A DNA stretch of 64,000 bases from an uncultured Clostridia bacterium (GTDB taxonomy: Bacteria; Bacillota; Clostridia; Oscillospirales; Acutalibacteraceae). The stretch is taken from assembly GCA_946499275.1 (NCBI GenBank), contig CAMMRL010000005.1, positions 1 through 64,000 on the forward strand, in the 5' to 3' direction. Below the pieces are notes generated by a model. The model searched no databases. It had not been told where the DNA came from and saw only the letters and a list, made by a program, of their open reading frames with translations. Position 1 is the stretch's first letter. Every line of letters begins with the position of its first letter. The position numbers and the translations under genes were made by a program. Of the stretch, positions 1 to 64,000 are shown one piece after another.

Positions 1-238
1 CTTTTCCTTGTTTTTTTCTTGTATCACCCTCTTGACTTATTACCATTGGACTTTCTGAAAATTTACAGGCCAGCGGGACGACGCGCCACCGTTCCGGCCT
101 GTTCTGCCTGTTTCTTATCCTTTCTGAAGCAGCTTTGCTGCCGCTGAGCGCTCGCTGTTCCCATCGGTACTGCGGGCAGCGTTCGGTTCCCTGAAAAGCA
201 AGCTGTTCCAGTACATAAGCTCTTTTCGCATTACTCAT
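1..238 (-). CDS. Partial hypothetical protein of the conjugative element
   Basis: An ATG at 238 opens a minus-strand frame that runs 79 codons off the left edge without a stop. It begins MSNAKRAYVLEQLAFQGTE and is rich in Arg, Gln and Glu, with no membrane segment in the visible part. The start overlaps the stop of the upstream YkgJ-like gene by a few bases, which is typical of translationally coupled genes. I do not recognise a family; the visible part is soluble and basic. The gene is incomplete here, so length and function cannot be judged. Confidence 0.5.
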   Translation of the reverse strand, partial: MSNAKRAYVLEQLAFQGTERCPQYRWEQRALSGSKAASERIRNRQNRPERWRVVPLACKFSESPMVISQEGDTRKKQGK

Positions 239-902
239 TTTGAAGCTCCTTCAATCTGGCCGTCAGAAATGCCATGTTGTCCTTGTATTGCGGTAAAAAC
301 GGCTCATCGTAGCTGTAAGTATAGTAGTAGAAGGTAAGCATCCATATTTCCGCCTCCTGCAGCCGTGTATCCGGAACGTCATGCAGCAGCTTTCCGATCA
401 GCGGCAGCCTCTTGGCTTCCTCTTGGAAAAAATGGATATCTTCCTTTTTCAGATACCGGCGTTTCCATTCGCGGGCAGTCACACAACCGCCTTCAAAATG
501 ATGAGGCTGTTCCAGGCAGAGGTTCCACTGCGCTGTCCCGTCAACCTTGAAATCCGGCGAGAAGGGATACAGCCGGCAGGTAGAAGGCCGGGAGTCATAA
601 ACGGTACAGCGTCCGCTTTTCAATAGCCGGCATACGCCGCCGTCGTTTATCGTCTTGAGCACATAGATATAAAAGCCGCGGGACAGTTCCTTCAGGTCGG
701 CCAGATCTTCCAATATTTCTTCCGGCGGCTGGACGGAGCCTTGTTCCCGGAAGTGCTTAACAAGGCGAAATACATCCAGCGGATTCAGCAGGATGCTGTC
801 GCGGACATTTTTACAGCAATTTGCGCAGCCGGTGCAGGAAAATGGAATACGTTCCCGGGCAGCAACCTTTCGTATGTTTTGAAATTCTGGGAAATCGATC
901 AT
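231..902 (-). CDS. YkgJ-like cysteine-cluster protein
   Basis: About 223 residues. The N-terminal CTGCANCCKN motif followed by a downstream CRLL...GRCTVYDSRPSTCRLYPF block is the signature of the YkgJ/UPF0153 family, small proteins that use these cysteines to bind an Fe-S or zinc cluster; the biochemical role is generally unknown. I chose the ATG at 902 because a GGAGGA precedes it and it starts just after the upstream stop; a longer reading to 992 would run into the neighbouring gene. It lies in a run of small minus-strand element genes and is probably co-transcribed with 904-1392. The family call is good; what it does in an ICE is not known. Confidence 0.75.
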   Translation of the reverse strand: MIDFPEFQNIRKVAARERIPFSCTGCANCCKNVRDSILLNPLDVFRLVKHFREQGSVQPPEEILEDLADLKELSRGFYIYVLKTINDGGVCRLLKSGRCTVYDSRPSTCRLYPFSPDFKVDGTAQWNLCLEQPHHFEGGCVTAREWKRRYLKKEDIHFFQEEAKRLPLIGKLLHDVPDTRLQEAEIWMLTFYYYTYSYDEPFLPQYKDNMAFLTARLKELQNE

Positions 903-903
903 T

Positions 904-1392
904 TTACATTCCTCCATGATACGTACAGACAGCTCCCAGATAGTAGGGTACTTCCGGCTTCGCCGTCCGTAAAAATTCATCCATTGTGACAAGGTTGACT
1001 ACATCCAGGCAGACATAATCATCCTCTTCGTCCACCACAGCCTGCATCAGATCCGCCGCCATGTTCCGCACGTTGCGAAAGCAGAGGCGGTAGGTTTCCT
1101 CGGTGATTTTTGCAAGATTTTCGGCGATATGGTGAAACCGGGGATAACGGTTTGCAAAATGCCGGCCGCTGGAAACGTCTGAAAAAAACAAAACAGCTCC
1201 GTTCTCGATGCGGCCCAGTTCTTCTCTTTTGAGCCATTGCGAAAAAATCCTTACGGCATTGTCCCGTTCCTTACTCGTCATGTTATCCACGTAGCTGCCA
1301 TTTTGAACCAGCAGTGGATGGTCGCAAAGCAGATCGGCATCTGTCCATTCTTCATCAGGCCGATTCAATAACTGATAGATGTTGTGAGACAT
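904..1392 (-). CDS. Hypothetical conjugative-element protein
   Basis: 162 residues, starting at an ATG behind AAGGAG. It is acidic, has no signal peptide or membrane helix, and contains a central helical section (HHIAENLAKITEETYRLCF). I do not recognise a domain. Its stop TAA is one base from the next ATG, and its last codons (HGGM) carry the Shine-Dalgarno for the YkgJ-like gene, so the two are translationally coupled. A terminator-like hairpin sits directly upstream of its ribosome binding site. Confidence 0.6.
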   Translation of the reverse strand: MSHNIYQLLNRPDEEWTDADLLCDHPLLVQNGSYVDNMTSKERDNAVRIFSQWLKREELGRIENGAVLFFSDVSSGRHFANRYPRFHHIAENLAKITEETYRLCFRNVRNMAADLMQAVVDEEDDYVCLDVVNLVTMDEFLRTAKPEVPYYLGAVCTYHGGM

Positions 1393-1410
1393 GATAAAGA
1401 TCTCCTTCCA

Positions 1411-1445
1411 AATAAGAAACCGCAGCAGAGAATTGCTGCGGTTTC
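1411..1445 (-). terminator. Terminator-like hairpin ahead of gene 904-1392
   Basis: Inverted repeat AAACCGCAGCA / TGCTGCGGTTT with a short loop. On the minus strand it is followed by CTTATTT, a weak U tract, and then by the AAGGAG of the next gene. It fits the element-wide pattern of hairpins placed immediately before ribosome binding sites. Confidence 0.5.
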
Positions 1446-1456
1446 CTCAAATGTAT

Positions 1457-1684
1457 TCAGGCGCACATTTTTAACTTTACGGCTCTTTGTACCGAAGCCG
1501 GCGCGGGCGACAGAACATTGTAAATAGAGTTCATCGTCTCAAAGCGCACATACCTCTTGCGCTGCTCCAAAATCTCCACCACGCAGGAGGTGTAGATATA
1601 TCCTCCCCTATGCCGGATAATCGCCCGTCTTCCTTCCTCCAGCGGAAACAGCAGGCTGCCGCTGATACATACCGTCTTTTTCAT
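1457..1684 (-). CDS. Small hypothetical protein
   Basis: 75 residues from an ATG behind GAAAGGAG. The sequence (MKKTVCISGSLLFPLEEGR...) has a beta-rich look and is strongly basic toward the C-terminus. No known domain was recognised. Its start overlaps the stop of the preceding small membrane-protein gene by 4 bases (ATGA type), so the two form a coupled pair. Confidence 0.55.
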   Translation of the reverse strand: MKKTVCISGSLLFPLEEGRRAIIRHRGGYIYTSCVVEILEQRKRYVRFETMNSIYNVLSPAPASVQRAVKLKMCA

Positions 1685-1896
1685 TGTCTGGAATTCTCCT
1701 TTCGGATTTTGAAAATTTCACATCTTAGACTTGAAATTTCAGTCGAAAGTTCGGCTTTGTCAATGCTGTTCTGACCCATCAGATAGATGATCCATAAAAA
1801 CAGCGGGGTCTCTTGATCCGCGCTCATAAAAGTAGACGCCGCTATCATCAAAAGCATGGCGGCAAGCCAAGCAGCGGATAAAATCGTAAAATGCAT
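1681..1896 (-). CDS. Small membrane protein
   Basis: 71 residues from the ATG at 1896, which has GGAGG at good spacing; an upstream TTG at 1908 lies inside the Shine-Dalgarno and is less likely. The N-terminal half forms a hydrophobic helix (residues about 6-25) and a second hydrophobic stretch follows (LFLWIIYLMG), while the C-terminus is charged and probably coiled (LSTEISSLRCEIFKIRK). A one- or two-pass membrane protein of unknown role, coupled to gene 1457-1684. Confidence 0.55.
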   Translation of the reverse strand: MHFTILSAAWLAAMLLMIAASTFMSADQETPLFLWIIYLMGQNSIDKAELSTEISSLRCEIFKIRKENSRQ

Positions 1897-1941
1897 TTTT
1901 TCCTCCAATCCCAGCTCAGAGCTGAAAAATTTACCGATGGT

Positions 1942-2226
1942 TCATTTGTCGTGGAAATAGCCCGGAACAGATTTGCACCCACGTTTTTTGAAACAGGGCA
2001 TTGTTTCCTCAAAATAAGGCCGGTAGGTCTTTTTTCCTGACCTTTGCAGGACTGTCTGTGCTACCTCCACGATAGGGGCGATCACAGACATATCCCATGC
2101 CAGCACAGCCTCCGGCGTCTGTTCCGGATGCGTGCGGAGCAGGGCGACTGCCAGCGAATAGGCAACGTTGTCGATTTCGTCCCCCTTATACAAGAGGAAA
2201 TCATCAAAACTCATTTTGCTTTGCAA
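1942..2226 (-). CDS. Small hypothetical protein, probable TTG start
   Basis: About 94 residues. The sequence after MSFDDFLLYKGDEIDN is helical and soluble and ends in a basic, cysteine-containing tail (CFKKRGCKSVPGYFHDK). A GGGGG stands 7 bases before the TTG at 2226 but 19 bases before the ATG at 2214, so the TTG is the more likely start. The gene follows the sigma-like factor 2231-2767 with almost no gap, which suggests coupled expression. No family recognised. Confidence 0.5.
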   Translation of the reverse strand: MQSKMSFDDFLLYKGDEIDNVAYSLAVALLRTHPEQTPEAVLAWDMSVIAPIVEVAQTVLQRSGKKTYRPYFEETMPCFKKRGCKSVPGYFHDK

Positions 2227-2230
2227 TTCA

Positions 2231-2767
2231 TTACCCCCATAACACACGAATGACCGTAGGATAGACACCGGCAAGCAATTTGTTGATGGCATGAAAGGTC
2301 AGATGCTCCGCCTTGGCGATTTCATTCATCCGGTGTCCGTCGGCCTTCATGCGGATGATCCGCATTTCACGGGGCGGCAGCTCGGAGGCCAAAGTATGCA
2401 GCAGCAGTTCCTTTTCAAATTCCAGCATTATGCTGTCCGGTATACTGATGACGTCGCCCCAGCTAAGACCGGTTCTTCTGTCGATCTCATCATCAAAGCT
2501 GACGACTAAAGCGCTGCGCTTCGGGCAAGTCAGATACTTATGGTGCTTTGAAAGCTCGCTTTCCATCCAGTGCCATGCAATCGTCGAAAATTTACATGCG
2601 ATTTTCTTTTTTCGAGCGCAGTATTTCTGTACCGCTTTCAGATAGCCAAATATTACAACGTCATAATAGACATCGATGGGAAGCTCCTTTTCTTTCAAAA
2701 AAGCAAATACTAAATCATGATTTTCTGCCGCAAGATGTTGCTCCTCAGCAGTCAACGGTTTCATCAT
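2231..2767 (-). CDS. Sigma-70-like factor of the element
   Basis: 178 residues. The N-terminal part (residues about 10-75, ENHDLVFAFLKEK...FGYLKAVQKY...FSTIAWHWMESEL) has the pattern of sigma region 2, and the C-terminal part (about 125-175, LPPREMRIIRMKADGHRMNEIAK) resembles the sigma region 4 helix-turn-helix. ICE-borne factors of this type can direct RNA polymerase to element promoters, but some are only regulators. The start (ATG-ATG) follows AAGGAGG. It sits directly downstream of a terminator-like hairpin and is one of two sigma-like proteins in the element. Confidence 0.65.
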   Translation of the reverse strand: MMKPLTAEEQHLAAENHDLVFAFLKEKELPIDVYYDVVIFGYLKAVQKYCARKKKIACKFSTIAWHWMESELSKHHKYLTCPKRSALVVSFDDEIDRRTGLSWGDVISIPDSIMLEFEKELLLHTLASELPPREMRIIRMKADGHRMNEIAKAEHLTFHAINKLLAGVYPTVIRVLWG

Positions 2768-2787
2768 CGTATAAATCCCTCCTTATA

Positions 2788-2828
2788 TAAAAAAGGGGAT
2801 ATCGCCGGCTGCCCGATGATATCCCCTT
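2788..2828 (-). terminator. Intrinsic terminator ahead of sigma-like gene
   Basis: AAAGGGGATATC pairs with GATATCCCCTTT and on the minus strand the stem is followed by T6. It lies between gene 2863-3717 and the ribosome binding site of the sigma-like gene, so it should limit readthrough into that gene. Confidence 0.75.
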
Positions 2829-2862
2829 TGCACTTGACCCGCCATAGGCGGTAACTTTTCTT

Positions 2863-3717
2863 TTATAACGGCAGCTCTTCGCGGTCTCCGTCGATGGTTT
2901 CATCGCCGGAGATGCTGAAATGATCGCCGTTTTCAATGGTTTGGTAGCCGCTGCCCATATCGTAGACAGTGGAATCCGACATGCTCTCCGTGATAGCGGC
3001 ACGCTGCTGGTTCATCAGGCGAATCTGTTCACGAAACGCATCGGCATACTGCTTGACCTGGGCAAGCTGCTCTCCCGTGATATTCTCCAGCTTTCGGAAA
3101 CAGGCAACGCTGTATGGGCTGCTGCCGTTTTCCACCCGCTTGAGACTGATCTGCACGATGGCCGACCATGTGGGGCGGCGTCTGGTGATAAACGCCGTAT
3201 TCATAAAATCGTTGAAGGGTCGCAAGCTGGTCGGCGGCAGGGAGAGAAGGATAGGAAGATACTCCCCGCTGCGTAGGATATAGAGCTGCCTCATATTTTT
3301 ACAGGCTTTACCCTTGCTGGGGTTTCCTTTCGCATCTACGCCCGTGCCGTATTTGTTCAACGCGCATATGGCACATGCTCCGCCCGGCTCGCCGATGCCT
3401 GTTTTCCCATCGACCGAAGAACAAAGCGGAGGTACATTGTCATCGTACTCCGCACCTTCAGGCCAATAGGCGCTGGCACCGTGATTGTAGACGATGATCC
3501 CCTCGATGGTCTTGACCGAATCGGGGCTTTCCGGATCATCGCCCGGCACTTCAAAGCTGACCGCGCCGCCGCTCGGGATTTTGACCCGCGGGAAATTCAC
3601 CTGCAGGCCGTCGAAATCCTCAGCAAAATCTTCATTTGAAAAATTTTCGCTGAAATCGGCGTCGGGAAAAATGAAGTTGTTGACCGTTTCCATTAAAGCA
3701 GTGTTGTTGTAAGACAT
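2863..3717 (-). CDS. Putative zinc-containing ssDNA-binding-like element protein
   Basis: 284 residues from an ATG behind GGAGGA. The N-terminus is acidic; residues about 95-140 carry spaced cysteines (CSS...CAICALN...KACKN) that could bind zinc; the C-terminus ends ETIDGDREELPL. The SSB at 5791-6201 ends in nearly the same peptide (EIDGDREPLPG). Acidic tails of this kind recruit partners in SSB proteins, so I infer a role in DNA processing near SSB, but I do not recognise the family with certainty. It lies just downstream of the DUF932 gene. A structural regulator is an alternative. Confidence 0.5.
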   Translation of the reverse strand: MSYNNTALMETVNNFIFPDADFSENFSNEDFAEDFDGLQVNFPRVKIPSGGAVSFEVPGDDPESPDSVKTIEGIIVYNHGASAYWPEGAEYDDNVPPLCSSVDGKTGIGEPGGACAICALNKYGTGVDAKGNPSKGKACKNMRQLYILRSGEYLPILLSLPPTSLRPFNDFMNTAFITRRRPTWSAIVQISLKRVENGSSPYSVACFRKLENITGEQLAQVKQYADAFREQIRLMNQQRAAITESMSDSTVYDMGSGYQTIENGDHFSISGDETIDGDREELPL

Positions 3718-3753
3718 AAATTCGTTCCTCCAATTTTTTATTATTTAAGCTGC

Positions 3754-4827
3754 CTAAGCGGCAGCTTCGTTCAGTTGGTTCCACTTGTGATCGGACATGG
3801 ATAAAATCTCAAATCCGATCCCTTCCAATTCAGTTGCGCGGTCGTAGCTTTCAATCTGCTGACCGTACTGTGATACGGCGTTGGCGATGCCGTATCGGTT
3901 CATTTCATTGCTTTCGGAGAACTGCTGCAGAACGCCGGCCTGCTCCGACTCGGTTACTTTGAATTCGCCGCACACCGTCCTGATGACACCGGCAATGTTG
4001 TCGGTGCTCACCGAAGCGTCCCGTGAACTGCGAACACATTCGACGATTTGATTGAAACGCTCCTCATCGAAGGCTTCATGGATGGTGTCCTGAATTTTCT
4101 CAAAGAAATCCGAGCCTTCGATCAGGGTGTATTCTTCCGGACGAATTTCAAATTCCGTATCCGCAGAATAGACCGGGCCGGAATGGTTGCGCCTTGCGGT
4201 TGTCGTCTGCACGATCATTCCCAAATCCTTTTCAGGGCAATAGATCAGCGGCTGGATATTGACAGAGCCAGCCCCGATTTCACTGTTGCTGATGAGAAGA
4301 CCTGACTGGATGGTGAGATCCGGGGCAACATTCTGCCGAAGCTCGGGATGCGTCAGCTTGATATACATGCGGCTCTCGGTCATTTGACAGCTGATAAACT
4401 GCACATCAGAGAGTTCTCCGAGGATCGGTAAAACCGCACAGGATACCTCGTGGTGGTCGATTCTCATATAACGGTTGCTCACAAAAGCACGCATCTTACC
4501 GTCTAACACCCGCAGCATCCGCTGAGCGTTGGTTCGGGAAAACCAGCCGTTGACGTTTTTCGTCAACAGCTCCGGGTACTCATTGAGCATCCGGCTGTAA
4601 TACTTCGCCGGTATGTTCAGATAAGCACTGATCTGCCGGTGTGCATAGTCACCCATATCTAACGGTTCGATGCGGTCTGTTCCATTACCGTCCAGCACAT
4701 GCAGAATAAGGTCTCCGCCGCAGGCTTCTACATACAGGCCGTTGACATAGACGATGTAATCCGCTTTGTTTTCTTTCTGCCGCATGATTTCAGTGGCCAG
4801 AGACTCCATTGTTGTTCCCGCTTTCAC
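3754..4827 (-). CDS. DUF932 (phage/plasmid-like) protein
   Basis: 357 residues. The central section (YLNIPAKYYSRM...NVNGWFSRTNAQRMLRVLDG...RAFVSNRYMRIDHHEV) is the characteristic core of DUF932, a family common on plasmids, phages and ICEs whose molecular role is unknown but which is usually near DNA-metabolism genes. The start is a GTG behind GAGGTGATG. It is in the same block as SSB and the putative ssDNA-binding protein, consistent with a role in element DNA processing. Length is typical of the family. Confidence 0.8.
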   Translation of the reverse strand: MKAGTTMESLATEIMRQKENKADYIVYVNGLYVEACGGDLILHVLDGNGTDRIEPLDMGDYAHRQISAYLNIPAKYYSRMLNEYPELLTKNVNGWFSRTNAQRMLRVLDGKMRAFVSNRYMRIDHHEVSCAVLPILGELSDVQFISCQMTESRMYIKLTHPELRQNVAPDLTIQSGLLISNSEIGAGSVNIQPLIYCPEKDLGMIVQTTTARRNHSGPVYSADTEFEIRPEEYTLIEGSDFFEKIQDTIHEAFDEERFNQIVECVRSSRDASVSTDNIAGVIRTVCGEFKVTESEQAGVLQQFSESNEMNRYGIANAVSQYGQQIESYDRATELEGIGFEILSMSDHKWNQLNEAAA

Positions 4828-4859
4828 GTGTCATCACCTCTCTTTCACAAGCGGGATTG

Positions 4860-5687
4860 TCACCACGACAGAAGAAGACCGTTATCCGTGATATTGGCCG
4901 CCATGCCTTCCCTCTCAATGACCTTAACGAGACGAGGCCAGAACATTCTCTCAGGCATGTTTTCAAAGGCCGGCTTAACGATCTCGGCGTCGGCCTGCTG
5001 AATGGCGATTTCGCCGGTTTCTTTGATCGTCAGGCTGCTGTGGCCTCTGGAATCCAAATCCGCGATCAGATTTTTGAGAACCTTGCGTGCTTTCACTTCA
5101 TACCACACCTGCGGATCGACCGTATTGGGCTGCGGTGGAGCTGGCTGCTCTTCGGCAGTGCTGGCCGAAGCCGCCGGGTTCTCCTTTAAGCGCGAGAGCG
5201 GGATGATTTTCAGCATGGAGCAGTGGATGCCGGCGTTTTGGTCGAATGTCACGTCTGCAAAATTGAAGTCTGGAACGCCGAAAATCTGAATTCTGGCGAC
5301 GCCGCCTTTGGCTATGATGCGTTCCGGAAATTCCTCGCGCCATTCCCATGTTGCGTCGGGATAGACGGATTGAATATAGGAAGAAACGCGATAGTTGACG
5401 TGGCGTAGCAGAACGATACCCATCGGGTCAGATACATCGGGGATATTTAACTTCGATTTCTGCGGCTGTGCTTCACATTGCTTTCTGATTTTGCGAGCCT
5501 TGTAGTGATAAATCTGCGCCTTGGCATAGGGAACGCCGAACCGTACAACGATCCAAATCCCCCATACGGCAAAAGCACCGGCCAGCAGCCATATCTCCAT
5601 ATCTCCCCGAACAAATGCGGTGATCGCCAGCACCGCTACGATCAGCACCGATACGCCGGACCGAAGGGACTTTTTATTCTTCATCAT
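4860..5687 (-). CDS. Two-TM membrane protein of the element
   Basis: 275 residues. Two N-terminal hydrophobic helices (about 12-27 and 32-50) are followed by a basic linker (YHYKARKIRKQ) and a soluble cytoplasmic-type domain. The middle contains a Pro/Ala-rich linker (ASASTAEEQPAPPQP). No family is recognised. It is preceded by a strong terminator-like hairpin and lies between SSB and DUF932, so it is part of the same block. It could anchor a DNA-processing complex at the membrane, but that is inference from topology and neighbours only. Confidence 0.55.
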   Translation of the reverse strand: MMKNKKSLRSGVSVLIVAVLAITAFVRGDMEIWLLAGAFAVWGIWIVVRFGVPYAKAQIYHYKARKIRKQCEAQPQKSKLNIPDVSDPMGIVLLRHVNYRVSSYIQSVYPDATWEWREEFPERIIAKGGVARIQIFGVPDFNFADVTFDQNAGIHCSMLKIIPLSRLKENPAASASTAEEQPAPPQPNTVDPQVWYEVKARKVLKNLIADLDSRGHSSLTIKETGEIAIQQADAEIVKPAFENMPERMFWPRLVKVIEREGMAANITDNGLLLSW

Positions 5688-5721
5688 TCTTTCATCCTTT
5701 CATTTCAAATTCTTGATAAAA

Positions 5722-5779
5722 CAAAAAAAGAGGAACCGCGGCGTTTTCATCCTTTGAAAAACACCAACGGTTCCTCTTT
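5722..5779 (-). terminator. Intrinsic terminator between ssb and membrane-protein gene
   Basis: A 12-base perfect stem, AAAGAGGAACCG / CGGTTCCTCTTT, is followed on the minus strand by T7. It lies right before the ribosome binding site of gene 4860-5687, so expression of that gene from the ssb promoter would need readthrough. Confidence 0.8.
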
Positions 5780-5790
5780 GTCGCCGGATT

Positions 5791-6201
5791 TCATCCCGGC
5801 AGTGGTTCTCTGTCTCCGTCAATTTCCGCCGCCGTAGCTGCGGGCGCTTCAGGAGATGCGGTATCCGAAATTTCTGTAGAAATTTTCGGATTTCCAATCG
5901 GTACAAAGCCCCAGTTATCCAACAGTATCTTTAGCCGCTTATCTGTGACGCCATCCCTCCTGGAGAATACCTCCAGTTCCAAGGATCCGGACACCCAAAT
6001 AAAGCTGCCTTTTTTGACGCGGGCACGCATGAGCCTTCCGGCGTCATCGCCCATCGCGCAGATTTGGAAATACTGCGTCCTGCTGCGTTCTTTGCTGCCG
6101 ATATTCTCAGCAATATCAAAGCGCACATAGGGATGGTTATGGATACTGGTCTTCAGCTCAAGATCGGCTGTTACTCGACCGATTACATAGGTCTGAGCCA
6201 T
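5791..6201 (-). CDS. ssb: Single-stranded DNA-binding protein (element copy)
   Basis: 136 residues with an N-terminal OB-fold: MAQTYVIGRVTADLEL, then PYVRFDIAEN, TQYFQICAMGD and GSFIWVSGSLELEVF at the expected strand positions. It would coat the transferred or replicating single strand of the element. The C-terminal third is a flexible Pro/Ala/Ser linker ending DGDREPLPG rather than the usual DDDIPF tip; the same ending occurs on the protein at 2863-3717. A strong promoter lies 200 bases upstream with a hairpin in the leader. Confidence 0.85.
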   Translation of the reverse strand: MAQTYVIGRVTADLELKTSIHNHPYVRFDIAENIGSKERSRTQYFQICAMGDDAGRLMRARVKKGSFIWVSGSLELEVFSRRDGVTDKRLKILLDNWGFVPIGNPKISTEISDTASPEAPAATAAEIDGDREPLPG

Positions 6202-6241
6202 GTCACTCCTTTCTGCCCAAACGGGCTAAAATATCTATATA

Positions 6242-6299
6242 CAAAAAAGCGCCGGAATACAGTGACCCCGCAAAGGGGCATGACTGCACTTCGGCACTT
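6242..6299 (-). terminator. Long leader hairpin (attenuator-like) before ssb
   Basis: AGCGCCGGAATACAGTGACCCC pairs imperfectly (with G-U pairs) with the opposite arm at 6275-6298 and ends on the minus strand in GCGCTTTTTTG. It sits between the ssb promoter and the ssb ribosome binding site, where it could act as an attenuator. The leader upstream of it (6300-6400) carries another small stem, GTGGGAGTTTCCCAC. Confidence 0.6.
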
Positions 6300-6405
6300 T
6301 GAATACAAACTTAACAAACGTGTGCAATGTGGGAAACTCCCACGGTACAAACCACATGGTCTGTAAATCCAAAAGGATCACGCACAAAAAATCAATTACA
6401 AGAGC

Positions 6406-6434
6406 ATTTTAACACTATATCTTGTGTTTGTCAA
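6406..6434 (-). promoter_or_regulatory. Sigma-A-type promoter for ssb operon
   Basis: On the minus strand, TTGACA (6429-6434) and TAAAAT (6406-6411) are separated by exactly 17 bases. Transcription would start near 6399, giving a leader of about 200 bases before ssb. This is one of the two clearest promoters in the element. Confidence 0.75.
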
Positions 6435-6466
6435 GTGTATTATATCAATATATAGATATTGCTAAC

Positions 6467-7465
6467 TTATTTTTCATTTGACTCTGGAATTTCTGCAAGG
6501 TTCCATGCTGGATTTTGGCATAATTTTTCTTTTAAGTTGAACAGTTGGCTGCGCGCCTTATCCAGACCGATCCGTTCATCCGGAATCAGCACATATTGAT
6601 TCTGCATGGTTTCATACGCCTTTTTGATATGAATGTTTTGACACGCTGTATCAAAAAAGGTGAAGTCTTTTGGAAGCACACCGGGGATGCCGTCCAGTCT
6701 GTTTTTTTCTTCGGTCAGCCGGATCTCCAGCAGCTTGGCAAGCTGTTTTTCATCACGAAGAAGAGAAAGGATACGCTGCTCATCCAAAATCACGGCCAAA
6801 TCGTATATGTGTTTAGATGCTTCAAAGGCGCGGTGTGCCTGTTCGGCCTGCCGTGTGTAAGCCTCCGCCGCAAACAGTTTATCTATAAAAATTCGCTCGA
6901 TTGTCATCGTCAGTATCTCGAATGGGTTCACATCAAATTGCTGGATCAGAATAAGCTGCTGATCTCTCGTTGCCTGTTCATAAAGCAGCGGAGCGATCAC
7001 CACCGGCTCATAAGGCTCACTGATGGTAAAGGAAGTCGCTTCTACCTTTACCTTGCCGAAACGCTGCAGCACATCCTCGGTATCGTATTCAACAACCGGC
7101 AGATAGCGATAGTAGGAGATCACCTCTGACCGATTTGTGCGGCCCTCATCGGTATTGCGCTCCATACAGGTGTACTTTTTTGTGGCTCGCTCCAAGCGTT
7201 TGTCTCCCTGCGTGCGGCTGCAGCCCCGGATGTCAACGGACAAATCGACATCTTCGGAAAAGCGCCTGATGCTGTGCAGTGCTTTATACAGAGCTGTGCC
7301 ACCTTTGAAGTAAGCAGGAAGGCCATCCATTTGAAATCGGGACAGCTCCTGCAAAAGCATGGAAACATAGTAATCTTTTTCAATGACATCCTGACGATAT
7401 CCGGTTTTCTCGGAAATCTGTTCGATCAGGACACGGAATGCATCTTGGTCTAAATGTAGTTTCAC
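6467..7465 (-). CDS. AbiEii/AbiGii-type nucleotidyltransferase toxin
   Basis: 332 residues. The N-terminal region has the family nucleotidyltransferase motif (FKGGTALYKALHSIRRFSEDVDLSVDI: GG-T/S followed by DxDL), with the conserved EKDYYVSMLL before it. AbiEii proteins are the toxins of type IV toxin-antitoxin or abortive-infection systems and transfer nucleotides to RNA targets. Starts at a GTG behind AAGGAG, one base after the antitoxin stop, so it is coupled to 7467-8126. On an ICE the pair would favour maintenance or give phage defence. Confidence 0.85.
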   Translation of the reverse strand: MKLHLDQDAFRVLIEQISEKTGYRQDVIEKDYYVSMLLQELSRFQMDGLPAYFKGGTALYKALHSIRRFSEDVDLSVDIRGCSRTQGDKRLERATKKYTCMERNTDEGRTNRSEVISYYRYLPVVEYDTEDVLQRFGKVKVEATSFTISEPYEPVVIAPLLYEQATRDQQLILIQQFDVNPFEILTMTIERIFIDKLFAAEAYTRQAEQAHRAFEASKHIYDLAVILDEQRILSLLRDEKQLAKLLEIRLTEEKNRLDGIPGVLPKDFTFFDTACQNIHIKKAYETMQNQYVLIPDERIGLDKARSQLFNLKEKLCQNPAWNLAEIPESNEK

Positions 7466-7466
7466 G

Positions 7467-8126
7467 TCATACTCCTTGTCTGCCCGCTACATGGGCGAGC
7501 TTCATAATTGTGCTGCTGTTATAATGGGCGTCCGCCAGATGCAGAAGCTTGCCGTAATCCAAGCTCCTTGTCTGTATAAAGTTCCCCAGCAGAAGGTATG
7601 GGTCTTCCGCGTCCACCGGGACGTCATCATAAATATTGAGAAGATCCAAAAATTGCAGATAAAAGAGATTTTCCCTATTTACAGAAATCCGCGGAGCACG
7701 AATCACAATCCCCAGAGTGTCGTCTTTTCGGGTGCGGGTCTGCGCATTGTTGGAAACAAACGTCCTTTCAACCGGCATGAGCGTGGTGAGACCCAGCTTG
7801 TGCATAACGGCAGCGCCTGTCTCATATCCGCTTGCGTCTTTCAGATATTTCAGTTCGATCAGCTTCTCTTTATTGATGCCGGTCTCACCGAACACGGTTT
7901 TTTTCGTCAAATAGTAAACGCCCTTTGCGAAAAAACGAAGATCAGGGCACACGCCGGTATCCATCAAGCGCTTTACAGCAACCGTAGCCGCAGCACACGC
8001 TTTCTTTGTCTCCATATGATACGTATCGGCGAGCCGTTTTCCAAGTTCCCGAATGAGGATCGGTTCACCGTCTTGAAATCCGGCAATCTCTCCCTGAAGG
8101 AATTGCGTATAGGTTTGCTTGTTCAT
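7467..8126 (-). CDS. AbiEi-like antitoxin (DUF6088-type)
   Basis: 219 residues, starting at an ATG behind AAGGAGG. The N-terminal section (residues 1-70) looks like a winged helix (IRELGKRLADTYHMETKKACAAATVAVKRLMDTG); the rest (GYETGAAVMHKLGLTTLMPVERTFVSNNA) resembles the DUF6088/AbiEi group that partners AbiEii toxins. AbiEi antitoxins bind their own promoter and repress the operon while countering the toxin without direct binding. It is preceded by a near-perfect promoter at 8182-8210 and directly followed by the toxin gene. Confidence 0.8.
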   Translation of the reverse strand: MNKQTYTQFLQGEIAGFQDGEPILIRELGKRLADTYHMETKKACAAATVAVKRLMDTGVCPDLRFFAKGVYYLTKKTVFGETGINKEKLIELKYLKDASGYETGAAVMHKLGLTTLMPVERTFVSNNAQTRTRKDDTLGIVIRAPRISVNRENLFYLQFLDLLNIYDDVPVDAEDPYLLLGNFIQTRSLDYGKLLHLADAHYNSSTIMKLAHVAGRQGV

Positions 8127-8181
8127 TGCAGCACCTCCTTTGATATATTATATGCAAAAATTAAATCTATATTCTGTATTA

Positions 8182-8210
8182 ATTATATCACCAGAAGGAC
8201 CGATTGTCAA
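8182..8210 (-). promoter_or_regulatory. Consensus promoter of the AbiE operon
   Basis: On the minus strand, TTGACA (8205-8210) and TATAAT (8182-8187) with a 17-base spacer match the vegetative consensus perfectly. The start site would be near 8175, about 50 bases before the antitoxin ATG. Its strength suggests that autorepression by the antitoxin matters. Confidence 0.85.
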
Positions 8211-8229
8211 TGAACAGGCATGAAAACCC

Positions 8230-8715
8230 TTAACCGCACTTCTCCGATGTCTGAGGCCCGGCCCCTATTTCTCCCAGCTCTTCAAACCCTAAGAAACAGT
8301 CGGAGGACAAGGCGGCGTCGAAATATTCGCTGCCTAGGGTCAGCCGCTGTGTGGATTTGAAATAGAAACGGTAGCGGAAACCAATCTTGATTTTTGAATG
8401 CTTGCTGAGCAGAAGGGCAGACTCGGTGCCTTCGTCATCCATGATCCGGATCTTGCGGTATTTACGCATCGGTTTCGGGACGATCCCAACGCAGGTTCCT
8501 TCCACGATTTCATAGTTCTGTTTGCAGATCGTATGATAAAACGACCATGCTTTACAGAGGCTAAGGCCGCAAACCACTGCGCTGAGAAGCAGCATGATTT
8601 GATCCTTTGCGAACAGAAATACAGCCAGCCCTATCAAAAGGCAGGCAAACCCCAGCAGTACCGTTAGTATCAGCCGGCGCCTCAACGGCGCCGGCGCGTT
8701 CAGGATTTTTCTCAT
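8230..8715 (-). CDS. Two-TM hypothetical membrane protein
   Basis: 161 residues. Two hydrophobic helices at about 13-30 and 37-52 are followed by a cytosolic beta-rich domain with basic patches (PKPMRKYRKIRIMDDEG). No known domain. It directly follows gene 8719-9408 with a 3-base gap and probably shares its transcript. It is unlike the toxin-antitoxin genes and likely belongs to the transfer/replication part of the element. Confidence 0.55.
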   Translation of the reverse strand: MRKILNAPAPLRRRLILTVLLGFACLLIGLAVFLFAKDQIMLLLSAVVCGLSLCKAWSFYHTICKQNYEIVEGTCVGIVPKPMRKYRKIRIMDDEGTESALLLSKHSKIKIGFRYRFYFKSTQRLTLGSEYFDAALSSDCFLGFEELGEIGAGPQTSEKCG

Positions 8716-8718
8716 TGC

Positions 8719-9408
8719 TTAAATCCTTTCAAAAATAATCTGTTTGCGGAGATATAGATTTGCTACGGATAAGACCACGGGGCGGCATTCCGGGAAGTAA
8801 CGGACCATAAAGGCTAAATTATCGCTGGTTGCATATTCGTCCCGGTAGAGGATATCCATCATGTGCTCCTCAGATACAAAGCTTTCCGTCTTCTGCTGAA
8901 AGCACTTGACGATCTCCGCCGTAGAAAGAATCATTTGATTTGCAAGACGCATAACTTTTTTCTCATCTTCGCTGCGTTTGTCCCGGCCAAAAAATTTTTT
9001 TGTGACAGAGAAGGGAACCCTTTGGAATACCGTCAGCTTGATAAAAGAAACGATTCGCAAAAGCGGGCTCTCGGAAATCGGCACGATGTATAATTCCGAA
9101 AGGAGATCATACAGGGCGTCTGCGGCAGTTTCCCCGGTGCCATCGGCGACAAGTCCGCGCTGAATCAGGCGATTGAGGCATTCTTCCATAGGACGGTGAG
9201 AAAGAAAACCCGTTTCTCGTTCTTTCGCTTCATAGTGCGTCTGAAGTTCATCCGGCTCCAAAATGCGCCAGTTGAGAATACTCCACAGCAGCATCTCCTG
9301 AATATCTAAAATGTATTCCTGATGCCCGATCACTACCTGCGGACAACGCGTGCCTTGAAGACGGCCTTTCACTTGAAGCCGACCGACTGCCGTATAAAAC
9401 TTATTCAT
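8719..9408 (-). CDS. Hypothetical element protein
   Basis: 229 residues, ATG behind GAGGTG. The first third has a winged-helix look (LDIQEMLLWSILNWRI...MEECLNRLIQRGLVADG), which could bind DNA; the remainder is helical with a basic segment (FFGRDKRSEDEKKVMRL). No family recognised with confidence. It is downstream of the sigma-like gene 9442-10044. A regulator or replication accessory is possible, inferred only from fold appearance. Confidence 0.5.
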   Translation of the reverse strand: MNKFYTAVGRLQVKGRLQGTRCPQVVIGHQEYILDIQEMLLWSILNWRILEPDELQTHYEAKERETGFLSHRPMEECLNRLIQRGLVADGTGETAADALYDLLSELYIVPISESPLLRIVSFIKLTVFQRVPFSVTKKFFGRDKRSEDEKKVMRLANQMILSTAEIVKCFQQKTESFVSEEHMMDILYRDEYATSDNLAFMVRYFPECRPVVLSVANLYLRKQIIFERI

Positions 9409-9441
9409 AGCAACACCTCATTTTTATTTATTGATGATTCG

Positions 9442-10044
9442 TCAGGATGCCTTTTCAGTGGGATACTGAAAATATCCCATAAACGAATCGTTTTGTTTCA
9501 GCTTGTTTTTCGCCCGGGAAATCCATGCGCCGACTAAGTTGGGCTTGACGCCGTACATGGCGGCGATTTCCTTTCCGGAATACCCTTTGATTTTCAGTTC
9601 TATTGCTTCAATGCCAAGCCACACTGTGCCGGTATACTGCTGCTTTATATCATGCAGCAGCTGCATCGTATCAGCTTCAGCAATGATAGCATCCTGCTGG
9701 CGGCAGTCGGGGCTCTGATCCAAAGCAAAGAGGTCGCTTTCCAGGTCTGCATGCAGTGGAATGATACATACTCTTTGCTGTTTGCCGTACATAAGACGGC
9801 AATATGTACGCAGACCGTTGGTAACTACCTTTTCAGCATAGGCTGAGAATGGAGCGCCCATCTCTTCCCGGAAGCTGGCAGCGGCTTTGCAGAGCCAGAC
9901 ACATCCCTCCTGATATAAATCTTCATACTCAAACCCGAACAGTGAATCGTTGACGATAATGTATTTATGGATGACGCGGGGGACAACATACAGATTTTTT
10001 TCTGCCAGCTCTTGTTGCCCGCGGGTCAGAATGGTTTTGTTCAT
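9442..10044 (-). CDS. Sigma-70-family-like factor
   Basis: 200 residues. Residues about 30-75 (FGFEYEDLYQEGCVWLCKAAASFREEMGAPFSAYA) show the sigma region 2 signature, with EDLYQEG close to the EDLxQEG motif; residues about 150-190 form a region 4-like helix-turn-helix (GYSGKEIAAMYGVKPNLVGAWISRAKNKLKQ). It most likely directs RNA polymerase to element promoters. Starts at an ATG behind GGGAGG. It is the stronger of the two sigma candidates in the window. Confidence 0.75.
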   Translation of the reverse strand: MNKTILTRGQQELAEKNLYVVPRVIHKYIIVNDSLFGFEYEDLYQEGCVWLCKAAASFREEMGAPFSAYAEKVVTNGLRTYCRLMYGKQQRVCIIPLHADLESDLFALDQSPDCRQQDAIIAEADTMQLLHDIKQQYTGTVWLGIEAIELKIKGYSGKEIAAMYGVKPNLVGAWISRAKNKLKQNDSFMGYFQYPTEKAS

Positions 10045-10072
10045 TTTTCCTCCCTTCTAAAATCCTTTGCGT

Positions 10073-10471
10073 TCACGCCGCCTTGATATTTTCCTGCGTC
10101 TGCTGACAAATGGCAATCAACTGATCGCACATAAATTCACTGAATTTAGCAATGTGGGCCTGATCTTCTCTTAACCCGAGCTTCGCCTGCATCCATTTAT
10201 AGGCTTGCCGTTTGGGCATTATGTTGTTCTTCCACAGCCAGTCAAAGGCTTTATGGGCCTGTATGCGTTTGTTACGCAGGTCGCCGTTGGCTAAGGTTCC
10301 CATCGGCAATTTAGATTTTTGGTGGGCGGACACATAGGCGTCACATTTTGGATACCGATCACAGACATACAGATACCCGTTTGTTTTTGCAGCGCTCCCA
10401 TAAACAGCGCGGGACGGCCGCAGAGTTGCTTTGGCACCGCAGTAGGGACAATGGATTCGCAGTTTTTTCGT
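10073..10471 (-). CDS. DUF3268 zinc-ribbon protein, apparent ACG start
   Basis: 132 residues if started at the ACG at 10471. The frame reads KKLRIHCPYCGAKATLRPS, then YLYVCDRYPKCDAYV, so CxxC and CxxxxxC zinc ligands are intact, followed by SAHQKSKLPMGTLANGDLRN and AYKWMQ, typical of DUF3268. A strong AAGGAGGTGA lies at ideal distance before the ACG, but no ATG/GTG/TTG is available in frame. A GTG at 10481 is in another frame and would need loss of one A from an A6 run. Either ACG is used, the gene is frameshifted, or there is a sequencing error. A start at the internal ATG (10333) would lose the zinc ribbon. Confidence 0.7.
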   Translation of the reverse strand, partial: TKKLRIHCPYCGAKATLRPSRAVYGSAAKTNGYLYVCDRYPKCDAYVSAHQKSKLPMGTLANGDLRNKRIQAHKAFDWLWKNNIMPKRQAYKWMQAKLGLREDQAHIAKFSEFMCDQLIAICQQTQENIKAA

Positions 10472-10509
10472 GTGAAATCACCTCCTTATACGATTTCAAT
10501 ACGGATTTA

Positions 10510-10854
10510 TTACGTATTATGAATGCTGCGTTCGCTTTTCTGAGCCATCTGGAGAATAGCGCAGTATTTGGATGAAGAGGTCTCCCAGAGAAGCCAGCGG
10601 CGGTACAGTTGTTCAAACGCATGGCCGCTTATTTCTCCGATACACTCATCTTTGGAAACCGTTTCGCCGATCAGCCTGCAGAATTTTTCTACAGAGTAGA
10701 GCAAGGGGCGTCCCTCGGTATCAGCCGTCAGCAGATAGCCGGGACACAGGTGCTCAGAAAATGGGCAAACGGAGCATTTGATAAATACGGCGTTACGCCA
10801 GTTGCCTTCACAGGCATTCAAAAAGCGGTAGAGATGGTGGCTGTTATATTGCAT
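10510..10854 (-). CDS. Small cysteine-rich hypothetical protein
   Basis: 114 residues from an ATG behind GGAGGA. Cysteines cluster in the N-terminal half (ACEGNW...KCSVCPFSEHLCPGY), possibly a metal or Fe-S site; the rest is helical (VEKFCRLIGETVSK...FEQLYRRWLLWE). No domain recognised. It lies between the adhesin terminator and the DUF3268 gene. Confidence 0.55.
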   Translation of the reverse strand: MQYNSHHLYRFLNACEGNWRNAVFIKCSVCPFSEHLCPGYLLTADTEGRPLLYSVEKFCRLIGETVSKDECIGEISGHAFEQLYRRWLLWETSSSKYCAILQMAQKSERSIHNT

Positions 10855-10940
10855 GCCCGATTCCTCCGATTTGTTTTTATGCCTGTACTGTTATTATACA
10901 ACTTTCTACAGAAAATCCCCCCTACAGGCATTTTCAAAGG

Positions 10941-10984
10941 GGAAAGGAAAGAGCCGGGACACTCGAAAATGTCCCGGCTTCTCC
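10941..10984 (-). terminator. Terminator after the surface adhesin
   Basis: GAGCCGGGACA pairs with TGTCCCGGCTT; on the minus strand the stem is followed by CTTTCCTTTCC. It lies between the adhesin stop (10993) and gene 10510-10854. Confidence 0.6.
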
Positions 10985-10992
10985 TCGTGCTC

Positions 10993-13900
10993 TTATTTAG
11001 AAGTGGTGTGTTTTCTGCGGATTTTGATACTCATAAAAATGAGTACGCCGAGAGAAGCGGAAGCGATCCCAACCCACAACCAGAGATTGAAATTATCGCC
11101 GGTCTGCGGAGAGGGTTCAGTTGGTTTTTCCGGCTCTTCCGGTTCCTCCGGTGTGATAGGCTGATTGATGAAGCCCACACCGGTTTCATTTTCAATCAAC
11201 ACGGTTTGACCGTCTTCTGTGATCTCAAAATAGAAGTATCGGTCGTCTTTCTGGAAGCCTTCCGGACCGCGCTCTTCGTAAAGAAAATAGCCGTTTTTGC
11301 GCAGCCCATCCAGCCGGTAGACGCCCAGCTCGATTTCGGCCAGGTGATCTAAAAAGGTATCGATGCCTTCGTCATAGACCTTGTTGCCGTTGACATCGAG
11401 ATAAATCCCGAACAGCGCATCAGAGAGTTTGCTGTCTGGATCGTCCTTATTAACCTTGACCGTCTGTACCGATCCGGTGACCCACTTGTTGACCGCCTTG
11501 ATTTCAATGCGCTGCGCCTGCTCGCTCACCGTAACCTTGAACAGTTCGCCGGAAAGCACGTACTGCGGCAAGCAGGACAATTCCTTGATGATCCAGTCGC
11601 CATGAGGGATATCTAAAAAGGCAAACTCACCCGCCTCATTGGATATAGCGGTCATCAAAGCAGTTTCCTCACTGAATTCCGTTTCATCCGGCCGGAACAG
11701 GCCAAATACTGACTCGGCAACGGCGCCGCCGTCTTCATTGACCTTCAAACCGTAAACATCGCCGCGGATCAGCTTGTTTTCAATGGCTTCACCATCATTC
11801 ACATGGATATGTACTATCGCGGTTTCCTGATCCTGATAAGAAAATTCCACCGGGAACTTTTTGTCGGAGATCAGGTAGTGGCTGTCGGTGGCGTATTCTT
11901 TGACATAGAGCTTTGCACCCACTGGTACGTCGGTCCTAAATACCGCCTTTCCGTTTGCAGCGCAGGAGGCGATCTCCAAAAGGCCGTCTGCCGGGATGAT
12001 ACTGCCATCCGCTGCAGTCAGCGCTTCGGCTGCATACAGCCCCCAGGCAACGTGCTGAATCTCGCCGTTCATTCCGAGCTGGAATAGTTCGTCCTGCTCC
12101 ACAATCTTCTGCAGATCAATTTGAACCCGTTGACGTTCGTTGGTGATATGCGCCTCAGCAGTGGTAAGCTGTATGTGCTGGCCCGCATAGGAAAGTGTAA
12201 CCGTAATCGGCTCAGGATTAAGCACCATGCCGTAGGGCGCTTTTCGTTCGAAAATTTGATAGGTCGAGAGATACAAAGGGTCGCTGACTGCCCAGCCATC
12301 CGGCCCGGTAGTTAAGGTCGCCACCGTATCGCCTTTGTGGTAACGCAGCACACCACCGGAAATCACATCCTCGGTAGCAACCACATCATACACGCCGTCC
12401 TTCAAACCGACCTTGGCATACACCGGCTGATAAAGCCGCGGGCTGTCCCCGCCGCCGGCAGTGGTGACGGAAGAAAACACCTCGCCGTCTTTGTAGAGAG
12501 AAATCATGCCTTTCTGGGGCATATTTGCTTTTTCGACCACCACAACCGTTATCCCGTCATGCTCGCTGGCGTCCTCCGGAGTGATGTCAAAATACACCGG
12601 TGTAGAATCCAGTACGTAGGGCTCGACCGTCTCGACCTCCACCAGCGAATAGTCCTTGCCGTAGGGCAGGGGCTCAGGGGTAATCAAATAGCCATTACTG
12701 TCTGTATAAAATGTATCAATCTCTACAACTTCCGGATAAGTCAGCGTCATGGAAATTTTGTTTCCTTCCGGATCATACAGGTTATAGCCGTGCCCGGCAA
12801 GCGGAACGGTATTTCCGGTTTCGCTATCCTTTTTGACAACCATCACGCGGCTTTCAAACTGCGCGTTGTTCAGCAGATAGCGGTAGACCGCACCGTCTTT
12901 GGAGATGAACACATCAAAATCCTTGACGAATTCTGTTCCCGGTACGCCGGCTTTTATCTGATGCACCCGATACCAGCCGAAGGGCAGATCCCTGCTCTCG
13001 GCAAAACCATATTCGTCACAGATCAGGATATCCCGTTCCGTTTCTTTCGCGTTTTCATAGGAACCGGCTGCACGGAGAAATATCTGAAACTCTGCATTTT
13101 CTTCTGGGTTTTCAATGCCAGTGGAGCCGTCATCGCTGTGTTTGATTAGGGCAACCCTTCCCTTCAGGACATCTTCGTCTGCATCCACGGCCACCTCATT
13201 GTATTCCAGCTCATAAAGTTCTGGATCAGCACCGACCTCGTAAACCTCCGGATTGAGCAGATAGCCTTCGCTCGGCTCCAGCTCCTTGATGGTCCAGTCA
13301 TCGTCACAGACATACCAATCTGTTGTGAAATCGCCGTTTGGACCCGTGAAATAGCTGTCTACCAACTGGCCGTTTTTGAACACGCCATACTCGGCATTTT
13401 CCAGGCTGGCGTCGCCTTGGGGCTTACCGGTCTCACTGTCGGACTTGGTAAGGGTGGCCCGCCATTTTTTTAAGATGTTATGAAAGGATTTGTTTGTGAC
13501 CTTGTTCCACTCGACAACTGCTTCCTGGGGTTCCGGCACCACATATTTGTCTTCAACCCCGACTTCTTCCAGAGTGTAGGGCGTACTGCCGGAAATCAAA
13601 ACATCCTCAAAGGTGGCGATACCGCGCTCATCCGTGACCGCATATTCGTCCACCTTCAATCCGGCGAGACTCGTGCCGTATAGATGGAAAGTCTTGTTTT
13701 CAATGAAACCGTCTTCCGCCGTTTTGGAAACGGATAAATTACCGCGCTTGAGGATATTGTTAAAGGTAATGGTAGAGGTCTGGCCGGAAACCACCGTGAC
13801 CCGTTTGGTTGCCTGCGGTTCATAGCGGTTTTCGGTCTGCTCGGTCACTTCATACACCCCGGGACGCAAATTTTCCAGCAAAAAGGTCCCGTCAGACTGG

Positions 13901-15039
13901 GTGCGGATGTTTTGATCCACACCGTTTCCAGAAATGTGAAAGGGTACGTTTCCAACCTTGCCATCCTCACTGGTTTTCACTAGCCGGACGCTGCCGGCGG
14001 GGGCCTTGATCCGCAGGTATGCCGGAACCGGATCGTTGTTGGCGGGAACGCCGGACACCATATCCTGATTCTCTTTTTCTTTTCCCGGCACACTCCAGAT
14101 CAAAAAACCTGTGGTATTGTTAGTAGAAGGCATACGGCGGTTTAATTTGAGCATCACTTCATCGGTAATCGGCTTGGAAGAAGACAAAACCAGCTTATTG
14201 CCGCTGATAGAAGCGGTGACGCCGCCGTTGGAGGAAACATAGAAGTTTTGCAGGACATTGTTTGTATCCGTCAGAGTAATGGTATATTTTCCATTTACAA
14301 AATCCATCTCATAAGTTGGTGCTGTGCTTTGTGCTGTCCCTGAAAAGCTGGGACGTTTATAATGATCGGCCATATCTTTCAAAATACGGTCGTACCATTC
14401 CTTAAAATAACGGTTGCGGCAATATTGTTCGGTCATGGTGCCGGAGTAACCGCTGACCGGATAGGTCTTGTCATTCAGTTCCGTAGGCGAGCTGCGGAAA
14501 CCAAGTGTAATCTGCCAGACGATCAGCTGCGTGGCGGAATAGCAGGCGTTAGCGTCCTTAGATGTTTCCAGATCGGTACGATTCGTGTAACCGTATGCGA
14601 GTGCCAACGCCAATAGATCTTTCTGTTCCGGCGATAATTGTTCATACTTGTCACCATGCGTTGCATTGCTGGAACCCGCATAGCTGGTATCGTCAGGCAG
14701 CGGGACCCCGTGTTCAATGCAAAAACAATAAACGTAGTCCTGACCGTATACCCACTGCGATTTATCTGAGGTAAGGCCGGGCCGCTTTGCCGTATAGTCG
14801 TGCATTTTCCGCACCAGCGGATTCACGGCATAACCGAAAGGATTATCTTCGGCACGCAGGCCATAGCCTGCAATAAAAGCGTTTCCCTCTTCATCAGTGA
14901 GCGTATAGTCCCAGCTCACCTCACACTTGGAAAGATCCATTGTGACGTCTGTTGCTGCAAATGCCGTTGTCGGAAGGATTCCGAGCAACATAACAGCCGC
15001 CATCAGGAGAGAAAGCAGCCGTCTTTTTGTTTTTATCAT
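10993..15039 (-). CDS. Thioester/Cna-B surface adhesin with sortase signal
   Basis: 1348 residues from the ATG at 15039 (AGGAGG upstream; an ATG 42 bases earlier lacks a site). A signal peptide ends at TTAFA. An N-terminal thioester-type domain is suggested by YCFCIEHG and, later, CYSATQLIVWQ (Cys and Gln of the crosslink). About nine SpaA/Cna-B prealbumin-like repeats follow, each beginning with a K-rich strand such as VRLVKTSEDG, LSVSKTAEDG, ATLTKSDSETG, VMVVKKDSETG and VQTVKVNKDD. The C-terminus is a Pro/Glu-rich stalk, a sorting signal SPQTGD, one membrane helix and RRKHTTSK. Anchored to peptidoglycan, it probably promotes contact with recipient or host cells. It is last in the transfer operon. 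No sortase gene is in the window. Confidence 0.9.
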   Translation of the reverse strand: MIKTKRRLLSLLMAAVMLLGILPTTAFAATDVTMDLSKCEVSWDYTLTDEEGNAFIAGYGLRAEDNPFGYAVNPLVRKMHDYTAKRPGLTSDKSQWVYGQDYVYCFCIEHGVPLPDDTSYAGSSNATHGDKYEQLSPEQKDLLALALAYGYTNRTDLETSKDANACYSATQLIVWQITLGFRSSPTELNDKTYPVSGYSGTMTEQYCRNRYFKEWYDRILKDMADHYKRPSFSGTAQSTAPTYEMDFVNGKYTITLTDTNNVLQNFYVSSNGGVTASISGNKLVLSSSKPITDEVMLKLNRRMPSTNNTTGFLIWSVPGKEKENQDMVSGVPANNDPVPAYLRIKAPAGSVRLVKTSEDGKVGNVPFHISGNGVDQNIRTQSDGTFLLENLRPGVYEVTEQTENRYEPQATKRVTVVSGQTSTITFNNILKRGNLSVSKTAEDGFIENKTFHLYGTSLAGLKVDEYAVTDERGIATFEDVLISGSTPYTLEEVGVEDKYVVPEPQEAVVEWNKVTNKSFHNILKKWRATLTKSDSETGKPQGDASLENAEYGVFKNGQLVDSYFTGPNGDFTTDWYVCDDDWTIKELEPSEGYLLNPEVYEVGADPELYELEYNEVAVDADEDVLKGRVALIKHSDDGSTGIENPEENAEFQIFLRAAGSYENAKETERDILICDEYGFAESRDLPFGWYRVHQIKAGVPGTEFVKDFDVFISKDGAVYRYLLNNAQFESRVMVVKKDSETGNTVPLAGHGYNLYDPEGNKISMTLTYPEVVEIDTFYTDSNGYLITPEPLPYGKDYSLVEVETVEPYVLDSTPVYFDITPEDASEHDGITVVVVEKANMPQKGMISLYKDGEVFSSVTTAGGGDSPRLYQPVYAKVGLKDGVYDVVATEDVISGGVLRYHKGDTVATLTTGPDGWAVSDPLYLSTYQIFERKAPYGMVLNPEPITVTLSYAGQHIQLTTAEAHITNERQRVQIDLQKIVEQDELFQLGMNGEIQHVAWGLYAAEALTAADGSIIPADGLLEIASCAANGKAVFRTDVPVGAKLYVKEYATDSHYLISDKKFPVEFSYQDQETAIVHIHVNDGEAIENKLIRGDVYGLKVNEDGGAVAESVFGLFRPDETEFSEETALMTAISNEAGEFAFLDIPHGDWIIKELSCLPQYVLSGELFKVTVSEQAQRIEIKAVNKWVTGSVQTVKVNKDDPDSKLSDALFGIYLDVNGNKVYDEGIDTFLDHLAEIELGVYRLDGLRKNGYFLYEERGPEGFQKDDRYFYFEITEDGQTVLIENETGVGFINQPITPEEPEEPEKPTEPSPQTGDNFNLWLWVGIASASLGVLIFMSIKIRRKHTTSK

Positions 15040-15063
15040 GGATAACCTCCTAATTTTTGGCGC

Positions 15064-15091
15064 AAAAAAGCGCCATCTCAAAGATGACGCT
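15064..15091 (-). terminator. Intrinsic terminator before the adhesin gene
   Basis: On the minus strand AGCGTCATCT, loop TTG, AGATGGCGCT, then TTTTTT. It stands between the displaced lipoprotein 3' part (15114-15342) and the adhesin ribosome binding site, and marks the end of the transfer operon when the inverted segment is put back. Confidence 0.8.
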
Positions 15092-15113
15092 TCTCTGTGC
15101 GATTTTTTATTTT

Positions 15114-15342
15114 TTATGCGTAGAGGACAACAAAGGCAATATCACCGTCTACCATGACCTGCATTACTTTGTAAAACGCCGAATATCCAGGTATGCCGTT
15201 GTTGGGATCTGTTACTGTTTTGACGATTTTATCAACGTGATATTTCAGCATTTCGATTGTGCCGTCCACGCCCTCATACTTGATGCGGGGCGTCCCCATC
15301 CAGCCGACTCCGCCTTCCCAGCTGAATTCCAGCGAATCATCC
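15114..15342 (-). pseudogene. Displaced 3' part of the element lipoprotein gene
   Basis: A minus-strand frame encoding DSLEFSWEGGVGWMGTPRIK...DGDIAFVVLYA, ending 23 bases before a terminator. It has an ATG at 15344 but no proper ribosome binding site. Joining it at the GGATG shared with 19420-19424 continues the lipoprotein frame (TFIW-D-DSLEF) without a break, adding 74 residues. I therefore read it as the C-terminal part of 18875-19432 separated by inversion, not as an independent gene. As it stands it could at most make a 76-residue fragment. Confidence 0.75.
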
Positions 15343-15671
15343 ATCGGGGTGAAAAAATCCTGCGGTTGCTGTGCGGTGCGGAGTTGTCCGACCAGTTGGA
15401 AGCTGTCCTGCGGACGGATCTGTTTGACAAGGACGAAGGGCTGCCCATAGAGAATGACGCTATAGACGGAAACGGGAATCCGGTCTTATTCGGTTACACC
15501 TGCGACCTGCCCCGGATCAAACGCTTTGACACGGCGCTCCGGCTCCAGAACAAGACAGGCACGCTCATCTGTTTTGATTTTCAGGCAGACGCTCTCCGCC
15601 GCTGCTGCGGGAAACAGATGCAGTTTCAGGCCATCGACTTCAACAAATGGGAAAGGAGGTTTTTTCCTTAA
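15342..15671 (+). pseudogene. Displaced 3' part of the winged-helix (replication-relaxation-like) gene
   Basis: The plus frame HRGEKILRLLCGAELSDQL...DFNKWERRFFP* has natural codon use, no start codon of its own, and ends overlapping the virD4 start by 25 bases, as expected for a gene coupled to virD4. It continues the truncated gene at 19425-20215 exactly in frame when the inversion is undone, contributing 109 C-terminal residues. The plus-strand sequence upstream of 15338 is just the antisense of the lipoprotein fragment. Confidence 0.75.
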
Positions 15672-17563
15672 AACGTAAAAGGCTATTTTCGATTCTGTTG
15701 GGTTTTCCGCCGCTTCTTTTTGCCTTGCTTTACGGCGGCGGATATATTGCACAGTTTATTCGCAACTACACCGTATGGAAAGACGCGGGCGGCACACCCG
15801 GCTATGGAACATCGCCGGAAATGCCGTCTTTTTCTTTGTCCGCCTGCTTCGATGCGGTGTTCTCTCTCCCATATGGGATAATCGGCGCACTTATCTGCGT
15901 CGGCGTGCTGGCCTTGCTCATTGTCATGGTGATGCGGATGGGCTTTGGAGACACCGGCGAATACGACAAAGACCGGAATTTTATCTATTCCAAAAAGGGA
16001 ACCTACGGCACGTCCGGCTTTCTATCTGAAAAAGAAGCGGAGGAAGTGCTGGATCTGACCTCCAGCCTAAAAAAACACAGCGGCACGATCCTCGGCACAT
16101 TAAACGGCAAGTATGTCTGCGTGCCGGAGGACAGCCGACTGAATAAAAATATCGCCGTGTACGGCGCCAGCGGCTCAATGAAAACAAGAGCCTACTGTAT
16201 CAACCGTATCCTTCAGGCGGCTGCGCAGGGGGAATCCCTGATTATCTGCGATCCGAAATCCGAGCTGTATGAAACGACCAGCCAGTATTTGCGGGACGAA
16301 AAAGACTATCTTGTCCGCGTGCTGAACCTGGTACAACCTGAGCATTCGGATTCCTGGGCCTGTCTTTCCGAGATCGAGGGTGATGAGCTGATGGCGCAGG
16401 TTTATTGCGACGTGATTATAAAGAACACCGGAAACGAACGAGGCGACCACTTTTGGGACAGCGCAGAAATGAATTTGCTCAAAGCATTGGTCTTGTATGT
16501 GGAACAGGGATACCCCGACGGCCGCAGGACAATGGAGGAAGTCTACAAGCTCATTACCCACACCACCGAACAGGAATTAAAAAGTCTGTTCGACCTGCTC
16601 CCCGCCACCCATCCCGCCAAAGCGCCCTTTGCGATTTTCCGTCAGGCATCCGATACGGTGCGCAGTGGTGTCATTATCGGGCTCGGGAGCAGATTGCAGG
16701 TTTTTCAAAACAAGAAGATCTGCAATATCACGAGCTTTGATGAAATCGACCTGGAACTTCCCGGCCAGAAGCCATGCGCCTACTATGTTGTCAATTCCGA
16801 TCAGGACAGCACCTTTGATTTTCTTTCATCGCTGTTCCTATCCTTTTGCTTTATCAAGCTGGTGAGATATGCCGATAAAAACTGCCCTGGCGGGAAGCTG
16901 GCCGTCCCGGTTCACATTCTGGGTGAAGAACTGACTGCCTGCGGCACGATTTCTGAATTATCCCGCCGGATCAGTGTCATTCGTTCCCGCAATATCTCCA
17001 TGTCCTGCGTGTTCCAAAATCTGGCGGGATTGCAAAACCGCTATCCCTACAACCAGTGGCAGGAGATTCTGGGGAACTGCGATATCCAGTATTTTCTCGG
17101 CTGTTCCGACCCGTTGACTGCTGAATATATCAGCGAACGGTCGGGTGAGGTTTCCGTCCATGTCCAAAGTAAAGCAAAGCAGCTCGATACGTGGCGAGTC
17201 AGCAACTACACGCCGGAATACCGGGAAACCAGCGGTGTTGGCCGGCGAAAACTTTTGACGATGGACGAGGTATTGCGGCTCCCTGTTTCTCAGGCGCTGG
17301 TGATTATCCGCGGCCGGAAGCTTCTCAAAGTGGATAAGCTGGATTACACCCTGCATCCGGAGGCTCGAAAGCTACAGCCCTGTAAAGCTTCCGCACACGT
17401 TCCGGAATGGAGTAAGACCCCGCGAAAGGAGGTGAGCGCCCCGCCGCCGAAACCGAAAAACCGCGCTGCCCGGAAGCCAAAGCCCAAACTGCAGGATGCG
17501 GCAGCGTCCCCGCCGGGCGTCGTACCGGCAACCAAGGACGATATCATGTCGTCCGATCAATAA
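15647..17563 (+). CDS. VirD4/TraG-type conjugative coupling protein
   Basis: 638 residues. Two N-terminal membrane helices (about 15-38 and 72-95), Walker A GASGSMKT at about 173-180, ICDPKSELYE after it, and a Walker B-like section ending HILGEEL are typical of TraG/VirD4 ATPases, which bring the relaxase-DNA complex to the type IV channel. The ATG at 15647 has no good ribosome binding site and overlaps the upstream frame; GAAAGGAGG at 15651-15659 points to position 15668 (TTA), so translation may depend on coupling. A basic, proline-rich tail follows the ATPase. The gene sits in the inverted segment, away from its normal promoter. Confidence 0.9.
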   Translation: MGKEVFSLKRKRLFSILLGFPPLLFALLYGGGYIAQFIRNYTVWKDAGGTPGYGTSPEMPSFSLSACFDAVFSLPYGIIGALICVGVLALLIVMVMRMGFGDTGEYDKDRNFIYSKKGTYGTSGFLSEKEAEEVLDLTSSLKKHSGTILGTLNGKYVCVPEDSRLNKNIAVYGASGSMKTRAYCINRILQAAAQGESLIICDPKSELYETTSQYLRDEKDYLVRVLNLVQPEHSDSWACLSEIEGDELMAQVYCDVIIKNTGNERGDHFWDSAEMNLLKALVLYVEQGYPDGRRTMEEVYKLITHTTEQELKSLFDLLPATHPAKAPFAIFRQASDTVRSGVIIGLGSRLQVFQNKKICNITSFDEIDLELPGQKPCAYYVVNSDQDSTFDFLSSLFLSFCFIKLVRYADKNCPGGKLAVPVHILGEELTACGTISELSRRISVIRSRNISMSCVFQNLAGLQNRYPYNQWQEILGNCDIQYFLGCSDPLTAEYISERSGEVSVHVQSKAKQLDTWRVSNYTPEYRETSGVGRRKLLTMDEVLRLPVSQALVIIRGRKLLKVDKLDYTLHPEARKLQPCKASAHVPEWSKTPRKEVSAPPPKPKNRAARKPKPKLQDAAASPPGVVPATKDDIMSSDQ

Positions 17564-17582
17564 TTTTACAGGAGGTTTGTCT

Positions 17583-18803
17583 ATGCCCCAAAAAGCTGAA
17601 ACTTTAGAAGCGGCTGAAGAAGCGTTGGTACAGCCCGACGCCCCAGCCGCCGAAACGGAGGAAACAGATGCACAAACAGAAGTCTCGTCGGTTCCAGAAA
17701 TTCCAGAAGAAGCGCCCGCCGAAGCGGTGGAAGAACCAAAACCAAAACGTTCCCGCCGGAAAAAGGCGGCTGCTGAGGAAACCGGCGATCTATCCGTCCC
17801 TGAAACACCGGAGGCCCCATCCCCGGAGGAACCTGCACCGGCGCCGGAAGAACCGGCAGCAGAAGCCGCTGTTTCCTCTTCTTCTCTATCGCCACGGCCC
17901 GCACCGATTTTAACGCTGGAGGCCGGCGCTGATGTGGAAACCGAAGAAAGCCTTGCAGATGTGGCGTGGCATGAGATTCACAACGCTTACCGCACCCGCC
18001 GGATGCTGACCGGCACACTCGGCGGTCTGGAACAGACGGACAACGGCAAGACCATCGCGGTTGTGGAATACAAGGGCTATCGTGTTGTCATCCCCTTGAA
18101 AGAGATGGTGCTGAATTATCAGAATCATCTCACCGGCGACGCCTACAACGAAATGATCGTGCGGCAGCACAAGCTACTCAGCCGGATGCTGGGCGCGGAG
18201 ATCGATTTCGTTATTAAAGGGATTGATTCCAAGACCCGCAGCGTCGTCGCCAGCCGCAAGGAAGCCATGCTGAAAAAACGTAAAATCTTTTACATGGATA
18301 CCGATCTTTCCGGCGAATACCGAATTTATGACGGAAGGATCGTTCAGGCCCGGGTCATCGCCACCTCGGAGAAAGCCATCCGTATCGAGGCGTTTGGCGT
18401 TGAGGCATCGGTTATGGCGAGGGATCTGTCCTGGGAGTGGATCGGCGACGCCCGCGACCATTACGCAGTAGGCGATCGGGTGCTGGTACGCGTTCAAAGC
18501 GTCAATCGGGAGGACATCGAACACATTTCCATCAAAGCGGATTTGCGCAGCGTATCGGACAACCGGCAGGACAATCTTCGCCTGTGCCGGATTCAGAGCA
18601 AATATGCCGGGATCGTTACCGACGTCCACAAGGGCGTGGTTTACATCAGGCTGACCAACGGCGTCAACGCCATTGCCCATTCCTGTTATGACAGAAGGCG
18701 CCCAGGCAAGAAAGACGACGTCAGCTTTGTCGTCACCGGCGTCGATCAGGAGCGCGGCGTCGCGCTTGGGATTGTCACCCGCATTATCCGTCAAAATCTG
18801 TAA
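17583..18803 (+). CDS. S1-domain RNA-binding-like element protein
   Basis: 406 residues from an ATG behind AGGAGG; a longer reading back to 17496 overlaps virD4 and is unlikely. Residues 1 to about 115 are a low-complexity Glu/Pro/Ala-rich region with a basic KRSRRKK patch. The rest contains S1-like beta-barrels (RIVQARVIATSEKAIRIEAFG...SVMARDLSWEW...YAVGDRVLVRVQSVN, and YAGIVTDVHKGVVYIRLTNGVNAIAH), so it probably binds RNA or single-stranded nucleic acid. It follows virD4 closely and belongs to the same transcript. Its role in transfer is unknown. Confidence 0.75.
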   Translation: MPQKAETLEAAEEALVQPDAPAAETEETDAQTEVSSVPEIPEEAPAEAVEEPKPKRSRRKKAAAEETGDLSVPETPEAPSPEEPAPAPEEPAAEAAVSSSSLSPRPAPILTLEAGADVETEESLADVAWHEIHNAYRTRRMLTGTLGGLEQTDNGKTIAVVEYKGYRVVIPLKEMVLNYQNHLTGDAYNEMIVRQHKLLSRMLGAEIDFVIKGIDSKTRSVVASRKEAMLKKRKIFYMDTDLSGEYRIYDGRIVQARVIATSEKAIRIEAFGVEASVMARDLSWEWIGDARDHYAVGDRVLVRVQSVNREDIEHISIKADLRSVSDNRQDNLRLCRIQSKYAGIVTDVHKGVVYIRLTNGVNAIAHSCYDRRRPGKKDDVSFVVTGVDQERGVALGIVTRIIRQNL

Positions 18804-18806
18804 TTG

Positions 18807-18836
18807 TTGAAAAACGGCGGTGTTTGGTCGTATTAT
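18807..18836 (+). promoter_or_regulatory. Possible promoter before the lipoprotein gene
   Basis: TTGAAA (18807-18812) and TATTAT (18831-18836) with an 18-base spacer lie 38 bases before the lipoprotein ATG. It would let the lipoprotein be expressed apart from virD4. Confidence 0.4.
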
Positions 18837-18874
18837 ATAAGTGAAGACGAAATTTCTACACAGGAGGGATTTCG

Positions 18875-19432
18875 ATGCGTAAACTTTTCTTCGTCTTGCT
18901 TTGTATAACGCTGATTGCTCTTATCGGCTGTCAGTCAGAAAACACACCGGATGCCGCCGTTTCTTCCCCGGCTGCCTCGCAGGAGAATACATCCGCAATT
19001 TCATCTGCGGATACAACGTACAGCGGCAGCGCCGAAACATCAGGCAATTTTTCCAGCGATAAGAGCCAGCCTACGCAGGCAGAGGCGTCCAGCCCATTGG
19101 CTGAATCATCTGATACTCCCAGCCGTCCCCAGGAAAAACCGGCTTCTCCCACCGAGACAAAGCCGGCCATTCCGGAACAGACAAAGCCGCCGAAAGGCAG
19201 CGGCGGCAGTTCTTCTCCACCGTCGCTCCCCTCAAATCCGTCGGCAGAGTCCACGCCTACAGCGCCGTCCGCATCTGAGCCATCAGAGCCGGCCGCTTCC
19301 AAACCGCCGGAAACCACAAGCCAGCCGGAGCAGAATATGGAAGCGGAATATGCCCGGATCATCCGGGAAACGGTGGCCTATGCAGAAGGCTATACAGTAA
19401 AGGGCTTTACCTTTATCTGGGATGTTGGTTAA
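18875..19432 (+). CDS. Ser/Pro-rich lipoprotein, truncated by inversion
   Basis: 185 residues as it stands. An N-terminal signal with lipobox LIGC (Cys about 19) is followed by some 130 residues of Ser/Pro/Thr/Glu-rich spacer suited to crossing the cell wall, then the start of a folded domain (EYARIIRETVAYAEGYTVKGFTFIWD). The stop comes three codons past the inversion breakpoint. Rejoining the displaced segment at 15114-15342 gives a 257-residue protein with a complete C-terminal domain. ATG behind AGGAGG. Similar lipoproteins occur near transfer genes; function unknown. Confidence 0.75.
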   Translation: MRKLFFVLLCITLIALIGCQSENTPDAAVSSPAASQENTSAISSADTTYSGSAETSGNFSSDKSQPTQAEASSPLAESSDTPSRPQEKPASPTETKPAIPEQTKPPKGSGGSSSPPSLPSNPSAESTPTAPSASEPSEPAASKPPETTSQPEQNMEAEYARIIRETVAYAEGYTVKGFTFIWDVG

Positions 19433-20215
19433 AAAATAGAAATGGTCATAGCTGCCGTCCAGCAGCAAATATTGTTTGCCGCCTTCGCCGGATAGGATAC
19501 CCGCTGCCAGTTCCATGCTGTTTCCAAGAAGCAGCCCTTTGACATCTTCCGGCGCGTATTGCTCCGGGAGCCGTTCCCGGCAAAGAATGGTCTGCATCAG
19601 CGCCTTGGTTCGCAGTTCCGCCCGGTACTGCCATTTCATCAGGGCATTTCCCAGATTGTATGTGATAAAAACGCCCTTCTCCGCCAGCAGAACACCGACT
19701 GACCGGGCGCCCTTGATTTTAACAGTCACCGTTCCGAGTTCTTTAATCTCGCGGGAATTATAAAAGGCGGGTGGAATTGCAGAAAATCGGGGATCCCCTT
19801 GCCAGACAGGGCAGAAAATGTCCGGCTTTTCATCCCGAAAGACTACTATACCTGCCTGCTGCATGGTAACGGTGGCCTCGGCGATCCGATGAAGGCGCTG
19901 GCGGCGGAACAATTCGCTTTTGATATGGTTCGTTTCCGCTGATCCGGCCAGGCAAAAACAAAACCGCTGCGGCTGGTCGGCCGCAAGAAGTTTCTTCGCC
20001 CTTGCCGTCAGCCGATACCCCCGAAGCCGGTCCCGATAGTAGGTGTGCAGCAGGCGCTTTTGTTTGAGCGCCTGCACGACACTGGCTTTGTACGCCTCTC
20101 CACCGGGCAGACGGGAAAGCTGGTCTGAGGGGAACTCGCCGGAAAGGGCGGTCAGTTCGAGAAGATGATAACCCACGGTATGTCTGCCGGGGAGGGACTG
20201 AGAAGAATGCGCCAC
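19283..20215 (-). CDS. Winged-helix replication-relaxation-like protein, 3' end replaced
   Basis: GTG start at 20215 behind GGGAGG. Residues 1-75 look like a winged helix (HTVGYHLLELTALSGEF...VVQALKQKRLLHTYYRDRLRGYRLTARAKKLL); the rest resembles Replic_Relax-type proteins commonly found before virD4 in clostridial ICEs. Genuine coding sequence ends about 19425 (DHFYFLTN); the last 47 codons are antisense to the lipoprotein and unlikely to fold. Restoring the inversion adds 109 residues from 15342-15671, for 374 in all, ending in overlap with virD4. As present the protein is probably defective. Confidence 0.65.
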   Translation of the reverse strand: MAHSSQSLPGRHTVGYHLLELTALSGEFPSDQLSRLPGGEAYKASVVQALKQKRLLHTYYRDRLRGYRLTARAKKLLAADQPQRFCFCLAGSAETNHIKSELFRRQRLHRIAEATVTMQQAGIVVFRDEKPDIFCPVWQGDPRFSAIPPAFYNSREIKELGTVTVKIKGARSVGVLLAEKGVFITYNLGNALMKWQYRAELRTKALMQTILCRERLPEQYAPEDVKGLLLGNSMELAAGILSGEGGKQYLLLDGSYDHFYFLTNIPDKGKALYCIAFCIGHRFPDDPGIFRFHILLRLACGFRRFGSGRL

Positions 20216-20230
20216 CGTCTGCCTCCCTTC

Positions 20231-20262
20231 TAAAAAATTACCCAGTTACGATTGACCTGGGT
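20231..20262 (-). terminator. Terminator-like hairpin before the winged-helix gene
   Basis: ACCCAG / CTGGGT with an 11-base loop, followed on the minus strand by AATTTTTTAG and then directly by the GGGAGG of gene 20215. Part of the element-wide attenuator-like pattern. Confidence 0.6.
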
Positions 20263-20354
20263 ACAAAATCGATTTTTTGCTTGTCTGTGAGACCACCCTG
20301 CACCGCGTTTTTGCAGATGACTCCATATATCCCATTTTGGAACCCTCAAAACCG

Positions 20355-21017
20355 CTAAAAATCGGATATGGATTTCAGGCGGTTTTCACGCTCTTTGATC
20401 CATTCCGGGAAGCGTTCCTTTCCCATCACGCAAATACAGGTGCCGTCGTGGTCTCCGATTTCTGTGGTGTTATAGGCGTCGCATAAAAGGCCGCTGTCGT
20501 CTTCCATCACAAAGGCGGCGATCACGTCCAGGAGCTGCTTCAATTCCAGATTATCGTAATCCCGGATATGGGAGATGGGGAAATCCCGGTTGTAGATATG
20601 GGAAAAGCAGACAACGCAGTGGCTGAACTTCGGCAGCGGATGGCTGTCTGCATACTGACTTAGGGTAAAATACAGCGGATCGGTTATAAACTCAGAATTT
20701 TTACGCTGTTTTCGCTTGGGGAGCAGACAGGGTAGAGAGATATTCAATGTGCCGTTTTCCTCAGAAATCCGAATTCCCTGCACAATGCCGGCAGAAGTGA
20801 GATATTCGTTTTTCTTCACGTTTGTAGTGCCATAGATCAAATGCCGTATCCGGCAGGTAATCAGCTCGCTCCGGAGGGCAGCATCGGTGGAGAGCAATGC
20901 GTAATTGTCCGGATATTGTTCGATATCGGTGCTATCCATCGCATAAAGCGTATTTTGCAGCTTTATGAGATCCTCCAAAATTTTGTTGATCCGCTGTGAT
21001 AGGATTTTTCTTTCCAA
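20355..21017 (-). CDS. Conserved clostridial element protein (possibly DUF6100)
   Basis: 220 residues from a TTG at 21017 with AAGGAGG at ideal distance. The N-terminus is helical (QRINKILEDLIKLQNTLYAM), the centre beta-rich with charged loops, and the C-terminus contains CICVMGKERFPEWIKEREN. From memory it resembles an uncharacterised family (DUF6100) found in Firmicutes mobile elements, but this is not certain. It lies between the DUF5697 gene and the winged-helix gene in the transfer operon. Confidence 0.55.
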   Translation of the reverse strand: MERKILSQRINKILEDLIKLQNTLYAMDSTDIEQYPDNYALLSTDAALRSELITCRIRHLIYGTTNVKKNEYLTSAGIVQGIRISEENGTLNISLPCLLPKRKQRKNSEFITDPLYFTLSQYADSHPLPKFSHCVVCFSHIYNRDFPISHIRDYDNLELKQLLDVIAAFVMEDDSGLLCDAYNTTEIGDHDGTCICVMGKERFPEWIKERENRLKSISDF

Positions 21018-21032
21018 ATAGGTCCTCCTTGT

Positions 21033-21557
21033 TTATTCCTGCTTGAAGTATTGAATTTCCCCTGTGTCCGACACCACACAAAAGGCGGCGGCGTTAGAAA
21101 TACAAAGGCGGGCAATCTGCCCGGTGTCTTCGACAACGAGGATGCGTCTGCCCTCCGATTCGCCGGCTTGAGAGAGCGCGTGTTTTACCAGCGCCTCTTT
21201 ATCGGGAGGGACGCAGATGATCTCATAGGTTTCACCGTCCGCGAAAAAGATGATCTTCGTGGGAAAATCATCAGGGGAATGGTATTCCACCCCATCCGCA
21301 AAATCCGCCAGCACCCACAAGGCCGCCAGCATCTCCCAGTCTGTTTCAAAGTCCGGGTTGTCGTAGTATATATCGCTTTGCGAGTCGTGGAAGATCCGCC
21401 CCTGCTTTGTAAGATATCCAAGCAGGTTATCCAGCACCGATTTTTCCTTGTTGGAATAGAGCCGGTACACCTGCTCATGCCGGATGCAGCGGTAATTGGA
21501 TATATCCCGCAGCAGACTGGCTGCTTCTTTGCTGTAAAGCTGATCTCTGGTTTTCAC
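21033..21557 (-). CDS. DUF5697 protein
   Basis: 174 residues, GTG start behind AGGAGA. The N-terminal half reads as a winged helix (YRCIRHEQVYRLYSNKEKSVLDNLLGYLTKQGRIFHD) followed by a mixed domain (DWEMLAALWVLADFADGVEYHSPDDFPTKIIFFADGETYEII), the pattern of DUF5697, a family confined to clostridial ICEs and usually near the VirB4 gene. It may bind DNA; no function is established. The gene starts after a terminator-like hairpin that overlaps the virB4 stop. Confidence 0.75.
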   Translation of the reverse strand: MKTRDQLYSKEAASLLRDISNYRCIRHEQVYRLYSNKEKSVLDNLLGYLTKQGRIFHDSQSDIYYDNPDFETDWEMLAALWVLADFADGVEYHSPDDFPTKIIFFADGETYEIICVPPDKEALVKHALSQAGESEGRRILVVEDTGQIARLCISNAAAFCVVSDTGEIQYFKQE

Positions 21558-21590
21558 GTTTATATCTCCTTTAATGCGTATTAAATCAGT

Positions 21591-21640
21591 AAAAAATCCG
21601 CATACGGGCGGACAATACGTGTTCCGTCCGTATTAGGATT
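21591..21640 (-). terminator. Terminator overlapping the end of virB4
   Basis: AATCCTAATACGG pairs with the arm AATCCGCATACGG read in complement; on the minus strand the structure ends GGATTTTTTAC. The upstream arm includes the virB4 stop codon. It separates the secretion genes from DUF5697 and the genes below. Confidence 0.65.
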
Positions 21641-24620
21641 GCATTGATGACTGCAGAAGTTTTCGCTGTTCAACCAGCTCCTGTAGTTCCCTGCGGTCGG
21701 TGGTAATGAGGGATTTTTCCAAATCGCTGCATCGGAATTCTACAGTGATATTATTATTGTTGGAACTGATAAGCCCGTTGCCGCGCTCAAAATGAGTAAT
21801 CTCCATGACCTCCGCTTCGGAAAGGTGGAGGATATTCTGAACACGCTGCGCTTCCTCGTCTTCCAAATTCAGGACAATCTTGGTTTTGCAGTTATTGATA
21901 ATGCCTTTCCCGTATTTCCCGTCCTCAAGAGCAAAGAAATCGTTGAGATCCTGCGTGGCGCAGACGGCAGACCCGCCATAACCGCGTATAATCTTGAAGA
22001 TTTCCAGCACATATTCCGCAGCGAGCCGGTTTCCGGAGCCACCAATCAGTTGCCAGCACTCGTCGATAAAGATAGCCTTTTCCACCGTCCGGTTTTCTTT
22101 GGCCTTATCCCACACAAAGTCCAACGCCACAAACATACCGGCGGTGAGTAGGTCCCCGCTCAGTTCCGAAATATCCAACACCGTGTACTTGTTAGACAAA
22201 TCCACGTTGGTTTGCTGGTTGAAAGAACGGGCCGAGCCATGCACAAGACGGTTGAGGATGTTCGCCATCCGTTTGGTTTCAGCAGACGAGGCCAGCACTT
22301 CATGTAAATCTCCTAAAATCGGCATTTCCCGATAATTTCCGGGATTCTGTGGATCGTTCAGAGAAGCATTATCATGCGTGATGCCCTTTTTGTTGTAGGT
22401 CTTAATCATTGCCTCGTCCAGTAGCTGTCTCTCTTCGTGGTTCATATCCGGTATCAAAAGGGAAAAGAAGATGTGCAACTGTTGGATTTTTGATGCCAGC
22501 GCCGATTTTTCCAAGGCTCCGCCGTCCAGCAGCTCATCTACCGACTTGTCGGTGGGACGGATTTCCATGACATTGATACAGTTTTTCGATGCCGGGCTAA
22601 TCTGGATAAATTCGCCGCCTATGTTTTTACAGGCACGGTGAAACTCATGCCCCTTGAGTGGTGCGACGATGAACACCTGAATGCCTTTTCTTCTCATACG
22701 TAAGCCCATCAGTTGCAGTGTAAAAGTCTTACCGGCTCCGCTGGTCCCCAAAATTGCCATATTAGCGTTCTTATAGACCCGAGAGTTAAAAATATCTACA
22801 ATCACTAGAGAATTATTGATTTTATTAGTTCCCAGCAAAATACCGTTGTCGTCGCAAAGCTCATAGGCGGTGAAGGGATAACAGCTTGCAGCGCCGGAGG
22901 TCAGCACGTTGCGCTTGGAGCGCCCGTACAGGTGCTTTTCCAAATTCGTTAGGGGCAGCGCCGATAAAAAGGCCTGTTCCTCACGGAATGCGCAGGAGCT
23001 TATGGATAGATCCTGCGATACCAGCAGCTTTTTCATTTCGCGCTCCCGCCATTCCAGATCCTCCGGTGTTTCAGCGGTAATGGTAATAAGGATATTGGCG
23101 TAATAAAAATCCTCGCTGTTCGAGAGGCCGTCTTTGAGAAAGTATCCGCTGCGGATCGCCCCGTCCAAATCGTCATAATCGGTGTTGGTATCGCTCGTTT
23201 CTTTAATCTTAGAACGGTTGATCCGGAGCTGCTGCCCCAGCTTATGCACCATGCGCTCTTTTGGCTGCTTCGTTAAAAACAGGTCAATATCAATGCCGTC
23301 TCCCGCATTGATTAACAGGCTCATCCAGCCTGCCGTCACACGGGATTTGTACCCATCGGACGGGATCAGCAAATAGGAATGATACAGACCATCGATGGAG
23401 ATGTATTTCGCATGGGTGAAGTCAATGGTTTTTGGTGCGAAAAACTCGGTACAGGGGATGGCATCGGTGTTTTTGCCCTGCTCCACATATCGGGAAACAA
23501 TATCCTCCACACGGGCGGACAGCGGTACATCCGAGCTTTCCTGCCGGCAGAGGATGTTATACAGTACATCTACCGTAAACTCATCTTCGTTTTCCGGCGT
23601 CAGCACTTCGTTCCCGCACTGTTTCAGGTAATTTACTGCGGTGCGGGCCGCCACCTGCAGGGTGGATATGGCGTCGGCTTCATCGCTGCCTCCGCGTCGG
23701 CCCACAGCCTCATACTCAAATGAAATGAAAAAGCGGCGGGTTGTTGCTTCACGGGAGCCGATACGTCCCACCAGTTTTAAGTAATCTTCCTGAAGCATCC
23801 GGCAGTTCGGATCGGTTTCCCGCGCCATTTCTTTTTTCACAATGTCTATGTGCCGGTTGATGTCAGCGCGTTTGCTCAGGGCCTTAAACTGGATTTTGAC
23901 CGGAGAAATTTTCAAATAACTAATAAAGGAATAGATGATACTGCGTTGTTCCCGTGCGCTGCGAAGCAGGAAGTTAATCGGTACAACCTCAATCACCTTA
24001 ATGTAACGGTGATCCTTGGTATAGATGACGCCGTTTTCAATCTTTTCAATGGGAAGATAAGCGGCCACCGGATTTAGAAATTCCGATTCCGGCACCTGTC
24101 GGCGGGAACGTGCCCTTTCCGGACGCTCTTTCCGTTTCTGGGACTTAGCCTCTTTGGCCGGTTTTTCCTTTTGAGCCGACCGTTTGCGGATGACGCCCAG
24201 AATTTCCGCAAGCATGGAGGGCTCTTTGTTTTCAACGGCCTTATTATCCTTGCGGACGGCCTGTTTTGCCGGAGCCTCCTTTTTCTCCGGACGCTTTTTC
24301 GCTTTCTTTTCTGCGGTCTCACCCACCACACGGCGGTTTTTGACCCACTTAAAAAATGCAACGATGAAGGATGAAAGGCATTCGCCCGATACGCCGAACA
24401 GCCCGAGCAGCGCCAAAGGGAGGGCAGTCAGGCACAAAAGGATGATCCGCGTTGTCAGCGGTATATTCAGCATAAAGACCGGCAAGCCCGCTGATACAGA
24501 GAGAATGCCGGCCTCGATTGCGTTTCTCAGCTTAAATGCTCCCCCGAACAGAGTCGAGCCTTCGATAAAGTTCGGTGGGATATAATAGGTTTCAAATTCG
24601 TTGTCTTTGGATTTGCTCAT
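21633..24620 (-). CDS. VirB4-type secretion ATPase with fused PrgI/VirB3-like N-terminus
   Basis: 995 residues. Residues 1-95 (YYIPPNFIEGSTLFGGAFKL...RNAIEAGIL plus two membrane helices) match PrgI, the VirB3-like subunit usually made as a separate protein. A Lys/Glu/Ala-rich linker of about 90 residues follows. The rest is VirB4/TraC-like, with Walker A GTSGAGKT at about 625 and Walker B AIFIDECWQLIGG at about 845-858. The protein powers the type IV channel at the membrane. ATG behind AGGAGG. Downstream of the C39-peptidase gene. Confidence 0.9.
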   Translation of the reverse strand: MSKSKDNEFETYYIPPNFIEGSTLFGGAFKLRNAIEAGILSVSAGLPVFMLNIPLTTRIILLCLTALPLALLGLFGVSGECLSSFIVAFFKWVKNRRVVGETAEKKAKKRPEKKEAPAKQAVRKDNKAVENKEPSMLAEILGVIRKRSAQKEKPAKEAKSQKRKERPERARSRRQVPESEFLNPVAAYLPIEKIENGVIYTKDHRYIKVIEVVPINFLLRSAREQRSIIYSFISYLKISPVKIQFKALSKRADINRHIDIVKKEMARETDPNCRMLQEDYLKLVGRIGSREATTRRFFISFEYEAVGRRGGSDEADAISTLQVAARTAVNYLKQCGNEVLTPENEDEFTVDVLYNILCRQESSDVPLSARVEDIVSRYVEQGKNTDAIPCTEFFAPKTIDFTHAKYISIDGLYHSYLLIPSDGYKSRVTAGWMSLLINAGDGIDIDLFLTKQPKERMVHKLGQQLRINRSKIKETSDTNTDYDDLDGAIRSGYFLKDGLSNSEDFYYANILITITAETPEDLEWREREMKKLLVSQDLSISSCAFREEQAFLSALPLTNLEKHLYGRSKRNVLTSGAASCYPFTAYELCDDNGILLGTNKINNSLVIVDIFNSRVYKNANMAILGTSGAGKTFTLQLMGLRMRRKGIQVFIVAPLKGHEFHRACKNIGGEFIQISPASKNCINVMEIRPTDKSVDELLDGGALEKSALASKIQQLHIFFSLLIPDMNHEERQLLDEAMIKTYNKKGITHDNASLNDPQNPGNYREMPILGDLHEVLASSAETKRMANILNRLVHGSARSFNQQTNVDLSNKYTVLDISELSGDLLTAGMFVALDFVWDKAKENRTVEKAIFIDECWQLIGGSGNRLAAEYVLEIFKIIRGYGGSAVCATQDLNDFFALEDGKYGKGIINNCKTKIVLNLEDEEAQRVQNILHLSEAEVMEITHFERGNGLISSNNNNITVEFRCSDLEKSLITTDRRELQELVEQRKLLQSSMQS

Positions 24621-24635
24621 TGATTCCTCCTGACA

Positions 24636-26030
24636 TTATCCTATGATCCAGAATGGTCCTCCGGCGGCCGCCCCCTCTCTGGCTTCGTCAATAATCAGGG
24701 ATAAATCCCACGTCTGTTCGCTCTTTTTATAGCTGGCAGGATCGGCTACAAGGATTTTACCGTTCTCTACACCGCGCAAAACGATGAAATGGCCGGAGGT
24801 CGTAAAGTGTCCCTTGCTCATCAAAGCAACCACCAGCTTCCCGTCGCTCAAAGCGTCGGAAATCTTCTGCCCGCCGTCCTTGCCGCAGCCTTCCACTGGG
24901 AGATCCCAAGCTTTGGCCGCTGCCGGGATCAGGCCATGATAGGAGCCGTTCCCCGAAGCCCAGTAGCCGTGCTCATACGACCACTTTGCCATCTCTACGG
25001 GATCGACGGTTTCTTCCGTGAGGGAGGAGACCACAATCGCCATCGCGGTAGGGCCGCATCCATAACCGCCGATATCGTCCGTCCCATACGGTTTGGAAGC
25101 ATATCGCTCATCAAGCTGATTAAAATAGACAACTTCTGTTTTGCCATTGGTGAATTTAATATCGCCCAGAGATGTGATCGCCTGATATCCGTTGGGAAGC
25201 CTTTGGAACATCCCATCGCCCAAAAACATACCCAGGTTTTTGGCGTAGTTGTTCGCCAGTTCCTTTTGCTCCGCGTCCAGATGAAAGACGTTATCAGCAA
25301 AATAATCCTCGCCGTTGTAGACGATGGTATACACCATCCAGGTTTCCGTTACCGTCTTCGAGGTCGAGGTTTCTTTGCCTGTGCTGCTGTCTACAGTGAT
25401 GGTGATTTCCTCACGCGTGCGCGTCTCTTCCTTTTTGGAAAAGGAATACAGCTCCCCTTTGGCGTTTCGCAGCGTGGATTCCATATCAGCAAAAGTGATG
25501 GATTCAAAATCCTCGTTTTTGGAGGCGCAGAACTGCGAAACAAAGGCGTTGGCGTTATATGCTGGTGCATTTTCATGGGGATTGATGATCTCCCGCTGGT
25601 CGGCGGTGGAATTGTTATAATCCTGCTCAATCTGTTTCAGGACATCTTCCAGCGCCTCTGACAATACATCACTCACGGAATTTGTAATATCGGTCACGTT
25701 CTCCGTGATATAGGCGCTGTCGTTTAAGATGGGAACCGTCGGATCGTCCGGTGTGAAGGCATCCACCAGACCGCCGAAAATCAAGGAGGGCAGCATCAGG
25801 ATAAACAGTATCGGCAGCAGGAAGATCGCCACTACTACAAGGATGATTTTTCCGATCAGGTGTCGGTTACCCCAAACAAGGCCGGCCACAGCGCCATACG
25901 GACCGCCTGCAGCGGCACCTTTGGCGGCTCCGGCAATCGCCTTCCCGGTTTTAACTGCACCACGAACGGCATTTGCAGCCTGTGCTCCCTTTTCAGTGAT
26001 AGAAGTTTGATTGTTTTTTTCTTCCGCCAT
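24636..26030 (-). CDS. Membrane-anchored C39-like peptidase of the secretion system
   Basis: 464 residues. A Gly/Ala-rich cytoplasmic N-terminus, one membrane helix (about 55-80), a long extracellular linker, then a Peptidase_C39_2-type domain from about 300: VVYFNQLDERY, YGCGPTAMA (nucleophile Cys), GHFIVLRGV (His) and LVADPAS (Asp). It takes the position of the VirB1-like wall hydrolase in other systems and probably opens or remodels peptidoglycan for the channel, though C39 enzymes can also process peptides. Its ATG overlaps the upstream stop (TGATG). Confidence 0.85.
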   Translation of the reverse strand: MAEEKNNQTSITEKGAQAANAVRGAVKTGKAIAGAAKGAAAGGPYGAVAGLVWGNRHLIGKIILVVVAIFLLPILFILMLPSLIFGGLVDAFTPDDPTVPILNDSAYITENVTDITNSVSDVLSEALEDVLKQIEQDYNNSTADQREIINPHENAPAYNANAFVSQFCASKNEDFESITFADMESTLRNAKGELYSFSKKEETRTREEITITVDSSTGKETSTSKTVTETWMVYTIVYNGEDYFADNVFHLDAEQKELANNYAKNLGMFLGDGMFQRLPNGYQAITSLGDIKFTNGKTEVVYFNQLDERYASKPYGTDDIGGYGCGPTAMAIVVSSLTEETVDPVEMAKWSYEHGYWASGNGSYHGLIPAAAKAWDLPVEGCGKDGGQKISDALSDGKLVVALMSKGHFTTSGHFIVLRGVENGKILVADPASYKKSEQTWDLSLIIDEAREGAAAGGPFWIIG

Positions 26031-26947
26031 CAGATCCGATCCTTTCGTTTCGGCGGGTCGGGCAGCTTTTTAACAATCTTTTCGTTGTAGGCAATTCCTT
26101 CTGGGGCGTTATAGGGCTTACGCTCTACCGTATCGGCTGCATACTGCTTATACCAGGTCGTGCCGTCAGCGGCTGTCACCGTCGAATATTCACCGCTTGG
26201 TGCCATATACTGATCGGCATGGTACATTCCCATAGCGACCCCTTCCGGGTGTTCGGAAGAGGTCTCGGTCGCCGTGATCCGCCCGCCGCCGATTTCCACG
26301 TTGGAAAAAGAGGGGACGTCCTCAGCCCCTTCGCCTAAAGCGGTATACCCCATGTAGGAGGATAGAGCCGAAGCTGCTTTTTCTCCAGTCATGGCACCGG
26401 TGGTTGAGATGCTGCCGGTCGCCACCGTACCGATGACGCGGTTTGCAAAGCCGCCGCCCTTGCTCATGGAAGATGTAAAGGCTTTACCGCTAAGACCGCC
26501 CTCCTTGTTACCGGTAGCATTTTTGACTGCACCATTTTGGAAACTTCGGCTGACAACACCGGCAAGCCCGCCTTTCAACGTGCCAGCCCCCGGCACACCG
26601 CCGGAAGAAGCCACGCTGCGAGAGCCGCCGCCGTGTCCGCTGCCAAAGGATTTTGCCATTGTTACGCCGCGGGCGGCAATCATTGCTTCTGCCAGCATGG
26701 ATCCTCCCGTATTTCCGACATTGATGCCCAAAGAGGACATAAAGCTGTCGATTTTCTGGCTGATTTTCAAAAAGCCGATGGCGCACAGAAACCACACAAA
26801 AATATTTCCTGTTACGCCTTCTTTACCGATTGTATTGACCTGTTGCTGCACTTCTGCTTCTGTCACCGCAAAGGCGGGGACTGCAAACAAGCTGGTTAAC
26901 ACCAGTACCAGCGCAAAGGACAACAGGATTTTACTTGTTTTTCGCAT
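26030..26947 (-). CDS. Transfer protein with signal peptide and Gly/Ser-rich region
   Basis: 305 residues from the ATG at 26947 (GGAGGTGA upstream). A signal peptide ends VPAFA, a second hydrophobic helix follows (NIFVWFLCAIGFLKI), then a long Gly/Ser-rich section with repeats such as GGGSRSVASSGG and a charged C-terminus. Proteins of this build are found next to the VirB6-like gene in clostridial ICEs and are usually called conjugal transfer proteins. It may line or extend the channel; this is inferred from context. Confidence 0.65.
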   Translation of the reverse strand: MRKTSKILLSFALVLVLTSLFAVPAFAVTEAEVQQQVNTIGKEGVTGNIFVWFLCAIGFLKISQKIDSFMSSLGINVGNTGGSMLAEAMIAARGVTMAKSFGSGHGGGSRSVASSGGVPGAGTLKGGLAGVVSRSFQNGAVKNATGNKEGGLSGKAFTSSMSKGGGFANRVIGTVATGSISTTGAMTGEKAASALSSYMGYTALGEGAEDVPSFSNVEIGGGRITATETSSEHPEGVAMGMYHADQYMAPSGEYSTVTAADGTTWYKQYAADTVERKPYNAPEGIAYNEKIVKKLPDPPKRKDRI

Positions 26948-26961
26948 ACTGTCACCTCCGA

Positions 26962-27672
26962 TCATAGCGAAAGAGGGTTGGATAAGAATGTACCGACCAT
27001 ACTGGTAAATAAACGCAGGCACCACGCATTCATTATCAATAAGAAAATTTGTCCGCCCAGCATCCGGCACCAGCTTTGAAATATTCCAGAGGTTGTTTTT
27101 GACGAACCCAGAGCAAAAGCGATCGGAGCCGTATAGACCAGCACACCGAGCAAAATGTATCTTTCTGCCGCTTCAAACAACAGTTTAATGTAGTTCCATG
27201 CCATTATCAGCACGAAAAGCAGAGCGATAATGGCAACCGCGCCGCTGGCGCACACACCTAAAATAACGGTAATAGTCGAGTTAAAACTGGCAAAATCCAG
27301 CGGCGGTAGCGAAGATGTCAGTACCCACTGGTACGGCGTTCCTCCTATTTTCAGGATGATGTTCACAATATCGTCGGCAAAATACGCCAGCAGGATGAAC
27401 AGCACCGAACGGATAGACAGTTTCACAGGATCTTCTGCCTCAATTCCAGCAGCAAGGCCGTAGTTGCGAAAAAGCTGCCACACCCAGTTTAAGAGAATCA
27501 GGCCGATTGCCAGTGCCACAAAGACTTCATACATTGTCTTCGCCGCTGGAAAATACCGTAGAAAGGTTGTCATATTGCAGCCTAAAGCACCTAATACCGA
27601 TGTGCTGATCAGATCCAGACCATGCATGACCTGTTCGGCTATCCAGGATACAATTCCATCTAATATACCCAC
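26962..27672 (-). CDS. VirB6/TrbL-like polytopic channel protein
   Basis: 236 residues, GTG start behind AAGGAG. Five or six hydrophobic helices are visible (about 37-60, 82-105, 130-165, 175-190, 210-225) with an amphipathic N-terminus, as in TrbL/VirB6 inner-membrane channel components of type IV systems. It lies between the pilin-like and signal-peptide genes in the secretion operon, the expected position. The region contains a conserved FEAAERYILLGVLVYTAPIAFALGSS stretch with charged and Pro residues typical of the family. Confidence 0.8.
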   Translation of the reverse strand: MGILDGIVSWIAEQVMHGLDLISTSVLGALGCNMTTFLRYFPAAKTMYEVFVALAIGLILLNWVWQLFRNYGLAAGIEAEDPVKLSIRSVLFILLAYFADDIVNIILKIGGTPYQWVLTSSLPPLDFASFNSTITVILGVCASGAVAIIALLFVLIMAWNYIKLLFEAAERYILLGVLVYTAPIAFALGSSKTTSGIFQSWCRMLGGQIFLLIMNAWCLRLFTSMVGTFLSNPLSL

Positions 27673-27724
27673 GGCATCACACTCCTTTCCTCATAGGATG
27701 CACAAAAGACGGGCCGCCGGATGG

Positions 27725-28108
27725 TTACGGCGTGCCCCATTTGCCGCCGGCGAAGAAAGGCGTGATATACGAAACGATAAAGCCGAGACCGTTGAGGATC
27801 GCCCAGGTTATAATAATCCGTTTGAGCCACGCCCGGGACTCGTCTACCGTTTTACCGCTTTTGGAAAAATTCATCATCAACAGAGCGATAGACGCCGTGA
27901 CAACGGCGGCGATCGTGGAAATCAGCAGGATTTGGTTGTAGACATCCTTCATGATTTCTTCGGCCTTTGTCCAAACATTCGTAGCGGCAAATGCCTGCTG
28001 CGAAAAGCACGCCAGCATACATACTGTCAGGAACACCATATACAGCACGCGGCTGTAGTTGATATGCCCGCAGCGTTTAAGCGGCGCTGGAATGGTTTTC
28101 TTCTTCAA
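27725..28108 (-). CDS. VirB2/TrbC-like pilin subunit, TTG start
   Basis: 127 residues from the TTG at 28108, which has GGAGG at 7 bases; an ATG two bases upstream is out of frame and stops at once. A cleavable signal ends SQQAFA, followed by two hydrophobic helices (VYNQILLISTIAAVVTASIALLM and IIITWAILNGLGFIVSYI) joined by a short basic loop (SGKTVDESRAWLKR). This is the layout of VirB2-type pilins. First gene of the secretion cluster. Confidence 0.75.
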   Translation of the reverse strand: MKKKTIPAPLKRCGHINYSRVLYMVFLTVCMLACFSQQAFAATNVWTKAEEIMKDVYNQILLISTIAAVVTASIALLMMNFSKSGKTVDESRAWLKRIIITWAILNGLGFIVSYITPFFAGGKWGTP

Positions 28109-28137
28109 ATCATGTCCTCCTTGAAAAATAAGTAAAG

Positions 28138-28158
28138 CCGCCCGAAAAACAGGCGGCC
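28138..28158 (-). promoter_or_regulatory. Small hairpin before the pilin gene
   Basis: GCCGCC / GGCGGC with a 9-base loop, followed on the minus strand by TTTACTTATTTTTC and the GGAGG of the pilin gene. It is weaker than the terminator just upstream but may act with it. Confidence 0.4.
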
Positions 28159-28183
28159 GCTGGGCGAAAAGCCGGGCGATGGC

Positions 28184-28214
28184 AATAAAAAAACACCATT
28201 CAAAAAATGGTGTT
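28184..28214 (-). terminator. Intrinsic terminator after gene 28316-28852
   Basis: AACACCATT / AATGGTGTT with a 5-base loop followed on the minus strand by T7. It divides the regulatory pair (28316-29964) from the secretion operon. Confidence 0.8.
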
Positions 28215-28315
28215 CCCACTGCCTTTTCCGGCTTCTCGATACAATTTTCAGCATACTCATTTTAGCATGAGGGGATTTACGCCGCAATCGCAAAACCGTG
28301 CCAATGTTGTGCCGA

Positions 28316-28852
28316 TTATCTGCCTTTATTGTTCTCAGGGAAAAATTGCTCCAAAAGATTTAAGCTGTCCCGGGAAGTGTAACCCCAAAGAACTGACGAA
28401 AGCGCCATGATCGCTTCTTTCCTCTTGCGGAAATACGTCCGGTAACTGATGTCTTGTATATGCGGCCGGAGCTGGTCGATGATTTCCTCGGTGTTCCGAA
28501 ACTGCTGGGGAGAGAGGTAGGTGTAATACAGAATCCAGTAGTATGCCTCTCCAAATTTGTGTTTGCTTCTCAGCAGGTTGGCCGCGTTTTCCATCAGCTT
28601 GAGCATTTGATAACTCCGTTCAATGCTCCGGGCGTGTTCCTGAATACCGGTATCCGCAAAGTCTACACCGGCCAGATAAATGGACTCCAGAAAATCCTCG
28701 ATACTGCTGCCGAACTCGATCTCGAACTGGCGGCGCACCTGTTGCACCGATAATTCCAAACTCCATACCACATCCCGGTATTTCCGCAGGAGAGTCCATG
28801 TATCGTGATACAGTGGATTTTCTTTCTCTTTCAGTTGTTTGATCTGCTTCAT
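28316..28852 (-). CDS. ArpU/RinA-like regulatory protein
   Basis: 178 residues. Helical throughout; the C-terminal part (FRNTEEIIDQLRPHIQDISYRTYFRKRKEAIMALSSVLWG) resembles the helix-turn-helix end of ArpU-type late regulators from phages. It probably activates or times transcription of the transfer genes that follow. Its ATG overlaps the stop of the upstream gene by 4 bases (ATGA), so the two are made together, and a strong terminator lies 100 bases downstream. Confidence 0.6.
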   Translation of the reverse strand: MKQIKQLKEKENPLYHDTWTLLRKYRDVVWSLELSVQQVRRQFEIEFGSSIEDFLESIYLAGVDFADTGIQEHARSIERSYQMLKLMENAANLLRSKHKFGEAYYWILYYTYLSPQQFRNTEEIIDQLRPHIQDISYRTYFRKRKEAIMALSSVLWGYTSRDSLNLLEQFFPENNKGR

Positions 28853-29964
28853 CGCTGCCCCGCCTCCGATAATTTAAGTTCAAAACGGAACAACTCCGTT
28901 TCTCTGTTCTCCCCGCAGCAAATAGTGAGAAGATAGCGTTTTCCCATACTGTCAAACATAAAAAGTTTGTTCTTGCAGACCGGAGATAATGGTAATAACT
29001 TATATCTGGATCTGTGGCAGGAAAAGCATGGGAAGCCTTGTGCGGAAAGGATTTGACCGACTTTCTGTATGATGATCTCGGTGTGAGAAAATGAACCGCT
29101 ATTTTCGGGATTTGAACCGATGTTTTTTTCTGCTTCCGTATATTCATCAACAGGAACAGAAAGATTAAGCGCCATTGCAACTTCGTCCTTGTCCACAAGA
29201 ATATCTGAGATTTGGAACATCGTGGAGAGATAATTTTTCAGGTAGAGTGCTGTCCCGTGCGTGCCTGCAAAGGAAACGGCGGAGATATAGTCGAGCGCAA
29301 TCAGCTTGCGAACATACCGCCCGGCCGTTGCTTTAGATACGCCCCAGCGTTGTGCAAGTTCGGCATAGCCGAGCAGAGGATTACCCGTTCCATTGCGGAG
29401 ATAGACCACCGGACCAACATCTGAGCCCTGCACCTGCTCATCGTTATAAACCGTATTGATCCACAGATCCAGCAAAGCGTCCATTTCAGAGCATCGGCCT
29501 TGGCTGACAAGCTCCGTTGCCACGGACACCGGCAGGAAGAAAAAGCCTGTATCCTTGGCACAGGGCGCGTTATAGTCCAGCACGCGGTTGTGCTTATGCC
29601 AGCCCATAATTTTGAATTTTATCAGTTTTCCACGACCGAGAAGCGAATAGGCAATCAGGTGACGATTCTGTAAATCCTGAAGAATAGCCAGTGCCTGATG
29701 CTGAAAATGGGTGCGGAACCATTCCGCCAGTTCACTGACTCGGCAAAGCCATTCACCGGGATATATGATGTAGCTGATGCCGTCTATGCGCTTGTAGGAC
29801 GTGCGAAAATTTGCATAGTTGCAGAGAACAGCATAGTAAAATAAATGAGCGCTGCCGCCGACGCGAATATCTTTGTCTTGAAGCAGCATCGTGATAAACT
29901 GCCGATAGATCCGACAGCGTGGATAATCGACGATTTGTTTGATTTCTAATTGATATTCTGACAT
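28849..29964 (-). CDS. HTH replication/regulatory protein of the element
   Basis: 371 residues. The middle (YAELAQRWGVSKATAGRYVRKLIALDYISAV, about 225-255) is a clear winged helix. The N-terminal part (AHLFYYAVLCNYANF...YPGEWLCRVSELAEWFRTHFQHQALAILQDLQNRHLI) looks like a second one, a layout seen in replication-initiation or plasmid-type regulatory proteins. First gene of the rightmost operon, next to a region with short tandem repeats, so it may bind those repeats. The C-terminal 120 residues include C-x-x-C (CFSCHR). Confidence 0.6.
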   Translation of the reverse strand: MSEYQLEIKQIVDYPRCRIYRQFITMLLQDKDIRVGGSAHLFYYAVLCNYANFRTSYKRIDGISYIIYPGEWLCRVSELAEWFRTHFQHQALAILQDLQNRHLIAYSLLGRGKLIKFKIMGWHKHNRVLDYNAPCAKDTGFFFLPVSVATELVSQGRCSEMDALLDLWINTVYNDEQVQGSDVGPVVYLRNGTGNPLLGYAELAQRWGVSKATAGRYVRKLIALDYISAVSFAGTHGTALYLKNYLSTMFQISDILVDKDEVAMALNLSVPVDEYTEAEKNIGSNPENSGSFSHTEIIIQKVGQILSAQGFPCFSCHRSRYKLLPLSPVCKNKLFMFDSMGKRYLLTICCGENRETELFRFELKLSEAGQR

Positions 29965-29979
29965 GATTTCCTCCTAAAC

Positions 29980-30024
29980 GAAAAAGCGGCGCGGGCCTCC
30001 ACCAAAAATGAAAGCCCGCGCCGC
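29980..30024 (-). terminator. Attenuator-like hairpin before the HTH gene
   Basis: An 11-base perfect GC-rich stem, GCGGCGCGGGC / GCCCGCGCCGC, followed on the minus strand by TTTTTCG and then by AGGAGG and the ATG of gene 28849-29964. It would stop transcription in the leader unless overridden. Confidence 0.7.
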
Positions 30025-30142
30025 GGATTTGTTGATTATATGAGTTGTTTATGATATACTTTTATTAAAGTCTTTATCATCTCCTTTTATAGTTTCATAT
30101 CTGTTTCGGAACACACGGACAACTAAACAACAAGAACCATGT

Positions 30143-30194
30143 GATATTGAGATATCTGAGATACCTGATTCCGGGGTACACGAGAGGTACACGA
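30143..30194. repeat. Short tandem repeats in the element control region
   Basis: Three near-identical 8-9-mers in a row, GATATTGA, GATATCTGA, GATACCTGA (30143-30168), and two copies of GGTACACGA 11 bases apart (30175-30183, 30186-30194). They lie in the 364-base gene-free interval 29965-30328 between the HTH gene and the divergent GNAT gene, and could be regulator or initiator sites. Confidence 0.45.
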
Positions 30195-30328
30195 AACGGT
30201 TAAAATCAGCTGAGACAGGCTCAAACCGATAGGATTTCAGCCGGAAAAGAGACCAAAATAGAGGAAAAAGACATGAGAAACATTACTCAAAATAGAGTGG
30301 GAATGAGAAGAAAGGGGGCTTTACAATT

Positions 30329-30916
30329 ATGAATTTTACAATTAAACCACTAATCCCACAACTTGCCAGAGATTATTTTGATTTTTTTGAAAACCGGGCA
30401 TTTACTGACAATTCACCTTACCGATGCTATTGCCAAATCTATCAAATGACCAAGAATGAACAGCAGACGAAATTCAATCATGCTGATGCAGCTGATTTTG
30501 GGAAAATATCAAGAGAAATTGCAGAACAGCAAATTGCATCAGGTGCTCTGCGGGGCTATTTGGCATATGTGGACGGAGAAGCAATTGGCTGGTGTAACGC
30601 AAACGATAAGGCAAATTTTCCAATCGATTCTTGCGGCGGATCTCATTTTCATTCAGATATTCCAAATCGTGAAATCGCAGTGGTTTGTTTTGAGGTCGCT
30701 CCCAATTTTCGAGGACAAGGTGTCGCAACAGCTCTATTGAACAGAGTTATAAGTGATGCAAAAGCCAACCAGTATTCGGCCATCGAGAGTTTTCCTGTCA
30801 TTCGTGAAGAAAGATACGAATGGGATTGCACGGGGCCTGTTCGCTTGTATGAAAAGGCAGGCTTTGTCATAACAGAAAAACGAGATGATTTTGTCGTTAT
30901 GAGAAAAGAGTTATAA
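30329..30916 (+). CDS. GNAT family N-acetyltransferase
   Basis: 195 residues from an ATG behind AAGGGGG. The acetyl-CoA loop VAPNFRGQGVATALLNRVI (about 130-148) and C-terminal PVRLYEKAGFVITEKRDD place it in the GNAT superfamily. It would move an acetyl group from acetyl-CoA to an unknown amine. Cys/Tyr-rich N-terminal section (RCYCQIYQM). Its codon use is A/T-rich compared with the chromosome to the right, so it is probably cargo at the edge of the element. Confidence 0.8.
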   Translation: MNFTIKPLIPQLARDYFDFFENRAFTDNSPYRCYCQIYQMTKNEQQTKFNHADAADFGKISREIAEQQIASGALRGYLAYVDGEAIGWCNANDKANFPIDSCGGSHFHSDIPNREIAVVCFEVAPNFRGQGVATALLNRVISDAKANQYSAIESFPVIREERYEWDCTGPVRLYEKAGFVITEKRDDFVVMRKEL

Positions 30917-31015
30917 TACTGCTTACCGCAGTTATCGACTTATTCACAATACAACGATTCCTGTTATCAACCCCCATAACAAACTGATAACATTAGTTCA
31001 TATGGGCAGGATAAT

Positions 31016-31223
31016 ATGGATAACGAACGTTTTTTGATCCGACCTGTACCTTCTGCAATAACAATGCTGCCTAACGCAGAATATGGGACAATTAGCGGAA
31101 GGGAGCAAAAAGAAATGGCTCCGAGTCGATGACATTGACAATCGTGAATTATTGACCGATTTATTTATTGCTATATATAATGAATTACCTGTATCGGTAC
31201 CGAGAAAGAAAAATAATCTGTAA
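31016..31223 (+). pseudogene. Frameshifted small element gene
   Basis: ATG at 31016 opens MDNERFLIRPVPSAITMLPN and ends early after about 37 codons; a shifted frame continues with KKWLRVDDIDNRELLTDLF to NELPVSVPRKKNNL. The two halves look like one 68-residue protein of a kind often found on clostridial ICEs, split by a 1-base shift near 31,090-31,110. Probably a decayed element gene, suggesting element DNA extends at least this far. Confidence 0.5.
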
Positions 31224-31330
31224 ACTAGGCTTTTTCTTACATACAAGACGATTGTCCTTTTTATTCAGTTGCCATACTTTTTGCAAAGGGAGGGATGGTA
31301 AAGGAAATAAGGCATAGAAAAAGCATACAC

Positions 31331-31383
31331 AAAAGCGCCCCCTCACGAATAAGCATACCGTTCATTCGTGAGGGGGCGCTTTT
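31331..31383. terminator. Strong bidirectional terminator
   Basis: A 20-base perfect inverted repeat, AAAAGCGCCCCCTCACGAAT and its complement, around a 13-base loop, with A and T runs on both sides. It closes the region between the element remnants and the minus-strand beta-helix gene. The rest of 30917-31525 holds only the pseudogene above. Confidence 0.85.
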
Positions 31384-31525
31384 TGTGCCATACCATGAGC
31401 CTTCTTTGCCAAAGGCATATCTCTTACTCAAAGTTTTGAGGAAAAATCGAACCGTCAACATAGCGGATACTACTTAGTATATAGCCGCATCCATTTTCTA
31501 ATGAGACCAACCCCGCCGCAGGGCA

Positions 31526-33232
31526 TCACAGAGAAGGCTTTGACTCGTTTAAGGTATTCACCCGGATATTGCCCCAATCAAACGTATATCCGTCCGGAAA
31601 GCTTCTTCCAATTTCATCATCCGCATTTTCTGGGGTAAGGATGGTGCCGTTGTATTCGATATCGTCAAAATACAGGTCTTTCAAAACAAAGTCGGTAAAC
31701 GGGCCTTTGTCTTCGTTGGCAATGACCAGACTGATACAACTGTCAAACACGGCTTCGTTCAGAACGACCTCTTTGGCTTTGATGGAACGGAAGAAAATAT
31801 CGTGGATATGGCCGCCGTTATGCATCATTACCGTGACGACCGGGCAGTGAGCAACATAAATCTCTATATTCTGGAAGTACATGTGATGATCCTGGACGGC
31901 TGGATCCCCGCCGTCCATGGACACCGTGACGCACCCCAGATGCGGCGACCAATCCGCCAAAGCGTATCCAACGCTGTTGTTCCGCCAGGTCACTTCACTT
32001 TGATCGAAATTGGATTCATAAACGGCGCCGTAAGCAATGCCCTTGTCCGTCCAAACCGCGTTGTTCTCAAACACCACATGTTTTGTCCGTACGGCCCCCG
32101 CCGAAGTGGATTTGACCTCCATGGCGTCGTCGCCCGTGCGGACAAAACAGCCGCTGACGCGCACGTCGGTGCAATCGGACACCATGACGCCGTCGGAATA
32201 GGTGCGATACCCCAGCAGCAGCAAATCCCGGATTTCCACCGATTCACAGTTTGTAAAGCAGCAGGTCCAGTTGCAGGAATTCAGCACTGTAAGCCCTGCA
32301 AGCTGCAGATTCGTCACTTGGTTAAAGCTCAAGATAACGCCGGTCCCTGTTTTGGCTTCCCGGAAAGACAGGTCAAGCGCGGCATGGCCGATAACTTTTA
32401 CATTGTCCCTGGAAGCGGCGCTGATAATGCTCGCCGCAGCAGGCATGCCGTCCTCATTCGAAGTCAGCGCCTTTGCAATCAGCAGAGTGCCCGGCTCAAA
32501 ATACACCGTGACATTGTCGGCAAGGATATCGATGCAGTCAATGGTATATTCGCCCTTTTTAAAGTAATAAAGGGTCTGCGGTTCGTCGAGCTGAAGATCG
32601 GCCTTACGGTATTCCCCCGGTTCAAAGGTACGCACGGCATATCCCTCGTCCCGAGCCGTTTCCGGCGCCTTTACCATGAGGGTCAGCGGCAGCGATGATC
32701 CGTCCCCGGAGACGCCTTTGTCGAACGTAAAAGTATACGAACCGTAATCCGCAATCGACGCCGTCACCGTCTCCCCATCGGTATAGGCCGTCACGCCGGC
32801 GCTTTCCGGTAGCACGACAGGATTCTGCCTTTCGCCGTTGGTAATGACCTCCACATTCAGCAGGAAGCCACTTTCACCCCCAGCGTCCGGTACTTCCACA
32901 TAGGCGAAGGAATGGGGGCCGCGCGCTGTGCGCGCCATGTATACGGGAACCGCCGTCCCATTAATTTTCAGTTCAAAATAGGTGGAAACCACAATCCCTT
33001 GAAAGGCGCATGTCTCGTCGCTGTTTTCCTTCTCCCACAAAGGGAGGAACGCGCTGTCCAGGGTATAATCGGTAAAATGAACCCCTTCGGCGGTTCCGAA
33101 GCCCGCCGAAGCGCCGTCGCTTCCGGTGGGCGGCAGCGACGAAGTCTCGCCGGGTTCCGCACGGCACGAGGAAAATCCCATAGTCAATACCGCCGCCATA
33201 AGCAGCATTCCTCCTTTTAAACAGCGACTCAT
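31526..33232 (-). CDS. Lipoprotein with right-handed beta-helix (GH28-like)
   Basis: 568 residues. Signal peptide with lipobox FSSC, an N-terminal beta-sandwich-like region, then a long parallel beta-helix from about 230 (DNVTVYFEPGTLL, DNVKVIGHAALDL, VTNLQLAGLTVLNS, CESVEIRDLLLLGYR, YSDGVMVSDCTDVRVSG). SDGVMVSD and RTGDDAMEVKS recall the catalytic Asp motifs of polygalacturonase-like (GH28/GH49) enzymes. It probably acts on an extracellular polysaccharide from the cell surface; the substrate cannot be told. ATG behind GGAGGAAAGGA. Confidence 0.75.
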   Translation of the reverse strand: MSRCLKGGMLLMAAVLTMGFSSCRAEPGETSSLPPTGSDGASAGFGTAEGVHFTDYTLDSAFLPLWEKENSDETCAFQGIVVSTYFELKINGTAVPVYMARTARGPHSFAYVEVPDAGGESGFLLNVEVITNGERQNPVVLPESAGVTAYTDGETVTASIADYGSYTFTFDKGVSGDGSSLPLTLMVKAPETARDEGYAVRTFEPGEYRKADLQLDEPQTLYYFKKGEYTIDCIDILADNVTVYFEPGTLLIAKALTSNEDGMPAAASIISAASRDNVKVIGHAALDLSFREAKTGTGVILSFNQVTNLQLAGLTVLNSCNWTCCFTNCESVEIRDLLLLGYRTYSDGVMVSDCTDVRVSGCFVRTGDDAMEVKSTSAGAVRTKHVVFENNAVWTDKGIAYGAVYESNFDQSEVTWRNNSVGYALADWSPHLGCVTVSMDGGDPAVQDHHMYFQNIEIYVAHCPVVTVMMHNGGHIHDIFFRSIKAKEVVLNEAVFDSCISLVIANEDKGPFTDFVLKDLYFDDIEYNGTILTPENADDEIGRSFPDGYTFDWGNIRVNTLNESKPSL

Positions 33233-33274
33233 TTCCTTTCCTCCCGTTTAACATATTTCCCTATATGTGATCTA

Positions 33275-33303
33275 AGGTTACTACGCCGTATAGTTTCTGT
33301 CAA
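33275..33303 (-). promoter_or_regulatory. Possible promoter of the beta-helix gene
   Basis: Minus-strand TTGACA (33298-33303) with TAACCT (33275-33280) at 17 bases. The -35 is perfect and the -10 is weak, so an activator may be needed. Nothing else is recognised in 33304-33608 apart from a possible plus-strand -10 (TATAGT, 33496) for the next gene. Confidence 0.45.
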
Positions 33304-33608
33304 GCTGGCGGACGGCTTTTTCTGGAGTGCTTCTATAAGGGGCCGCGTTGGCTGGAACCTGGGGGCGGCTGACGGGAACTTTTCGCTGTATGGTTTTTCT
33401 CCATTTCGAACGGATTTCCCGCCGGAACGCCGTTACGGCTGTTTTGTCCGACAAAATATGCCCGCCGCTCTTGCCAAACCCGGCAAAAATGCGCTATAGT
33501 GATGATAAAAACTATTCTCCGCCGGAAATGCGGTATTACGACTGGAGGAATCATTCTTCAACAGGATATGATCGTCAAATCCATCCCCACGACATCGTCG
33601 AAGCGGAG

Positions 33609-33879
33609 ATGAAAAACCTGCCCGTACTGCGACTGGGAGCTTCCGCCCCTTTCCCCCCTGCTGCTCGGGCTGGGGCAGATGATCAACGGCCAGCTGGCCA
33701 AGGGGCTGGTGGTCCTCGGCGCCGGTATGGCGATTTCCGCCGTCACTTGTGGAAGCACTGCGCCGGTCCTGTGGATTCTATCGGCGGTGGATGCCTACCA
33801 ATGCGCGAAAAAGCTCCGCAGCGGCATGGTTATCCGTAAATTCCAGTTTTTTAAATCCGCCGCGCCTTATACAATGTGA
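33609..33879 (+). pseudogene. Zinc-ribbon/TM2-like small membrane protein, 1-base frameshift
   Basis: The coding frame KTCPYCDWELPP...LLLGLGQMINGQLAKGLVVLGAG...WILSAVDAYQCAKKLRSG has a zinc-ribbon start, a GLGQ-x-NGQ turn and two membrane helices as in TM2-like proteins. It lacks a start: the ATG at 33609 is followed by A5, and removing one A gives MKTCPYC in frame. An in-frame TGA lies at 33610. Either a sequencing error in the A run or a recent mutation. About 90 residues if intact. The next gene yqeY follows 26 bases later. Confidence 0.55.
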
Positions 33880-33904
33880 CTATCAAAGAAAGGACGCCAA
33901 AACG

Positions 33905-34351
33905 ATGAGCAAGATTGAAACCGTACGCAAAGCGATGATGCAGGCGTTGAAAGAAAAAGACGCCCCACGGAAAGAGACCCTTTCCCTCCTGCTGTCGGCG
34001 CTGAAAAATAAAGCAATCGATAAGCGCGCCGACTTGACCGAAGAGGAGGAAAACGCCGTCGTCCTGCGGGAAATCAAGCAGACGCAGGAGACGATGGACC
34101 TCGCCCCCGCCGACCGGGCCGATTTGATCGAGGAATGTAAGGCCCGCATCGCGGTGCTCTCCGAATTTGCACCGCAAATGATGGATGAAGCGGCAGTCGC
34201 CGCGGAAATCGACGCCGTTTTGGCGGAATTGGGGATCGAAGCGCCCACCGTGCGGGATAAGGGCGTGATTATGAAATCGCTGATGCCCCGGGTGAAGGGG
34301 AAAGCCGACGGCGCGATGGTCGCCCGCCTGGTGGGGGAACGGCTGGGCTGA
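33905..34351 (+). CDS. yqeY: YqeY/GatB-like protein
   Basis: 148 residues, the usual length. KAMMQALKEKDAPRKETLSLLLSALKNKAIDKRADLTEEE is the family start and APTVRDKGVIMKSLMPRVKGKADGAMVARLV its end. The fold is shared with the tail of GatB, the tRNA-amidotransferase subunit, so it may bind tRNA, but its role is unsettled. ATG behind GAAAGGA. A strong terminator follows. Confidence 0.9.
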   Translation: MSKIETVRKAMMQALKEKDAPRKETLSLLLSALKNKAIDKRADLTEEEENAVVLREIKQTQETMDLAPADRADLIEECKARIAVLSEFAPQMMDEAAVAAEIDAVLAELGIEAPTVRDKGVIMKSLMPRVKGKADGAMVARLVGERLG

Positions 34352-34383
34352 GTATTTTTGTCCATCCGGTGCATAAAGGGCCG

Positions 34384-34424
34384 AAAAGCCCGGTGTTTCA
34401 CTCAATGAAACACCGGGCTTTTTT
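34384..34424. terminator. Terminator after yqeY
   Basis: A 17-base stem AAAAGCCCGGTGTTTCA with its complement and T6, between yqeY and zur. It can serve both convergent genes. Confidence 0.85.
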
Positions 34425-34615
34425 GTAAAGGCGGATAAATACTTGCGAAATCTCCCGGACGGATACGGCGGCATCGGCAAGCCGCGCCTTTCCAGTCCAG
34501 CGCGCGATCCGGATTCCCGTGTCCGGCCGCCCGGTTACGGGCCCCTCATCCCTCCTATAATTTTCGGCTACGTCATCAGCCGTTCCTCCGCGCACTGGAC
34601 TCTGCCGGGGCGGGG

Positions 34616-35107
34616 TTATGGATGGCGGCGCGGCTCTTTTTCGCCTTTGCCCGCGCGGCGGCATTCCGCGCAGTAGCCGTAAACCTGGACAACGTGTTCG
34701 GTCACTGCAAAGCCGGCCATTTCTTCCAATTCCCGCTCCATACTGGCCAGGGGACAGGCCGGCAAGTCCAGCATCCGGTTGCATCCCTTGCAGATCATAT
34801 AGTGCCGGTGGCCCCGCCCGTGCGCCGCGCCGTAAAAGCTTTCCCCGCTTTCCAGCCGACCGCGCACCACCTCGCCCCGCGCCTGCATGGCTTCCAGGTT
34901 ACGGTAAACGGTCGACTTGGCGAGCGTAGGCTGAAGGAGGGCCGCCCGGGCATAGATGTCCCCGGCCGTGAGGGGGCGGCCCGCTTCCTCCAGGATGGAC
35001 AGGATCAGCTTCTTCTGCCGGGTGTTCCTCGTCTTTTCCCCTTTTTTTCCCCCTTCCGGGGCCGCAGCCCCAGCGGCCTGCGAGGAAATGTTGGGAGTGT
35101 CCGCCAT
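34616..35107 (-). CDS. zur: Fur-family zinc uptake regulator (Zur-like)
   Basis: 163 residues. An Ala/Gly-rich N-terminal extension, then a winged helix (TRQKKLILSILEEAGRPLTAGDIYARA...LAKSTVYRNLEAM) and the dimerisation part with GHRHYMICKGCNRMLDL and YGYCAECRR, two CxxC pairs for structural zinc. Divergent from znuACB, so Zur is the best reading over Fur or PerR. It would bind the znu promoter when zinc is plentiful. ATG behind GGAGG. Confidence 0.8.
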   Translation of the reverse strand: MADTPNISSQAAGAAAPEGGKKGEKTRNTRQKKLILSILEEAGRPLTAGDIYARAALLQPTLAKSTVYRNLEAMQARGEVVRGRLESGESFYGAAHGRGHRHYMICKGCNRMLDLPACPLASMERELEEMAGFAVTEHVVQVYGYCAECRRAGKGEKEPRRHP

Positions 35108-35199
35108 TATCCCGTCCTCCTTCCATACGTTTTCTCTCTTTCATTGTACCCATCCGCCTAAAAAAGTCAATCTTCCTTCCTGCCCCGCCTATTTTCTCC

Positions 35200-35249
35200 T
35201 TGACTTTACGGGAAACCGCGATATACTGTTAATTGCAACTCATTCGCAA
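35200..35249 (+). promoter_or_regulatory. znu promoter with palindromic operator
   Basis: TTGACT (35200-35205) and TATACT (35222-35227) are 16 bases apart. Immediately downstream the inverted repeat TTGC-N9-GCAA (35233-35249) covers the likely start site, a suitable Zur operator position. The site sequence is not a standard published Zur box, so the link to Zur is inferred from location. Confidence 0.6.
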
Positions 35250-35287
35250 TAACTCTTTTGCCCTGCTTATGGAAAGGAACTGTAGTT

Positions 35288-36259
35288 ATGACGCATTCTG
35301 CCCGGCGGCAGTATGGGGCCGTCGCCTTGCTGATGGCGGGCATCCTGCTGGCCGCCGTCGCCATTACCGCCTTCACCCGGGTTACGAACCGGGAAGACGG
35401 GCGGCTGCGGCTGGTCGCCGCTTCGTATCCGGCTTATATCGCCGCGCTGAACATAGCGGACGGGGTGGACGGCGTACAGGTCGTCAACCTCGTCGCGGCG
35501 CAGACCGGCTGCCTGCACGATTACCAGCTGTCCCCCGACAACATGATTACCCTGTCCGGGGCGGACGCGCTGATTCTCAGCGGGGCGGGGGCGGAAAGCT
35601 TTCTGGACGGCGCGCTGGACCGTTTCCCGGAACTCGCCGTGATCGATACCTCCGCCGGGATTTCGCTGCTCGAATCCCGCCATGTCCACGACCATGACCA
35701 TGACCACGGCGAAGAAGCCGGTTCGCAGGAACCGGAAGAGGGGCTTGTCTATTACAACGAACATATCTGGACGAGCCCTGAACGGTATAAGCGGCAGGTG
35801 GCCAACCTGCGGGACGGGCTGGCGGCGCTGGACGCCGGCCACGCGGAGCAATACCGCGGCAACGCGGACGCCTACCTCGCCGAGATCGACGAGATCGAGC
35901 GGCAGCTTGCCGACGCGGCCGCCAGCCTTCCGGCCGACGTGTGCATCACCTTCCACGATTCCCTAGCCTATTTGGCGGAGGATCTCGGCCTGCATCCGGT
36001 CGCCGCCCTCTCGATCGGGGAGGACTCCGGCGTATCGGCGGCGGATCTCCGCCAGGCGGAACAGGCCGCGGCGGCCGCCGGTTCCGTCTTATTGCTATAC
36101 GACAGCCAATACCCGGTGGAATACGCCTATATTGCGGACAGCGCCGAACAGGCGGCGGTTCTCACCCTCCACACGGCGGCAGGCGGAGAAGAGGGAAAAA
36201 GCGCCTGGCTGGACGCGATGCAGCAGAACGTCCAGGTCCTGCGCGGCGCTGCGGAATAA
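35288..36259 (+). CDS. znuA: Zinc ABC transporter substrate-binding protein
   Basis: 323 residues from the ATG at 35288 (AAAGGAAC). N-terminal membrane/signal helix (about 10-28), then the cluster A-I binding-protein fold. A His-rich loop HVHDHDHDHGE (about 130) and metal-site histidines in CLHDYQLSP, NEHIWTSPERY and CITFHDSLAYL fit ZnuA/AdcA. It captures Zn(II) outside the membrane and passes it to ZnuB. First gene of the znuACB operon. There is no clear lipobox, so it is probably held by its uncleaved helix. Confidence 0.9.
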   Translation: MTHSARRQYGAVALLMAGILLAAVAITAFTRVTNREDGRLRLVAASYPAYIAALNIADGVDGVQVVNLVAAQTGCLHDYQLSPDNMITLSGADALILSGAGAESFLDGALDRFPELAVIDTSAGISLLESRHVHDHDHDHGEEAGSQEPEEGLVYYNEHIWTSPERYKRQVANLRDGLAALDAGHAEQYRGNADAYLAEIDEIERQLADAAASLPADVCITFHDSLAYLAEDLGLHPVAALSIGEDSGVSAADLRQAEQAAAAAGSVLLLYDSQYPVEYAYIADSAEQAAVLTLHTAAGGEEGKSAWLDAMQQNVQVLRGAAE

Positions 36260-36289
36260 CATCCACCTTGGGAAAGGGAGCGGACCACC

Positions 36290-37012
36290 ATGAGCAATTG
36301 CGGGCTGCACTGCCTGAAAATCAACCATATCACCGTATCGGTCGGCGGCGCCCTTCTGCTGAAGGACGTGAGCCTGCACGCCCACTGCGGGGAACTGACC
36401 GCCCTGATCGGACGCAACGGGGCTGGGAAATCCACCCTGCTCAAGGCGATCCTGGGGGAACTGCCCCACACGGGGAACGTGGAGTTCAGCGGCCACGACG
36501 GCCGCCCGGCCGGGAAGCTGCGGATCGGCTACGTCCCGCAGACGCTCAGCGTGGACGCCGGCTCCCCGGCGACGGTGTACGACATGATCCAATCCCTGAC
36601 CAGCGGATACCCGGTTTTCCTGCCTCGGCGGAAAAAAACGGTGGAACGCCTGCGGGCGCATCTGGCCCGTTTCAACGCCGCGCAGCTGATCGACAAGCCG
36701 GTGGGGCGCCTTTCCGGCGGCGAGCTGCAGCGGGTTCTGCTCGCGGCGGCGACTTTGCCGCCGCCCGACCTTCTAGTGCTGGACGAGCCGGTATCCGGCG
36801 TGGATCAAGCGGGCCTTCAGCTCTTTTACACGATCCTAGAGCAGCTCAAGGCAAGCTGCGACATGGTGATGTTGCTGGTTTCCCACGACCTGGATTTCGT
36901 TCGCGCACACGCCGACCGGGTGGTCCTGCTGGACCGCGGGGTGGAGGTTTCCGGCAGCCCGGAAACCGTGTTCGCCAGCGAAGCATTCCGCAGAGCCTTT
37001 CCCGGCGCCTGA
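36290..37012 (+). CDS. znuC: Zinc ABC transporter ATPase
   Basis: 240 residues with Walker A GRNGAGKSTLLKA, Q-loop YVPQTLS, signature LSGGELQRVLLA, Walker B LLVLDEPVSGVD and H-loop LLVSHDLDF. It hydrolyses ATP at the inner face of the ZnuB dimer. Lies 30 bases after znuA with an AAAGGGAG site, and shares its operon. Confidence 0.95.
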   Translation: MSNCGLHCLKINHITVSVGGALLLKDVSLHAHCGELTALIGRNGAGKSTLLKAILGELPHTGNVEFSGHDGRPAGKLRIGYVPQTLSVDAGSPATVYDMIQSLTSGYPVFLPRRKKTVERLRAHLARFNAAQLIDKPVGRLSGGELQRVLLAAATLPPPDLLVLDEPVSGVDQAGLQLFYTILEQLKASCDMVMLLVSHDLDFVRAHADRVVLLDRGVEVSGSPETVFASEAFRRAFPGA

Positions 37013-37068
37013 ATCCGCTCGCGGTTTGCCTGGCAACCCCTGATTTTTCGTGAAAGGAACCGACCGTT

Positions 37069-37899
37069 ATGCTTGCATCCCTCACCGAAGCCCTTTTCGG
37101 CTGGTGGCAATACGATTTCATGCGCAACGCCTTTTTCGCCATTTTGTTGATTATGCCGCTTTTTTCCATGCTCGGCACCCTGGTCGTCAACAACGGCATG
37201 GCGTTTTTCTCCGACGCCCTAGGCCATTCCGCGCTGACCGGCGTGGGGATCGGCGTTCTGCTGGGCCTGTCCGAATACCGCCTGGTCATGGTAGTTTTCG
37301 CCGTGGTTTTCGCCCTGGTGATGAACCGGATACGGCACTCCCGTCTCTCCTCCACCGACACGGTGATAGGGGTCTTCTCCTCCTGCGGGGTGGCGCTCGG
37401 CCTGGTGATCCTCTCCCGCGGGGGCAGCTTCGCCAAATACCAGAGCCTGCTGATCGGCGATATCCTCAGCATATCCCCCGGCGAGCTGCTGGTGCTAGGG
37501 ATCACCTTGGTGGCGACGGCGGGGATCTGGCTGCTCTGCTTCAACGGGCTCCACGCAGTAAGCGTGAGCCCGCCCCTGGCCCGCAGCAAAGGGATCCCGG
37601 TGAGACTGCTGGATAACCTTTTTGTGGTGCTGATCGCGGTGGTCGTCATGCTCGCCATCCAATGGGTGGGGCTGTTGATTATCAACGCCATGCTCATCCT
37701 GCCGGCCGCCGCCTCCCGCAACGTGGCCCGCAGCATGCGCAGCTACCATTTGCTGTCGCTGATTTTTGGCCTATTTTCCGGGATTCTCGGACTGCTCTTG
37801 TCCTATCATAATGCAGTCGCTACCGGCCCGATGGTTGTTTTAATCGCCGCCGCCCTCTATTTCGGGACCTTTGCTCTGCGGGAAATTGACAACAGATAG
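37069..37899 (+). CDS. znuB: Zinc ABC transporter permease
   Basis: 276 residues with about eight membrane helices in the pattern of the ABC-3 family; ALGHSALTGVGIGVLLGL and the RSKGIPVRLLDNLFVVLIAVVVMLAIQWVGLLIINAMLILPAAA block are characteristic. Forms the Zn(II) channel. ATG behind GAAAGGAA. A terminator follows 50 bases after the stop. Confidence 0.93.
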   Translation: MLASLTEALFGWWQYDFMRNAFFAILLIMPLFSMLGTLVVNNGMAFFSDALGHSALTGVGIGVLLGLSEYRLVMVVFAVVFALVMNRIRHSRLSSTDTVIGVFSSCGVALGLVILSRGGSFAKYQSLLIGDILSISPGELLVLGITLVATAGIWLLCFNGLHAVSVSPPLARSKGIPVRLLDNLFVVLIAVVVMLAIQWVGLLIINAMLILPAAASRNVARSMRSYHLLSLIFGLFSGILGLLLSYHNAVATGPMVVLIAAALYFGTFALREIDNR

Positions 37900-37949
37900 A
37901 AAATATCAGATTAATTTATACGACTTGTATTTTTTGTAGCTAAAATGCT

Positions 37950-37991
37950 TTTCAAAAGGCTGGCCGGATAATACCGGCCAGCCTTTTGAAA
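37950..37991. terminator. Terminator after znuB
   Basis: A 17-base stem TTCAAAAGGCTGGCCGG with its complement. The 200 bases that follow, up to ypeB, are A/T-rich and hold no gene that I can support. Confidence 0.8.
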
Positions 37992-38195
37992 TCCTTCCGC
38001 TTATCGTTACAAATCGATTTTTGTAACGCATAATTAATACAATTTGTTTTTTTATTGAATATTATCCTATTGGTAAATCCGTTTTCTCCGGGGATTTCCA
38101 GTATAGTCTCTTCTTTTCCGGAAAAAATACACATACGGTAAAGCATAGGCAGGCAAACTGCCTATGGCCGGGAAATCCGGATAAAGGAGGTCCGT

Positions 38196-39548
38196 ATGAT
38201 GGAGCGACTGCGCAACATGAGCCGCCGTTCGCTGGTGCGCGTCATTAGCTTTACGCTCGCGCTGATCGTCGCCCTGGCGGCGGCGGCAATCGGAGGCTAC
38301 ACCGCCTCGCAAAAGTACCGCACGACGATTGAATATTCCTATCAGCGCGCCTTGGGGGAGCTGACGGAATATATCAGCAACCTGGACATCACCCTGGAAA
38401 AAGGGCAGTACGCCGCCACGGAAAAACAGATGCAGGGCCTGTCCTCGGAATTATGGCGACAGGCAGGGAACGCCAAGAACGCGCTCAGCCAGCTTCCGCT
38501 GGAGGGGGAATCGCTCGGCAACACCTACAAGTTCCTCTCCCAAGTGGGCAATTTCTGTCTCGCGCTTTCCGAAAAGGCGGAGGGCGGTGGGAAAATCACC
38601 GAAGAGGAACTTCAAGCCTTTGACCAACTTTCCGACTACGCCTCCTCCCTGTCTCAGCAGCTGGGGCAAATGGAAAGCGACCTGGCCAACGGGGCTCTGA
38701 GCTTTGAAAAGACCAAAGATGCCGTCGCCGCCGGCGGCAGTGACGCCTCGATGCCGGACATCAACAGCGGCTTTCATGAGATGGAGGAAGGCTTCACCGA
38801 TTATCCGACCCTCATCTACGACGGCCCCTTCTCCGATCACATTCAGCAGCAGAAGCCGAAATACCTGTCCGGCAAAGCCGCCGTTTCCCAGCAGGACGCG
38901 CTGGAGATCGCGGAAAAGGCCGTCGGCGGGGCCGACCTGGCCTATACGGGGAAAACCAGCGGCAACCTGCCCGGCTTTCAGTTTGCCAACGATACGCTGA
39001 CCGTCAGCGTTACCCAGGCCGGCGGGATGGTTGAGTATTTTCTCAACGCCCGCACCATCGGGGAACCCACCCTCAGTGTAGAGGAAGGCTTGAAAAAGGC
39101 GCAGGCCGCCTTAAAGGACAAAGGGCTCGGCGAATTCATCACCCGGTACTACCAACTCTCAGGCGGTATTCTCACGGTGAATTTCGCCGCGGTGCAGGAA
39201 TCCGTCGTGCTGTACCCCGACCTGATCAAAGTGGGGGTTGCGCTGGATACCGGCGAAGTGGTATCCTACGATGCGAAAGGCTATCTGCAAAACCATACCG
39301 AGCGGGAACTGCCCGCCATGGCCGTTTCAGAAGAGGAGGCGCGCGCCGTCCTCTCCCCGCGGCTGACGGTGAAAAGCCACGCGATGGCGCTGGTACCGTC
39401 CGACGGGCTCAGCGAAGCGTACTGCCATGAATTCCTTTGCCGCGGCCGGGACGACGAACCGGTGCTGGTATACGTGAACGTCGAAACCGGGATGGAGGAA
39501 CAAATCCTGATCCTTTTGGAAAGCGACGCGGGCGTCCTCGCTATGTGA
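38196..39548 (+). CDS. ypeB: Germination protein YpeB
   Basis: 450 residues. One N-terminal membrane helix (about 14-35), then a helical domain (SYQRALGELTEYISNLDITLEKGQYA...LSSELWRQAGNAKNALSQLPL) and C-terminal PepSY-like repeats (AVSQQDALEIAEKAVGG, SVEEGLKKAQAALKDKG, VSEEEARAVLSPRL). YpeB keeps the spore lytic enzyme SleB stable and in place. Normally sleB lies just upstream; it is not here. Starts ATG-ATG behind AAAGGAGG. Confidence 0.9.
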   Translation: MMERLRNMSRRSLVRVISFTLALIVALAAAAIGGYTASQKYRTTIEYSYQRALGELTEYISNLDITLEKGQYAATEKQMQGLSSELWRQAGNAKNALSQLPLEGESLGNTYKFLSQVGNFCLALSEKAEGGGKITEEELQAFDQLSDYASSLSQQLGQMESDLANGALSFEKTKDAVAAGGSDASMPDINSGFHEMEEGFTDYPTLIYDGPFSDHIQQQKPKYLSGKAAVSQQDALEIAEKAVGGADLAYTGKTSGNLPGFQFANDTLTVSVTQAGGMVEYFLNARTIGEPTLSVEEGLKKAQAALKDKGLGEFITRYYQLSGGILTVNFAAVQESVVLYPDLIKVGVALDTGEVVSYDAKGYLQNHTERELPAMAVSEEEARAVLSPRLTVKSHAMALVPSDGLSEAYCHEFLCRGRDDEPVLVYVNVETGMEEQILILLESDAGVLAM

Positions 39549-39620
39549 CTATAATTCCTATGTGTCAGTCCGTCCCCGTCCTCTCCGCACCCGATTTCTC
39601 TTACTATCTTCTAGTCTCAA

Positions 39621-39654
39621 AAACGGCCGGTGGAGACTGCTCCACCGTCCGTTT
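39621..39654. terminator. Bidirectional terminator between ypeB and the BofC-like gene
   Basis: AAACGG-C-CGGTGGAG pairs with CTCCACCG-T-CCGTTT around an ACTG loop. It lies between two convergent genes. Confidence 0.65.
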
Positions 39655-39666
39655 AAGCCTCTTCCA

Positions 39667-40158
39667 TCAGCTTGTATAGTCTTCCAGCAAACCGGCGAGC
39701 GTCTGTTCGTCGTAGACAGCGATCCCTTCCTCCAATTTCCGTGGTTCCTCCTCCGGCAACGTAGAGATATACACGTCGTACACCTCGTCCGGGGATATGC
39801 CGTTGGGGGAAAATACCGCCAGTTTGCCTTCCCATTCGCCTAGGATGCACAGCATCGAGGTTTGCGGATGGGTCGTGGCGGCTTCCGACGTGGCAGCACC
39901 GCCCGATACCGCCGGCGGTTCCTCCGCCTGGGCGGGGCGCAGCACCAAAAACAGCAACAGCGTCAACAACAGCGCTGTGACGCCGATCACCGCCGCCGCC
40001 AGGATCTTCGGCGAAGGCGAACCGGGACGGCGGGGATCCCGCATCCTTACCGGTCCGTCGTATTCCCCCTCATGGGGATTGCTGTCCGGCACGCCAGTCC
40101 GGCCGCTCCCGGCCGGATTCCCATAATCCTTCCGATCGTACTCGTTATGATCGTCCAT
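39667..40158 (-). CDS. Single-TM protein with BofC-like C-terminal domain
   Basis: 163 residues from the ATG at 40158 (GGAAAGGGAG). A charged cytoplasmic section, one helix (about 50-72), a Thr/Ala-rich linker and a short domain GEWEGKLAVFSPNGISPDEVYDVYISTLPEEEPRKLEEGI that matches the C-terminal region of BofC, a regulator of sigma-K processing and forespore protease signalling. Similar proteins in Clostridia are only called BofC-like. It is convergent with ypeB, another sporulation gene. Confidence 0.65.
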   Translation of the reverse strand: MDDHNEYDRKDYGNPAGSGRTGVPDSNPHEGEYDGPVRMRDPRRPGSPSPKILAAAVIGVTALLLTLLLFLVLRPAQAEEPPAVSGGAATSEAATTHPQTSMLCILGEWEGKLAVFSPNGISPDEVYDVYISTLPEEEPRKLEEGIAVYDEQTLAGLLEDYTS

Positions 40159-40398
40159 GCTCCCTTTCCTCCCCCAAAAAACATCCGGGGCGGCTTCCAG
40201 CCAAAACGATCCGACGGTAAGCCCCGGCATAAATTATTCTTAAGAAAAAACTCCTTGCCCTGTTATTCTTGACGGTTTTGGGGTAAAATATCCATAAATT
40301 TCTTTTCTCTTGTTCCCTTTGTTTGCCCTTCAGCCAGGGAATTCCAAACCCCATGGTATCCCGTACGCTTTTATCGGGGAATGTTACAGTTTTGATAT

Positions 40399-40427
40399 TT
40401 GACATTTAGGCAACCCTGCTATAAGAT
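40399..40427 (+). promoter_or_regulatory. Promoter of the class A PBP gene
   Basis: TTGACA (40399-40404) with TAAGAT (40422-40427) at 17 bases, or TATAAG at 15. It lies about 50 bases before the gene start. Confidence 0.55.
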
Positions 40428-40477
40428 TAAGTATACGTAATTATACGCACTTTAAAGAAAAGGAGGCCAATGGTAGA

Positions 40478-42877
40478 ATGAAACAACCGGGAAAAACCGG
40501 GGCGTCCGGCACGTCCAAAAAAAGGCAGAAACCCGCCGGCGCTGTAAAGCAGTTCATGCGGAAAAAGCCGGTGCGGATAACCCGCAAAGTACTGGCGTCC
40601 ATCATGAAGTGTATTCTGACCATTTTCCTCATTGGAACAATCACCGCCAGCATCGTGGGCTGCGTGATGGTCGTCTACGTGGTGTCCAGTGTCGACTCCT
40701 CCGTGCCCATTGACCTGGACGACCTCAAGCTCAATGAAAGCAGCATCGTCTACGCGAAGAATTCCGCCGGCGACTGGGAGGAAATCCAGCGTGTGGAAGG
40801 CGCCAACAGCATCTGGACGGATCTGACCGACATCCCCATAAACATGCAGAACGCCGTGATCGCCATCGAAGACAAGCGCTTCCGCGAACACTACGGCGTG
40901 GACTGGATGCGCACCATTTCCGCTTCGGTAAATATGGTATTCCACTTCCGTTCGAATACCTATGGCGGTTCCACCATTACCCAGCAGCTGATCAAAAACA
41001 TTACCCAGGACGACGATGTGAAAATCTCCCGGAAAATCCGTGAAATTTTCCGGGCGATCGAACTGGAGCGGAATACCACCAAAGACCAAATTTTGGAGGC
41101 GTATCTAAACATCCTGCCTTTGTCCGGAAACATCACCGGCGTGGGCGCGGCGGCGAACTACTACTTTGCCAAAGACGTACAGGATTTAACCCTGGCAGAG
41201 TGTGCTTTGATTGCCGGTATCACCCAGAACCCCAGCAAATATAACCCTTATTTACACCCGGATAACATCAAACAGCGCCAGAAGGTCGTGCTGCAGGAAA
41301 TGTACAAAAACGGCTTTATCACCGAGGACGAGTACATCCAGGCGTATAATGAGGAGCTGGTTTTCCGCAGCAACATGCAGCGGGTAGGGATACAGGACTA
41401 TTACGCCGACCAGTTAACCGAGGACGTGATCCACGCCCTGATGGAAAACTACGGCTATACGGAAGACTACGCCACCCAGTTGTATTTTTACGGCGGGTTG
41501 AAGATTTACTCCTGCGAAAATGAGGAACTGCAGAACCGGGTCGCCGCCGTATTCGAAGACGACGCCAACTTTCCCGCCCACTACAAATCCGATAAAGAGG
41601 ATCCCCAGGCTGCGATCGCCATCATCGACTACGACGGCCGGCTGGTCGCCACGGTAGGCGGACGGGGAGAAAAGACCGCCAACCGCGTGCTCAACCGGTC
41701 CACTTACTCGGTACGGCAGCCGGGTTCCGCGATGAAGCCGATCGCCGTCTACACCCCGGCCATCGATATGAACCTGATTACCTACTCCACGATTATGGAC
41801 GACCATCCCATGACGATGGAGGACGGCAGCAAATGGCCCCGGAACGTGGACAATTACTATAACGGGAACGTTACCATAGAATCCGCAGTAAAATGGTCGT
41901 TGAACACCATCCCAGCCAAGCTGATTATGGAACTAACCCCGGAACGGAGCTTTGACTTCCTGACCAACAACCTGCACCTGACCACCCTGGTGAAATCCCG
42001 CGAAGTAGGCGGCCAGATCAAGACGGATATTATCCCCGCCCTCGCCCTCGGCGGCTTGACCGACGGCGTGCGCTGTATCGAGATGGCGGCCGCGTACCAG
42101 ATCTTCGGTAATGGCGGATACTATAACCAGCCGTACACATTTGAAAAGGTGGAGCGTGGGAACGAAGTGATCCTGCAGAATTCCCCCACCAACGTCCGTG
42201 CAGTGGATGAAAACACCGCCTATATCATGAACCAGCTGCTCCAGAAGGTCATCGACGGCGGGCACGGCGCCACAGGCCGTGGGTACGGCGTCAACGGCAT
42301 CACTACCTTCGCCAAGACCGGTACGACTTCCGACAACAAGGACGTCTACTTTGTAGGTGGTACGCCGTACTATGTGGGCGCCTGTTGGTTCGGCTACGAC
42401 AACAACACCGAAATCCGCAACCAGGATACCGGCTATGCTAAGAAACTCTGGCAAAAAGCGATGAACGCGCTGCACCAGGGACTGAGCGACAAGCCGTTCG
42501 AGCATACGGGAACCACGGTGAAGGCCGTGTTCTGCCAGACCTCCGGACTGCTCGCGAACACCGGGTGTTCCAGCACCGGCGTCGGGTATTACAAGCCAGA
42601 CAATGTACCCGGTTACTGCACCGCCCACGGCGGTTCCCCCAATGCGGGGATCGACCCGCCGGCAGGCAGCTCTACCGTTTCGACGGAAGGGACCACCACT
42701 TCCACTTCCGCCCAGGCGACTACCAGCACCACGACGCAGACCCCGGGCATGGAAACCACCACCACGACACAGGAAGTATCCACCACCACGACGGTGGATA
42801 CCACCGAGACGACTACCACCATAACCGATCCGGCCCTTCCTCCGGAGGAGGAGCAGGGGGCCCCTGAAGCTGCATGA
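40478..42877 (+). CDS. Class A penicillin-binding protein (transglycosylase/transpeptidase)
   Basis: 799 residues. Basic cytoplasmic N-terminus, one helix (about 45-70), GT51 domain with EDKRFREHYGVD (about 130) and GGSTITQQLIKN, then the transpeptidase domain with SAMK (about 417), SLN (about 473) and KTGT (about 613). It polymerises and crosslinks peptidoglycan outside the membrane. The last 70 residues are a Thr-rich tail ending DPALPPEEEQGAPEAA, likely exposed in the wall. ATG behind AAGGAGG. Full length for PBP1A-type enzymes. Confidence 0.95.
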   Translation: MKQPGKTGASGTSKKRQKPAGAVKQFMRKKPVRITRKVLASIMKCILTIFLIGTITASIVGCVMVVYVVSSVDSSVPIDLDDLKLNESSIVYAKNSAGDWEEIQRVEGANSIWTDLTDIPINMQNAVIAIEDKRFREHYGVDWMRTISASVNMVFHFRSNTYGGSTITQQLIKNITQDDDVKISRKIREIFRAIELERNTTKDQILEAYLNILPLSGNITGVGAAANYYFAKDVQDLTLAECALIAGITQNPSKYNPYLHPDNIKQRQKVVLQEMYKNGFITEDEYIQAYNEELVFRSNMQRVGIQDYYADQLTEDVIHALMENYGYTEDYATQLYFYGGLKIYSCENEELQNRVAAVFEDDANFPAHYKSDKEDPQAAIAIIDYDGRLVATVGGRGEKTANRVLNRSTYSVRQPGSAMKPIAVYTPAIDMNLITYSTIMDDHPMTMEDGSKWPRNVDNYYNGNVTIESAVKWSLNTIPAKLIMELTPERSFDFLTNNLHLTTLVKSREVGGQIKTDIIPALALGGLTDGVRCIEMAAAYQIFGNGGYYNQPYTFEKVERGNEVILQNSPTNVRAVDENTAYIMNQLLQKVIDGGHGATGRGYGVNGITTFAKTGTTSDNKDVYFVGGTPYYVGACWFGYDNNTEIRNQDTGYAKKLWQKAMNALHQGLSDKPFEHTGTTVKAVFCQTSGLLANTGCSSTGVGYYKPDNVPGYCTAHGGSPNAGIDPPAGSSTVSTEGTTTSTSAQATTSTTTQTPGMETTTTTQEVSTTTTVDTTETTTTITDPALPPEEEQGAPEAA

Positions 42878-42886
42878 TATCATAAA

Positions 42887-42918
42887 AAGGAGCCGCAGAT
42901 TCCTCTGCGGCTCCTTTC
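42887..42918. terminator. Terminator after the PBP gene
   Basis: A 13-base stem AAAGGAGCCGCAG with its complement and a 6-base loop, flanked by A and T runs, between two convergent genes. Confidence 0.85.
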
Positions 42919-42947
42919 GTATTATGGGGCCTTCGGGCATACGGCCG

Positions 42948-43496
42948 TCACAATTCCCCGTCGGCCGTGGTTTCGGTTTCGATCCGTTCGCTGGTGGTGC
43001 TGATCTCGTAGGTAAGGCTGTCCAGGTCGTCATCCGTTATTTTCAGGTATTCGGCGGAGATGTAAAAGGTCATATCCCCATAACCGCCCGCCGGCACATA
43101 AAAGCTCTTGTCGATCTGGTCGGTGGCGGCGACGGCGATCACTTCGTCGTCTTCGTTTTTCAGCGTCACGTCCAGGGTAAGAAGACGGCGGTTGGCGTCG
43201 GCGCCGTTGGACAGCTTCAGTTTCAACGTCAAACCGCCATCGTTGGTGTAATAGGCCTCCGAAATGACGCACTTAACGCCTTCCTCCGACAGTTCCGGCA
43301 TGGCGCCCTGCCGCTGGAAATGGCCGGACCCATCCTTCATCGCCTGCGGTTCGCCGCTTTGCCCGCAGCCGGCCAGGACAAAAAGTGCCGCCGCTATCCA
43401 CAGCAGCGCCACCGCGAGAAGAGCGGCCCGCCACCCTTTCCTTCGTAGAATCCCTTGGTGCACTTTGCCTTGTGTATTTATCCTATGCGCTTTCAT
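42948..43496 (-). CDS. Hypothetical lipoprotein
   Basis: 182 residues from an ATG behind GGAGG. Signal helix (about 24-42) with lipobox LAGC, then an Ig-like beta domain (GVKCVISEAYYTNDGGLTLKLKLSNG...LLTLDVTLKNEDDEVIAVAATDQI...SFYVPAGGYGDMTFYIS), as in several surface DUFs of Clostridia. The fold suggests binding rather than catalysis. Convergent with the PBP gene. Confidence 0.7.
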   Translation of the reverse strand: MKAHRINTQGKVHQGILRRKGWRAALLAVALLWIAAALFVLAGCGQSGEPQAMKDGSGHFQRQGAMPELSEEGVKCVISEAYYTNDGGLTLKLKLSNGADANRRLLTLDVTLKNEDDEVIAVAATDQIDKSFYVPAGGYGDMTFYISAEYLKITDDDLDSLTYEISTTSERIETETTADGEL

Positions 43497-43582
43497 TCCA
43501 TGTCCTCCTTACAAGCCGCTTTTCTTTTTTCGTATGTACTGTCCATCATACAGGAAAAATGCCGATCCGTAAAGCGAAAAGC

Positions 43583-43625
43583 AGGCGGGAAAACCGGAAG
43601 CGTAAACCTCCCGTTCTTCCCGCCT
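43583..43625 (-). terminator. Terminator after the small YtxH-like gene
   Basis: AGGCGGGAA pairs with TTCCCGCCT around a 25-base loop and on the minus strand is followed by GCTTTTCGC. Placed just beyond the stop of 43642-43821. Confidence 0.5.
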
Positions 43626-43641
43626 GCCCTGCCGACGGCCT

Positions 43642-43821
43642 TTAGAACATGCCGGTTACATCGTCCACCAGATCGCCGACGCTGCGCAGCGCCTTGCCCA
43701 CGTTTTTCTTCAGGCTCTTTTTATTCGAGCGCATATACGTGCTTCCAACCGCACCGGCCACGCATCCTACAGCAATGCCCATGCCGATGCCTTTCATAAA
43801 CCCCATAACGCCTTTGGTCAT
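43642..43821 (-). CDS. Small YtxH-like membrane protein
   Basis: 59 residues, beginning MTKGVMGFMKGIGMGIAVGC. One Gly-rich helix (about 5-28) is followed by a basic amphipathic tail (YMRSNKKSLKKNVGKALRSVGDLVDDVTGMF). The ATG is preceded by GGAGGG at good distance. The build is that of YtxH-type stress or spore proteins; exact role unknown. Confidence 0.7.
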   Translation of the reverse strand: MTKGVMGFMKGIGMGIAVGCVAGAVGSTYMRSNKKSLKKNVGKALRSVGDLVDDVTGMF

Positions 43822-44191
43822 CCGTTTTCCCTCCTCTTATCCGAACTTCAGCCATCCAGCAGGACAGGCCGGAACAGCCGGTTCCCGTCCGTTCTGAACT
43901 GCTATTATTGTTTCGCCCAATTCCGTTTTCAAACGGGTAAATTGTTGGAAAGATTGTATTTTGCTGATTAGATAAACAGGAACCACCCTATGAATTTTTC
44001 CAAGTGTTTATAAATCGCTGAAAGTGGCTTGAAATAAGGCTTTTAGCATACCACCCTCATTCTTTTATAACTGTTGGTTTGGGAAAGTTGGCAAATGGTA
44101 ATCCGTGTATGATGTCCGCGGAAGTAAGTGGTAATATAAAATAAGATATGATATAATGTTATTAAAATAGATTGAGTGAAGTGGAAAACCG
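43822..44191. other. Gene-free interval
   Basis: No coding frame with a plausible start or codon use was found on either strand. The right half turns A/T-rich and has a TATAAT-like element just before the next gene, probably part of its promoter (TATAAT near 44152). Confidence 0.4.
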
Positions 44192-44629
44192 ATGGAAATC
44201 GTATCAACAACTCTTTTTAATCCGCAAGTCCTGCAGCTTTTTTCGGAATACGATGACTTTATGATGGATTTTCTTGGCGACGATAAACTGGACTATATTC
44301 GATATAGTGATAATGAAAATATAGAAAATGTATGGACTGCCACAGACGGGAATAGCTCCATAGGGTGTGTCGCTTTTCGAAAAAAAGCCGAGGAAGTCGG
44401 CGAAATAAAACGGCTGTTTATAAGGCAGGCATATCGCGGGCACGGAATAGGAAAACGATTGCTGAAAACAGTAGAAAATCATGCAATAAGCCAAGGTTGC
44501 CATACTCTCTTTTTGGATACCAGAATAACGCTCGAACCTGCGGTTTCTTTATATCGCAACGTCGGATTTACGATAACGTTTCAGGAGGGGCTTTATATCC
44601 AAATGAAAAAGGGGCTACCATGCGGCTAG
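44192..44629 (+). CDS. GNAT family N-acetyltransferase
   Basis: 145 residues. The acetyl-CoA motif RLFIRQAYRGHGIGKRLLKT (about 75-94) and SLYRNVGFTITFQEG mark the GNAT fold. Codon use is A/T-rich, unlike nearby chromosomal genes, which suggests it came in by transfer. Substrate unknown. The sequence upstream is a gene-free A/T-rich promoter region. Confidence 0.8.
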   Translation: MEIVSTTLFNPQVLQLFSEYDDFMMDFLGDDKLDYIRYSDNENIENVWTATDGNSSIGCVAFRKKAEEVGEIKRLFIRQAYRGHGIGKRLLKTVENHAISQGCHTLFLDTRITLEPAVSLYRNVGFTITFQEGLYIQMKKGLPCG

Positions 44630-44831
44630 TGAGGATTACGGGCATAATTTGTCTTTGCCGAATTTTGCTATGATTCGATTCCCCCTGCCTTTTTCTGCAA
44701 CCTATGTTTTTCATATGCGACATTTTTGTCCTGCCGTTTGTTAAACCAATTCCACTATGAACAGCGTACCATACCCGTTGTTTCCGCTTAATGAAAACCC
44801 CAAACGAACCGAGGAAAGGACCGACCGCCAT

Positions 44832-45329
44832 ATGCCGCTTTTGAATATTGTGCTGGTGGAACCCGAAATTCCCCAAAACACCGGCAACATCAGCCGGACC
44901 TGCGCCGCAACCGGCGCGCACCTCCATATCGTGGAACCGATGGGCTTTACCATCGACGACCGGAAGCTTAAGCGGGCGGGGCTGGATTACTGGCATCTCC
45001 TGCATATTACCTACTACAAAAACCTGGACGATTTTTTTGCGCGCAACGCCGGACCGTTTTTTTATTTTACCACCAAAGGGAAAACCATATACGCCGACGT
45101 TTCGTACCCGGACGGGGCTTATCTGGTTTTCGGCAAGGAAACCGCCGGTTTGCCGGAATCCTTGCTGGCCGCCAACCGGGAGCGCTGCGTCCGCCTGCCG
45201 ATGCTGGACGACGATGCGGCCCGCTCCCTCAACCTCTCCAACACCGTGGCGGTCGGCGTGTATGAAGTGCTGCGCCAGTGGGGATTCCCAGCCTTGCGGA
45301 CACAGGGGCACCTCACCGGCGAAGAATAA
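44832..45329 (+). CDS. trmL: tRNA (cytidine(34)-2'-O)-methyltransferase TrmL
   Basis: 165 residues from the ATG at 44832 (GAAAGGAC); an ATG at 44757 has no site and adds unconserved residues. IVLVEPEIPQNTGNISRTCAATG, VFGKETAGLPESLL and LSNTVAVGVYEVLRQWGF are the three SPOUT knot motifs. Methylates the ribose of the wobble base in tRNA-Leu. Length fits the family. A terminator shared with aroK follows. Confidence 0.95.
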   Translation: MPLLNIVLVEPEIPQNTGNISRTCAATGAHLHIVEPMGFTIDDRKLKRAGLDYWHLLHITYYKNLDDFFARNAGPFFYFTTKGKTIYADVSYPDGAYLVFGKETAGLPESLLAANRERCVRLPMLDDDAARSLNLSNTVAVGVYEVLRQWGFPALRTQGHLTGEE

Positions 45330-45433
45330 TCCGGTGGATAAGCTTTCTTCGTTTTTCCTGCCGTTTTTTCCTGCCCCCTTCACCGTGCCTTCAACGTGCG
45401 TCTATGCCGTTTATCCATGGTTTGCACAGGCTG

Positions 45434-45480
45434 AAAAAGCGCCGGCGGGCTGCATTTCGCGGCCCGCCGGCGCTTTTTTC
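45434..45480. terminator. Bidirectional terminator between trmL and aroK
   Basis: A 17-base stem AAAAAGCGCCGGCGGGC with its complement and T6; A and T tracts on both sides. Confidence 0.85.
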
Positions 45481-45508
45481 GGGGAACGGCGGCAATTGCC
45501 GCTGTTCC

Positions 45509-46012
45509 CTATTTTCCTATTGCCTTGATAATGGCCCTGGCCACCGTTTCCGGCGGGTTGTCTGCTTCTACGATATGAGTGGCCGCCGCCCGGTATAAGG
45601 GCAGACGGCGGCTGTACAGCTCCCGCGCCGCCTCTTCCTTATCCGGACGGGCCAGCAGCGGCCGCGTCGTATCCCCCTCCAGCCGGCGGAGAATAACCGG
45701 CAGCGGGACATCAAGCAGCACGACTGCCCCGTTTTCCGACAACGCCGCCGCATTTTCCGGGTCGATCAGCGCCCCGCCTCCCGCGGCGATCACCAGGCCG
45801 TCCCGCCGTCCCAGGGCGGTACAGAGCGCCTTTTCCCTCCGGCGGAACTCCTCCTCACCGAAACGGGCGAAGATTTCGGAAACCGGCATCCCCGCTTCCT
45901 TTTCGATTTCCTGGTCCATATCCAAAAACACCCGGCCGGTCAGCGCGGCGAGCGTTTTTCCGACGGTGGTCTTCCCGCAGCCCATAAAGCCGCAGAGCGT
46001 GATGGAACGCAT
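45509..46012 (-). CDS. aroK: Shikimate kinase
   Basis: 167 residues. P-loop GFMGCGKTT (8-16), DMDQEIE for shikimate binding, GGGA (GLVIAAGGGALI) and the lid RPLLARPDKEEAARELYSRR. Phosphorylates shikimate in aromatic amino acid synthesis. Lies 70 bases downstream of aroE on the same strand, so they form an operon. Confidence 0.95.
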   Translation of the reverse strand: MRSITLCGFMGCGKTTVGKTLAALTGRVFLDMDQEIEKEAGMPVSEIFARFGEEEFRRREKALCTALGRRDGLVIAAGGGALIDPENAAALSENGAVVLLDVPLPVILRRLEGDTTRPLLARPDKEEAARELYSRRLPLYRAAATHIVEADNPPETVARAIIKAIGK

Positions 46013-46082
46013 AACAGAACTTCCTTTCCCCTGCCGGAGCGAATCGTTGCCCCCAGCGGCAGATACGCCGGCTAAAACAATC

Positions 46083-46934
46083 TCAGCCGAAAAGGCGGTG
46101 CATTTCCTCCTGCGCGTCCTGAATCAGGGCCGCTATCGCATCCCCCGTAAATTCCGCCTTGTACCAGATACGGTGCGCGATCGCCGCCTGCCAGACCAGC
46201 ATCGGCATGCCGCCCACAGTTTTGGCCCCGTTCGCCGCCGCGCAGGCAAGCAGCGCGGTCAGGCCGGGGTTGTACACCGCGTCGAACACCGCCGCCGTCC
46301 GGGACAGGACCGTTTTGTCCACCGGCATCGCGTCCGCATGGGGATACATCCCCACCGGGGTGGCGTTGATCAGCAGGGCCAGCTCCCCTTCCAGTTTATC
46401 CAGCGTGGTCAGCTCATAGGATACGGAAGGGACCAGCTTGCGGACGTACTCTTCCAACTCCCGCCCCTGGGAAAGGTCGGCTTCCCGTACCGCGTTGACA
46501 ATCGTGCAGCCGGCAAGGGCCGCTTCGCACGCAAAGGTGCGCCCTACCCCGCCGCAACCGAGCAGCGCCACCCGGCCCTTCAGCGGAATGCCGCCGCCTT
46601 CCAAAGCGGCGAGGAAGCCCTCGGCGTCGGTGTTATAGCCGAAGCAGCCCTGTTCGGTGATATCGATGGTGTTGACCGAGCGATACAGTTCCGCCCGGCC
46701 ACGCAGGCCGTCCAAAAAAGGGATGACCGCCTGTTTGTAAGGGATCGTCACATTCAGGCCGCCCGCTTCGCGGAAAAGGGCAATCAATTCCTCCGACAAC
46801 TGATGGGGAGGGATATCCCGGGGGGCATAGCGCACGGCATGCCCCTGCGATGCAAAAAGGCGGGTATGGATAAACGGGGACATGCTGTGGCCGAGCGGAT
46901 GGCCGATGACATAAAAGGGGGCGGACAGTTTCAT
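46083..46934 (-). CDS. aroE: Shikimate dehydrogenase
   Basis: 283 residues from the ATG at 46934 (AAAGGAG). YVIGHPLGHSMSPFIH is the shikimate-binding start; NVTIPYKQAV has the catalytic Lys; LLGCGGVGRTFACEA is the NADP site; INATPVGM follows. Reduces 3-dehydroshikimate. The start at 46985 adds residues without a ribosome site. Confidence 0.95.
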   Translation of the reverse strand: MKLSAPFYVIGHPLGHSMSPFIHTRLFASQGHAVRYAPRDIPPHQLSEELIALFREAGGLNVTIPYKQAVIPFLDGLRGRAELYRSVNTIDITEQGCFGYNTDAEGFLAALEGGGIPLKGRVALLGCGGVGRTFACEAALAGCTIVNAVREADLSQGRELEEYVRKLVPSVSYELTTLDKLEGELALLINATPVGMYPHADAMPVDKTVLSRTAAVFDAVYNPGLTALLACAAANGAKTVGGMPMLVWQAAIAHRIWYKAEFTGDAIAALIQDAQEEMHRLFG

Positions 46935-47057
46935 AGCGGCGGCTCCTTTCCACCGGGCGGCGCTGGGAAACGCGGCCCGAAACATCCATACGAAAACCGG
47001 CGGTTTTCATCGAAACCGCCCGCTTTTCCGGATTTTCAAAAAAACTTCCAAAAGGTG

Positions 47058-47086
47058 ATTGACAAATCATGGATTTGCTAATAATA
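47058..47086 (+). promoter_or_regulatory. Promoter upstream of acpP
   Basis: TTGACA (47058-47063) and TAATAT (47081-47086) 17 bases apart, followed by a leader of about 125 bases with a small CCGGGGACAGCCCGG hairpin. Confidence 0.65.
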
Positions 47087-47219
47087 TTTTGGTGTACCGG
47101 GGACAGCCCGGAGTTCGGTTTTGGCGCTGGCTGTCGATTGGAATTATAGCACAAAGCCACGCCGCTGTCTATTTGCACAGCGGAAATCATAGTCAATACA
47201 AATGGAAGGATGAAGCTGG

Positions 47220-47447
47220 ATGGTACTCGAGAAGGTAAAGGCGATTCTCAGCAATCAGTTTGATGTTGAGGAGGATTCGATTACCCCGGAAACGAATATC
47301 GCCGATGACCTCGGCGCCGATTCGCTGGATGTTGTGGATATGCTGATGTCTTTGGAGGATGAATTCAACGTGGAAATCCCCGACGAAGAGATCGACCATA
47401 TCCGCACTGTGGGCGAAGTGGTCGCTTATATCGAGGAGCATATGTAG
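47220..47447 (+). CDS. acpP: Acyl carrier protein
   Basis: 75 residues, acidic. GADSLDVVDM carries the phosphopantetheine Ser (residue 35), and the four-helix pattern and length are standard. It holds the growing acyl chain in fatty acid synthesis. ATG behind GGAAGGATGA. It stands alone here, without other fab genes. Confidence 0.95.
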   Translation: MVLEKVKAILSNQFDVEEDSITPETNIADDLGADSLDVVDMLMSLEDEFNVEIPDEEIDHIRTVGEVVAYIEEHM

Positions 47448-47490
47448 GTTTTCCTTTTCTAGATTGTATAATTTGGAACCAACCCTTGTA

Positions 47491-47523
47491 AAAAAGAGCC
47501 GGGATATATCCCGGCTCTTTTTT
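47491..47523 (+). terminator. Terminator after acpP
   Basis: AAAAAGAGCCGGGA / TCCCGGCTCTTTTTT, 45 bases after the stop. Confidence 0.85.
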
Positions 47524-47942
47524 ATTTCGGAGCGAAAGCAGGATACGGATATACACTTTGGGAATAAACCAACGAAAATTATACTATGTGGAAAACTCGG
47601 TGGAAACTGTGAACAAGCGTTCTTGTTTCTGATAAATATCCTTACTGAATAACGAAGGGGAATCTATTCCCTTTGTAAAGAATACGGCTGAAGGATAGGA
47701 CTCATGAAATACCGTTATGGCAGCGCTGAAAAAATCCGCGAGCTCCTGCCAGTGAACGGTATGGCCGGCAAATTCATACCATTTTCCGTACGGAAACAAT
47801 TGCAAGGCATAAACTACCGGGGCAATGCAAGGGCCCCCTCTTTATCCTCTCGAACTCATGTCATAAAATCTATTTTTCTTTTCTGTTTACATAGTTATTG
47901 CAATGAGATATAATAAAATGTAGGAATAAAGGAGGAATCGCT
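47524..47942. promoter_or_regulatory. Mostly gene-free interval with a promoter at its end
   Basis: Short frames exist on both strands (for example 47704-47913 plus, MKYRYGSAEKIRELLPVNG), but they overlap each other and neither is convincing; they may be remnants. TTTACA (47886-47891) and TATAAT (47909-47914) with a 17-base spacer form a good promoter for gene 47943-48548. Confidence 0.55.
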
Positions 47943-48548
47943 ATGCATAAAATCTATTCCTTTTTGCGCCGGCACTGTATTCTCGCAGTGATACTCCAAG
48001 TTATTACCGGGCTGCTGAGCCTGTATTTCCTGTTTTCCACTATAATCGCCACCTCCTGGTTTGCGTGGAACCAAGCGACGAACGTGTTCTATGCCATCAG
48101 CCTCCTTTGCCTATTGGGGCTGACGCTTGCGGTGCTGACCACCGTGATATACGCCCTGAAAAAGCGGGAAAAGCCAAGAGGCAAAGAGCTGGTGTGCCTG
48201 CTTTTATTTTTCCTTTTGAGCGCCCTGCTAGGGTATATCCACAGCGCGTATTTCTCTCCCTCCGGCCGAAGCGCCTACCGTGTCACCGTCGCGGACAAAG
48301 GCAGCGACCCTTACTATTACCTCGTGTTCCAAACCGACGCCGGCGATACGGAGACCCTATACTGCGCCTACCCTGAGTATCTTCTCATGGAAAAAGGCGA
48401 GACCTACCATTCTCTTTCTTATTGTTCCTATTCCTTATTCGGGCGGTCGTTTTCCATCTTAAATTATGCTTTTCCTACTCCCGATGTGCCGGGAACATCG
48501 GGAGACACTATACCCGACACATCGGAAGTAGGAGCCTGCGGCTTGTAG
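47943..48548 (+). CDS. Hypothetical membrane protein
   Basis: 201 residues from an ATG behind AAAGGAGG. Three hydrophobic helices (about 12-38, 47-70, 82-100) and an extracellular beta-rich C-terminal domain (SAYRVTVADKGSDPYYYLVFQTDAGDTETLYCAY). The last 25 residues (FPTPDVPGTSGDTIPDTSEVG) come from an inverted repeat and may not belong to the original protein. No family recognised. Confidence 0.65.
   Translation: MHKIYSFLRRHCILAVILQVITGLLSLYFLFSTIIATSWFAWNQATNVFYAISLLCLLGLTLAVLTTVIYALKKREKPRGKELVCLLLFFLLSALLGYIHSAYFSPSGRSAYRVTVADKGSDPYYYLVFQTDAGDTETLYCAYPEYLLMEKGETYHSLSYCSYSLFGRSFSILNYAFPTPDVPGTSGDTIPDTSEVGACGL
48474..48532. repeat. Nested inverted repeat at the end of gene 47943-48548
   Basis: CCTACTCCCGATGTGCCGGG (48474-48493) matches the complement of 48513-48532 at 18 of 20 positions; inside it CCCGATGT and ACATCGGG (48480-48502) form a second hairpin. 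The two stems compete. There is no T tract after it, so it is not a typical terminator. Confidence 0.6.
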
Positions 48549-48654
48549 CAGAAGGGCGATAACGAAGCATTTATTAAGCGGCCAGGATATTGTATCCTAA
48601 CCGCTTATATGTTATGCTGGATAAAAATCCGGCATATGGTATAGGAGGAAAAAC

Positions 48655-49041
48655 ATGAAAAATTATGCTCAGGTTTATGTGAAAAATAGTTTTGAAGCAG
48701 CAGAAATGTATTGCAAAGCTTTTGGTGCGGAAATTACATTTGAAATTAAAAATGATGACAAAACGGCGTATGCGCACTGTGAATTATCTGTAAATGGCGA
48801 AGACTTTTTAGCGTTAAGTGAAGCGGCGAATCCTTGTGACGTAAACATGGTTCACAAAATGAAATGGGAAACGATGACGTTTAATGTTTTTGAGATGGGG
48901 AGCGAAGAAGCGGTTTATAACGCCTTTCATATTTTGAGTAACGGCGGGGTTATTATCCATCCTATTCAGGAAGTTCCGTGGAGTAAATGCTGCGCGACGG
49001 TGATAGATAAATTTGGCGTGTGTTGGTGGATTTCCATTTGA
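48655..49041 (+). CDS. VOC/glyoxalase-fold protein (PhnB-like)
   Basis: 128 residues from an ATG behind TAGGAGG. YVKNSFEAAEMYCKAFGAEITFEI, then HCELSVNGEDFLALSE and a second half ending CCATVIDKFGVCWWISI give the paired beta-alpha-beta-beta-beta of the vicinal oxygen chelate fold, close to PhnB-like proteins. No enzyme activity can be assigned. A/T-rich, so possibly acquired. Confidence 0.8.
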   Translation: MKNYAQVYVKNSFEAAEMYCKAFGAEITFEIKNDDKTAYAHCELSVNGEDFLALSEAANPCDVNMVHKMKWETMTFNVFEMGSEEAVYNAFHILSNGGVIIHPIQEVPWSKCCATVIDKFGVCWWISI

Positions 49042-49059
49042 CAAACCCAATGCGCATAA

Positions 49060-49114
49060 TTTAACCCACCAGGATTCTTTATGGACGTCGTCCAAAAGGT
49101 CCTGGTGGGTTAAA
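49060..49114. terminator. Bidirectional terminator after the VOC gene
   Basis: A 15-base perfect stem TTTAACCCACCAGGA with its complement around a 25-base loop, between convergent genes. Confidence 0.75.
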
Positions 49115-49224
49115 AATAAGAAATCAACAAAACGGGTACAGATTTTAACGGCTGTACCCATTTTTATCCCCTCGGTTACGGCGTCTCATGATGGGAGCCG
49201 CAGGCTTTCTTTATTCCTTTTCAA

Positions 49225-50061
49225 TCACCGGATTTTCATCGAAATATCCAGCGCCTTGACCGAGTGGGTCAGCGCGCCGATCGAGATGATATCCACGCCG
49301 GTTTCCGCTACAGCGCGCAGGGTTTCGTGGGTGATACCGCCGCTGGCCTCCAGCAGCGCTTTCCCTCCGACCAACTTGACCGCCTCCGCCATGGCGGGGC
49401 AATCCATATTGTCCAGCATAATCACGTCCGCACCGGCTTCCAGCGCTTCCTTCACCTCCGCGAGGTTGCGGGTTTCCACCTCCAGCTTCACCATGTGGCC
49501 GAGCTTCCCGCGGATCGCGGTAACCGCCGCCGTGATGCCGCCCGCCGCGTCGATGTGGTTGTCCTTGAGCATGGCGCCGTCCGACAGGTTGAAGCGGTGG
49601 TTCCTCCCCCCGCCCACGGTGACGGCGTATTTCTGGAGGGAGCGCAGCCCCGGCAGGGTTTTGCGGGTATCCGCGATGGAAGCGTTCGTCCCTTTTACAA
49701 TCCGAACGCAGCGGTCGGTGGCGGTCGCCACGCCGGACAGATGCTGCAGCAGGTTGAGCGCCGTCCTTTCCCCTTTCAGCAGGAAACGGGTGGAGCCTTC
49801 CACCTCGGCAATCACATCCCCCGGCTGCACCTGGTCGCCGTCCTTTTTGTACACCGTGGCCTGAAAGGTGGGATCCAGTAGGGCGAACACCCGCAGCGCC
49901 ACATCAATGCCGCAGAGCACGCCCTCCGCCTTCGTCAAAAAACGGGCTTTGGAACGGGCATTCTCAGGGATCATCAGGTCGGTGGTGGTATCGATATAGT
50001 TGATGTCTTCGTTCAGCGCGGTTTTGATCACGTCGTCCACCGCGAATTGGGGCAGCAACAT
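49225..50061 (-). CDS. nadC: Nicotinate-nucleotide pyrophosphorylase (quinolinate phosphoribosyltransferase)
   Basis: 278 residues. ALNEDINYIDTTTDL, GERTALNLLQHLSGVAT, DTRKTLPGLRSLQKYAV, GGGRNHRFNLSDGAMLKDNH and GADVIMLDNM are the family motifs, with Arg and Lys residues for quinolinate and PRPP. Makes NaMN. Last gene of the nad cluster, 24 bases after nadB. Confidence 0.95.
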   Translation of the reverse strand: MLLPQFAVDDVIKTALNEDINYIDTTTDLMIPENARSKARFLTKAEGVLCGIDVALRVFALLDPTFQATVYKKDGDQVQPGDVIAEVEGSTRFLLKGERTALNLLQHLSGVATATDRCVRIVKGTNASIADTRKTLPGLRSLQKYAVTVGGGRNHRFNLSDGAMLKDNHIDAAGGITAAVTAIRGKLGHMVKLEVETRNLAEVKEALEAGADVIMLDNMDCPAMAEAVKLVGGKALLEASGGITHETLRAVAETGVDIISIGALTHSVKALDISMKIR

Positions 50062-50085
50062 TGTCCTTCCTCCGTTCGTTCCGCC

Positions 50086-51588
50086 TTAATACGCGGCGGA
50101 CGTTTTATTGTCGTCCTGCTTTTCGATCACTTCGCGCACAACCTCGCTCAAAATGACCGTGCAGACCGTCGCCAGGCTTTTTGCCTCGATATAATCGGTT
50201 GTCAGCGCATAGCCGCCGGTTTTCAGCTCCTCCAGGATGGCCGAAGCTTCCCTCAGCCCTCCCCGCACAGCGTCGTAATCCGGGATAACGAACCACGCCT
50301 TCTGCATGATCGTCCGGATCCGGGTGCGGTGGCCGGGATCCAGCGCCCGCCCGCCGGACGGCGCGGCAGGGGCCGGGATGCTTACCCCGCTCTCCTCATG
50401 CCGCATCCGGCGGCTGATATCGTAGGTGCAGCGGCGGGCGAACACCAGCGCTTCCAGCAGCGAATTGCTCGCCAGCCGGTTCAGCCCGTGCACCCCGGTG
50501 TGGGAACATTCGCCCGCGGCGTACAGCCGGTCCACCGTCGTATCGCCGTACACATTCACATCAATGCCGCCCATCAGGTAATGCTGGCAGGGGAACACCG
50601 GAATTTTTTCCCTGGTGATATCGACGCCCTCTTCCAGGCAGCGCTCATAGATCATTGGGAACCGGTCTTTAATAAACTTTTCCCCGCGGAAGGTGATATC
50701 CAGATAGAAATCTTCGCTGCCAGTACGTTTGGCCTCCTGCATGATGCTGCGGGAAACCACATCGCGGGGGGCCAGCTCGCCCCTCTCGTCGTACCGGGCC
50801 ATGAACCGTTCGCCATTCACGTTGAGCAGCATCGCCCCTTCGCCCCGCACCGCTTCGGAAATCAGGAATCGCTCCCGGCCCTGCGCCGCAGCGAACGCCG
50901 TGGGATGGAACTGGACCAACCGCAGGTTTTTAATCCGCGCCCCCAGCTCGTGCGCCAGGGTGATGCCGTCGCCGGTCGCGATGGCGGAATTGGTGGTGTA
51001 GGGATACACCCGCCCGATCCCCCCGGTGCAGAGGATGCAGTAGGAACAGGAAACCGCGCGGTATTCGCCGTTCACCAGCAGGCCGGCCCAGAAGCCGCCT
51101 TCCGCCGGCGTCAGCGCGGCGAGTTGCGTGTTTTCCAGAAAGTCGATGTTCGGCTTCTGCTGCGCGGCAGCGAGCAGTTTCTCGGTAATTTCCCGCCCGG
51201 TGGAATCCTTGTGGTGCAGAATCCGGCGGCGGGAATGCCCGCCCTCCAGCGTCATGGAGATGTGCTGCTGTTCGTCCCGGTCGAAATCCACGCCCATTTC
51301 CTTCACCAGGCGGAGGACGTCCTCCGGCCCTTCGTTCACTAGGATTTCCAGGGAACGCAGGTCGTTCTTATACCCGCCCGCGATCAGGGTATCCGCGATA
51401 TGCAGCCGGTAATCGTCGTTGGTCTTGTCCACCACGGCGGCCACGCCGCCCTGGGCCAGGAAGCTGTTGCACAGGGTCAGCTCCCGCTTGGAGAGCACCA
51501 GCACCCGCACGTCGGGCGCGAAATTGAGCGCCGCATACAGGCCCGCAACCCCGCTTCCCGCAATCAATACGTCATATTCGTTTTTCAT
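50086..51588 (-). CDS. nadB: L-aspartate oxidase
   Basis: 500 residues from the ATG at 51588 (AAGGGG). FAD site YDVLIAGSGVAGLYAALNF at the start, SFLAQGGVAAV, then GGIGRVYPYTTN and the HPTAF block, and C-terminal helical domain. Oxidises aspartate to iminoaspartate for NadA. An extension to 51699 overlaps the GNAT gene and lacks homology to the family. Between the GNAT gene and nadC. Confidence 0.93.
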   Translation of the reverse strand: MKNEYDVLIAGSGVAGLYAALNFAPDVRVLVLSKRELTLCNSFLAQGGVAAVVDKTNDDYRLHIADTLIAGGYKNDLRSLEILVNEGPEDVLRLVKEMGVDFDRDEQQHISMTLEGGHSRRRILHHKDSTGREITEKLLAAAQQKPNIDFLENTQLAALTPAEGGFWAGLLVNGEYRAVSCSYCILCTGGIGRVYPYTTNSAIATGDGITLAHELGARIKNLRLVQFHPTAFAAAQGRERFLISEAVRGEGAMLLNVNGERFMARYDERGELAPRDVVSRSIMQEAKRTGSEDFYLDITFRGEKFIKDRFPMIYERCLEEGVDITREKIPVFPCQHYLMGGIDVNVYGDTTVDRLYAAGECSHTGVHGLNRLASNSLLEALVFARRCTYDISRRMRHEESGVSIPAPAAPSGGRALDPGHRTRIRTIMQKAWFVIPDYDAVRGGLREASAILEELKTGGYALTTDYIEAKSLATVCTVILSEVVREVIEKQDDNKTSAAY

Positions 51589-51643
51589 TGTCGAGAACCC
51601 CTTTTCCAGCGGGCGCGTCCCGCCTGGAGAATCGTCCGCCGGC

Positions 51644-52078
51644 CTACAGCCAGCGGACAAAGCCGGTTTTATCCGCCCGGTTATACCCCGCCCGCTCATA
51701 AAAGCGGAGCGTCCGCTCTTCCCGGGAGCCGGTCATCAGCATAATTTTATAGCAGCCGGCGGCCCGGGCAAGCGCTTCCGCTTCCCTCAGGCAGGCGGAA
51801 GCCAACCCCCGCCCGCGGTACGCCGCGTCGGTCACGACGTTTTCCACCAGAGCATACGGCCTTCCGCCGTGGGTCAGGTTGGGGATCACCGTCACCGTAC
51901 AGGAGGAGACCGGCTCGCCGCCGTCCTCCGCCACCAGGACGGAACAGCCCGGGAAAGCCCGGACCGTCTTCCACAGCGCCGCGTAGTCCCCGGGCTTCTG
52001 CACCGGGGCGCCGGGATGGAGCTGGGCGTACAGTCGCAGCAGGGCGGGCAGATCCTCCCGGCGGGCTTTTCTCACCAC
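51644..52078 (-). CDS. GNAT acetyltransferase inside the nad cluster
   Basis: 144 residues, GTG start six bases past the nadA stop. VTDAAYRGRGLASACLREAEALARAAGC is the acetyl-CoA loop and RFYERAGYNRADKTGF the C-terminal beta-alpha unit. It sits between nadA and nadB with tight spacing, so it is co-expressed with NAD synthesis. Substrate unknown. Confidence 0.85.
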   Translation of the reverse strand: MVRKARREDLPALLRLYAQLHPGAPVQKPGDYAALWKTVRAFPGCSVLVAEDGGEPVSSCTVTVIPNLTHGGRPYALVENVVTDAAYRGRGLASACLREAEALARAAGCYKIMLMTGSREERTLRFYERAGYNRADKTGFVRWL

Positions 52079-52083
52079 AGCCG

Positions 52084-52989
52084 TCAGCCCCCCAGCCGGA
52101 TCATATTGGCCAGGCTGGCGCGGGCCGCGTCCATCAGCGCGGCATCCATCGCGATCTCTTCACCGCCCCGGCCTTCCATCGCCGCCGTCACGCTTTCCAG
52201 CGTGGTGAGCTTCATATCCGCACAGGTGAGCTGCTCGGGCCGGAGCTGGTGCAGCCTCCCGGGATAATCCAGGGAAAGTCGGTCCACCACGCCCCGTTCG
52301 GTCGCCACAATGACCTCCCGGTCGGTGGAGCGGATGTAATCGATAATCGCGGCGGTGGAGCCGACCATATCCGCCAGCGCCACCGCTTCGGCGGGACATT
52401 CGGGGTGGATGGCGACCGCCGCGCCCGGATGGGCCGCTTTGGCCGCGAGCACATCCGCCGCCGTGATCCCGTGATGGACCGGGCAATACCCGTCCCAGGT
52501 GATGATTTCCTTTTCCGGCACCTGGGAACGCACGTAGCCGCCCAGATGCTGGTCCGGGATGAACAACACCCGCTTATTCGGCAGGGAACGCACGATCTTC
52601 ACAGCGGACGAAGAGGTCACGCATACGTCGGCCACCGCCTTCAGCTCGGCGGTGGTGTTGATATAGGCCACGACCGCGGCGTCCGGGTTGGCGGCGCGAA
52701 ATTCCCGCACCCGCTCCGGGTTGATTTGGCGGGCCATCGGGCAGTCCGCCTCCGGTTCCACCAGCACCACCCGCTTATCCGGGCAGAGGATTTTCACGCC
52801 CTCCGCCATGAAGCGGACACCGCACATATAGACGACCTGGGCCGTGGTGGCCGCCGCCTTTTGGGCCAGTGCAAAACTGTCGCCGAGGATATCGGCGACA
52901 GACTGCACGGCGGGGGACTGGTATGTATGGGCGGCGATTACCGCGTTCTGCTCTTGTTTCAAGTTGCCAATTCGCTGCTTCGGATCCAT
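52084..52989 (-). CDS. nadA: Quinolinate synthase
   Basis: 301 residues from the ATG at 52989 (GGAGGA), the short NadA form. Three cysteines for the [4Fe-4S] cluster in VVYMCGVRFMAE, GYCPVHHGI and LTCADMKLTTLE, plus AAHTYQSPAVQSVADILGDS at the start. Condenses iminoaspartate with dihydroxyacetone phosphate. First of the nad genes, 28 bases after the PRPP synthetase gene. Confidence 0.95.
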   Translation of the reverse strand: MDPKQRIGNLKQEQNAVIAAHTYQSPAVQSVADILGDSFALAQKAAATTAQVVYMCGVRFMAEGVKILCPDKRVVLVEPEADCPMARQINPERVREFRAANPDAAVVAYINTTAELKAVADVCVTSSSAVKIVRSLPNKRVLFIPDQHLGGYVRSQVPEKEIITWDGYCPVHHGITAADVLAAKAAHPGAAVAIHPECPAEAVALADMVGSTAAIIDYIRSTDREVIVATERGVVDRLSLDYPGRLHQLRPEQLTCADMKLTTLESVTAAMEGRGGEEIAMDAALMDAARASLANMIRLGG

Positions 52990-53017
52990 GGGAAATTCCT
53001 CCTTCGGGCCGTCCGAC

Positions 53018-54178
53018 TTACTGCCCGCAGCAGCGGCGCCGCTCTTCCAGAAGGTTTTGAATCTTCTGGTGCGGGTCAATAATCAGGGATACCGATACGT
53101 CGTGGTTGAGCGCGGCGATAAAGTACGCAATATATTTGGATACATCCACCTCGTAGAACCATTCTCGGTTTTTGAGCGCTTCGGTGCGGTAGGTCAGGTT
53201 GGTGCCGAGCACGCCGTTCAGCACACCGTCGCGGTACGCTTTATCGAACGCCTGTAGGCCGTTGGTGAAAATGGCGTAGGTAGCGTAGGCGAAAATCCGG
53301 TTCGCTTTCCGCTTTTTCAGTTCGTACGCGATATCCAGCATCGATTCGCCGGAGGAAATGATGTCGTCCGCGATAAAAACGTCCTTCCCCTCCACGGAAT
53401 TGCCGAGGTATTCGTGTGCGACGATGGGGTTGCGGCCGTTTACCACGGTGGAATAATCGCGGCGCTTGTAGAACATGCCGAGGTCGATGCCGAGCACCGA
53501 CGCGTAATACATGTTCCGGTTCATAGCGCCTTCGTCCGGGCTGACCACCATCATATGGTCGCGGTCGGGCTGGATATCCGGCACCTTCCGGAACAAGGCT
53601 TTCAGCACCTGATAGGAAGGGATAACGTTATCGAACCCCATGAGCGGGATGGCGTTGTGTACGCGGGGATCGTGCGCATCGAACGTGATAATGTTGGAAA
53701 CGCCCATATGCTGCAGCTCCTGCAGCGCTACGGCGCAGTCGAGCGACTCACGGTAATTGCGGCGGTGCTGTCTCCCGCCGTACAGGATCGGCATGATCAC
53801 GTTGATCCGGTAGGCTTTGCCACTGGCAGCCTGGATCACCCGCTTGAGATCCTGGTAGTGGTCGTCCGGGGACATGTTATTTTCCCGCCCGAACATTTTG
53901 TACGAACAGCTGTAGTTGCCCACATCCACCAGGATGAACAGGTCGTCGCCGCGGATGCTGGACTTAATCAGGCCCTTGCCGTCGCCGGAGGAAAACCGCG
54001 GGCATTCCGATTCAATCAAAAAGGTTTCCTGCGGGCGGTTAGAGTGGGACGCCCAATCAGTCAGATAAGCGTTGATCTTGTCGCCAAGCTCGGTCGCGCT
54101 TTGCAGGGCGATGAGACTGAGAGGCGCCACACGGTCTTCCTGATTGAAAATGAGTTCTCCGGAATTCGTCTGAGACAA
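53018..54178 (-). CDS. prs: Ribose-phosphate pyrophosphokinase (long form)
   Basis: About 386 residues, longer than the usual 315. VDVGNYSCSYKMFG..., MPILYGGRQHRRNYRESL, TFDAHDPRVHNAIPL, VSPDEGAM and the PRPP loop DVFIADDIISSGESMLD are family motifs. TTG start at 54178 has GGGGAAG at 6 bases; a TTG at 54184 touches it and is unlikely. Makes PRPP, a substrate of NadC, so its place before nadA is functional. The C-terminal end EERRRCCGQ is unusual. Confidence 0.9.
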   Translation of the reverse strand: MSQTNSGELIFNQEDRVAPLSLIALQSATELGDKINAYLTDWASHSNRPQETFLIESECPRFSSGDGKGLIKSSIRGDDLFILVDVGNYSCSYKMFGRENNMSPDDHYQDLKRVIQAASGKAYRINVIMPILYGGRQHRRNYRESLDCAVALQELQHMGVSNIITFDAHDPRVHNAIPLMGFDNVIPSYQVLKALFRKVPDIQPDRDHMMVVSPDEGAMNRNMYYASVLGIDLGMFYKRRDYSTVVNGRNPIVAHEYLGNSVEGKDVFIADDIISSGESMLDIAYELKKRKANRIFAYATYAIFTNGLQAFDKAYRDGVLNGVLGTNLTYRTEALKNREWFYEVDVSKYIAYFIAALNHDVSVSLIIDPHQKIQNLLEERRRCCGQ

Positions 54179-54391
54179 TGTCAACTTCCCCTTTTTTTCG
54201 TTGTCGGTCTCTGGTCTTTTCTCGGTCCACCACCGAAAAGCAGCCGTAATTTCCCGTTAGCCGGCCGCCAAACGGCTTTGTGCAATATTAAAATTCTATT
54301 AAATAAATTGTACCACAAACCTTCGATAAATTGAGAGTAGTTCCGTACTTTTTCGTCACGAATTTTCCCATCCCCTGTGGAAGGGAATCTA

Positions 54392-54420
54392 TGGACAATG
54401 CACAACCAACCGTTTATAAT
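54392..54420 (+). promoter_or_regulatory. Promoter upstream of hflX
   Basis: TGGACA (54392-54397) and TATAAT (54415-54420) with a 17-base spacer. A leader of about 260 bases with no convincing gene follows. The rest of 54179-54391 is an A/T-rich divergent promoter region for prs. Confidence 0.7.
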
Positions 54421-54684
54421 GAATAGAGAAGCGGGGCCTTCTTGCCAAATACGCCCGTGTCGCTTCCTAGGATTGCTGTTACAGGAGGGATCCCGTCGAT
54501 GATTTGGATTTGCCGCCTGCCCTAACCCGGCAGGCCGCCGCGCCGTGGCGGCGCATAACCCGGACGGAATCGATCACAATAAAGGCAGCGCGCCGTCTAA
54601 ACCGTGGTGTGCTGTTTTCGCCATACCGCGCGGCCCTATCCTATGCCCACGGCGGAAACCGCCGCGCGGGGAAGAGGAGTTATT

Positions 54685-55983
54685 TTGGAAAAACAACCGA
54701 TGGAAACCATGATGCAACAGCGGGAAACCGCCCTGCTTGTCTCTGTCGACACAGGGGAATTCGACGCGGAAATATCGCTGGACGAACTGGAAGATCTAGC
54801 CAGCACCGCCGGGGCGGATGTGCTCGTCCGGGTGACACAGAAACGGGAATCCCCGGATAAGGCCACCTGCATCGGCGCCGGCCGGCTGGGGGAAATCGCT
54901 GGGCTGTGCGACGCCCACGACATCGACCTGATCATCTTCGACCGGGAGCTGACCGCCACCCAGCTCCGCAACCTGGAAGAAGCCACCGGCCGCCGGGTGA
55001 TCGACCGTACCACCCTGATCCTCGACATCTTCGCCGGACGGGCCCGCTCGGCGGAAGGCCGCCTTCAGGTGGAACTGGCGCAGCTCCAGTACATGCTCCC
55101 CCGCCTGGCGGGGCAGGGCACGGCGCTGTCCCGCCTGGGCGGAGGCATCGGCACCCGCGGCCCAGGCGAAACCAAGCTGGAATCCGACCGCCGCCACATC
55201 CGCCGACGGATCGACTCCCTGAAGCGGCAGCTGCGGGATGTGGAACGGCAGCGGCAGATGCGCCGCTCCCGCAGGAAAAAGGAGGGAATCCGCACCGTAG
55301 CGCTGGTCGGGTACACCAACGCCGGGAAGTCCACCCTGATGAACGCCCTGACCGACGCAGGCGTGCTCGCGGAGGACAAGCTGTTCGCCACCCTGGACCC
55401 CACCGCGCGGTCCCTCCGCCTGCCGGACGGACGGCAGGTGCTGCTGATCGACACGGTCGGTTTTGTCCGCCGCCTTCCCCACCATCTGGTGGACGCGTTC
55501 CGCTCCACCCTGGAGGAAGCGGCCGAGGCCGACGTGATCTTAAACATCTGCGACCTGTCCAGCCCCGATGCCGCCGAGCACCTTCAAGTAACCCGCTCCT
55601 TGCTGGACAACCTGGGTTGCGGGGATCGGCCGGTCATCCCGGTGCTGAACAAATGCGACAAGGCCGAAGGCATTCTGCTTCCCGAAGCGGGGCGGAGCGC
55701 CGTGCGGATCAGCGCGGCCACCGGCGACGGGCTACCCGCCCTGCTGGACGCCGTCGCCGCCGCCCTGCCGCCCGACCGCCGGCGGGTACACATGCTCCTC
55801 CCCTTCACCGAGGGGGCGCTGGCGGAGCAATGCCGCCGGGAAGGCGCGGTGGAACGCGACGAATACACACCGGACGGCGTGCGGATGACCGCCACCATCG
55901 GGCTCCGCCTGCTCAAGGCAGTGGAGCCGTACCTTCTGCCTGACGAAAAGCCCGGGGAAAATCCGGGCCGTTCCAACGCCTGA
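54685..55983 (+). CDS. hflX: Ribosome-associated GTPase HflX
   Basis: 432 residues from a TTG at 54685 behind AGAGGAG; ATG at 54700 is an alternative. HflX N-terminal nucleotide-binding domain, the GGGIGTRGPGETKLESDRR linker, then GTPase motifs GYTNAGKST (about 209), DTVGF and NKCD. It acts on stalled or stressed ribosomes. Downstream of a good promoter and followed by the PPK2 gene at 23 bases. Confidence 0.92.
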   Translation: MEKQPMETMMQQRETALLVSVDTGEFDAEISLDELEDLASTAGADVLVRVTQKRESPDKATCIGAGRLGEIAGLCDAHDIDLIIFDRELTATQLRNLEEATGRRVIDRTTLILDIFAGRARSAEGRLQVELAQLQYMLPRLAGQGTALSRLGGGIGTRGPGETKLESDRRHIRRRIDSLKRQLRDVERQRQMRRSRRKKEGIRTVALVGYTNAGKSTLMNALTDAGVLAEDKLFATLDPTARSLRLPDGRQVLLIDTVGFVRRLPHHLVDAFRSTLEEAAEADVILNICDLSSPDAAEHLQVTRSLLDNLGCGDRPVIPVLNKCDKAEGILLPEAGRSAVRISAATGDGLPALLDAVAAALPPDRRRVHMLLPFTEGALAEQCRREGAVERDEYTPDGVRMTATIGLRLLKAVEPYLLPDEKPGENPGRSNA

Positions 55984-56006
55984 TGACAAAATAAGGAGTG
56001 ACCGCC

Positions 56007-56885
56007 ATGCCTTCGCTGGATATCCGCGATTACCGCTTCACCAAAAAAGGGAGCTTCCGCCTGAAGGAATTCGATCCGAGCGACACCAACGGCTTCCACG
56101 ATAAAAAGGACGCCAAATCCCGCTTGCTGGAAAACGTATCCAAAATGGCGGAGCTCCAGGACCGGTTTTACGCGCAGGACCGTGATTCTCTGCTCATCAT
56201 CTTCCAGGCGATGGATTCCGCCGGAAAGGACGGAGCCATCAAGCATGTGATGAGCGGGCTGAATCCCCAGGGGGTAAAGGTGGTCGCTTTCAAGCAGCCT
56301 TCGGCGGAGGAGCTCGACCACGATTACCTCTGGCGGGTGCATAAAGCGCTGCCCGGGCGGGGGGAGATCGGGATCTTCAACCGCTCGTATTACGAGGAAG
56401 TGCTGGTAGGGAAAGTGCATAACCTTCCCTTTTCCCAAAAGCTCCCCGCCCGCTGCCTGGACGACAAAATCTGGGAACGCCGGTACCGCCAGATCCGCAA
56501 TTACGAGGAATACCTGACCGAAAACGGCGTCACGGTGATTAAGTTTTTTCTTGACATTTCCAAGGAAGAGCAAAAACGCCGCTTCCTGGAACGGATCGAC
56601 GATGAGACGAAAAACTGGAAATTCTCGGCCGCCGACGTAGCGGAACGCGCTCACTGGGACGAGTATATGGATGCGTACGAACAGGCGATCAACGCCACTG
56701 CTTCCCCATATGCGCCCTGGTACGTCGTCCCCGCCGACAAAAAGTGGTTCGCCCGGCTACTGATCTCCGAGGTGGTGATCCACCACCTGAAAAAGCTGGA
56801 TCCTCAGTATCCGACGGTGGGAGAGGATCAAAAGAAATCGCTTCAGGAGATCCGCCGGCAGCTTGCCGGGGACGAGCGGGACTGA
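56007..56885 (+). CDS. Polyphosphate kinase 2 family protein
   Basis: 292 residues. Walker A QAMDSAGKDGAIKHVM, RPSAEELDHDYLWRVHK-like section (KQPSAEELDHDYLWR), IGIFNRSYYEEVLV and KFFLDISKEEQKRR are PPK2 motifs. It moves phosphate between polyphosphate and nucleotides. ATG behind AAGGAG; a GTG at 55998 lies in the Shine-Dalgarno. Operon with hflX. Confidence 0.92.
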   Translation: MPSLDIRDYRFTKKGSFRLKEFDPSDTNGFHDKKDAKSRLLENVSKMAELQDRFYAQDRDSLLIIFQAMDSAGKDGAIKHVMSGLNPQGVKVVAFKQPSAEELDHDYLWRVHKALPGRGEIGIFNRSYYEEVLVGKVHNLPFSQKLPARCLDDKIWERRYRQIRNYEEYLTENGVTVIKFFLDISKEEQKRRFLERIDDETKNWKFSAADVAERAHWDEYMDAYEQAINATASPYAPWYVVPADKKWFARLLISEVVIHHLKKLDPQYPTVGEDQKKSLQEIRRQLAGDERD

Positions 56886-56996
56886 GTTCCCCACAGGGGA
56901 ACAACGCTTTGTGGAAAACCGGGGCGTTTCAGCGGCAATCCGTCCGCTTCCCTATTCCCTGCCGATGACGGCATTCTCAGGAAAGGATATACGTGA

Positions 56997-57161
56997 ATGA
57001 AAGGACACGGTTTTGTCTGCGGTTTCGGCCATATAAATGGGGAAACCATGCTGTACGGCACCAAAAACATCCTGGCTGTCCTCAAACTGGCGGCGGCCGG
57101 GCTGGGCGCGGGTCTGGCCCTGCTTGGCGCGGGTTTCCTCCTCGGCCGGAAACGGCGGTAG
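56997..57161 (+). CDS. Small Gly-rich membrane protein
   Basis: 54 residues, MKGHGFVCGFGHINGETMLY then a helix LAVLKLAAAGLGAGLALLGAG and a basic end GRKRR. ATG behind GGAAAGG. A second ATG at 57048 would give 37 residues. No family recognised; small and easily missed. Confidence 0.55.
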   Translation: MKGHGFVCGFGHINGETMLYGTKNILAVLKLAAAGLGAGLALLGAGFLLGRKRR

Positions 57162-57314
57162 CCAAAACCCGGGCGCGGCGGGAACATCCGCTAGAGAATC
57201 GCCGGCGGGGGACGCCGGCAGAGGAGAGGGCTGGCCGCTTGAGGGCGAGAACCAGTACAAAATAGGAGAAATCCGCTTAATCCAGTTTGGCTGCCATGCA
57301 CCCACTAAAACGGA

Positions 57315-57355
57315 AAAAACCCGCCGAAAGGAAAGTGTCCTTTCGGCGGGTTTTT
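57315..57355. terminator. Bidirectional terminator
   Basis: AAAAACCCGCCGAAAGGA / TCCTTTCGGCGGGTTTTT, between the small membrane gene and gene 57399-58139. Confidence 0.85.
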
Positions 57356-57398
57356 GACAGCGTGTGGATGCCCGGTAAAAAATCCACGCCCTGCCGGG

Positions 57399-58139
57399 CT
57401 ACGCTTTCCACATCCGGTAACGGGAGGGGCGCATCAGCGCCCCCAGATTGGCTGCGGTGCGGGAAGCGGGATTCAGCAGCCGGTCAAACAACCGCTGGCG
57501 GACGCGGTTGGCGGTGCAGAAATACAACGTGACTGTCCCCGGGAAAAAGACCCCTCCCCCCTCTTCCACCGAGGCGAAGCCCGCCCCGGCGGAAGAACCA
57601 AGCAGGAGCAGCTCCTGCAGGTCGTCCAGGCCCTCCCGGCCGCTGCAAAACGCGTCGGAAAGTTCCCGTACGGTACGGCCCGGCCGCAGTACCGGCTTCC
57701 AGCGGATGGCGCGGCTCCGCCTGCCAAGCAGGAGACGGGACGACGAACCGGAACTGTTCCAGCCCTTCCCAAGGATTTCCGATGAAAAAGCCGACGGGGA
57801 ACGGACATAGGTATCCCACAGCCGGCCGTCTACATATAAGCGCAGCATCCGGCCTTCGCCTTGCCCCGCCACGCCGACGGCGCCGGCCCGCAGTTTCCCG
57901 GTCAGGCAGCGTCCCAGCCCGTCCAGCGCCCGGATATCCAGCCGGTCGGCGCAGTCGTCGAAAACCGCCCAGAGCCCGTCCCCTTCCCGGCCGATCCGCA
58001 CCGTGCGTTCCGCGCTTTCCCGGCCGCAGGGCATCAGCCCCTGCGCGTCCATGTACGCGGTGATAACGTATAAAATCTTCTCCTGCGCCGCTTCGGTGCG
58101 GGCGCCGAGGTGGAGCTGTATATTGGCAAAGCTGGCCAT
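57399..58139 (-). CDS. Hypothetical protein
   Basis: 246 residues from an ATG behind AAAGGAG. Starts MASFANIQLHLGARTEAAQEK, with a beta-rich middle (WAVFDDCADRLDIRALDGLG...GRMLRLYVDGRLWDTYVRSP) and a basic C-terminus. No signal peptide or membrane helix. I do not recognise it. It lies alone between two terminators or gaps. Confidence 0.65.
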   Translation of the reverse strand: MASFANIQLHLGARTEAAQEKILYVITAYMDAQGLMPCGRESAERTVRIGREGDGLWAVFDDCADRLDIRALDGLGRCLTGKLRAGAVGVAGQGEGRMLRLYVDGRLWDTYVRSPSAFSSEILGKGWNSSGSSSRLLLGRRSRAIRWKPVLRPGRTVRELSDAFCSGREGLDDLQELLLLGSSAGAGFASVEEGGGVFFPGTVTLYFCTANRVRQRLFDRLLNPASRTAANLGALMRPSRYRMWKA

Positions 58140-58198
58140 GAATTCTCCTTTCTGCCGAAATGGCGCCTACCCTGACGAAGCCGTAAAGCAGTGAAAAG

Positions 58199-58705
58199 TT
58201 ACGCCGGAAGCTCTTTGAGGAAACGCGCCGCTTCCTTCCGGCTTTTCAAAACAACGACGGCCTTTCCCTCCTGCCCGTCCAGCAGGGCGAGGAGCCGCCC
58301 GCGGTGCGTTTTGCGGAAATTCCAGACATACTTCAGGAAGCCCCCATCCAGCCTTTCCGGGCAGTTGCCGCCCATGTCCGGCCGCGTCCGCCCATAGTGG
58401 GTGATCACCCGCCGGAGCACGCCCGCCAGGCAGACAGCGCGCGGATAATCCAAATAAATCACCGTATCGCAATACCGCAGCCGCATGGGCAGGGTGCGCT
58501 GAAAATTGCCATCCAGTATCCATTCCGGCTGCTCCATCGCTTGCATCAGCCGGGCGTCGAATTCGGAAGCCGGGACATGCTGCCAGCCGTCCCGCCAGTA
58601 CAGCGCGTCCAGATGCACCAGGGGAAGCTTCCGTTTCTCCGCCAGGCGACGGGAAAAGGTCGTCTTTCCCGCGCCGGGGCTTCCAACGACGATGATTCGG
58701 CGCAT
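58199..58705 (-). CDS. Adenylate-kinase-like P-loop protein (topology-modulation type)
   Basis: 168 residues from the ATG at 58705 (GGAAGGAG). P-loop VVGSPGAGKTTFSRRLAE, LDALYWRDGW, WILDGNFQRTLPMRL and DTVIYLDYPRAVCLAGVLRR are seen in AAA/adenylate kinase-like proteins named topology modulation or FlaR. Probably a nucleotide or small-molecule kinase; substrate unknown. The longer frame to 58813 has no site. Confidence 0.8.
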   Translation of the reverse strand: MRRIIVVGSPGAGKTTFSRRLAEKRKLPLVHLDALYWRDGWQHVPASEFDARLMQAMEQPEWILDGNFQRTLPMRLRYCDTVIYLDYPRAVCLAGVLRRVITHYGRTRPDMGGNCPERLDGGFLKYVWNFRKTHRGRLLALLDGQEGKAVVVLKSRKEAARFLKELPA

Positions 58706-58820
58706 CCCATCCCACTCCTTCCCTTTTCCCCCATTGTAACGTCTTTCCGGATCGCTTTCAATAGGAAAAAGGCGAATTCCGCCTAATTTCCCATCCCGGC
58801 AGAAAAAGCGCATTCCGGTA

Positions 58821-58899
58821 TTGACAGATCGTCTCCGCGGAAATACAATATATTGTGTTTTTAGTTATTTAAACCCGCAAAATATACAATATGTCTATT
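58821..58899 (+). promoter_or_regulatory. nrdJ promoter with two NrdR boxes
   Basis: TTGACA (58821-58826) and TACAAT (58844-58849) with 17 bases between. ATACAATATATTGTGT (58843-58858), which covers the -10, and ATACAATATGTCTATT (58884-58899) match the NrdR box pattern and are 41 bases (about four turns) apart. NrdR with ATP/dATP would repress here. A family-level match, not tested. Confidence 0.75.
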
Positions 58900-58931
58900 T
58901 TCGACCCACTATACAGAAGGGATGAAAGCAA

Positions 58932-61223
58932 ATGGAATTGACCCAAAACGCCCGCACTGTGCTGGAACGCCGCTACCTGATCCGTGGCGAAGACGGAGCC
59001 CCCACCGAATCGGTGGAGGACCTGTTCCGCCGGGTAGCCCGCGCGATCGCCGCGCCGGACAAGGCCTATGACGACAAAGCCGACCTGGTCGGGCTGGAAA
59101 ACGAATTTTACGATATGATGACCGCGCTGGAGTTCCTCCCCAACTCCCCCACGCTGATGAACGCGGGACGGCCGCTCGGCCAGCTCTCGGCCTGCTTTGT
59201 GCTGCCCGTACCGGACAGCATGGAGGAAATTTTCGAAGCCATCAAGCAGGCGGCGCTGATCCACAAGTCCGGCGGCGGCACCGGCTTTTCCTTCTCCCGG
59301 CTCCGTCCTTCCGGCAGCACGGTAAACTCCACCGGCGGGGTGGCGAGCGGCCCGGTCAGCTTTATGCGGGTGTTTAACATGGCGACCGAAGCGGTCAAGC
59401 AGGGCGGCACCCGCCGCGGGGCGAACATGGGCATCCTGCGGGTGGACCATCCGGACATCTTGCAGTTTATCGACTGCAAGGCGGACAACGCCGACATCAC
59501 CAATTTCAACATCTCGGTCGGCATCACCGAAGCGTTCATGAACGCCGCCGAAAAGGGGGAAGATTACGACTTGGTCGACCCCAGCACCGGCAAGGTGACG
59601 GGAAAGCTGAACGCGAAAACCGTTTTCGACAAAATCGTCCACTCCGCCTGGCGCAACGGCGAACCGGGGATCATCTTCCTCGACCGGCTCAACCGGGACA
59701 ATGTCGTCCCCTCCCAGGGGGAGATCGAATCCACCAACCCCTGCGGCGAACAGCCCCTGTTGCCGTATGAAAGCTGCAACCTCGGCTCCATCAACTTGGT
59801 GAAAATGCTGAAAATTGCCGAGAGCGGCGCGGCTTCCATCGACTGGAGCAAACTGGCCGCCACGGTGGAAAGAGCCGTCCACTTCCTGGACAATGTGATC
59901 GACGCCAACAAATACCCGCTCGACCTCATCGACCACACCACTAAGCTGACCCGGAAAATCGGGCTGGGCGTGATGGGCTGGGCGGATATGCTTCTGTATC
60001 TCGGCATCCCCTACAATTCCGAGGAAGCGGTGCGCCTGGCGGACAAGCTGATGGATTTCATCACCGCCACCGGCCGGAAAGCCAGCGCCGCGCTGGCCAA
60101 GACGAGGGGCCCCTTCCCGCTGTTTAAGGAAAGCATCTATAAAGACGGGGAACCGCTGCGCAACGCGACGGTTACCACCATCGCGCCGACCGGCACCCTG
60201 TCCATCATCGCCGGGGTATCCTCCGGCGTGGAACCGGTGTTCTCCTATGTCTACATCCGCTCGGTGATGGACCGCACCGAGATGCTGGAAGTTAACCCCG
60301 TGCTCCGCGCCCTTCTGGAAAAGGAAGGGATCTGTTCGGACGAACTGCTCCGCCGGATCGCGGAGGAAGGGACCATCGCCCATATGGAGGAAATCCCGGA
60401 AGAGATCCGCCGGGTGTTCGTCGCCGCGCACGATATCTCCCCGCTGTACCATATCAAAATGCAGGCGGCATTCCAGAACCATACCGACAACGCGGTGAGC
60501 AAAACGGTCAACTTCCCCCACGAAGCGACCGAGCAGGACGTGGCGGAAGTGTATACCCTCGCCTTCAAACTGGGCTGCAAGGGCGTCACCAGCTATCGGG
60601 ACGGCAGCCGGGAAGTCCAGGTGCTCAACCTGGCTAAAAAAGAAGAAAAATCTGCCGAAACGCCCGCCGCTCCGCTGATCCCCGCACCGGAAGAAAAGCC
60701 GCGGGAGTCCTCCTTTGTCGTCACCCCCCGTCCCCGGCCCGACACCACGCAGGGGATCACCGAAAAGGTGGCGATCGGCTGCGGGAACTTGTATATCACC
60801 GTGAACTACGATGAATACGGCATCTGCGAAGTATTCACCAACACCGGCAAGGCGGGCGGCTGCCCCTCCCAGTCGGAAGCGACGGCGCGGCTGACCTCCG
60901 TAGCGCTGCGTTCGGGAATGGACGTGAACACCATCATCAGCCAGCTCCGCGGCATCCGCTGCCCCTCCACCATCCGCCAGCCGGGGATGAAATGCACCTC
61001 CTGCCCGGACGCAATCGCCCGGGTAATTCAGAAAGTGGTCGCCACCCATCAGTTCAAGGAAGGCGGCGTACAGCTTCCCGAAGCGGCGGTGCCCGCCATC
61101 AAAAAAGCGGTGGAACCGGCGGTTGCGGCGCAGATCCGGACCTGCCCGGAATGCGGCGCCCCGGTGGAACACGAAGGCGGCTGCGTCATGTGCCGCAACT
61201 GCGGCTACTCCAAATGCGGCTGA
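58932..61223 (+). CDS. nrdJ: Adenosylcobalamin-dependent ribonucleotide reductase (class II)
   Basis: 763 residues. FLPNSPTLMNAGRPLGQLSACFVLPV (first catalytic Cys), SGGGTGFSFSRLRP, QGGTRRGANMGIL, NPCGEQPLLPYESCNLGSINL (Asn/Cys/Glu) and TIAPTGTLSIIAGVSSGVEP mark the class II enzyme. The C-terminus has the zinc-type CPECG...CVMCRNCGYSKCG, which re-reduces the active site. Makes dNTPs without oxygen, using vitamin B12. No B12 riboswitch is seen. ATG behind AAGGGATGA. Confidence 0.95.
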   Translation: MELTQNARTVLERRYLIRGEDGAPTESVEDLFRRVARAIAAPDKAYDDKADLVGLENEFYDMMTALEFLPNSPTLMNAGRPLGQLSACFVLPVPDSMEEIFEAIKQAALIHKSGGGTGFSFSRLRPSGSTVNSTGGVASGPVSFMRVFNMATEAVKQGGTRRGANMGILRVDHPDILQFIDCKADNADITNFNISVGITEAFMNAAEKGEDYDLVDPSTGKVTGKLNAKTVFDKIVHSAWRNGEPGIIFLDRLNRDNVVPSQGEIESTNPCGEQPLLPYESCNLGSINLVKMLKIAESGAASIDWSKLAATVERAVHFLDNVIDANKYPLDLIDHTTKLTRKIGLGVMGWADMLLYLGIPYNSEEAVRLADKLMDFITATGRKASAALAKTRGPFPLFKESIYKDGEPLRNATVTTIAPTGTLSIIAGVSSGVEPVFSYVYIRSVMDRTEMLEVNPVLRALLEKEGICSDELLRRIAEEGTIAHMEEIPEEIRRVFVAAHDISPLYHIKMQAAFQNHTDNAVSKTVNFPHEATEQDVAEVYTLAFKLGCKGVTSYRDGSREVQVLNLAKKEEKSAETPAAPLIPAPEEKPRESSFVVTPRPRPDTTQGITEKVAIGCGNLYITVNYDEYGICEVFTNTGKAGGCPSQSEATARLTSVALRSGMDVNTIISQLRGIRCPSTIRQPGMKCTSCPDAIARVIQKVVATHQFKEGGVQLPEAAVPAIKKAVEPAVAAQIRTCPECGAPVEHEGGCVMCRNCGYSKCG

Positions 61224-61266
61224 TGTCCGCCGGGCGGCATAGCCCAAAGTATACGCTTTGATGCAT

Positions 61267-61314
61267 GAACGCCCTTGCCGGGAATGCGGCTTTTCATTCC
61301 CGGCAAGGGCGTTC
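61267..61314. terminator. Long perfect hairpin after nrdJ
   Basis: A 20-base perfect inverted repeat (GAACGCCCTTGCCGGGAATG and its complement) around an 8-base loop, 44 bases after the nrdJ stop. There is no T run, so it could stabilise the mRNA end instead of stopping transcription. Confidence 0.6.
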
Positions 61315-61375
61315 GTGCCTACCGCCGCACGACGGCTCCCTTGCGCACATCCGTCGGAAGAAAGGAAGGCACGCC

Positions 61376-62167
61376 ATGAATAACCCCTACGATCAAACCG
61401 CTTTTTTTCAAAAATACAGCCGGATGGGCCGCTCGGCCGAAGGGCTGGACGGCGCGGGTGAATGGCATGAGCTGCAGAAGCTACTGCCCGACTTTGCCGG
61501 CAAGCGGGTGCTCGACCTCGGCTGCGGCTTCGGCTGGCACTGCCGGTACGCTGCGGAACACGGCGCGGCGTCGGCGCTGGGGATCGACATCTCCCGAAAC
61601 ATGCTGGCCGTCGCCCGGGAAAAGACTTCTTCGTCGGTCGTGGAATACCGGCGGATACCGATGGAGGAAGCCGACTTCCCGCCCGCTTCCTTCGACGTGG
61701 TGCTGAGCTCCCTGGCGTTCCACTATCTTCCCTCCTTTTCCTCCCTGTGCGGGATGGTTTTCCGCTGCCTTTGCCCCGGCGGGGATTTCGTCTTTTCCGT
61801 GGAGCATCCGATTTTCACCGCCCAGGGGCCGCAGGACTGGGTCTACGACGAGAAGGGAGCGTCCCTTCACTGGCCGGTAGACCGGTATTTCGAGGAAGGC
61901 CCTCGGCAGGCCCTTTTCCTAGGGGAGCCGGTACGGAAATATCACAAAACGCTGACCACCTACCTTCGCACCCTGCTGCATGCCGGCTTTATAATCACCG
62001 ATCTTGTGGAACCGCAGCCGCCGGAAGCTATGATGGATCTTCCCGGCATGAAGGACGAGCTCCGCCGCCCCATGATGCTGCTGGTCGCGGCAAAAAAGGA
62101 TAGGCAATCCCTCCGCCGCAATGACGAAAAAGGCCGTCTCCGGGCGCCACTCCTCCAACGAAGATGA
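61376..62167 (+). CDS. Class I SAM-dependent methyltransferase
   Basis: 263 residues from the ATG at 61376 (GAAAGGAAGG). VLDLGCGFGWHCRYAAEHG is motif I, ALGIDISRNMLAVAREK motif II and FDVVLSSLAFHYLPSF motif III. UbiE/methyltransferase-11 type with unknown substrate. The last 24 residues (QSLRRNDEKGRLRAPLLQRR) are basic and look added beyond the usual end of the fold. Confidence 0.85.
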   Translation: MNNPYDQTAFFQKYSRMGRSAEGLDGAGEWHELQKLLPDFAGKRVLDLGCGFGWHCRYAAEHGAASALGIDISRNMLAVAREKTSSSVVEYRRIPMEEADFPPASFDVVLSSLAFHYLPSFSSLCGMVFRCLCPGGDFVFSVEHPIFTAQGPQDWVYDEKGASLHWPVDRYFEEGPRQALFLGEPVRKYHKTLTTYLRTLLHAGFIITDLVEPQPPEAMMDLPGMKDELRRPMMLLVAAKKDRQSLRRNDEKGRLRAPLLQRR

Positions 62168-62500
62168 GCGTAGATGATAAAACGGCAGAAGCCCCGCCGG
62201 TCGCCGGGGTTTCCGCGGGAGTTCTCCCGGCGCCCGCGGCCGCGCCCTTTTTCCCTGTTTTTTCCGGCACTGCGTACTGGCCCCGCGCTATATCAACCAG
62301 GAGGGGCGCCCGTGGAGGGAACCGCCGCCATCGTATTGTTTGGGCTAGCGGTTCGATGTCCCCTCCGACGGATAAAACCGGGGACCGCAGCGGCTGTTGT
62401 CTCCTGTATCTCCCGACAAAGAATCCCCCGGCGGCCTAATCGGACTGCCGGGGGATTCTTTAGCTGCCGCCATACGGCGGTTTTTTGCGGTAAAACGGGC
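62168..62500. other. Gene-free GC-rich interval with hairpin
   Basis: Short open frames exist on all strands but with poor codon use and no clear starts, as is usual in GC-rich DNA. A 15-base stem AAAGAATCCCCCGGC with its complement (62418-62461) lies at the right and probably ends transcription of the DUF4097 gene. Confidence 0.5.
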
Positions 62501-63403
62501 TTACTTCTGCCCGGCGCGGCGGATTTCCAGCGTACCGCTGGTAAGACGGTTGGTATAGGCCGGTCCTCCCGTGCCATAAACATACTGGTTTTTGTCATTC
62601 ACCGAATTCATCAGCTCGAAATCGCTTTTCAGGCTGCCGGACGATTTCCGGCAGTAAAGGGAGAAACCGCCGTTGTCCGGGATGGTGAAGGACATCTTGC
62701 CGGAGGTCACGTCCCCATCCAGATGTTGCGGGACCACGTCGGTTTCGACTTTTACCGTTCCGCTGGTCGCCTTCCCTTCCACCGAAGGGAAGCTCCCCTC
62801 GAAAACCGCCCGGCCCGAGGTAATCCCCACCTGGAGGGTAGACGCCTTGGCATTTACCTGCATATTGCCGCTGGTCATATCCGCCGTAAGTGCCCCGGCG
62901 GCCAGCCTGGAGCCTTCCAGCCGGCCGGAGGTCACTTTCAGCCGCATACTGTCGGCAGAAACATCCTCCATCACAGTTTTCCCGCTGGTCATTGTTAGCG
63001 CAAACTCTTTATATTGTTTTTCCGGCAGCTGCAGCTCCAGGTCGGAGGAACGCGACCCGATCCCGATAAAAATAATCCCCCAGCTCGGCCGTTCCCGTAA
63101 ATAAAGCCGGCCGTTTTCCACCCCGTATTCCAGTTCCTTCACGTCGTAGCGGGAGCGTTGGGTCAAGCGCATCTTCCCGTCGGCGGACCGGGTGATCTGC
63201 ACCTTGCCCGATTTCCAGGTCAGGTCCACGCTGTCGAACGTCTCCCCGTCCATCTCGGCGGTGGTGATCACCCGCGGCTCCCCGAACACCCCGGAAAACC
63301 CGCCGGTCACCGTCAGCGCTACCAGCAAGGCCACCAGCAGCACGGCCACAACCGACCAGACGACAATCATAACGATCGCTCCTTTCTTTCCGATACCACT
63401 CAT
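62501..63403 (-). CDS. DUF4097 beta-repeat membrane protein
   Basis: 300 residues. One N-terminal helix (about 9-33), then repeated short beta-turns of the form VTSGRLEGS, MTSGNMQVN, ITSGRAVFEG, ATSGTVKVET and VTSGKMSFT that build a DUF4097 beta-solenoid outside the membrane. Usually part of a locus with a PadR-type regulator and a permease-prefix protein, as here. Role unknown, perhaps envelope stress. Confidence 0.85.
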   Translation of the reverse strand: MSGIGKKGAIVMIVVWSVVAVLLVALLVALTVTGGFSGVFGEPRVITTAEMDGETFDSVDLTWKSGKVQITRSADGKMRLTQRSRYDVKELEYGVENGRLYLRERPSWGIIFIGIGSRSSDLELQLPEKQYKEFALTMTSGKTVMEDVSADSMRLKVTSGRLEGSRLAAGALTADMTSGNMQVNAKASTLQVGITSGRAVFEGSFPSVEGKATSGTVKVETDVVPQHLDGDVTSGKMSFTIPDNGGFSLYCRKSSGSLKSDFELMNSVNDKNQYVYGTGGPAYTNRLTSGTLEIRRAGQK

Positions 63404-63445
63404 ACCCTGTCTGTCCTTTCCTCAACCGGCGCGGTAGCCGGGCAG

Positions 63446-64000
63446 TTATCGTTTACGCAGCAGGAAAACCGCGTGCATAATCTGCTGAAGCGCCACCCCA
63501 ACCAGGAAAATCAACCAGGAATACGGCCAGGCGGTGAACAGGAAGCTGACCACGAAATAAACGATTACCACCAGCGTCCATAGCACGCCCGAAAGCGCAT
63601 TGTACAGGGGGTCCCCCTGCTTTTTGGTCTGCTTCCATTCCCGGAATTCCTCCACCATGGTGTCGTCCAGCTTCTGGTACTTGGGCTTGGACAGCGCGTT
63701 GTAAACCAGCAGCACGGTCGCAACGGCGCAAATGACGAACATTGCCACCAAGGCCTTGATTTCGTCCCCTTCAGCCCCGCTCTCCCCAACCAAAAGGATT
63801 GGCACCACACTCAGGATATACATCCCCACCGCAATCGAGATCCGCAGCGCACTGCGGCGGCGGTATTTCATCCCTTCCGCCGTCTGCCCGCCGCCACGCA
63901 GTTCGGCAAACAGCGCGTCGGTATCCCCGATGCTGGCCACGGCGATGTTGTACGCCTCTTCCTCCGACAGGCCGTCGCCGGTCAGATCCACATACTTGTC
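63446..64000 (-). CDS. Permease-prefix-domain membrane protein (partial)
   Basis: Runs off the right edge; 184 residues are visible. GLSEEEAYNIAVASIGDTDALFAEL is the permease prefix domain 1 motif, followed by four hydrophobic helices (about 55-73, 84-103, 135-150, 155-175). Placed 42 bases before the DUF4097 gene, probably in one operon. The N-terminus lies outside. Confidence 0.8.
   Translation of the reverse strand, partial: DKYVDLTGDGLSEEEAYNIAVASIGDTDALFAELRGGGQTAEGMKYRRRSALRISIAVGMYILSVVPILLVGESGAEGDEIKALVAMFVICAVATVLLVYNALSKPKYQKLDDTMVEEFREWKQTKKQGDPLYNALSGVLWTLVVIVYFVVSFLFTAWPYSWLIFLVGVALQQIMHAVFLLRKR

Follow-up and report, generated by a model that had tools for sequence, protein, structure and literature searches.

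The described systems closest to this locus are clostridial conjugative modules of the CD1110/CD1115 type, such as the annotated Vescimonas fastidiosa plasmid NZ_AP023417.1. The gene set of these modules is shared by the element studied here; it comprises genes for a C39 peptidase, a VirB4-like protein, DUF5697 and DUF6100 proteins, a protein at the winged-helix (WH) position, a CD1115-family VirD4, an S1 protein and a SpaA adhesin. The genes of the plasmid follow the canonical order and the protein at its WH position is intact. Among the CD1110/CD1115-type relatives, the stretch from inside the WH gene to inside the lipoprotein gene is never inverted, whereas it is inverted in the window, by which we mean the whole stretch of DNA that was analysed, the first 64 kb of the 72.9-kb contig C5 from a draft genome of 2.5 Mb in 90 contigs.

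Several known processes bear on such an inversion. Invertons of gut bacteria carry inverted repeats of 10–40 nt, and their programmed inversions within genes join and split reading frames, like the one described here (PMC11892184). The integrases of Tn916 and Tn1549 act on short crossovers, and template switching in yeast homogenises short inverted arms and inverts the spacer between them, on a far smaller scale (PMC8604942).

The transfer region and its relatives

The window was compared with a second element on contig C20 of the same genome, which is 70–80% identical and of canonical order, with the same-genus genome G007 and with the relative L027; outside the inversion, the window element is collinear with all three. 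ORFs and Pfam matches confirmed what an earlier note on this DNA had claimed, that virD4, the S1 gene and the lipoprotein gene read on the plus strand amid minus-strand transfer genes. The features are as follows.

10993–15042, minus strand: SpaA-repeat adhesin with a thioester domain (Pfam), which follows the lipoprotein in the canonical order
15114–15344, minus strand: conserved C-terminal part of the lipoprotein, now separated from the rest (ORF), 81–84% amino acid identity with the nearest relatives
15338–15342, plus strand: left breakpoint, CATCC, placed by in-silico inversion and alignment breaks; the ATC there is a non-ancestral WH codon 265
15338–19424, no strand: inverted segment of 4087 bp, defined by two frames rejoined by in-silico inversion and by alignment breaks against C20, G007 and L027
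15342–15671, plus strand: final 109 codons of the WH protein, without a start (rejoined frame, relatives)
15647–17563, plus strand: virD4 coupling protein, CD1115 family, 638 aa, frame intact (NF045973, PF02534)
17583–18803, plus strand: S1-domain protein, 406 aa, frame intact (PF00575)
18875–19432, plus strand: truncated lipoprotein, 185 aa (257–270 aa in relatives)
19420–19424, minus strand: right breakpoint, CATCC (GGATG on the plus strand), placed by in-silico inversion and alignment breaks
19424–20215, minus strand: WH protein, codons 1–264; the current ORF extends to 19283 through unrelated sequence
20355–26030, minus strand: upstream transfer genes for DUF6100, DUF5697, VirB4 and the C39 peptidase, on the canonical strand

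VirD4 scored 375.8 bits against NCBIfam NF045973, above the cut-off of 250 that assigns it to the CD1115 module. VirB4 reached 261.1 bits against NF045971 (CD1110), under the cut-off of 325; it appears related to that family yet falls below the curated line, and exact CD1110 membership is not claimed. VirB4, DUF5697, DUF6100, WH, VirD4 and S1 are co-directional only once 15338–19424 is inverted. The WH and lipoprotein families have no match in Pfam, and a PDB sequence search with WH returned nothing; a fold search with the L027 protein gave weak support for a winged-helix-like part (best E 0.02).

Pfam scans from 0.2 to 30 kb of the window found no relaxase, but the contig starts either within the element or at its boundary. 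At about position 30313 (about 135559 on the L027 contig), the similarity to the L027 element stops and the adjoining genes differ, which sets the right-hand boundary of the mobile element. The L027 contig has a tyrosine-recombinase gene about 24 kb past the part common with the window element. Inside the window element, positions 6467–7465 on the minus strand encode an AbiEii-type nucleotidyltransferase of a type IV toxin–antitoxin family (PF08843). Elsewhere in the window, long open frames lie on opposite strands over one stretch, 58869–61247 (minus, 792 aa) and 58932–61223 (plus, 763 aa).

A VirD4 search of the GTDB species genomes yielded 76 loci, to which loci from whole-genome searches were added. 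WH and virD4 lie on the same strand in all 80 loci carrying both, as do DUF6100 and virD4 (74/74), virB4 and virD4 (57/57), and virD4 and S1 (65/65). The WH match runs uninterrupted across the junction position in 79 loci. The earlier note had proposed an ancestral order of WH, virD4, S1, lipoprotein and adhesin, which these co-directional relatives bear out. Database searches with the rejoined proteins found both cut genes at full length in relatives, and none of the relatives found has the window's orientation, whose presence in related elements the note had named as its refutation. Because all relatives are canonical and both cut genes are intact there, the present order is, as judged from these comparisons, derived, and it is the single difference within an otherwise conserved element. 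An inverted order common to a family of elements was rejected, as every informative relative is canonical. Viral contigs held 132 stretches with the searched pattern, yet neither a relative of VirD4 nor an exact match to a junction; phage and plasmid collections gave matching DNA that is only 60–80% identical, and in same-genus and order-wide DNA searches the closest sequence has about 81% identity at the junctions.

Some of the collinear elements have peculiarities of their own. On C20 (locus L010, G000:C20, 2115–5095 and 5176–5697), the virB4 match is divided between two frames, in pieces that overlap, and the DUF5697 match contains one stop; these anomalies would reflect either decay or sequencing errors. 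Compared with C20 and L027, synonymous divergence amounts to ∼0.7–1.2 in WH, virD4 and S1 (window 15342–21557) and ∼1.7–1.9 in VirB4, the C39 peptidase and the adhesin (10993–15081 and 21633–26030); with its lower values, the WH–virD4–S1 stretch may possibly have been exchanged in the past. In the same genus, the virD4 of L011 (G007:C11, about 8238–10762) is interrupted near residue 280; the insert, ∼2.5 kb long, carries a reverse-transcriptase/maturase and HNH-like frame and, recognised by eye, is probably a group II intron.

Sequence at the two junctions

At the left end, a plus-strand WH tail without its own start abuts the minus-strand lipoprotein-tail ORF (15114–15344); at the right end, the lipoprotein gene reaches 19432 and overlaps the WH ORF (from 19283) in antisense. 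Both descriptions had been given before and are correct. When 15338–19424 is reversed in silico, two single open frames result, a WH protein of 374 aa and a lipoprotein of 257 aa. The argument that such a double repair is no coincidence had been based on the two rejoined frames; the relatives now rule out coincidence as well. The alignment to C20 is interrupted at 15342/15346 and 19422/19424, without a net change in length. By BLASTN, at the WH site, 15342 pairs with C20:27426 and 19422 with C20:27428; at the lipoprotein site, 15346 pairs with C20:23311 and 19424 with C20:23303. The rejoined junctions align gaplessly with C20, G007 and L027.

The two junction peptides fared differently. The lipoprotein junction reads IWDDSLEF after rejoining and agrees with VWDDSLEF of the nearest relatives. 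The WH junction, given before as NIHRGEKIL, reads TNIHRGEK with Ile at position 265, and here the agreement fails: the aligned residue in 84 relatives is Asp (73), Asn (9), Glu (1) or Gly (1), and never Ile. The codons used there are GAC (67), GAT (6), AAC (6), AAT (3), GAA (1) and GGC (1). Of the 134 WH columns with ≥75% conservation in 70 distinct relatives, position 265 is the sole one at which the window residue is absent from all relatives. A confident model of an intact relative, with a mean pLDDT of 91.6, shows the corresponding Asp262 immediately ahead of helix 263–273; helix-cap positions usually hold Asp or Asn. Ile265 is thus almost certainly not ancestral in this alignment, and relatives ∼75% identical at the amino acid level suggest that the WH bases before the event were most likely GAC.

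Both ends carry the ATC of the lipoprotein side, and neither has GAC, the probable WH codon. This bears on the five matching bases CATCC, which had been described as a pre-existing microhomology. Since the WH codon within CATCC is almost certainly non-ancestral and is identical to the lipoprotein bases, the apparent microhomology was probably created in part by the event rather than being its cause, and the earlier description is not upheld. Assuming GAC, the register that was used matches at 1–2 bp, and a shifted register offers 4 bp (CATC). A 5-bp inverted match is computed for ∼0.6% of random break pairs; a true 5-bp microhomology followed by an unrelated Asp-to-Ile change is possible.

Origin of the inversion

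We consider it probable, from a draft assembly alone, that a CD1115-type conjugative element underwent a single inversion of 4.1 kb, recent and unprogrammed, between a WH site and a lipoprotein site. An unprogrammed event is preferred because a search of contig C5 with PF00589 and PF00239 found neither a tyrosine nor a serine recombinase, and because no inverted repeats of ≥12 nt common to the two ends were found; inversion via long inverted repeats was rejected on the latter ground. The ends would have been joined with ∼1–2 bp of matching; each junction would have received about three bases of the lipoprotein site (ATC/GAT), at the expense of the WH bases, which were probably GAC. Such a scar could be left by three routes, namely staggered-break repair, replicative template switching, or the action of a tyrosine recombinase on short crossover sequences that do not match. 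In the yeast template-switch system, inversion of the spacer goes together with homogenisation of the arms, as CATCC at both window junctions suggests; however, the spacers inverted in yeast are of a few bases with arms mostly >9 bp, compared with 4.1 kb and 1–5 bp here (PMC8604942). All frames are open with dN/dS of 0.03–0.18, so the event is recent or not real; over such long branches, these values are a weak clock for a recent event.

The strongest rival, which we regard as possible but rather unlikely, is an assembly error: the element would be physically canonical, with 4.1 kb flipped in silico or joined by chimeric reads. The window orientation is unique among all relatives, the assembly is a draft of 90 contigs, and inversion misassemblies are documented in metagenome assemblies (PMC9661791). 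The odd bases right at a junction could also reflect sloppy joining. However, the joins are free of N and contain ACGT only, the ends lack a repeat near the assembler word size, and the two junctions are reciprocal, without net loss relative to C20. Amplification (MDA) chimeras mostly combine an inverted join with an intervening deletion (PMC1855051), which is different from the window. The probable WH codon GAC is, moreover, absent from both ends. In the sequence as assembled, the absent N, the absent long repeat, the reciprocal junctions and the missing WH codon favour a real molecule.

A one-time act of a tyrosine recombinase on two fortuitous sites seems improbable to us. Its crossover would be short and non-matching, as in Tn916/Tn1549, and lipoprotein bases would be kept at both ends after heteroduplex resolution. 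Such an act accounts for the same five bases at both junctions and for the loss of the WH bases; Tn1549 crossovers measure 5–7 nt (PMC5871717), and 11 tyrosine-recombinase matches lie elsewhere in the genome, although contig C5 has no such gene. These integrases need no match between crossovers, and the five identical junction bases of the window are also obtainable by other routes. Tn1549 requires AT-rich, imperfect inverted repeats of 11 bp around the crossover (PMC5871717); by inspection, the WH site has loose T- and A-runs, whereas the lipoprotein site has neither these nor Tn1549-like repeats, and no flanking repeat is common to both sites.

The earlier note had also suggested that the segment may be an on/off control of conjugation. 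A flip would neatly connect or disconnect virD4, and the genes remain open and constrained; nevertheless, an evolved switch is unlikely, and we give programmed, reversible inversion very little weight. Different from invertons with their repeats of 10–40 nt (PMC11892184), the window ends have only 5 bp in common, no recombinase lies nearby on contig C5, and one orientation alone is seen: each junction half occurs once at full identity in the assembly, no contig of the other orientation was found there, and inversion was seen in no relative. Each of the breaks falls within conserved coding sequence, and a return flip would put Ile at an Asp/Asn position. With a balanced mixture of orientations, a short-read contig should also have broken at the segment ends. 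Least probable of all is a recombinase that takes ∼5-nt exchanges within coding sequence, copies one crossover to both ends and so toggles the transfer operon without inverted repeats.

Consequences for conjugative transfer

If the single unprogrammed inversion is real, it would affect both gene products and expression. WH is short of its last 110 residues, and the lipoprotein is short of most of its conserved C-terminal part. In the canonical order, the virD4 start overlaps the WH end, so translation of the two is probably coupled there. After the inversion, virD4 and S1 would be cut off from the operon promoter, their overlap with the WH reading frame would be gone, and operon transcripts would run antisense through the lipoprotein gene, S1 and virD4. 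No promoter-like site was found on the plus strand at 15100–15646, and the number of such sites in the region equals that of shuffled sequences. Because WH and the lipoprotein are truncated and virD4 and S1 would be off the operon promoter, self-transfer of the window copy is probably lost. On C20, the match to virD4 is full-length, and this second virD4 might stand in for that of the window copy.

A striking gene order in one draft assembly should be compared with relatives and with reads before it is called a switch. If real, the inversion is a clear case of a clostridial conjugative element losing self-transfer, apparently not long ago, and its junctions preserve a trace of how DNA was inverted without repeats.
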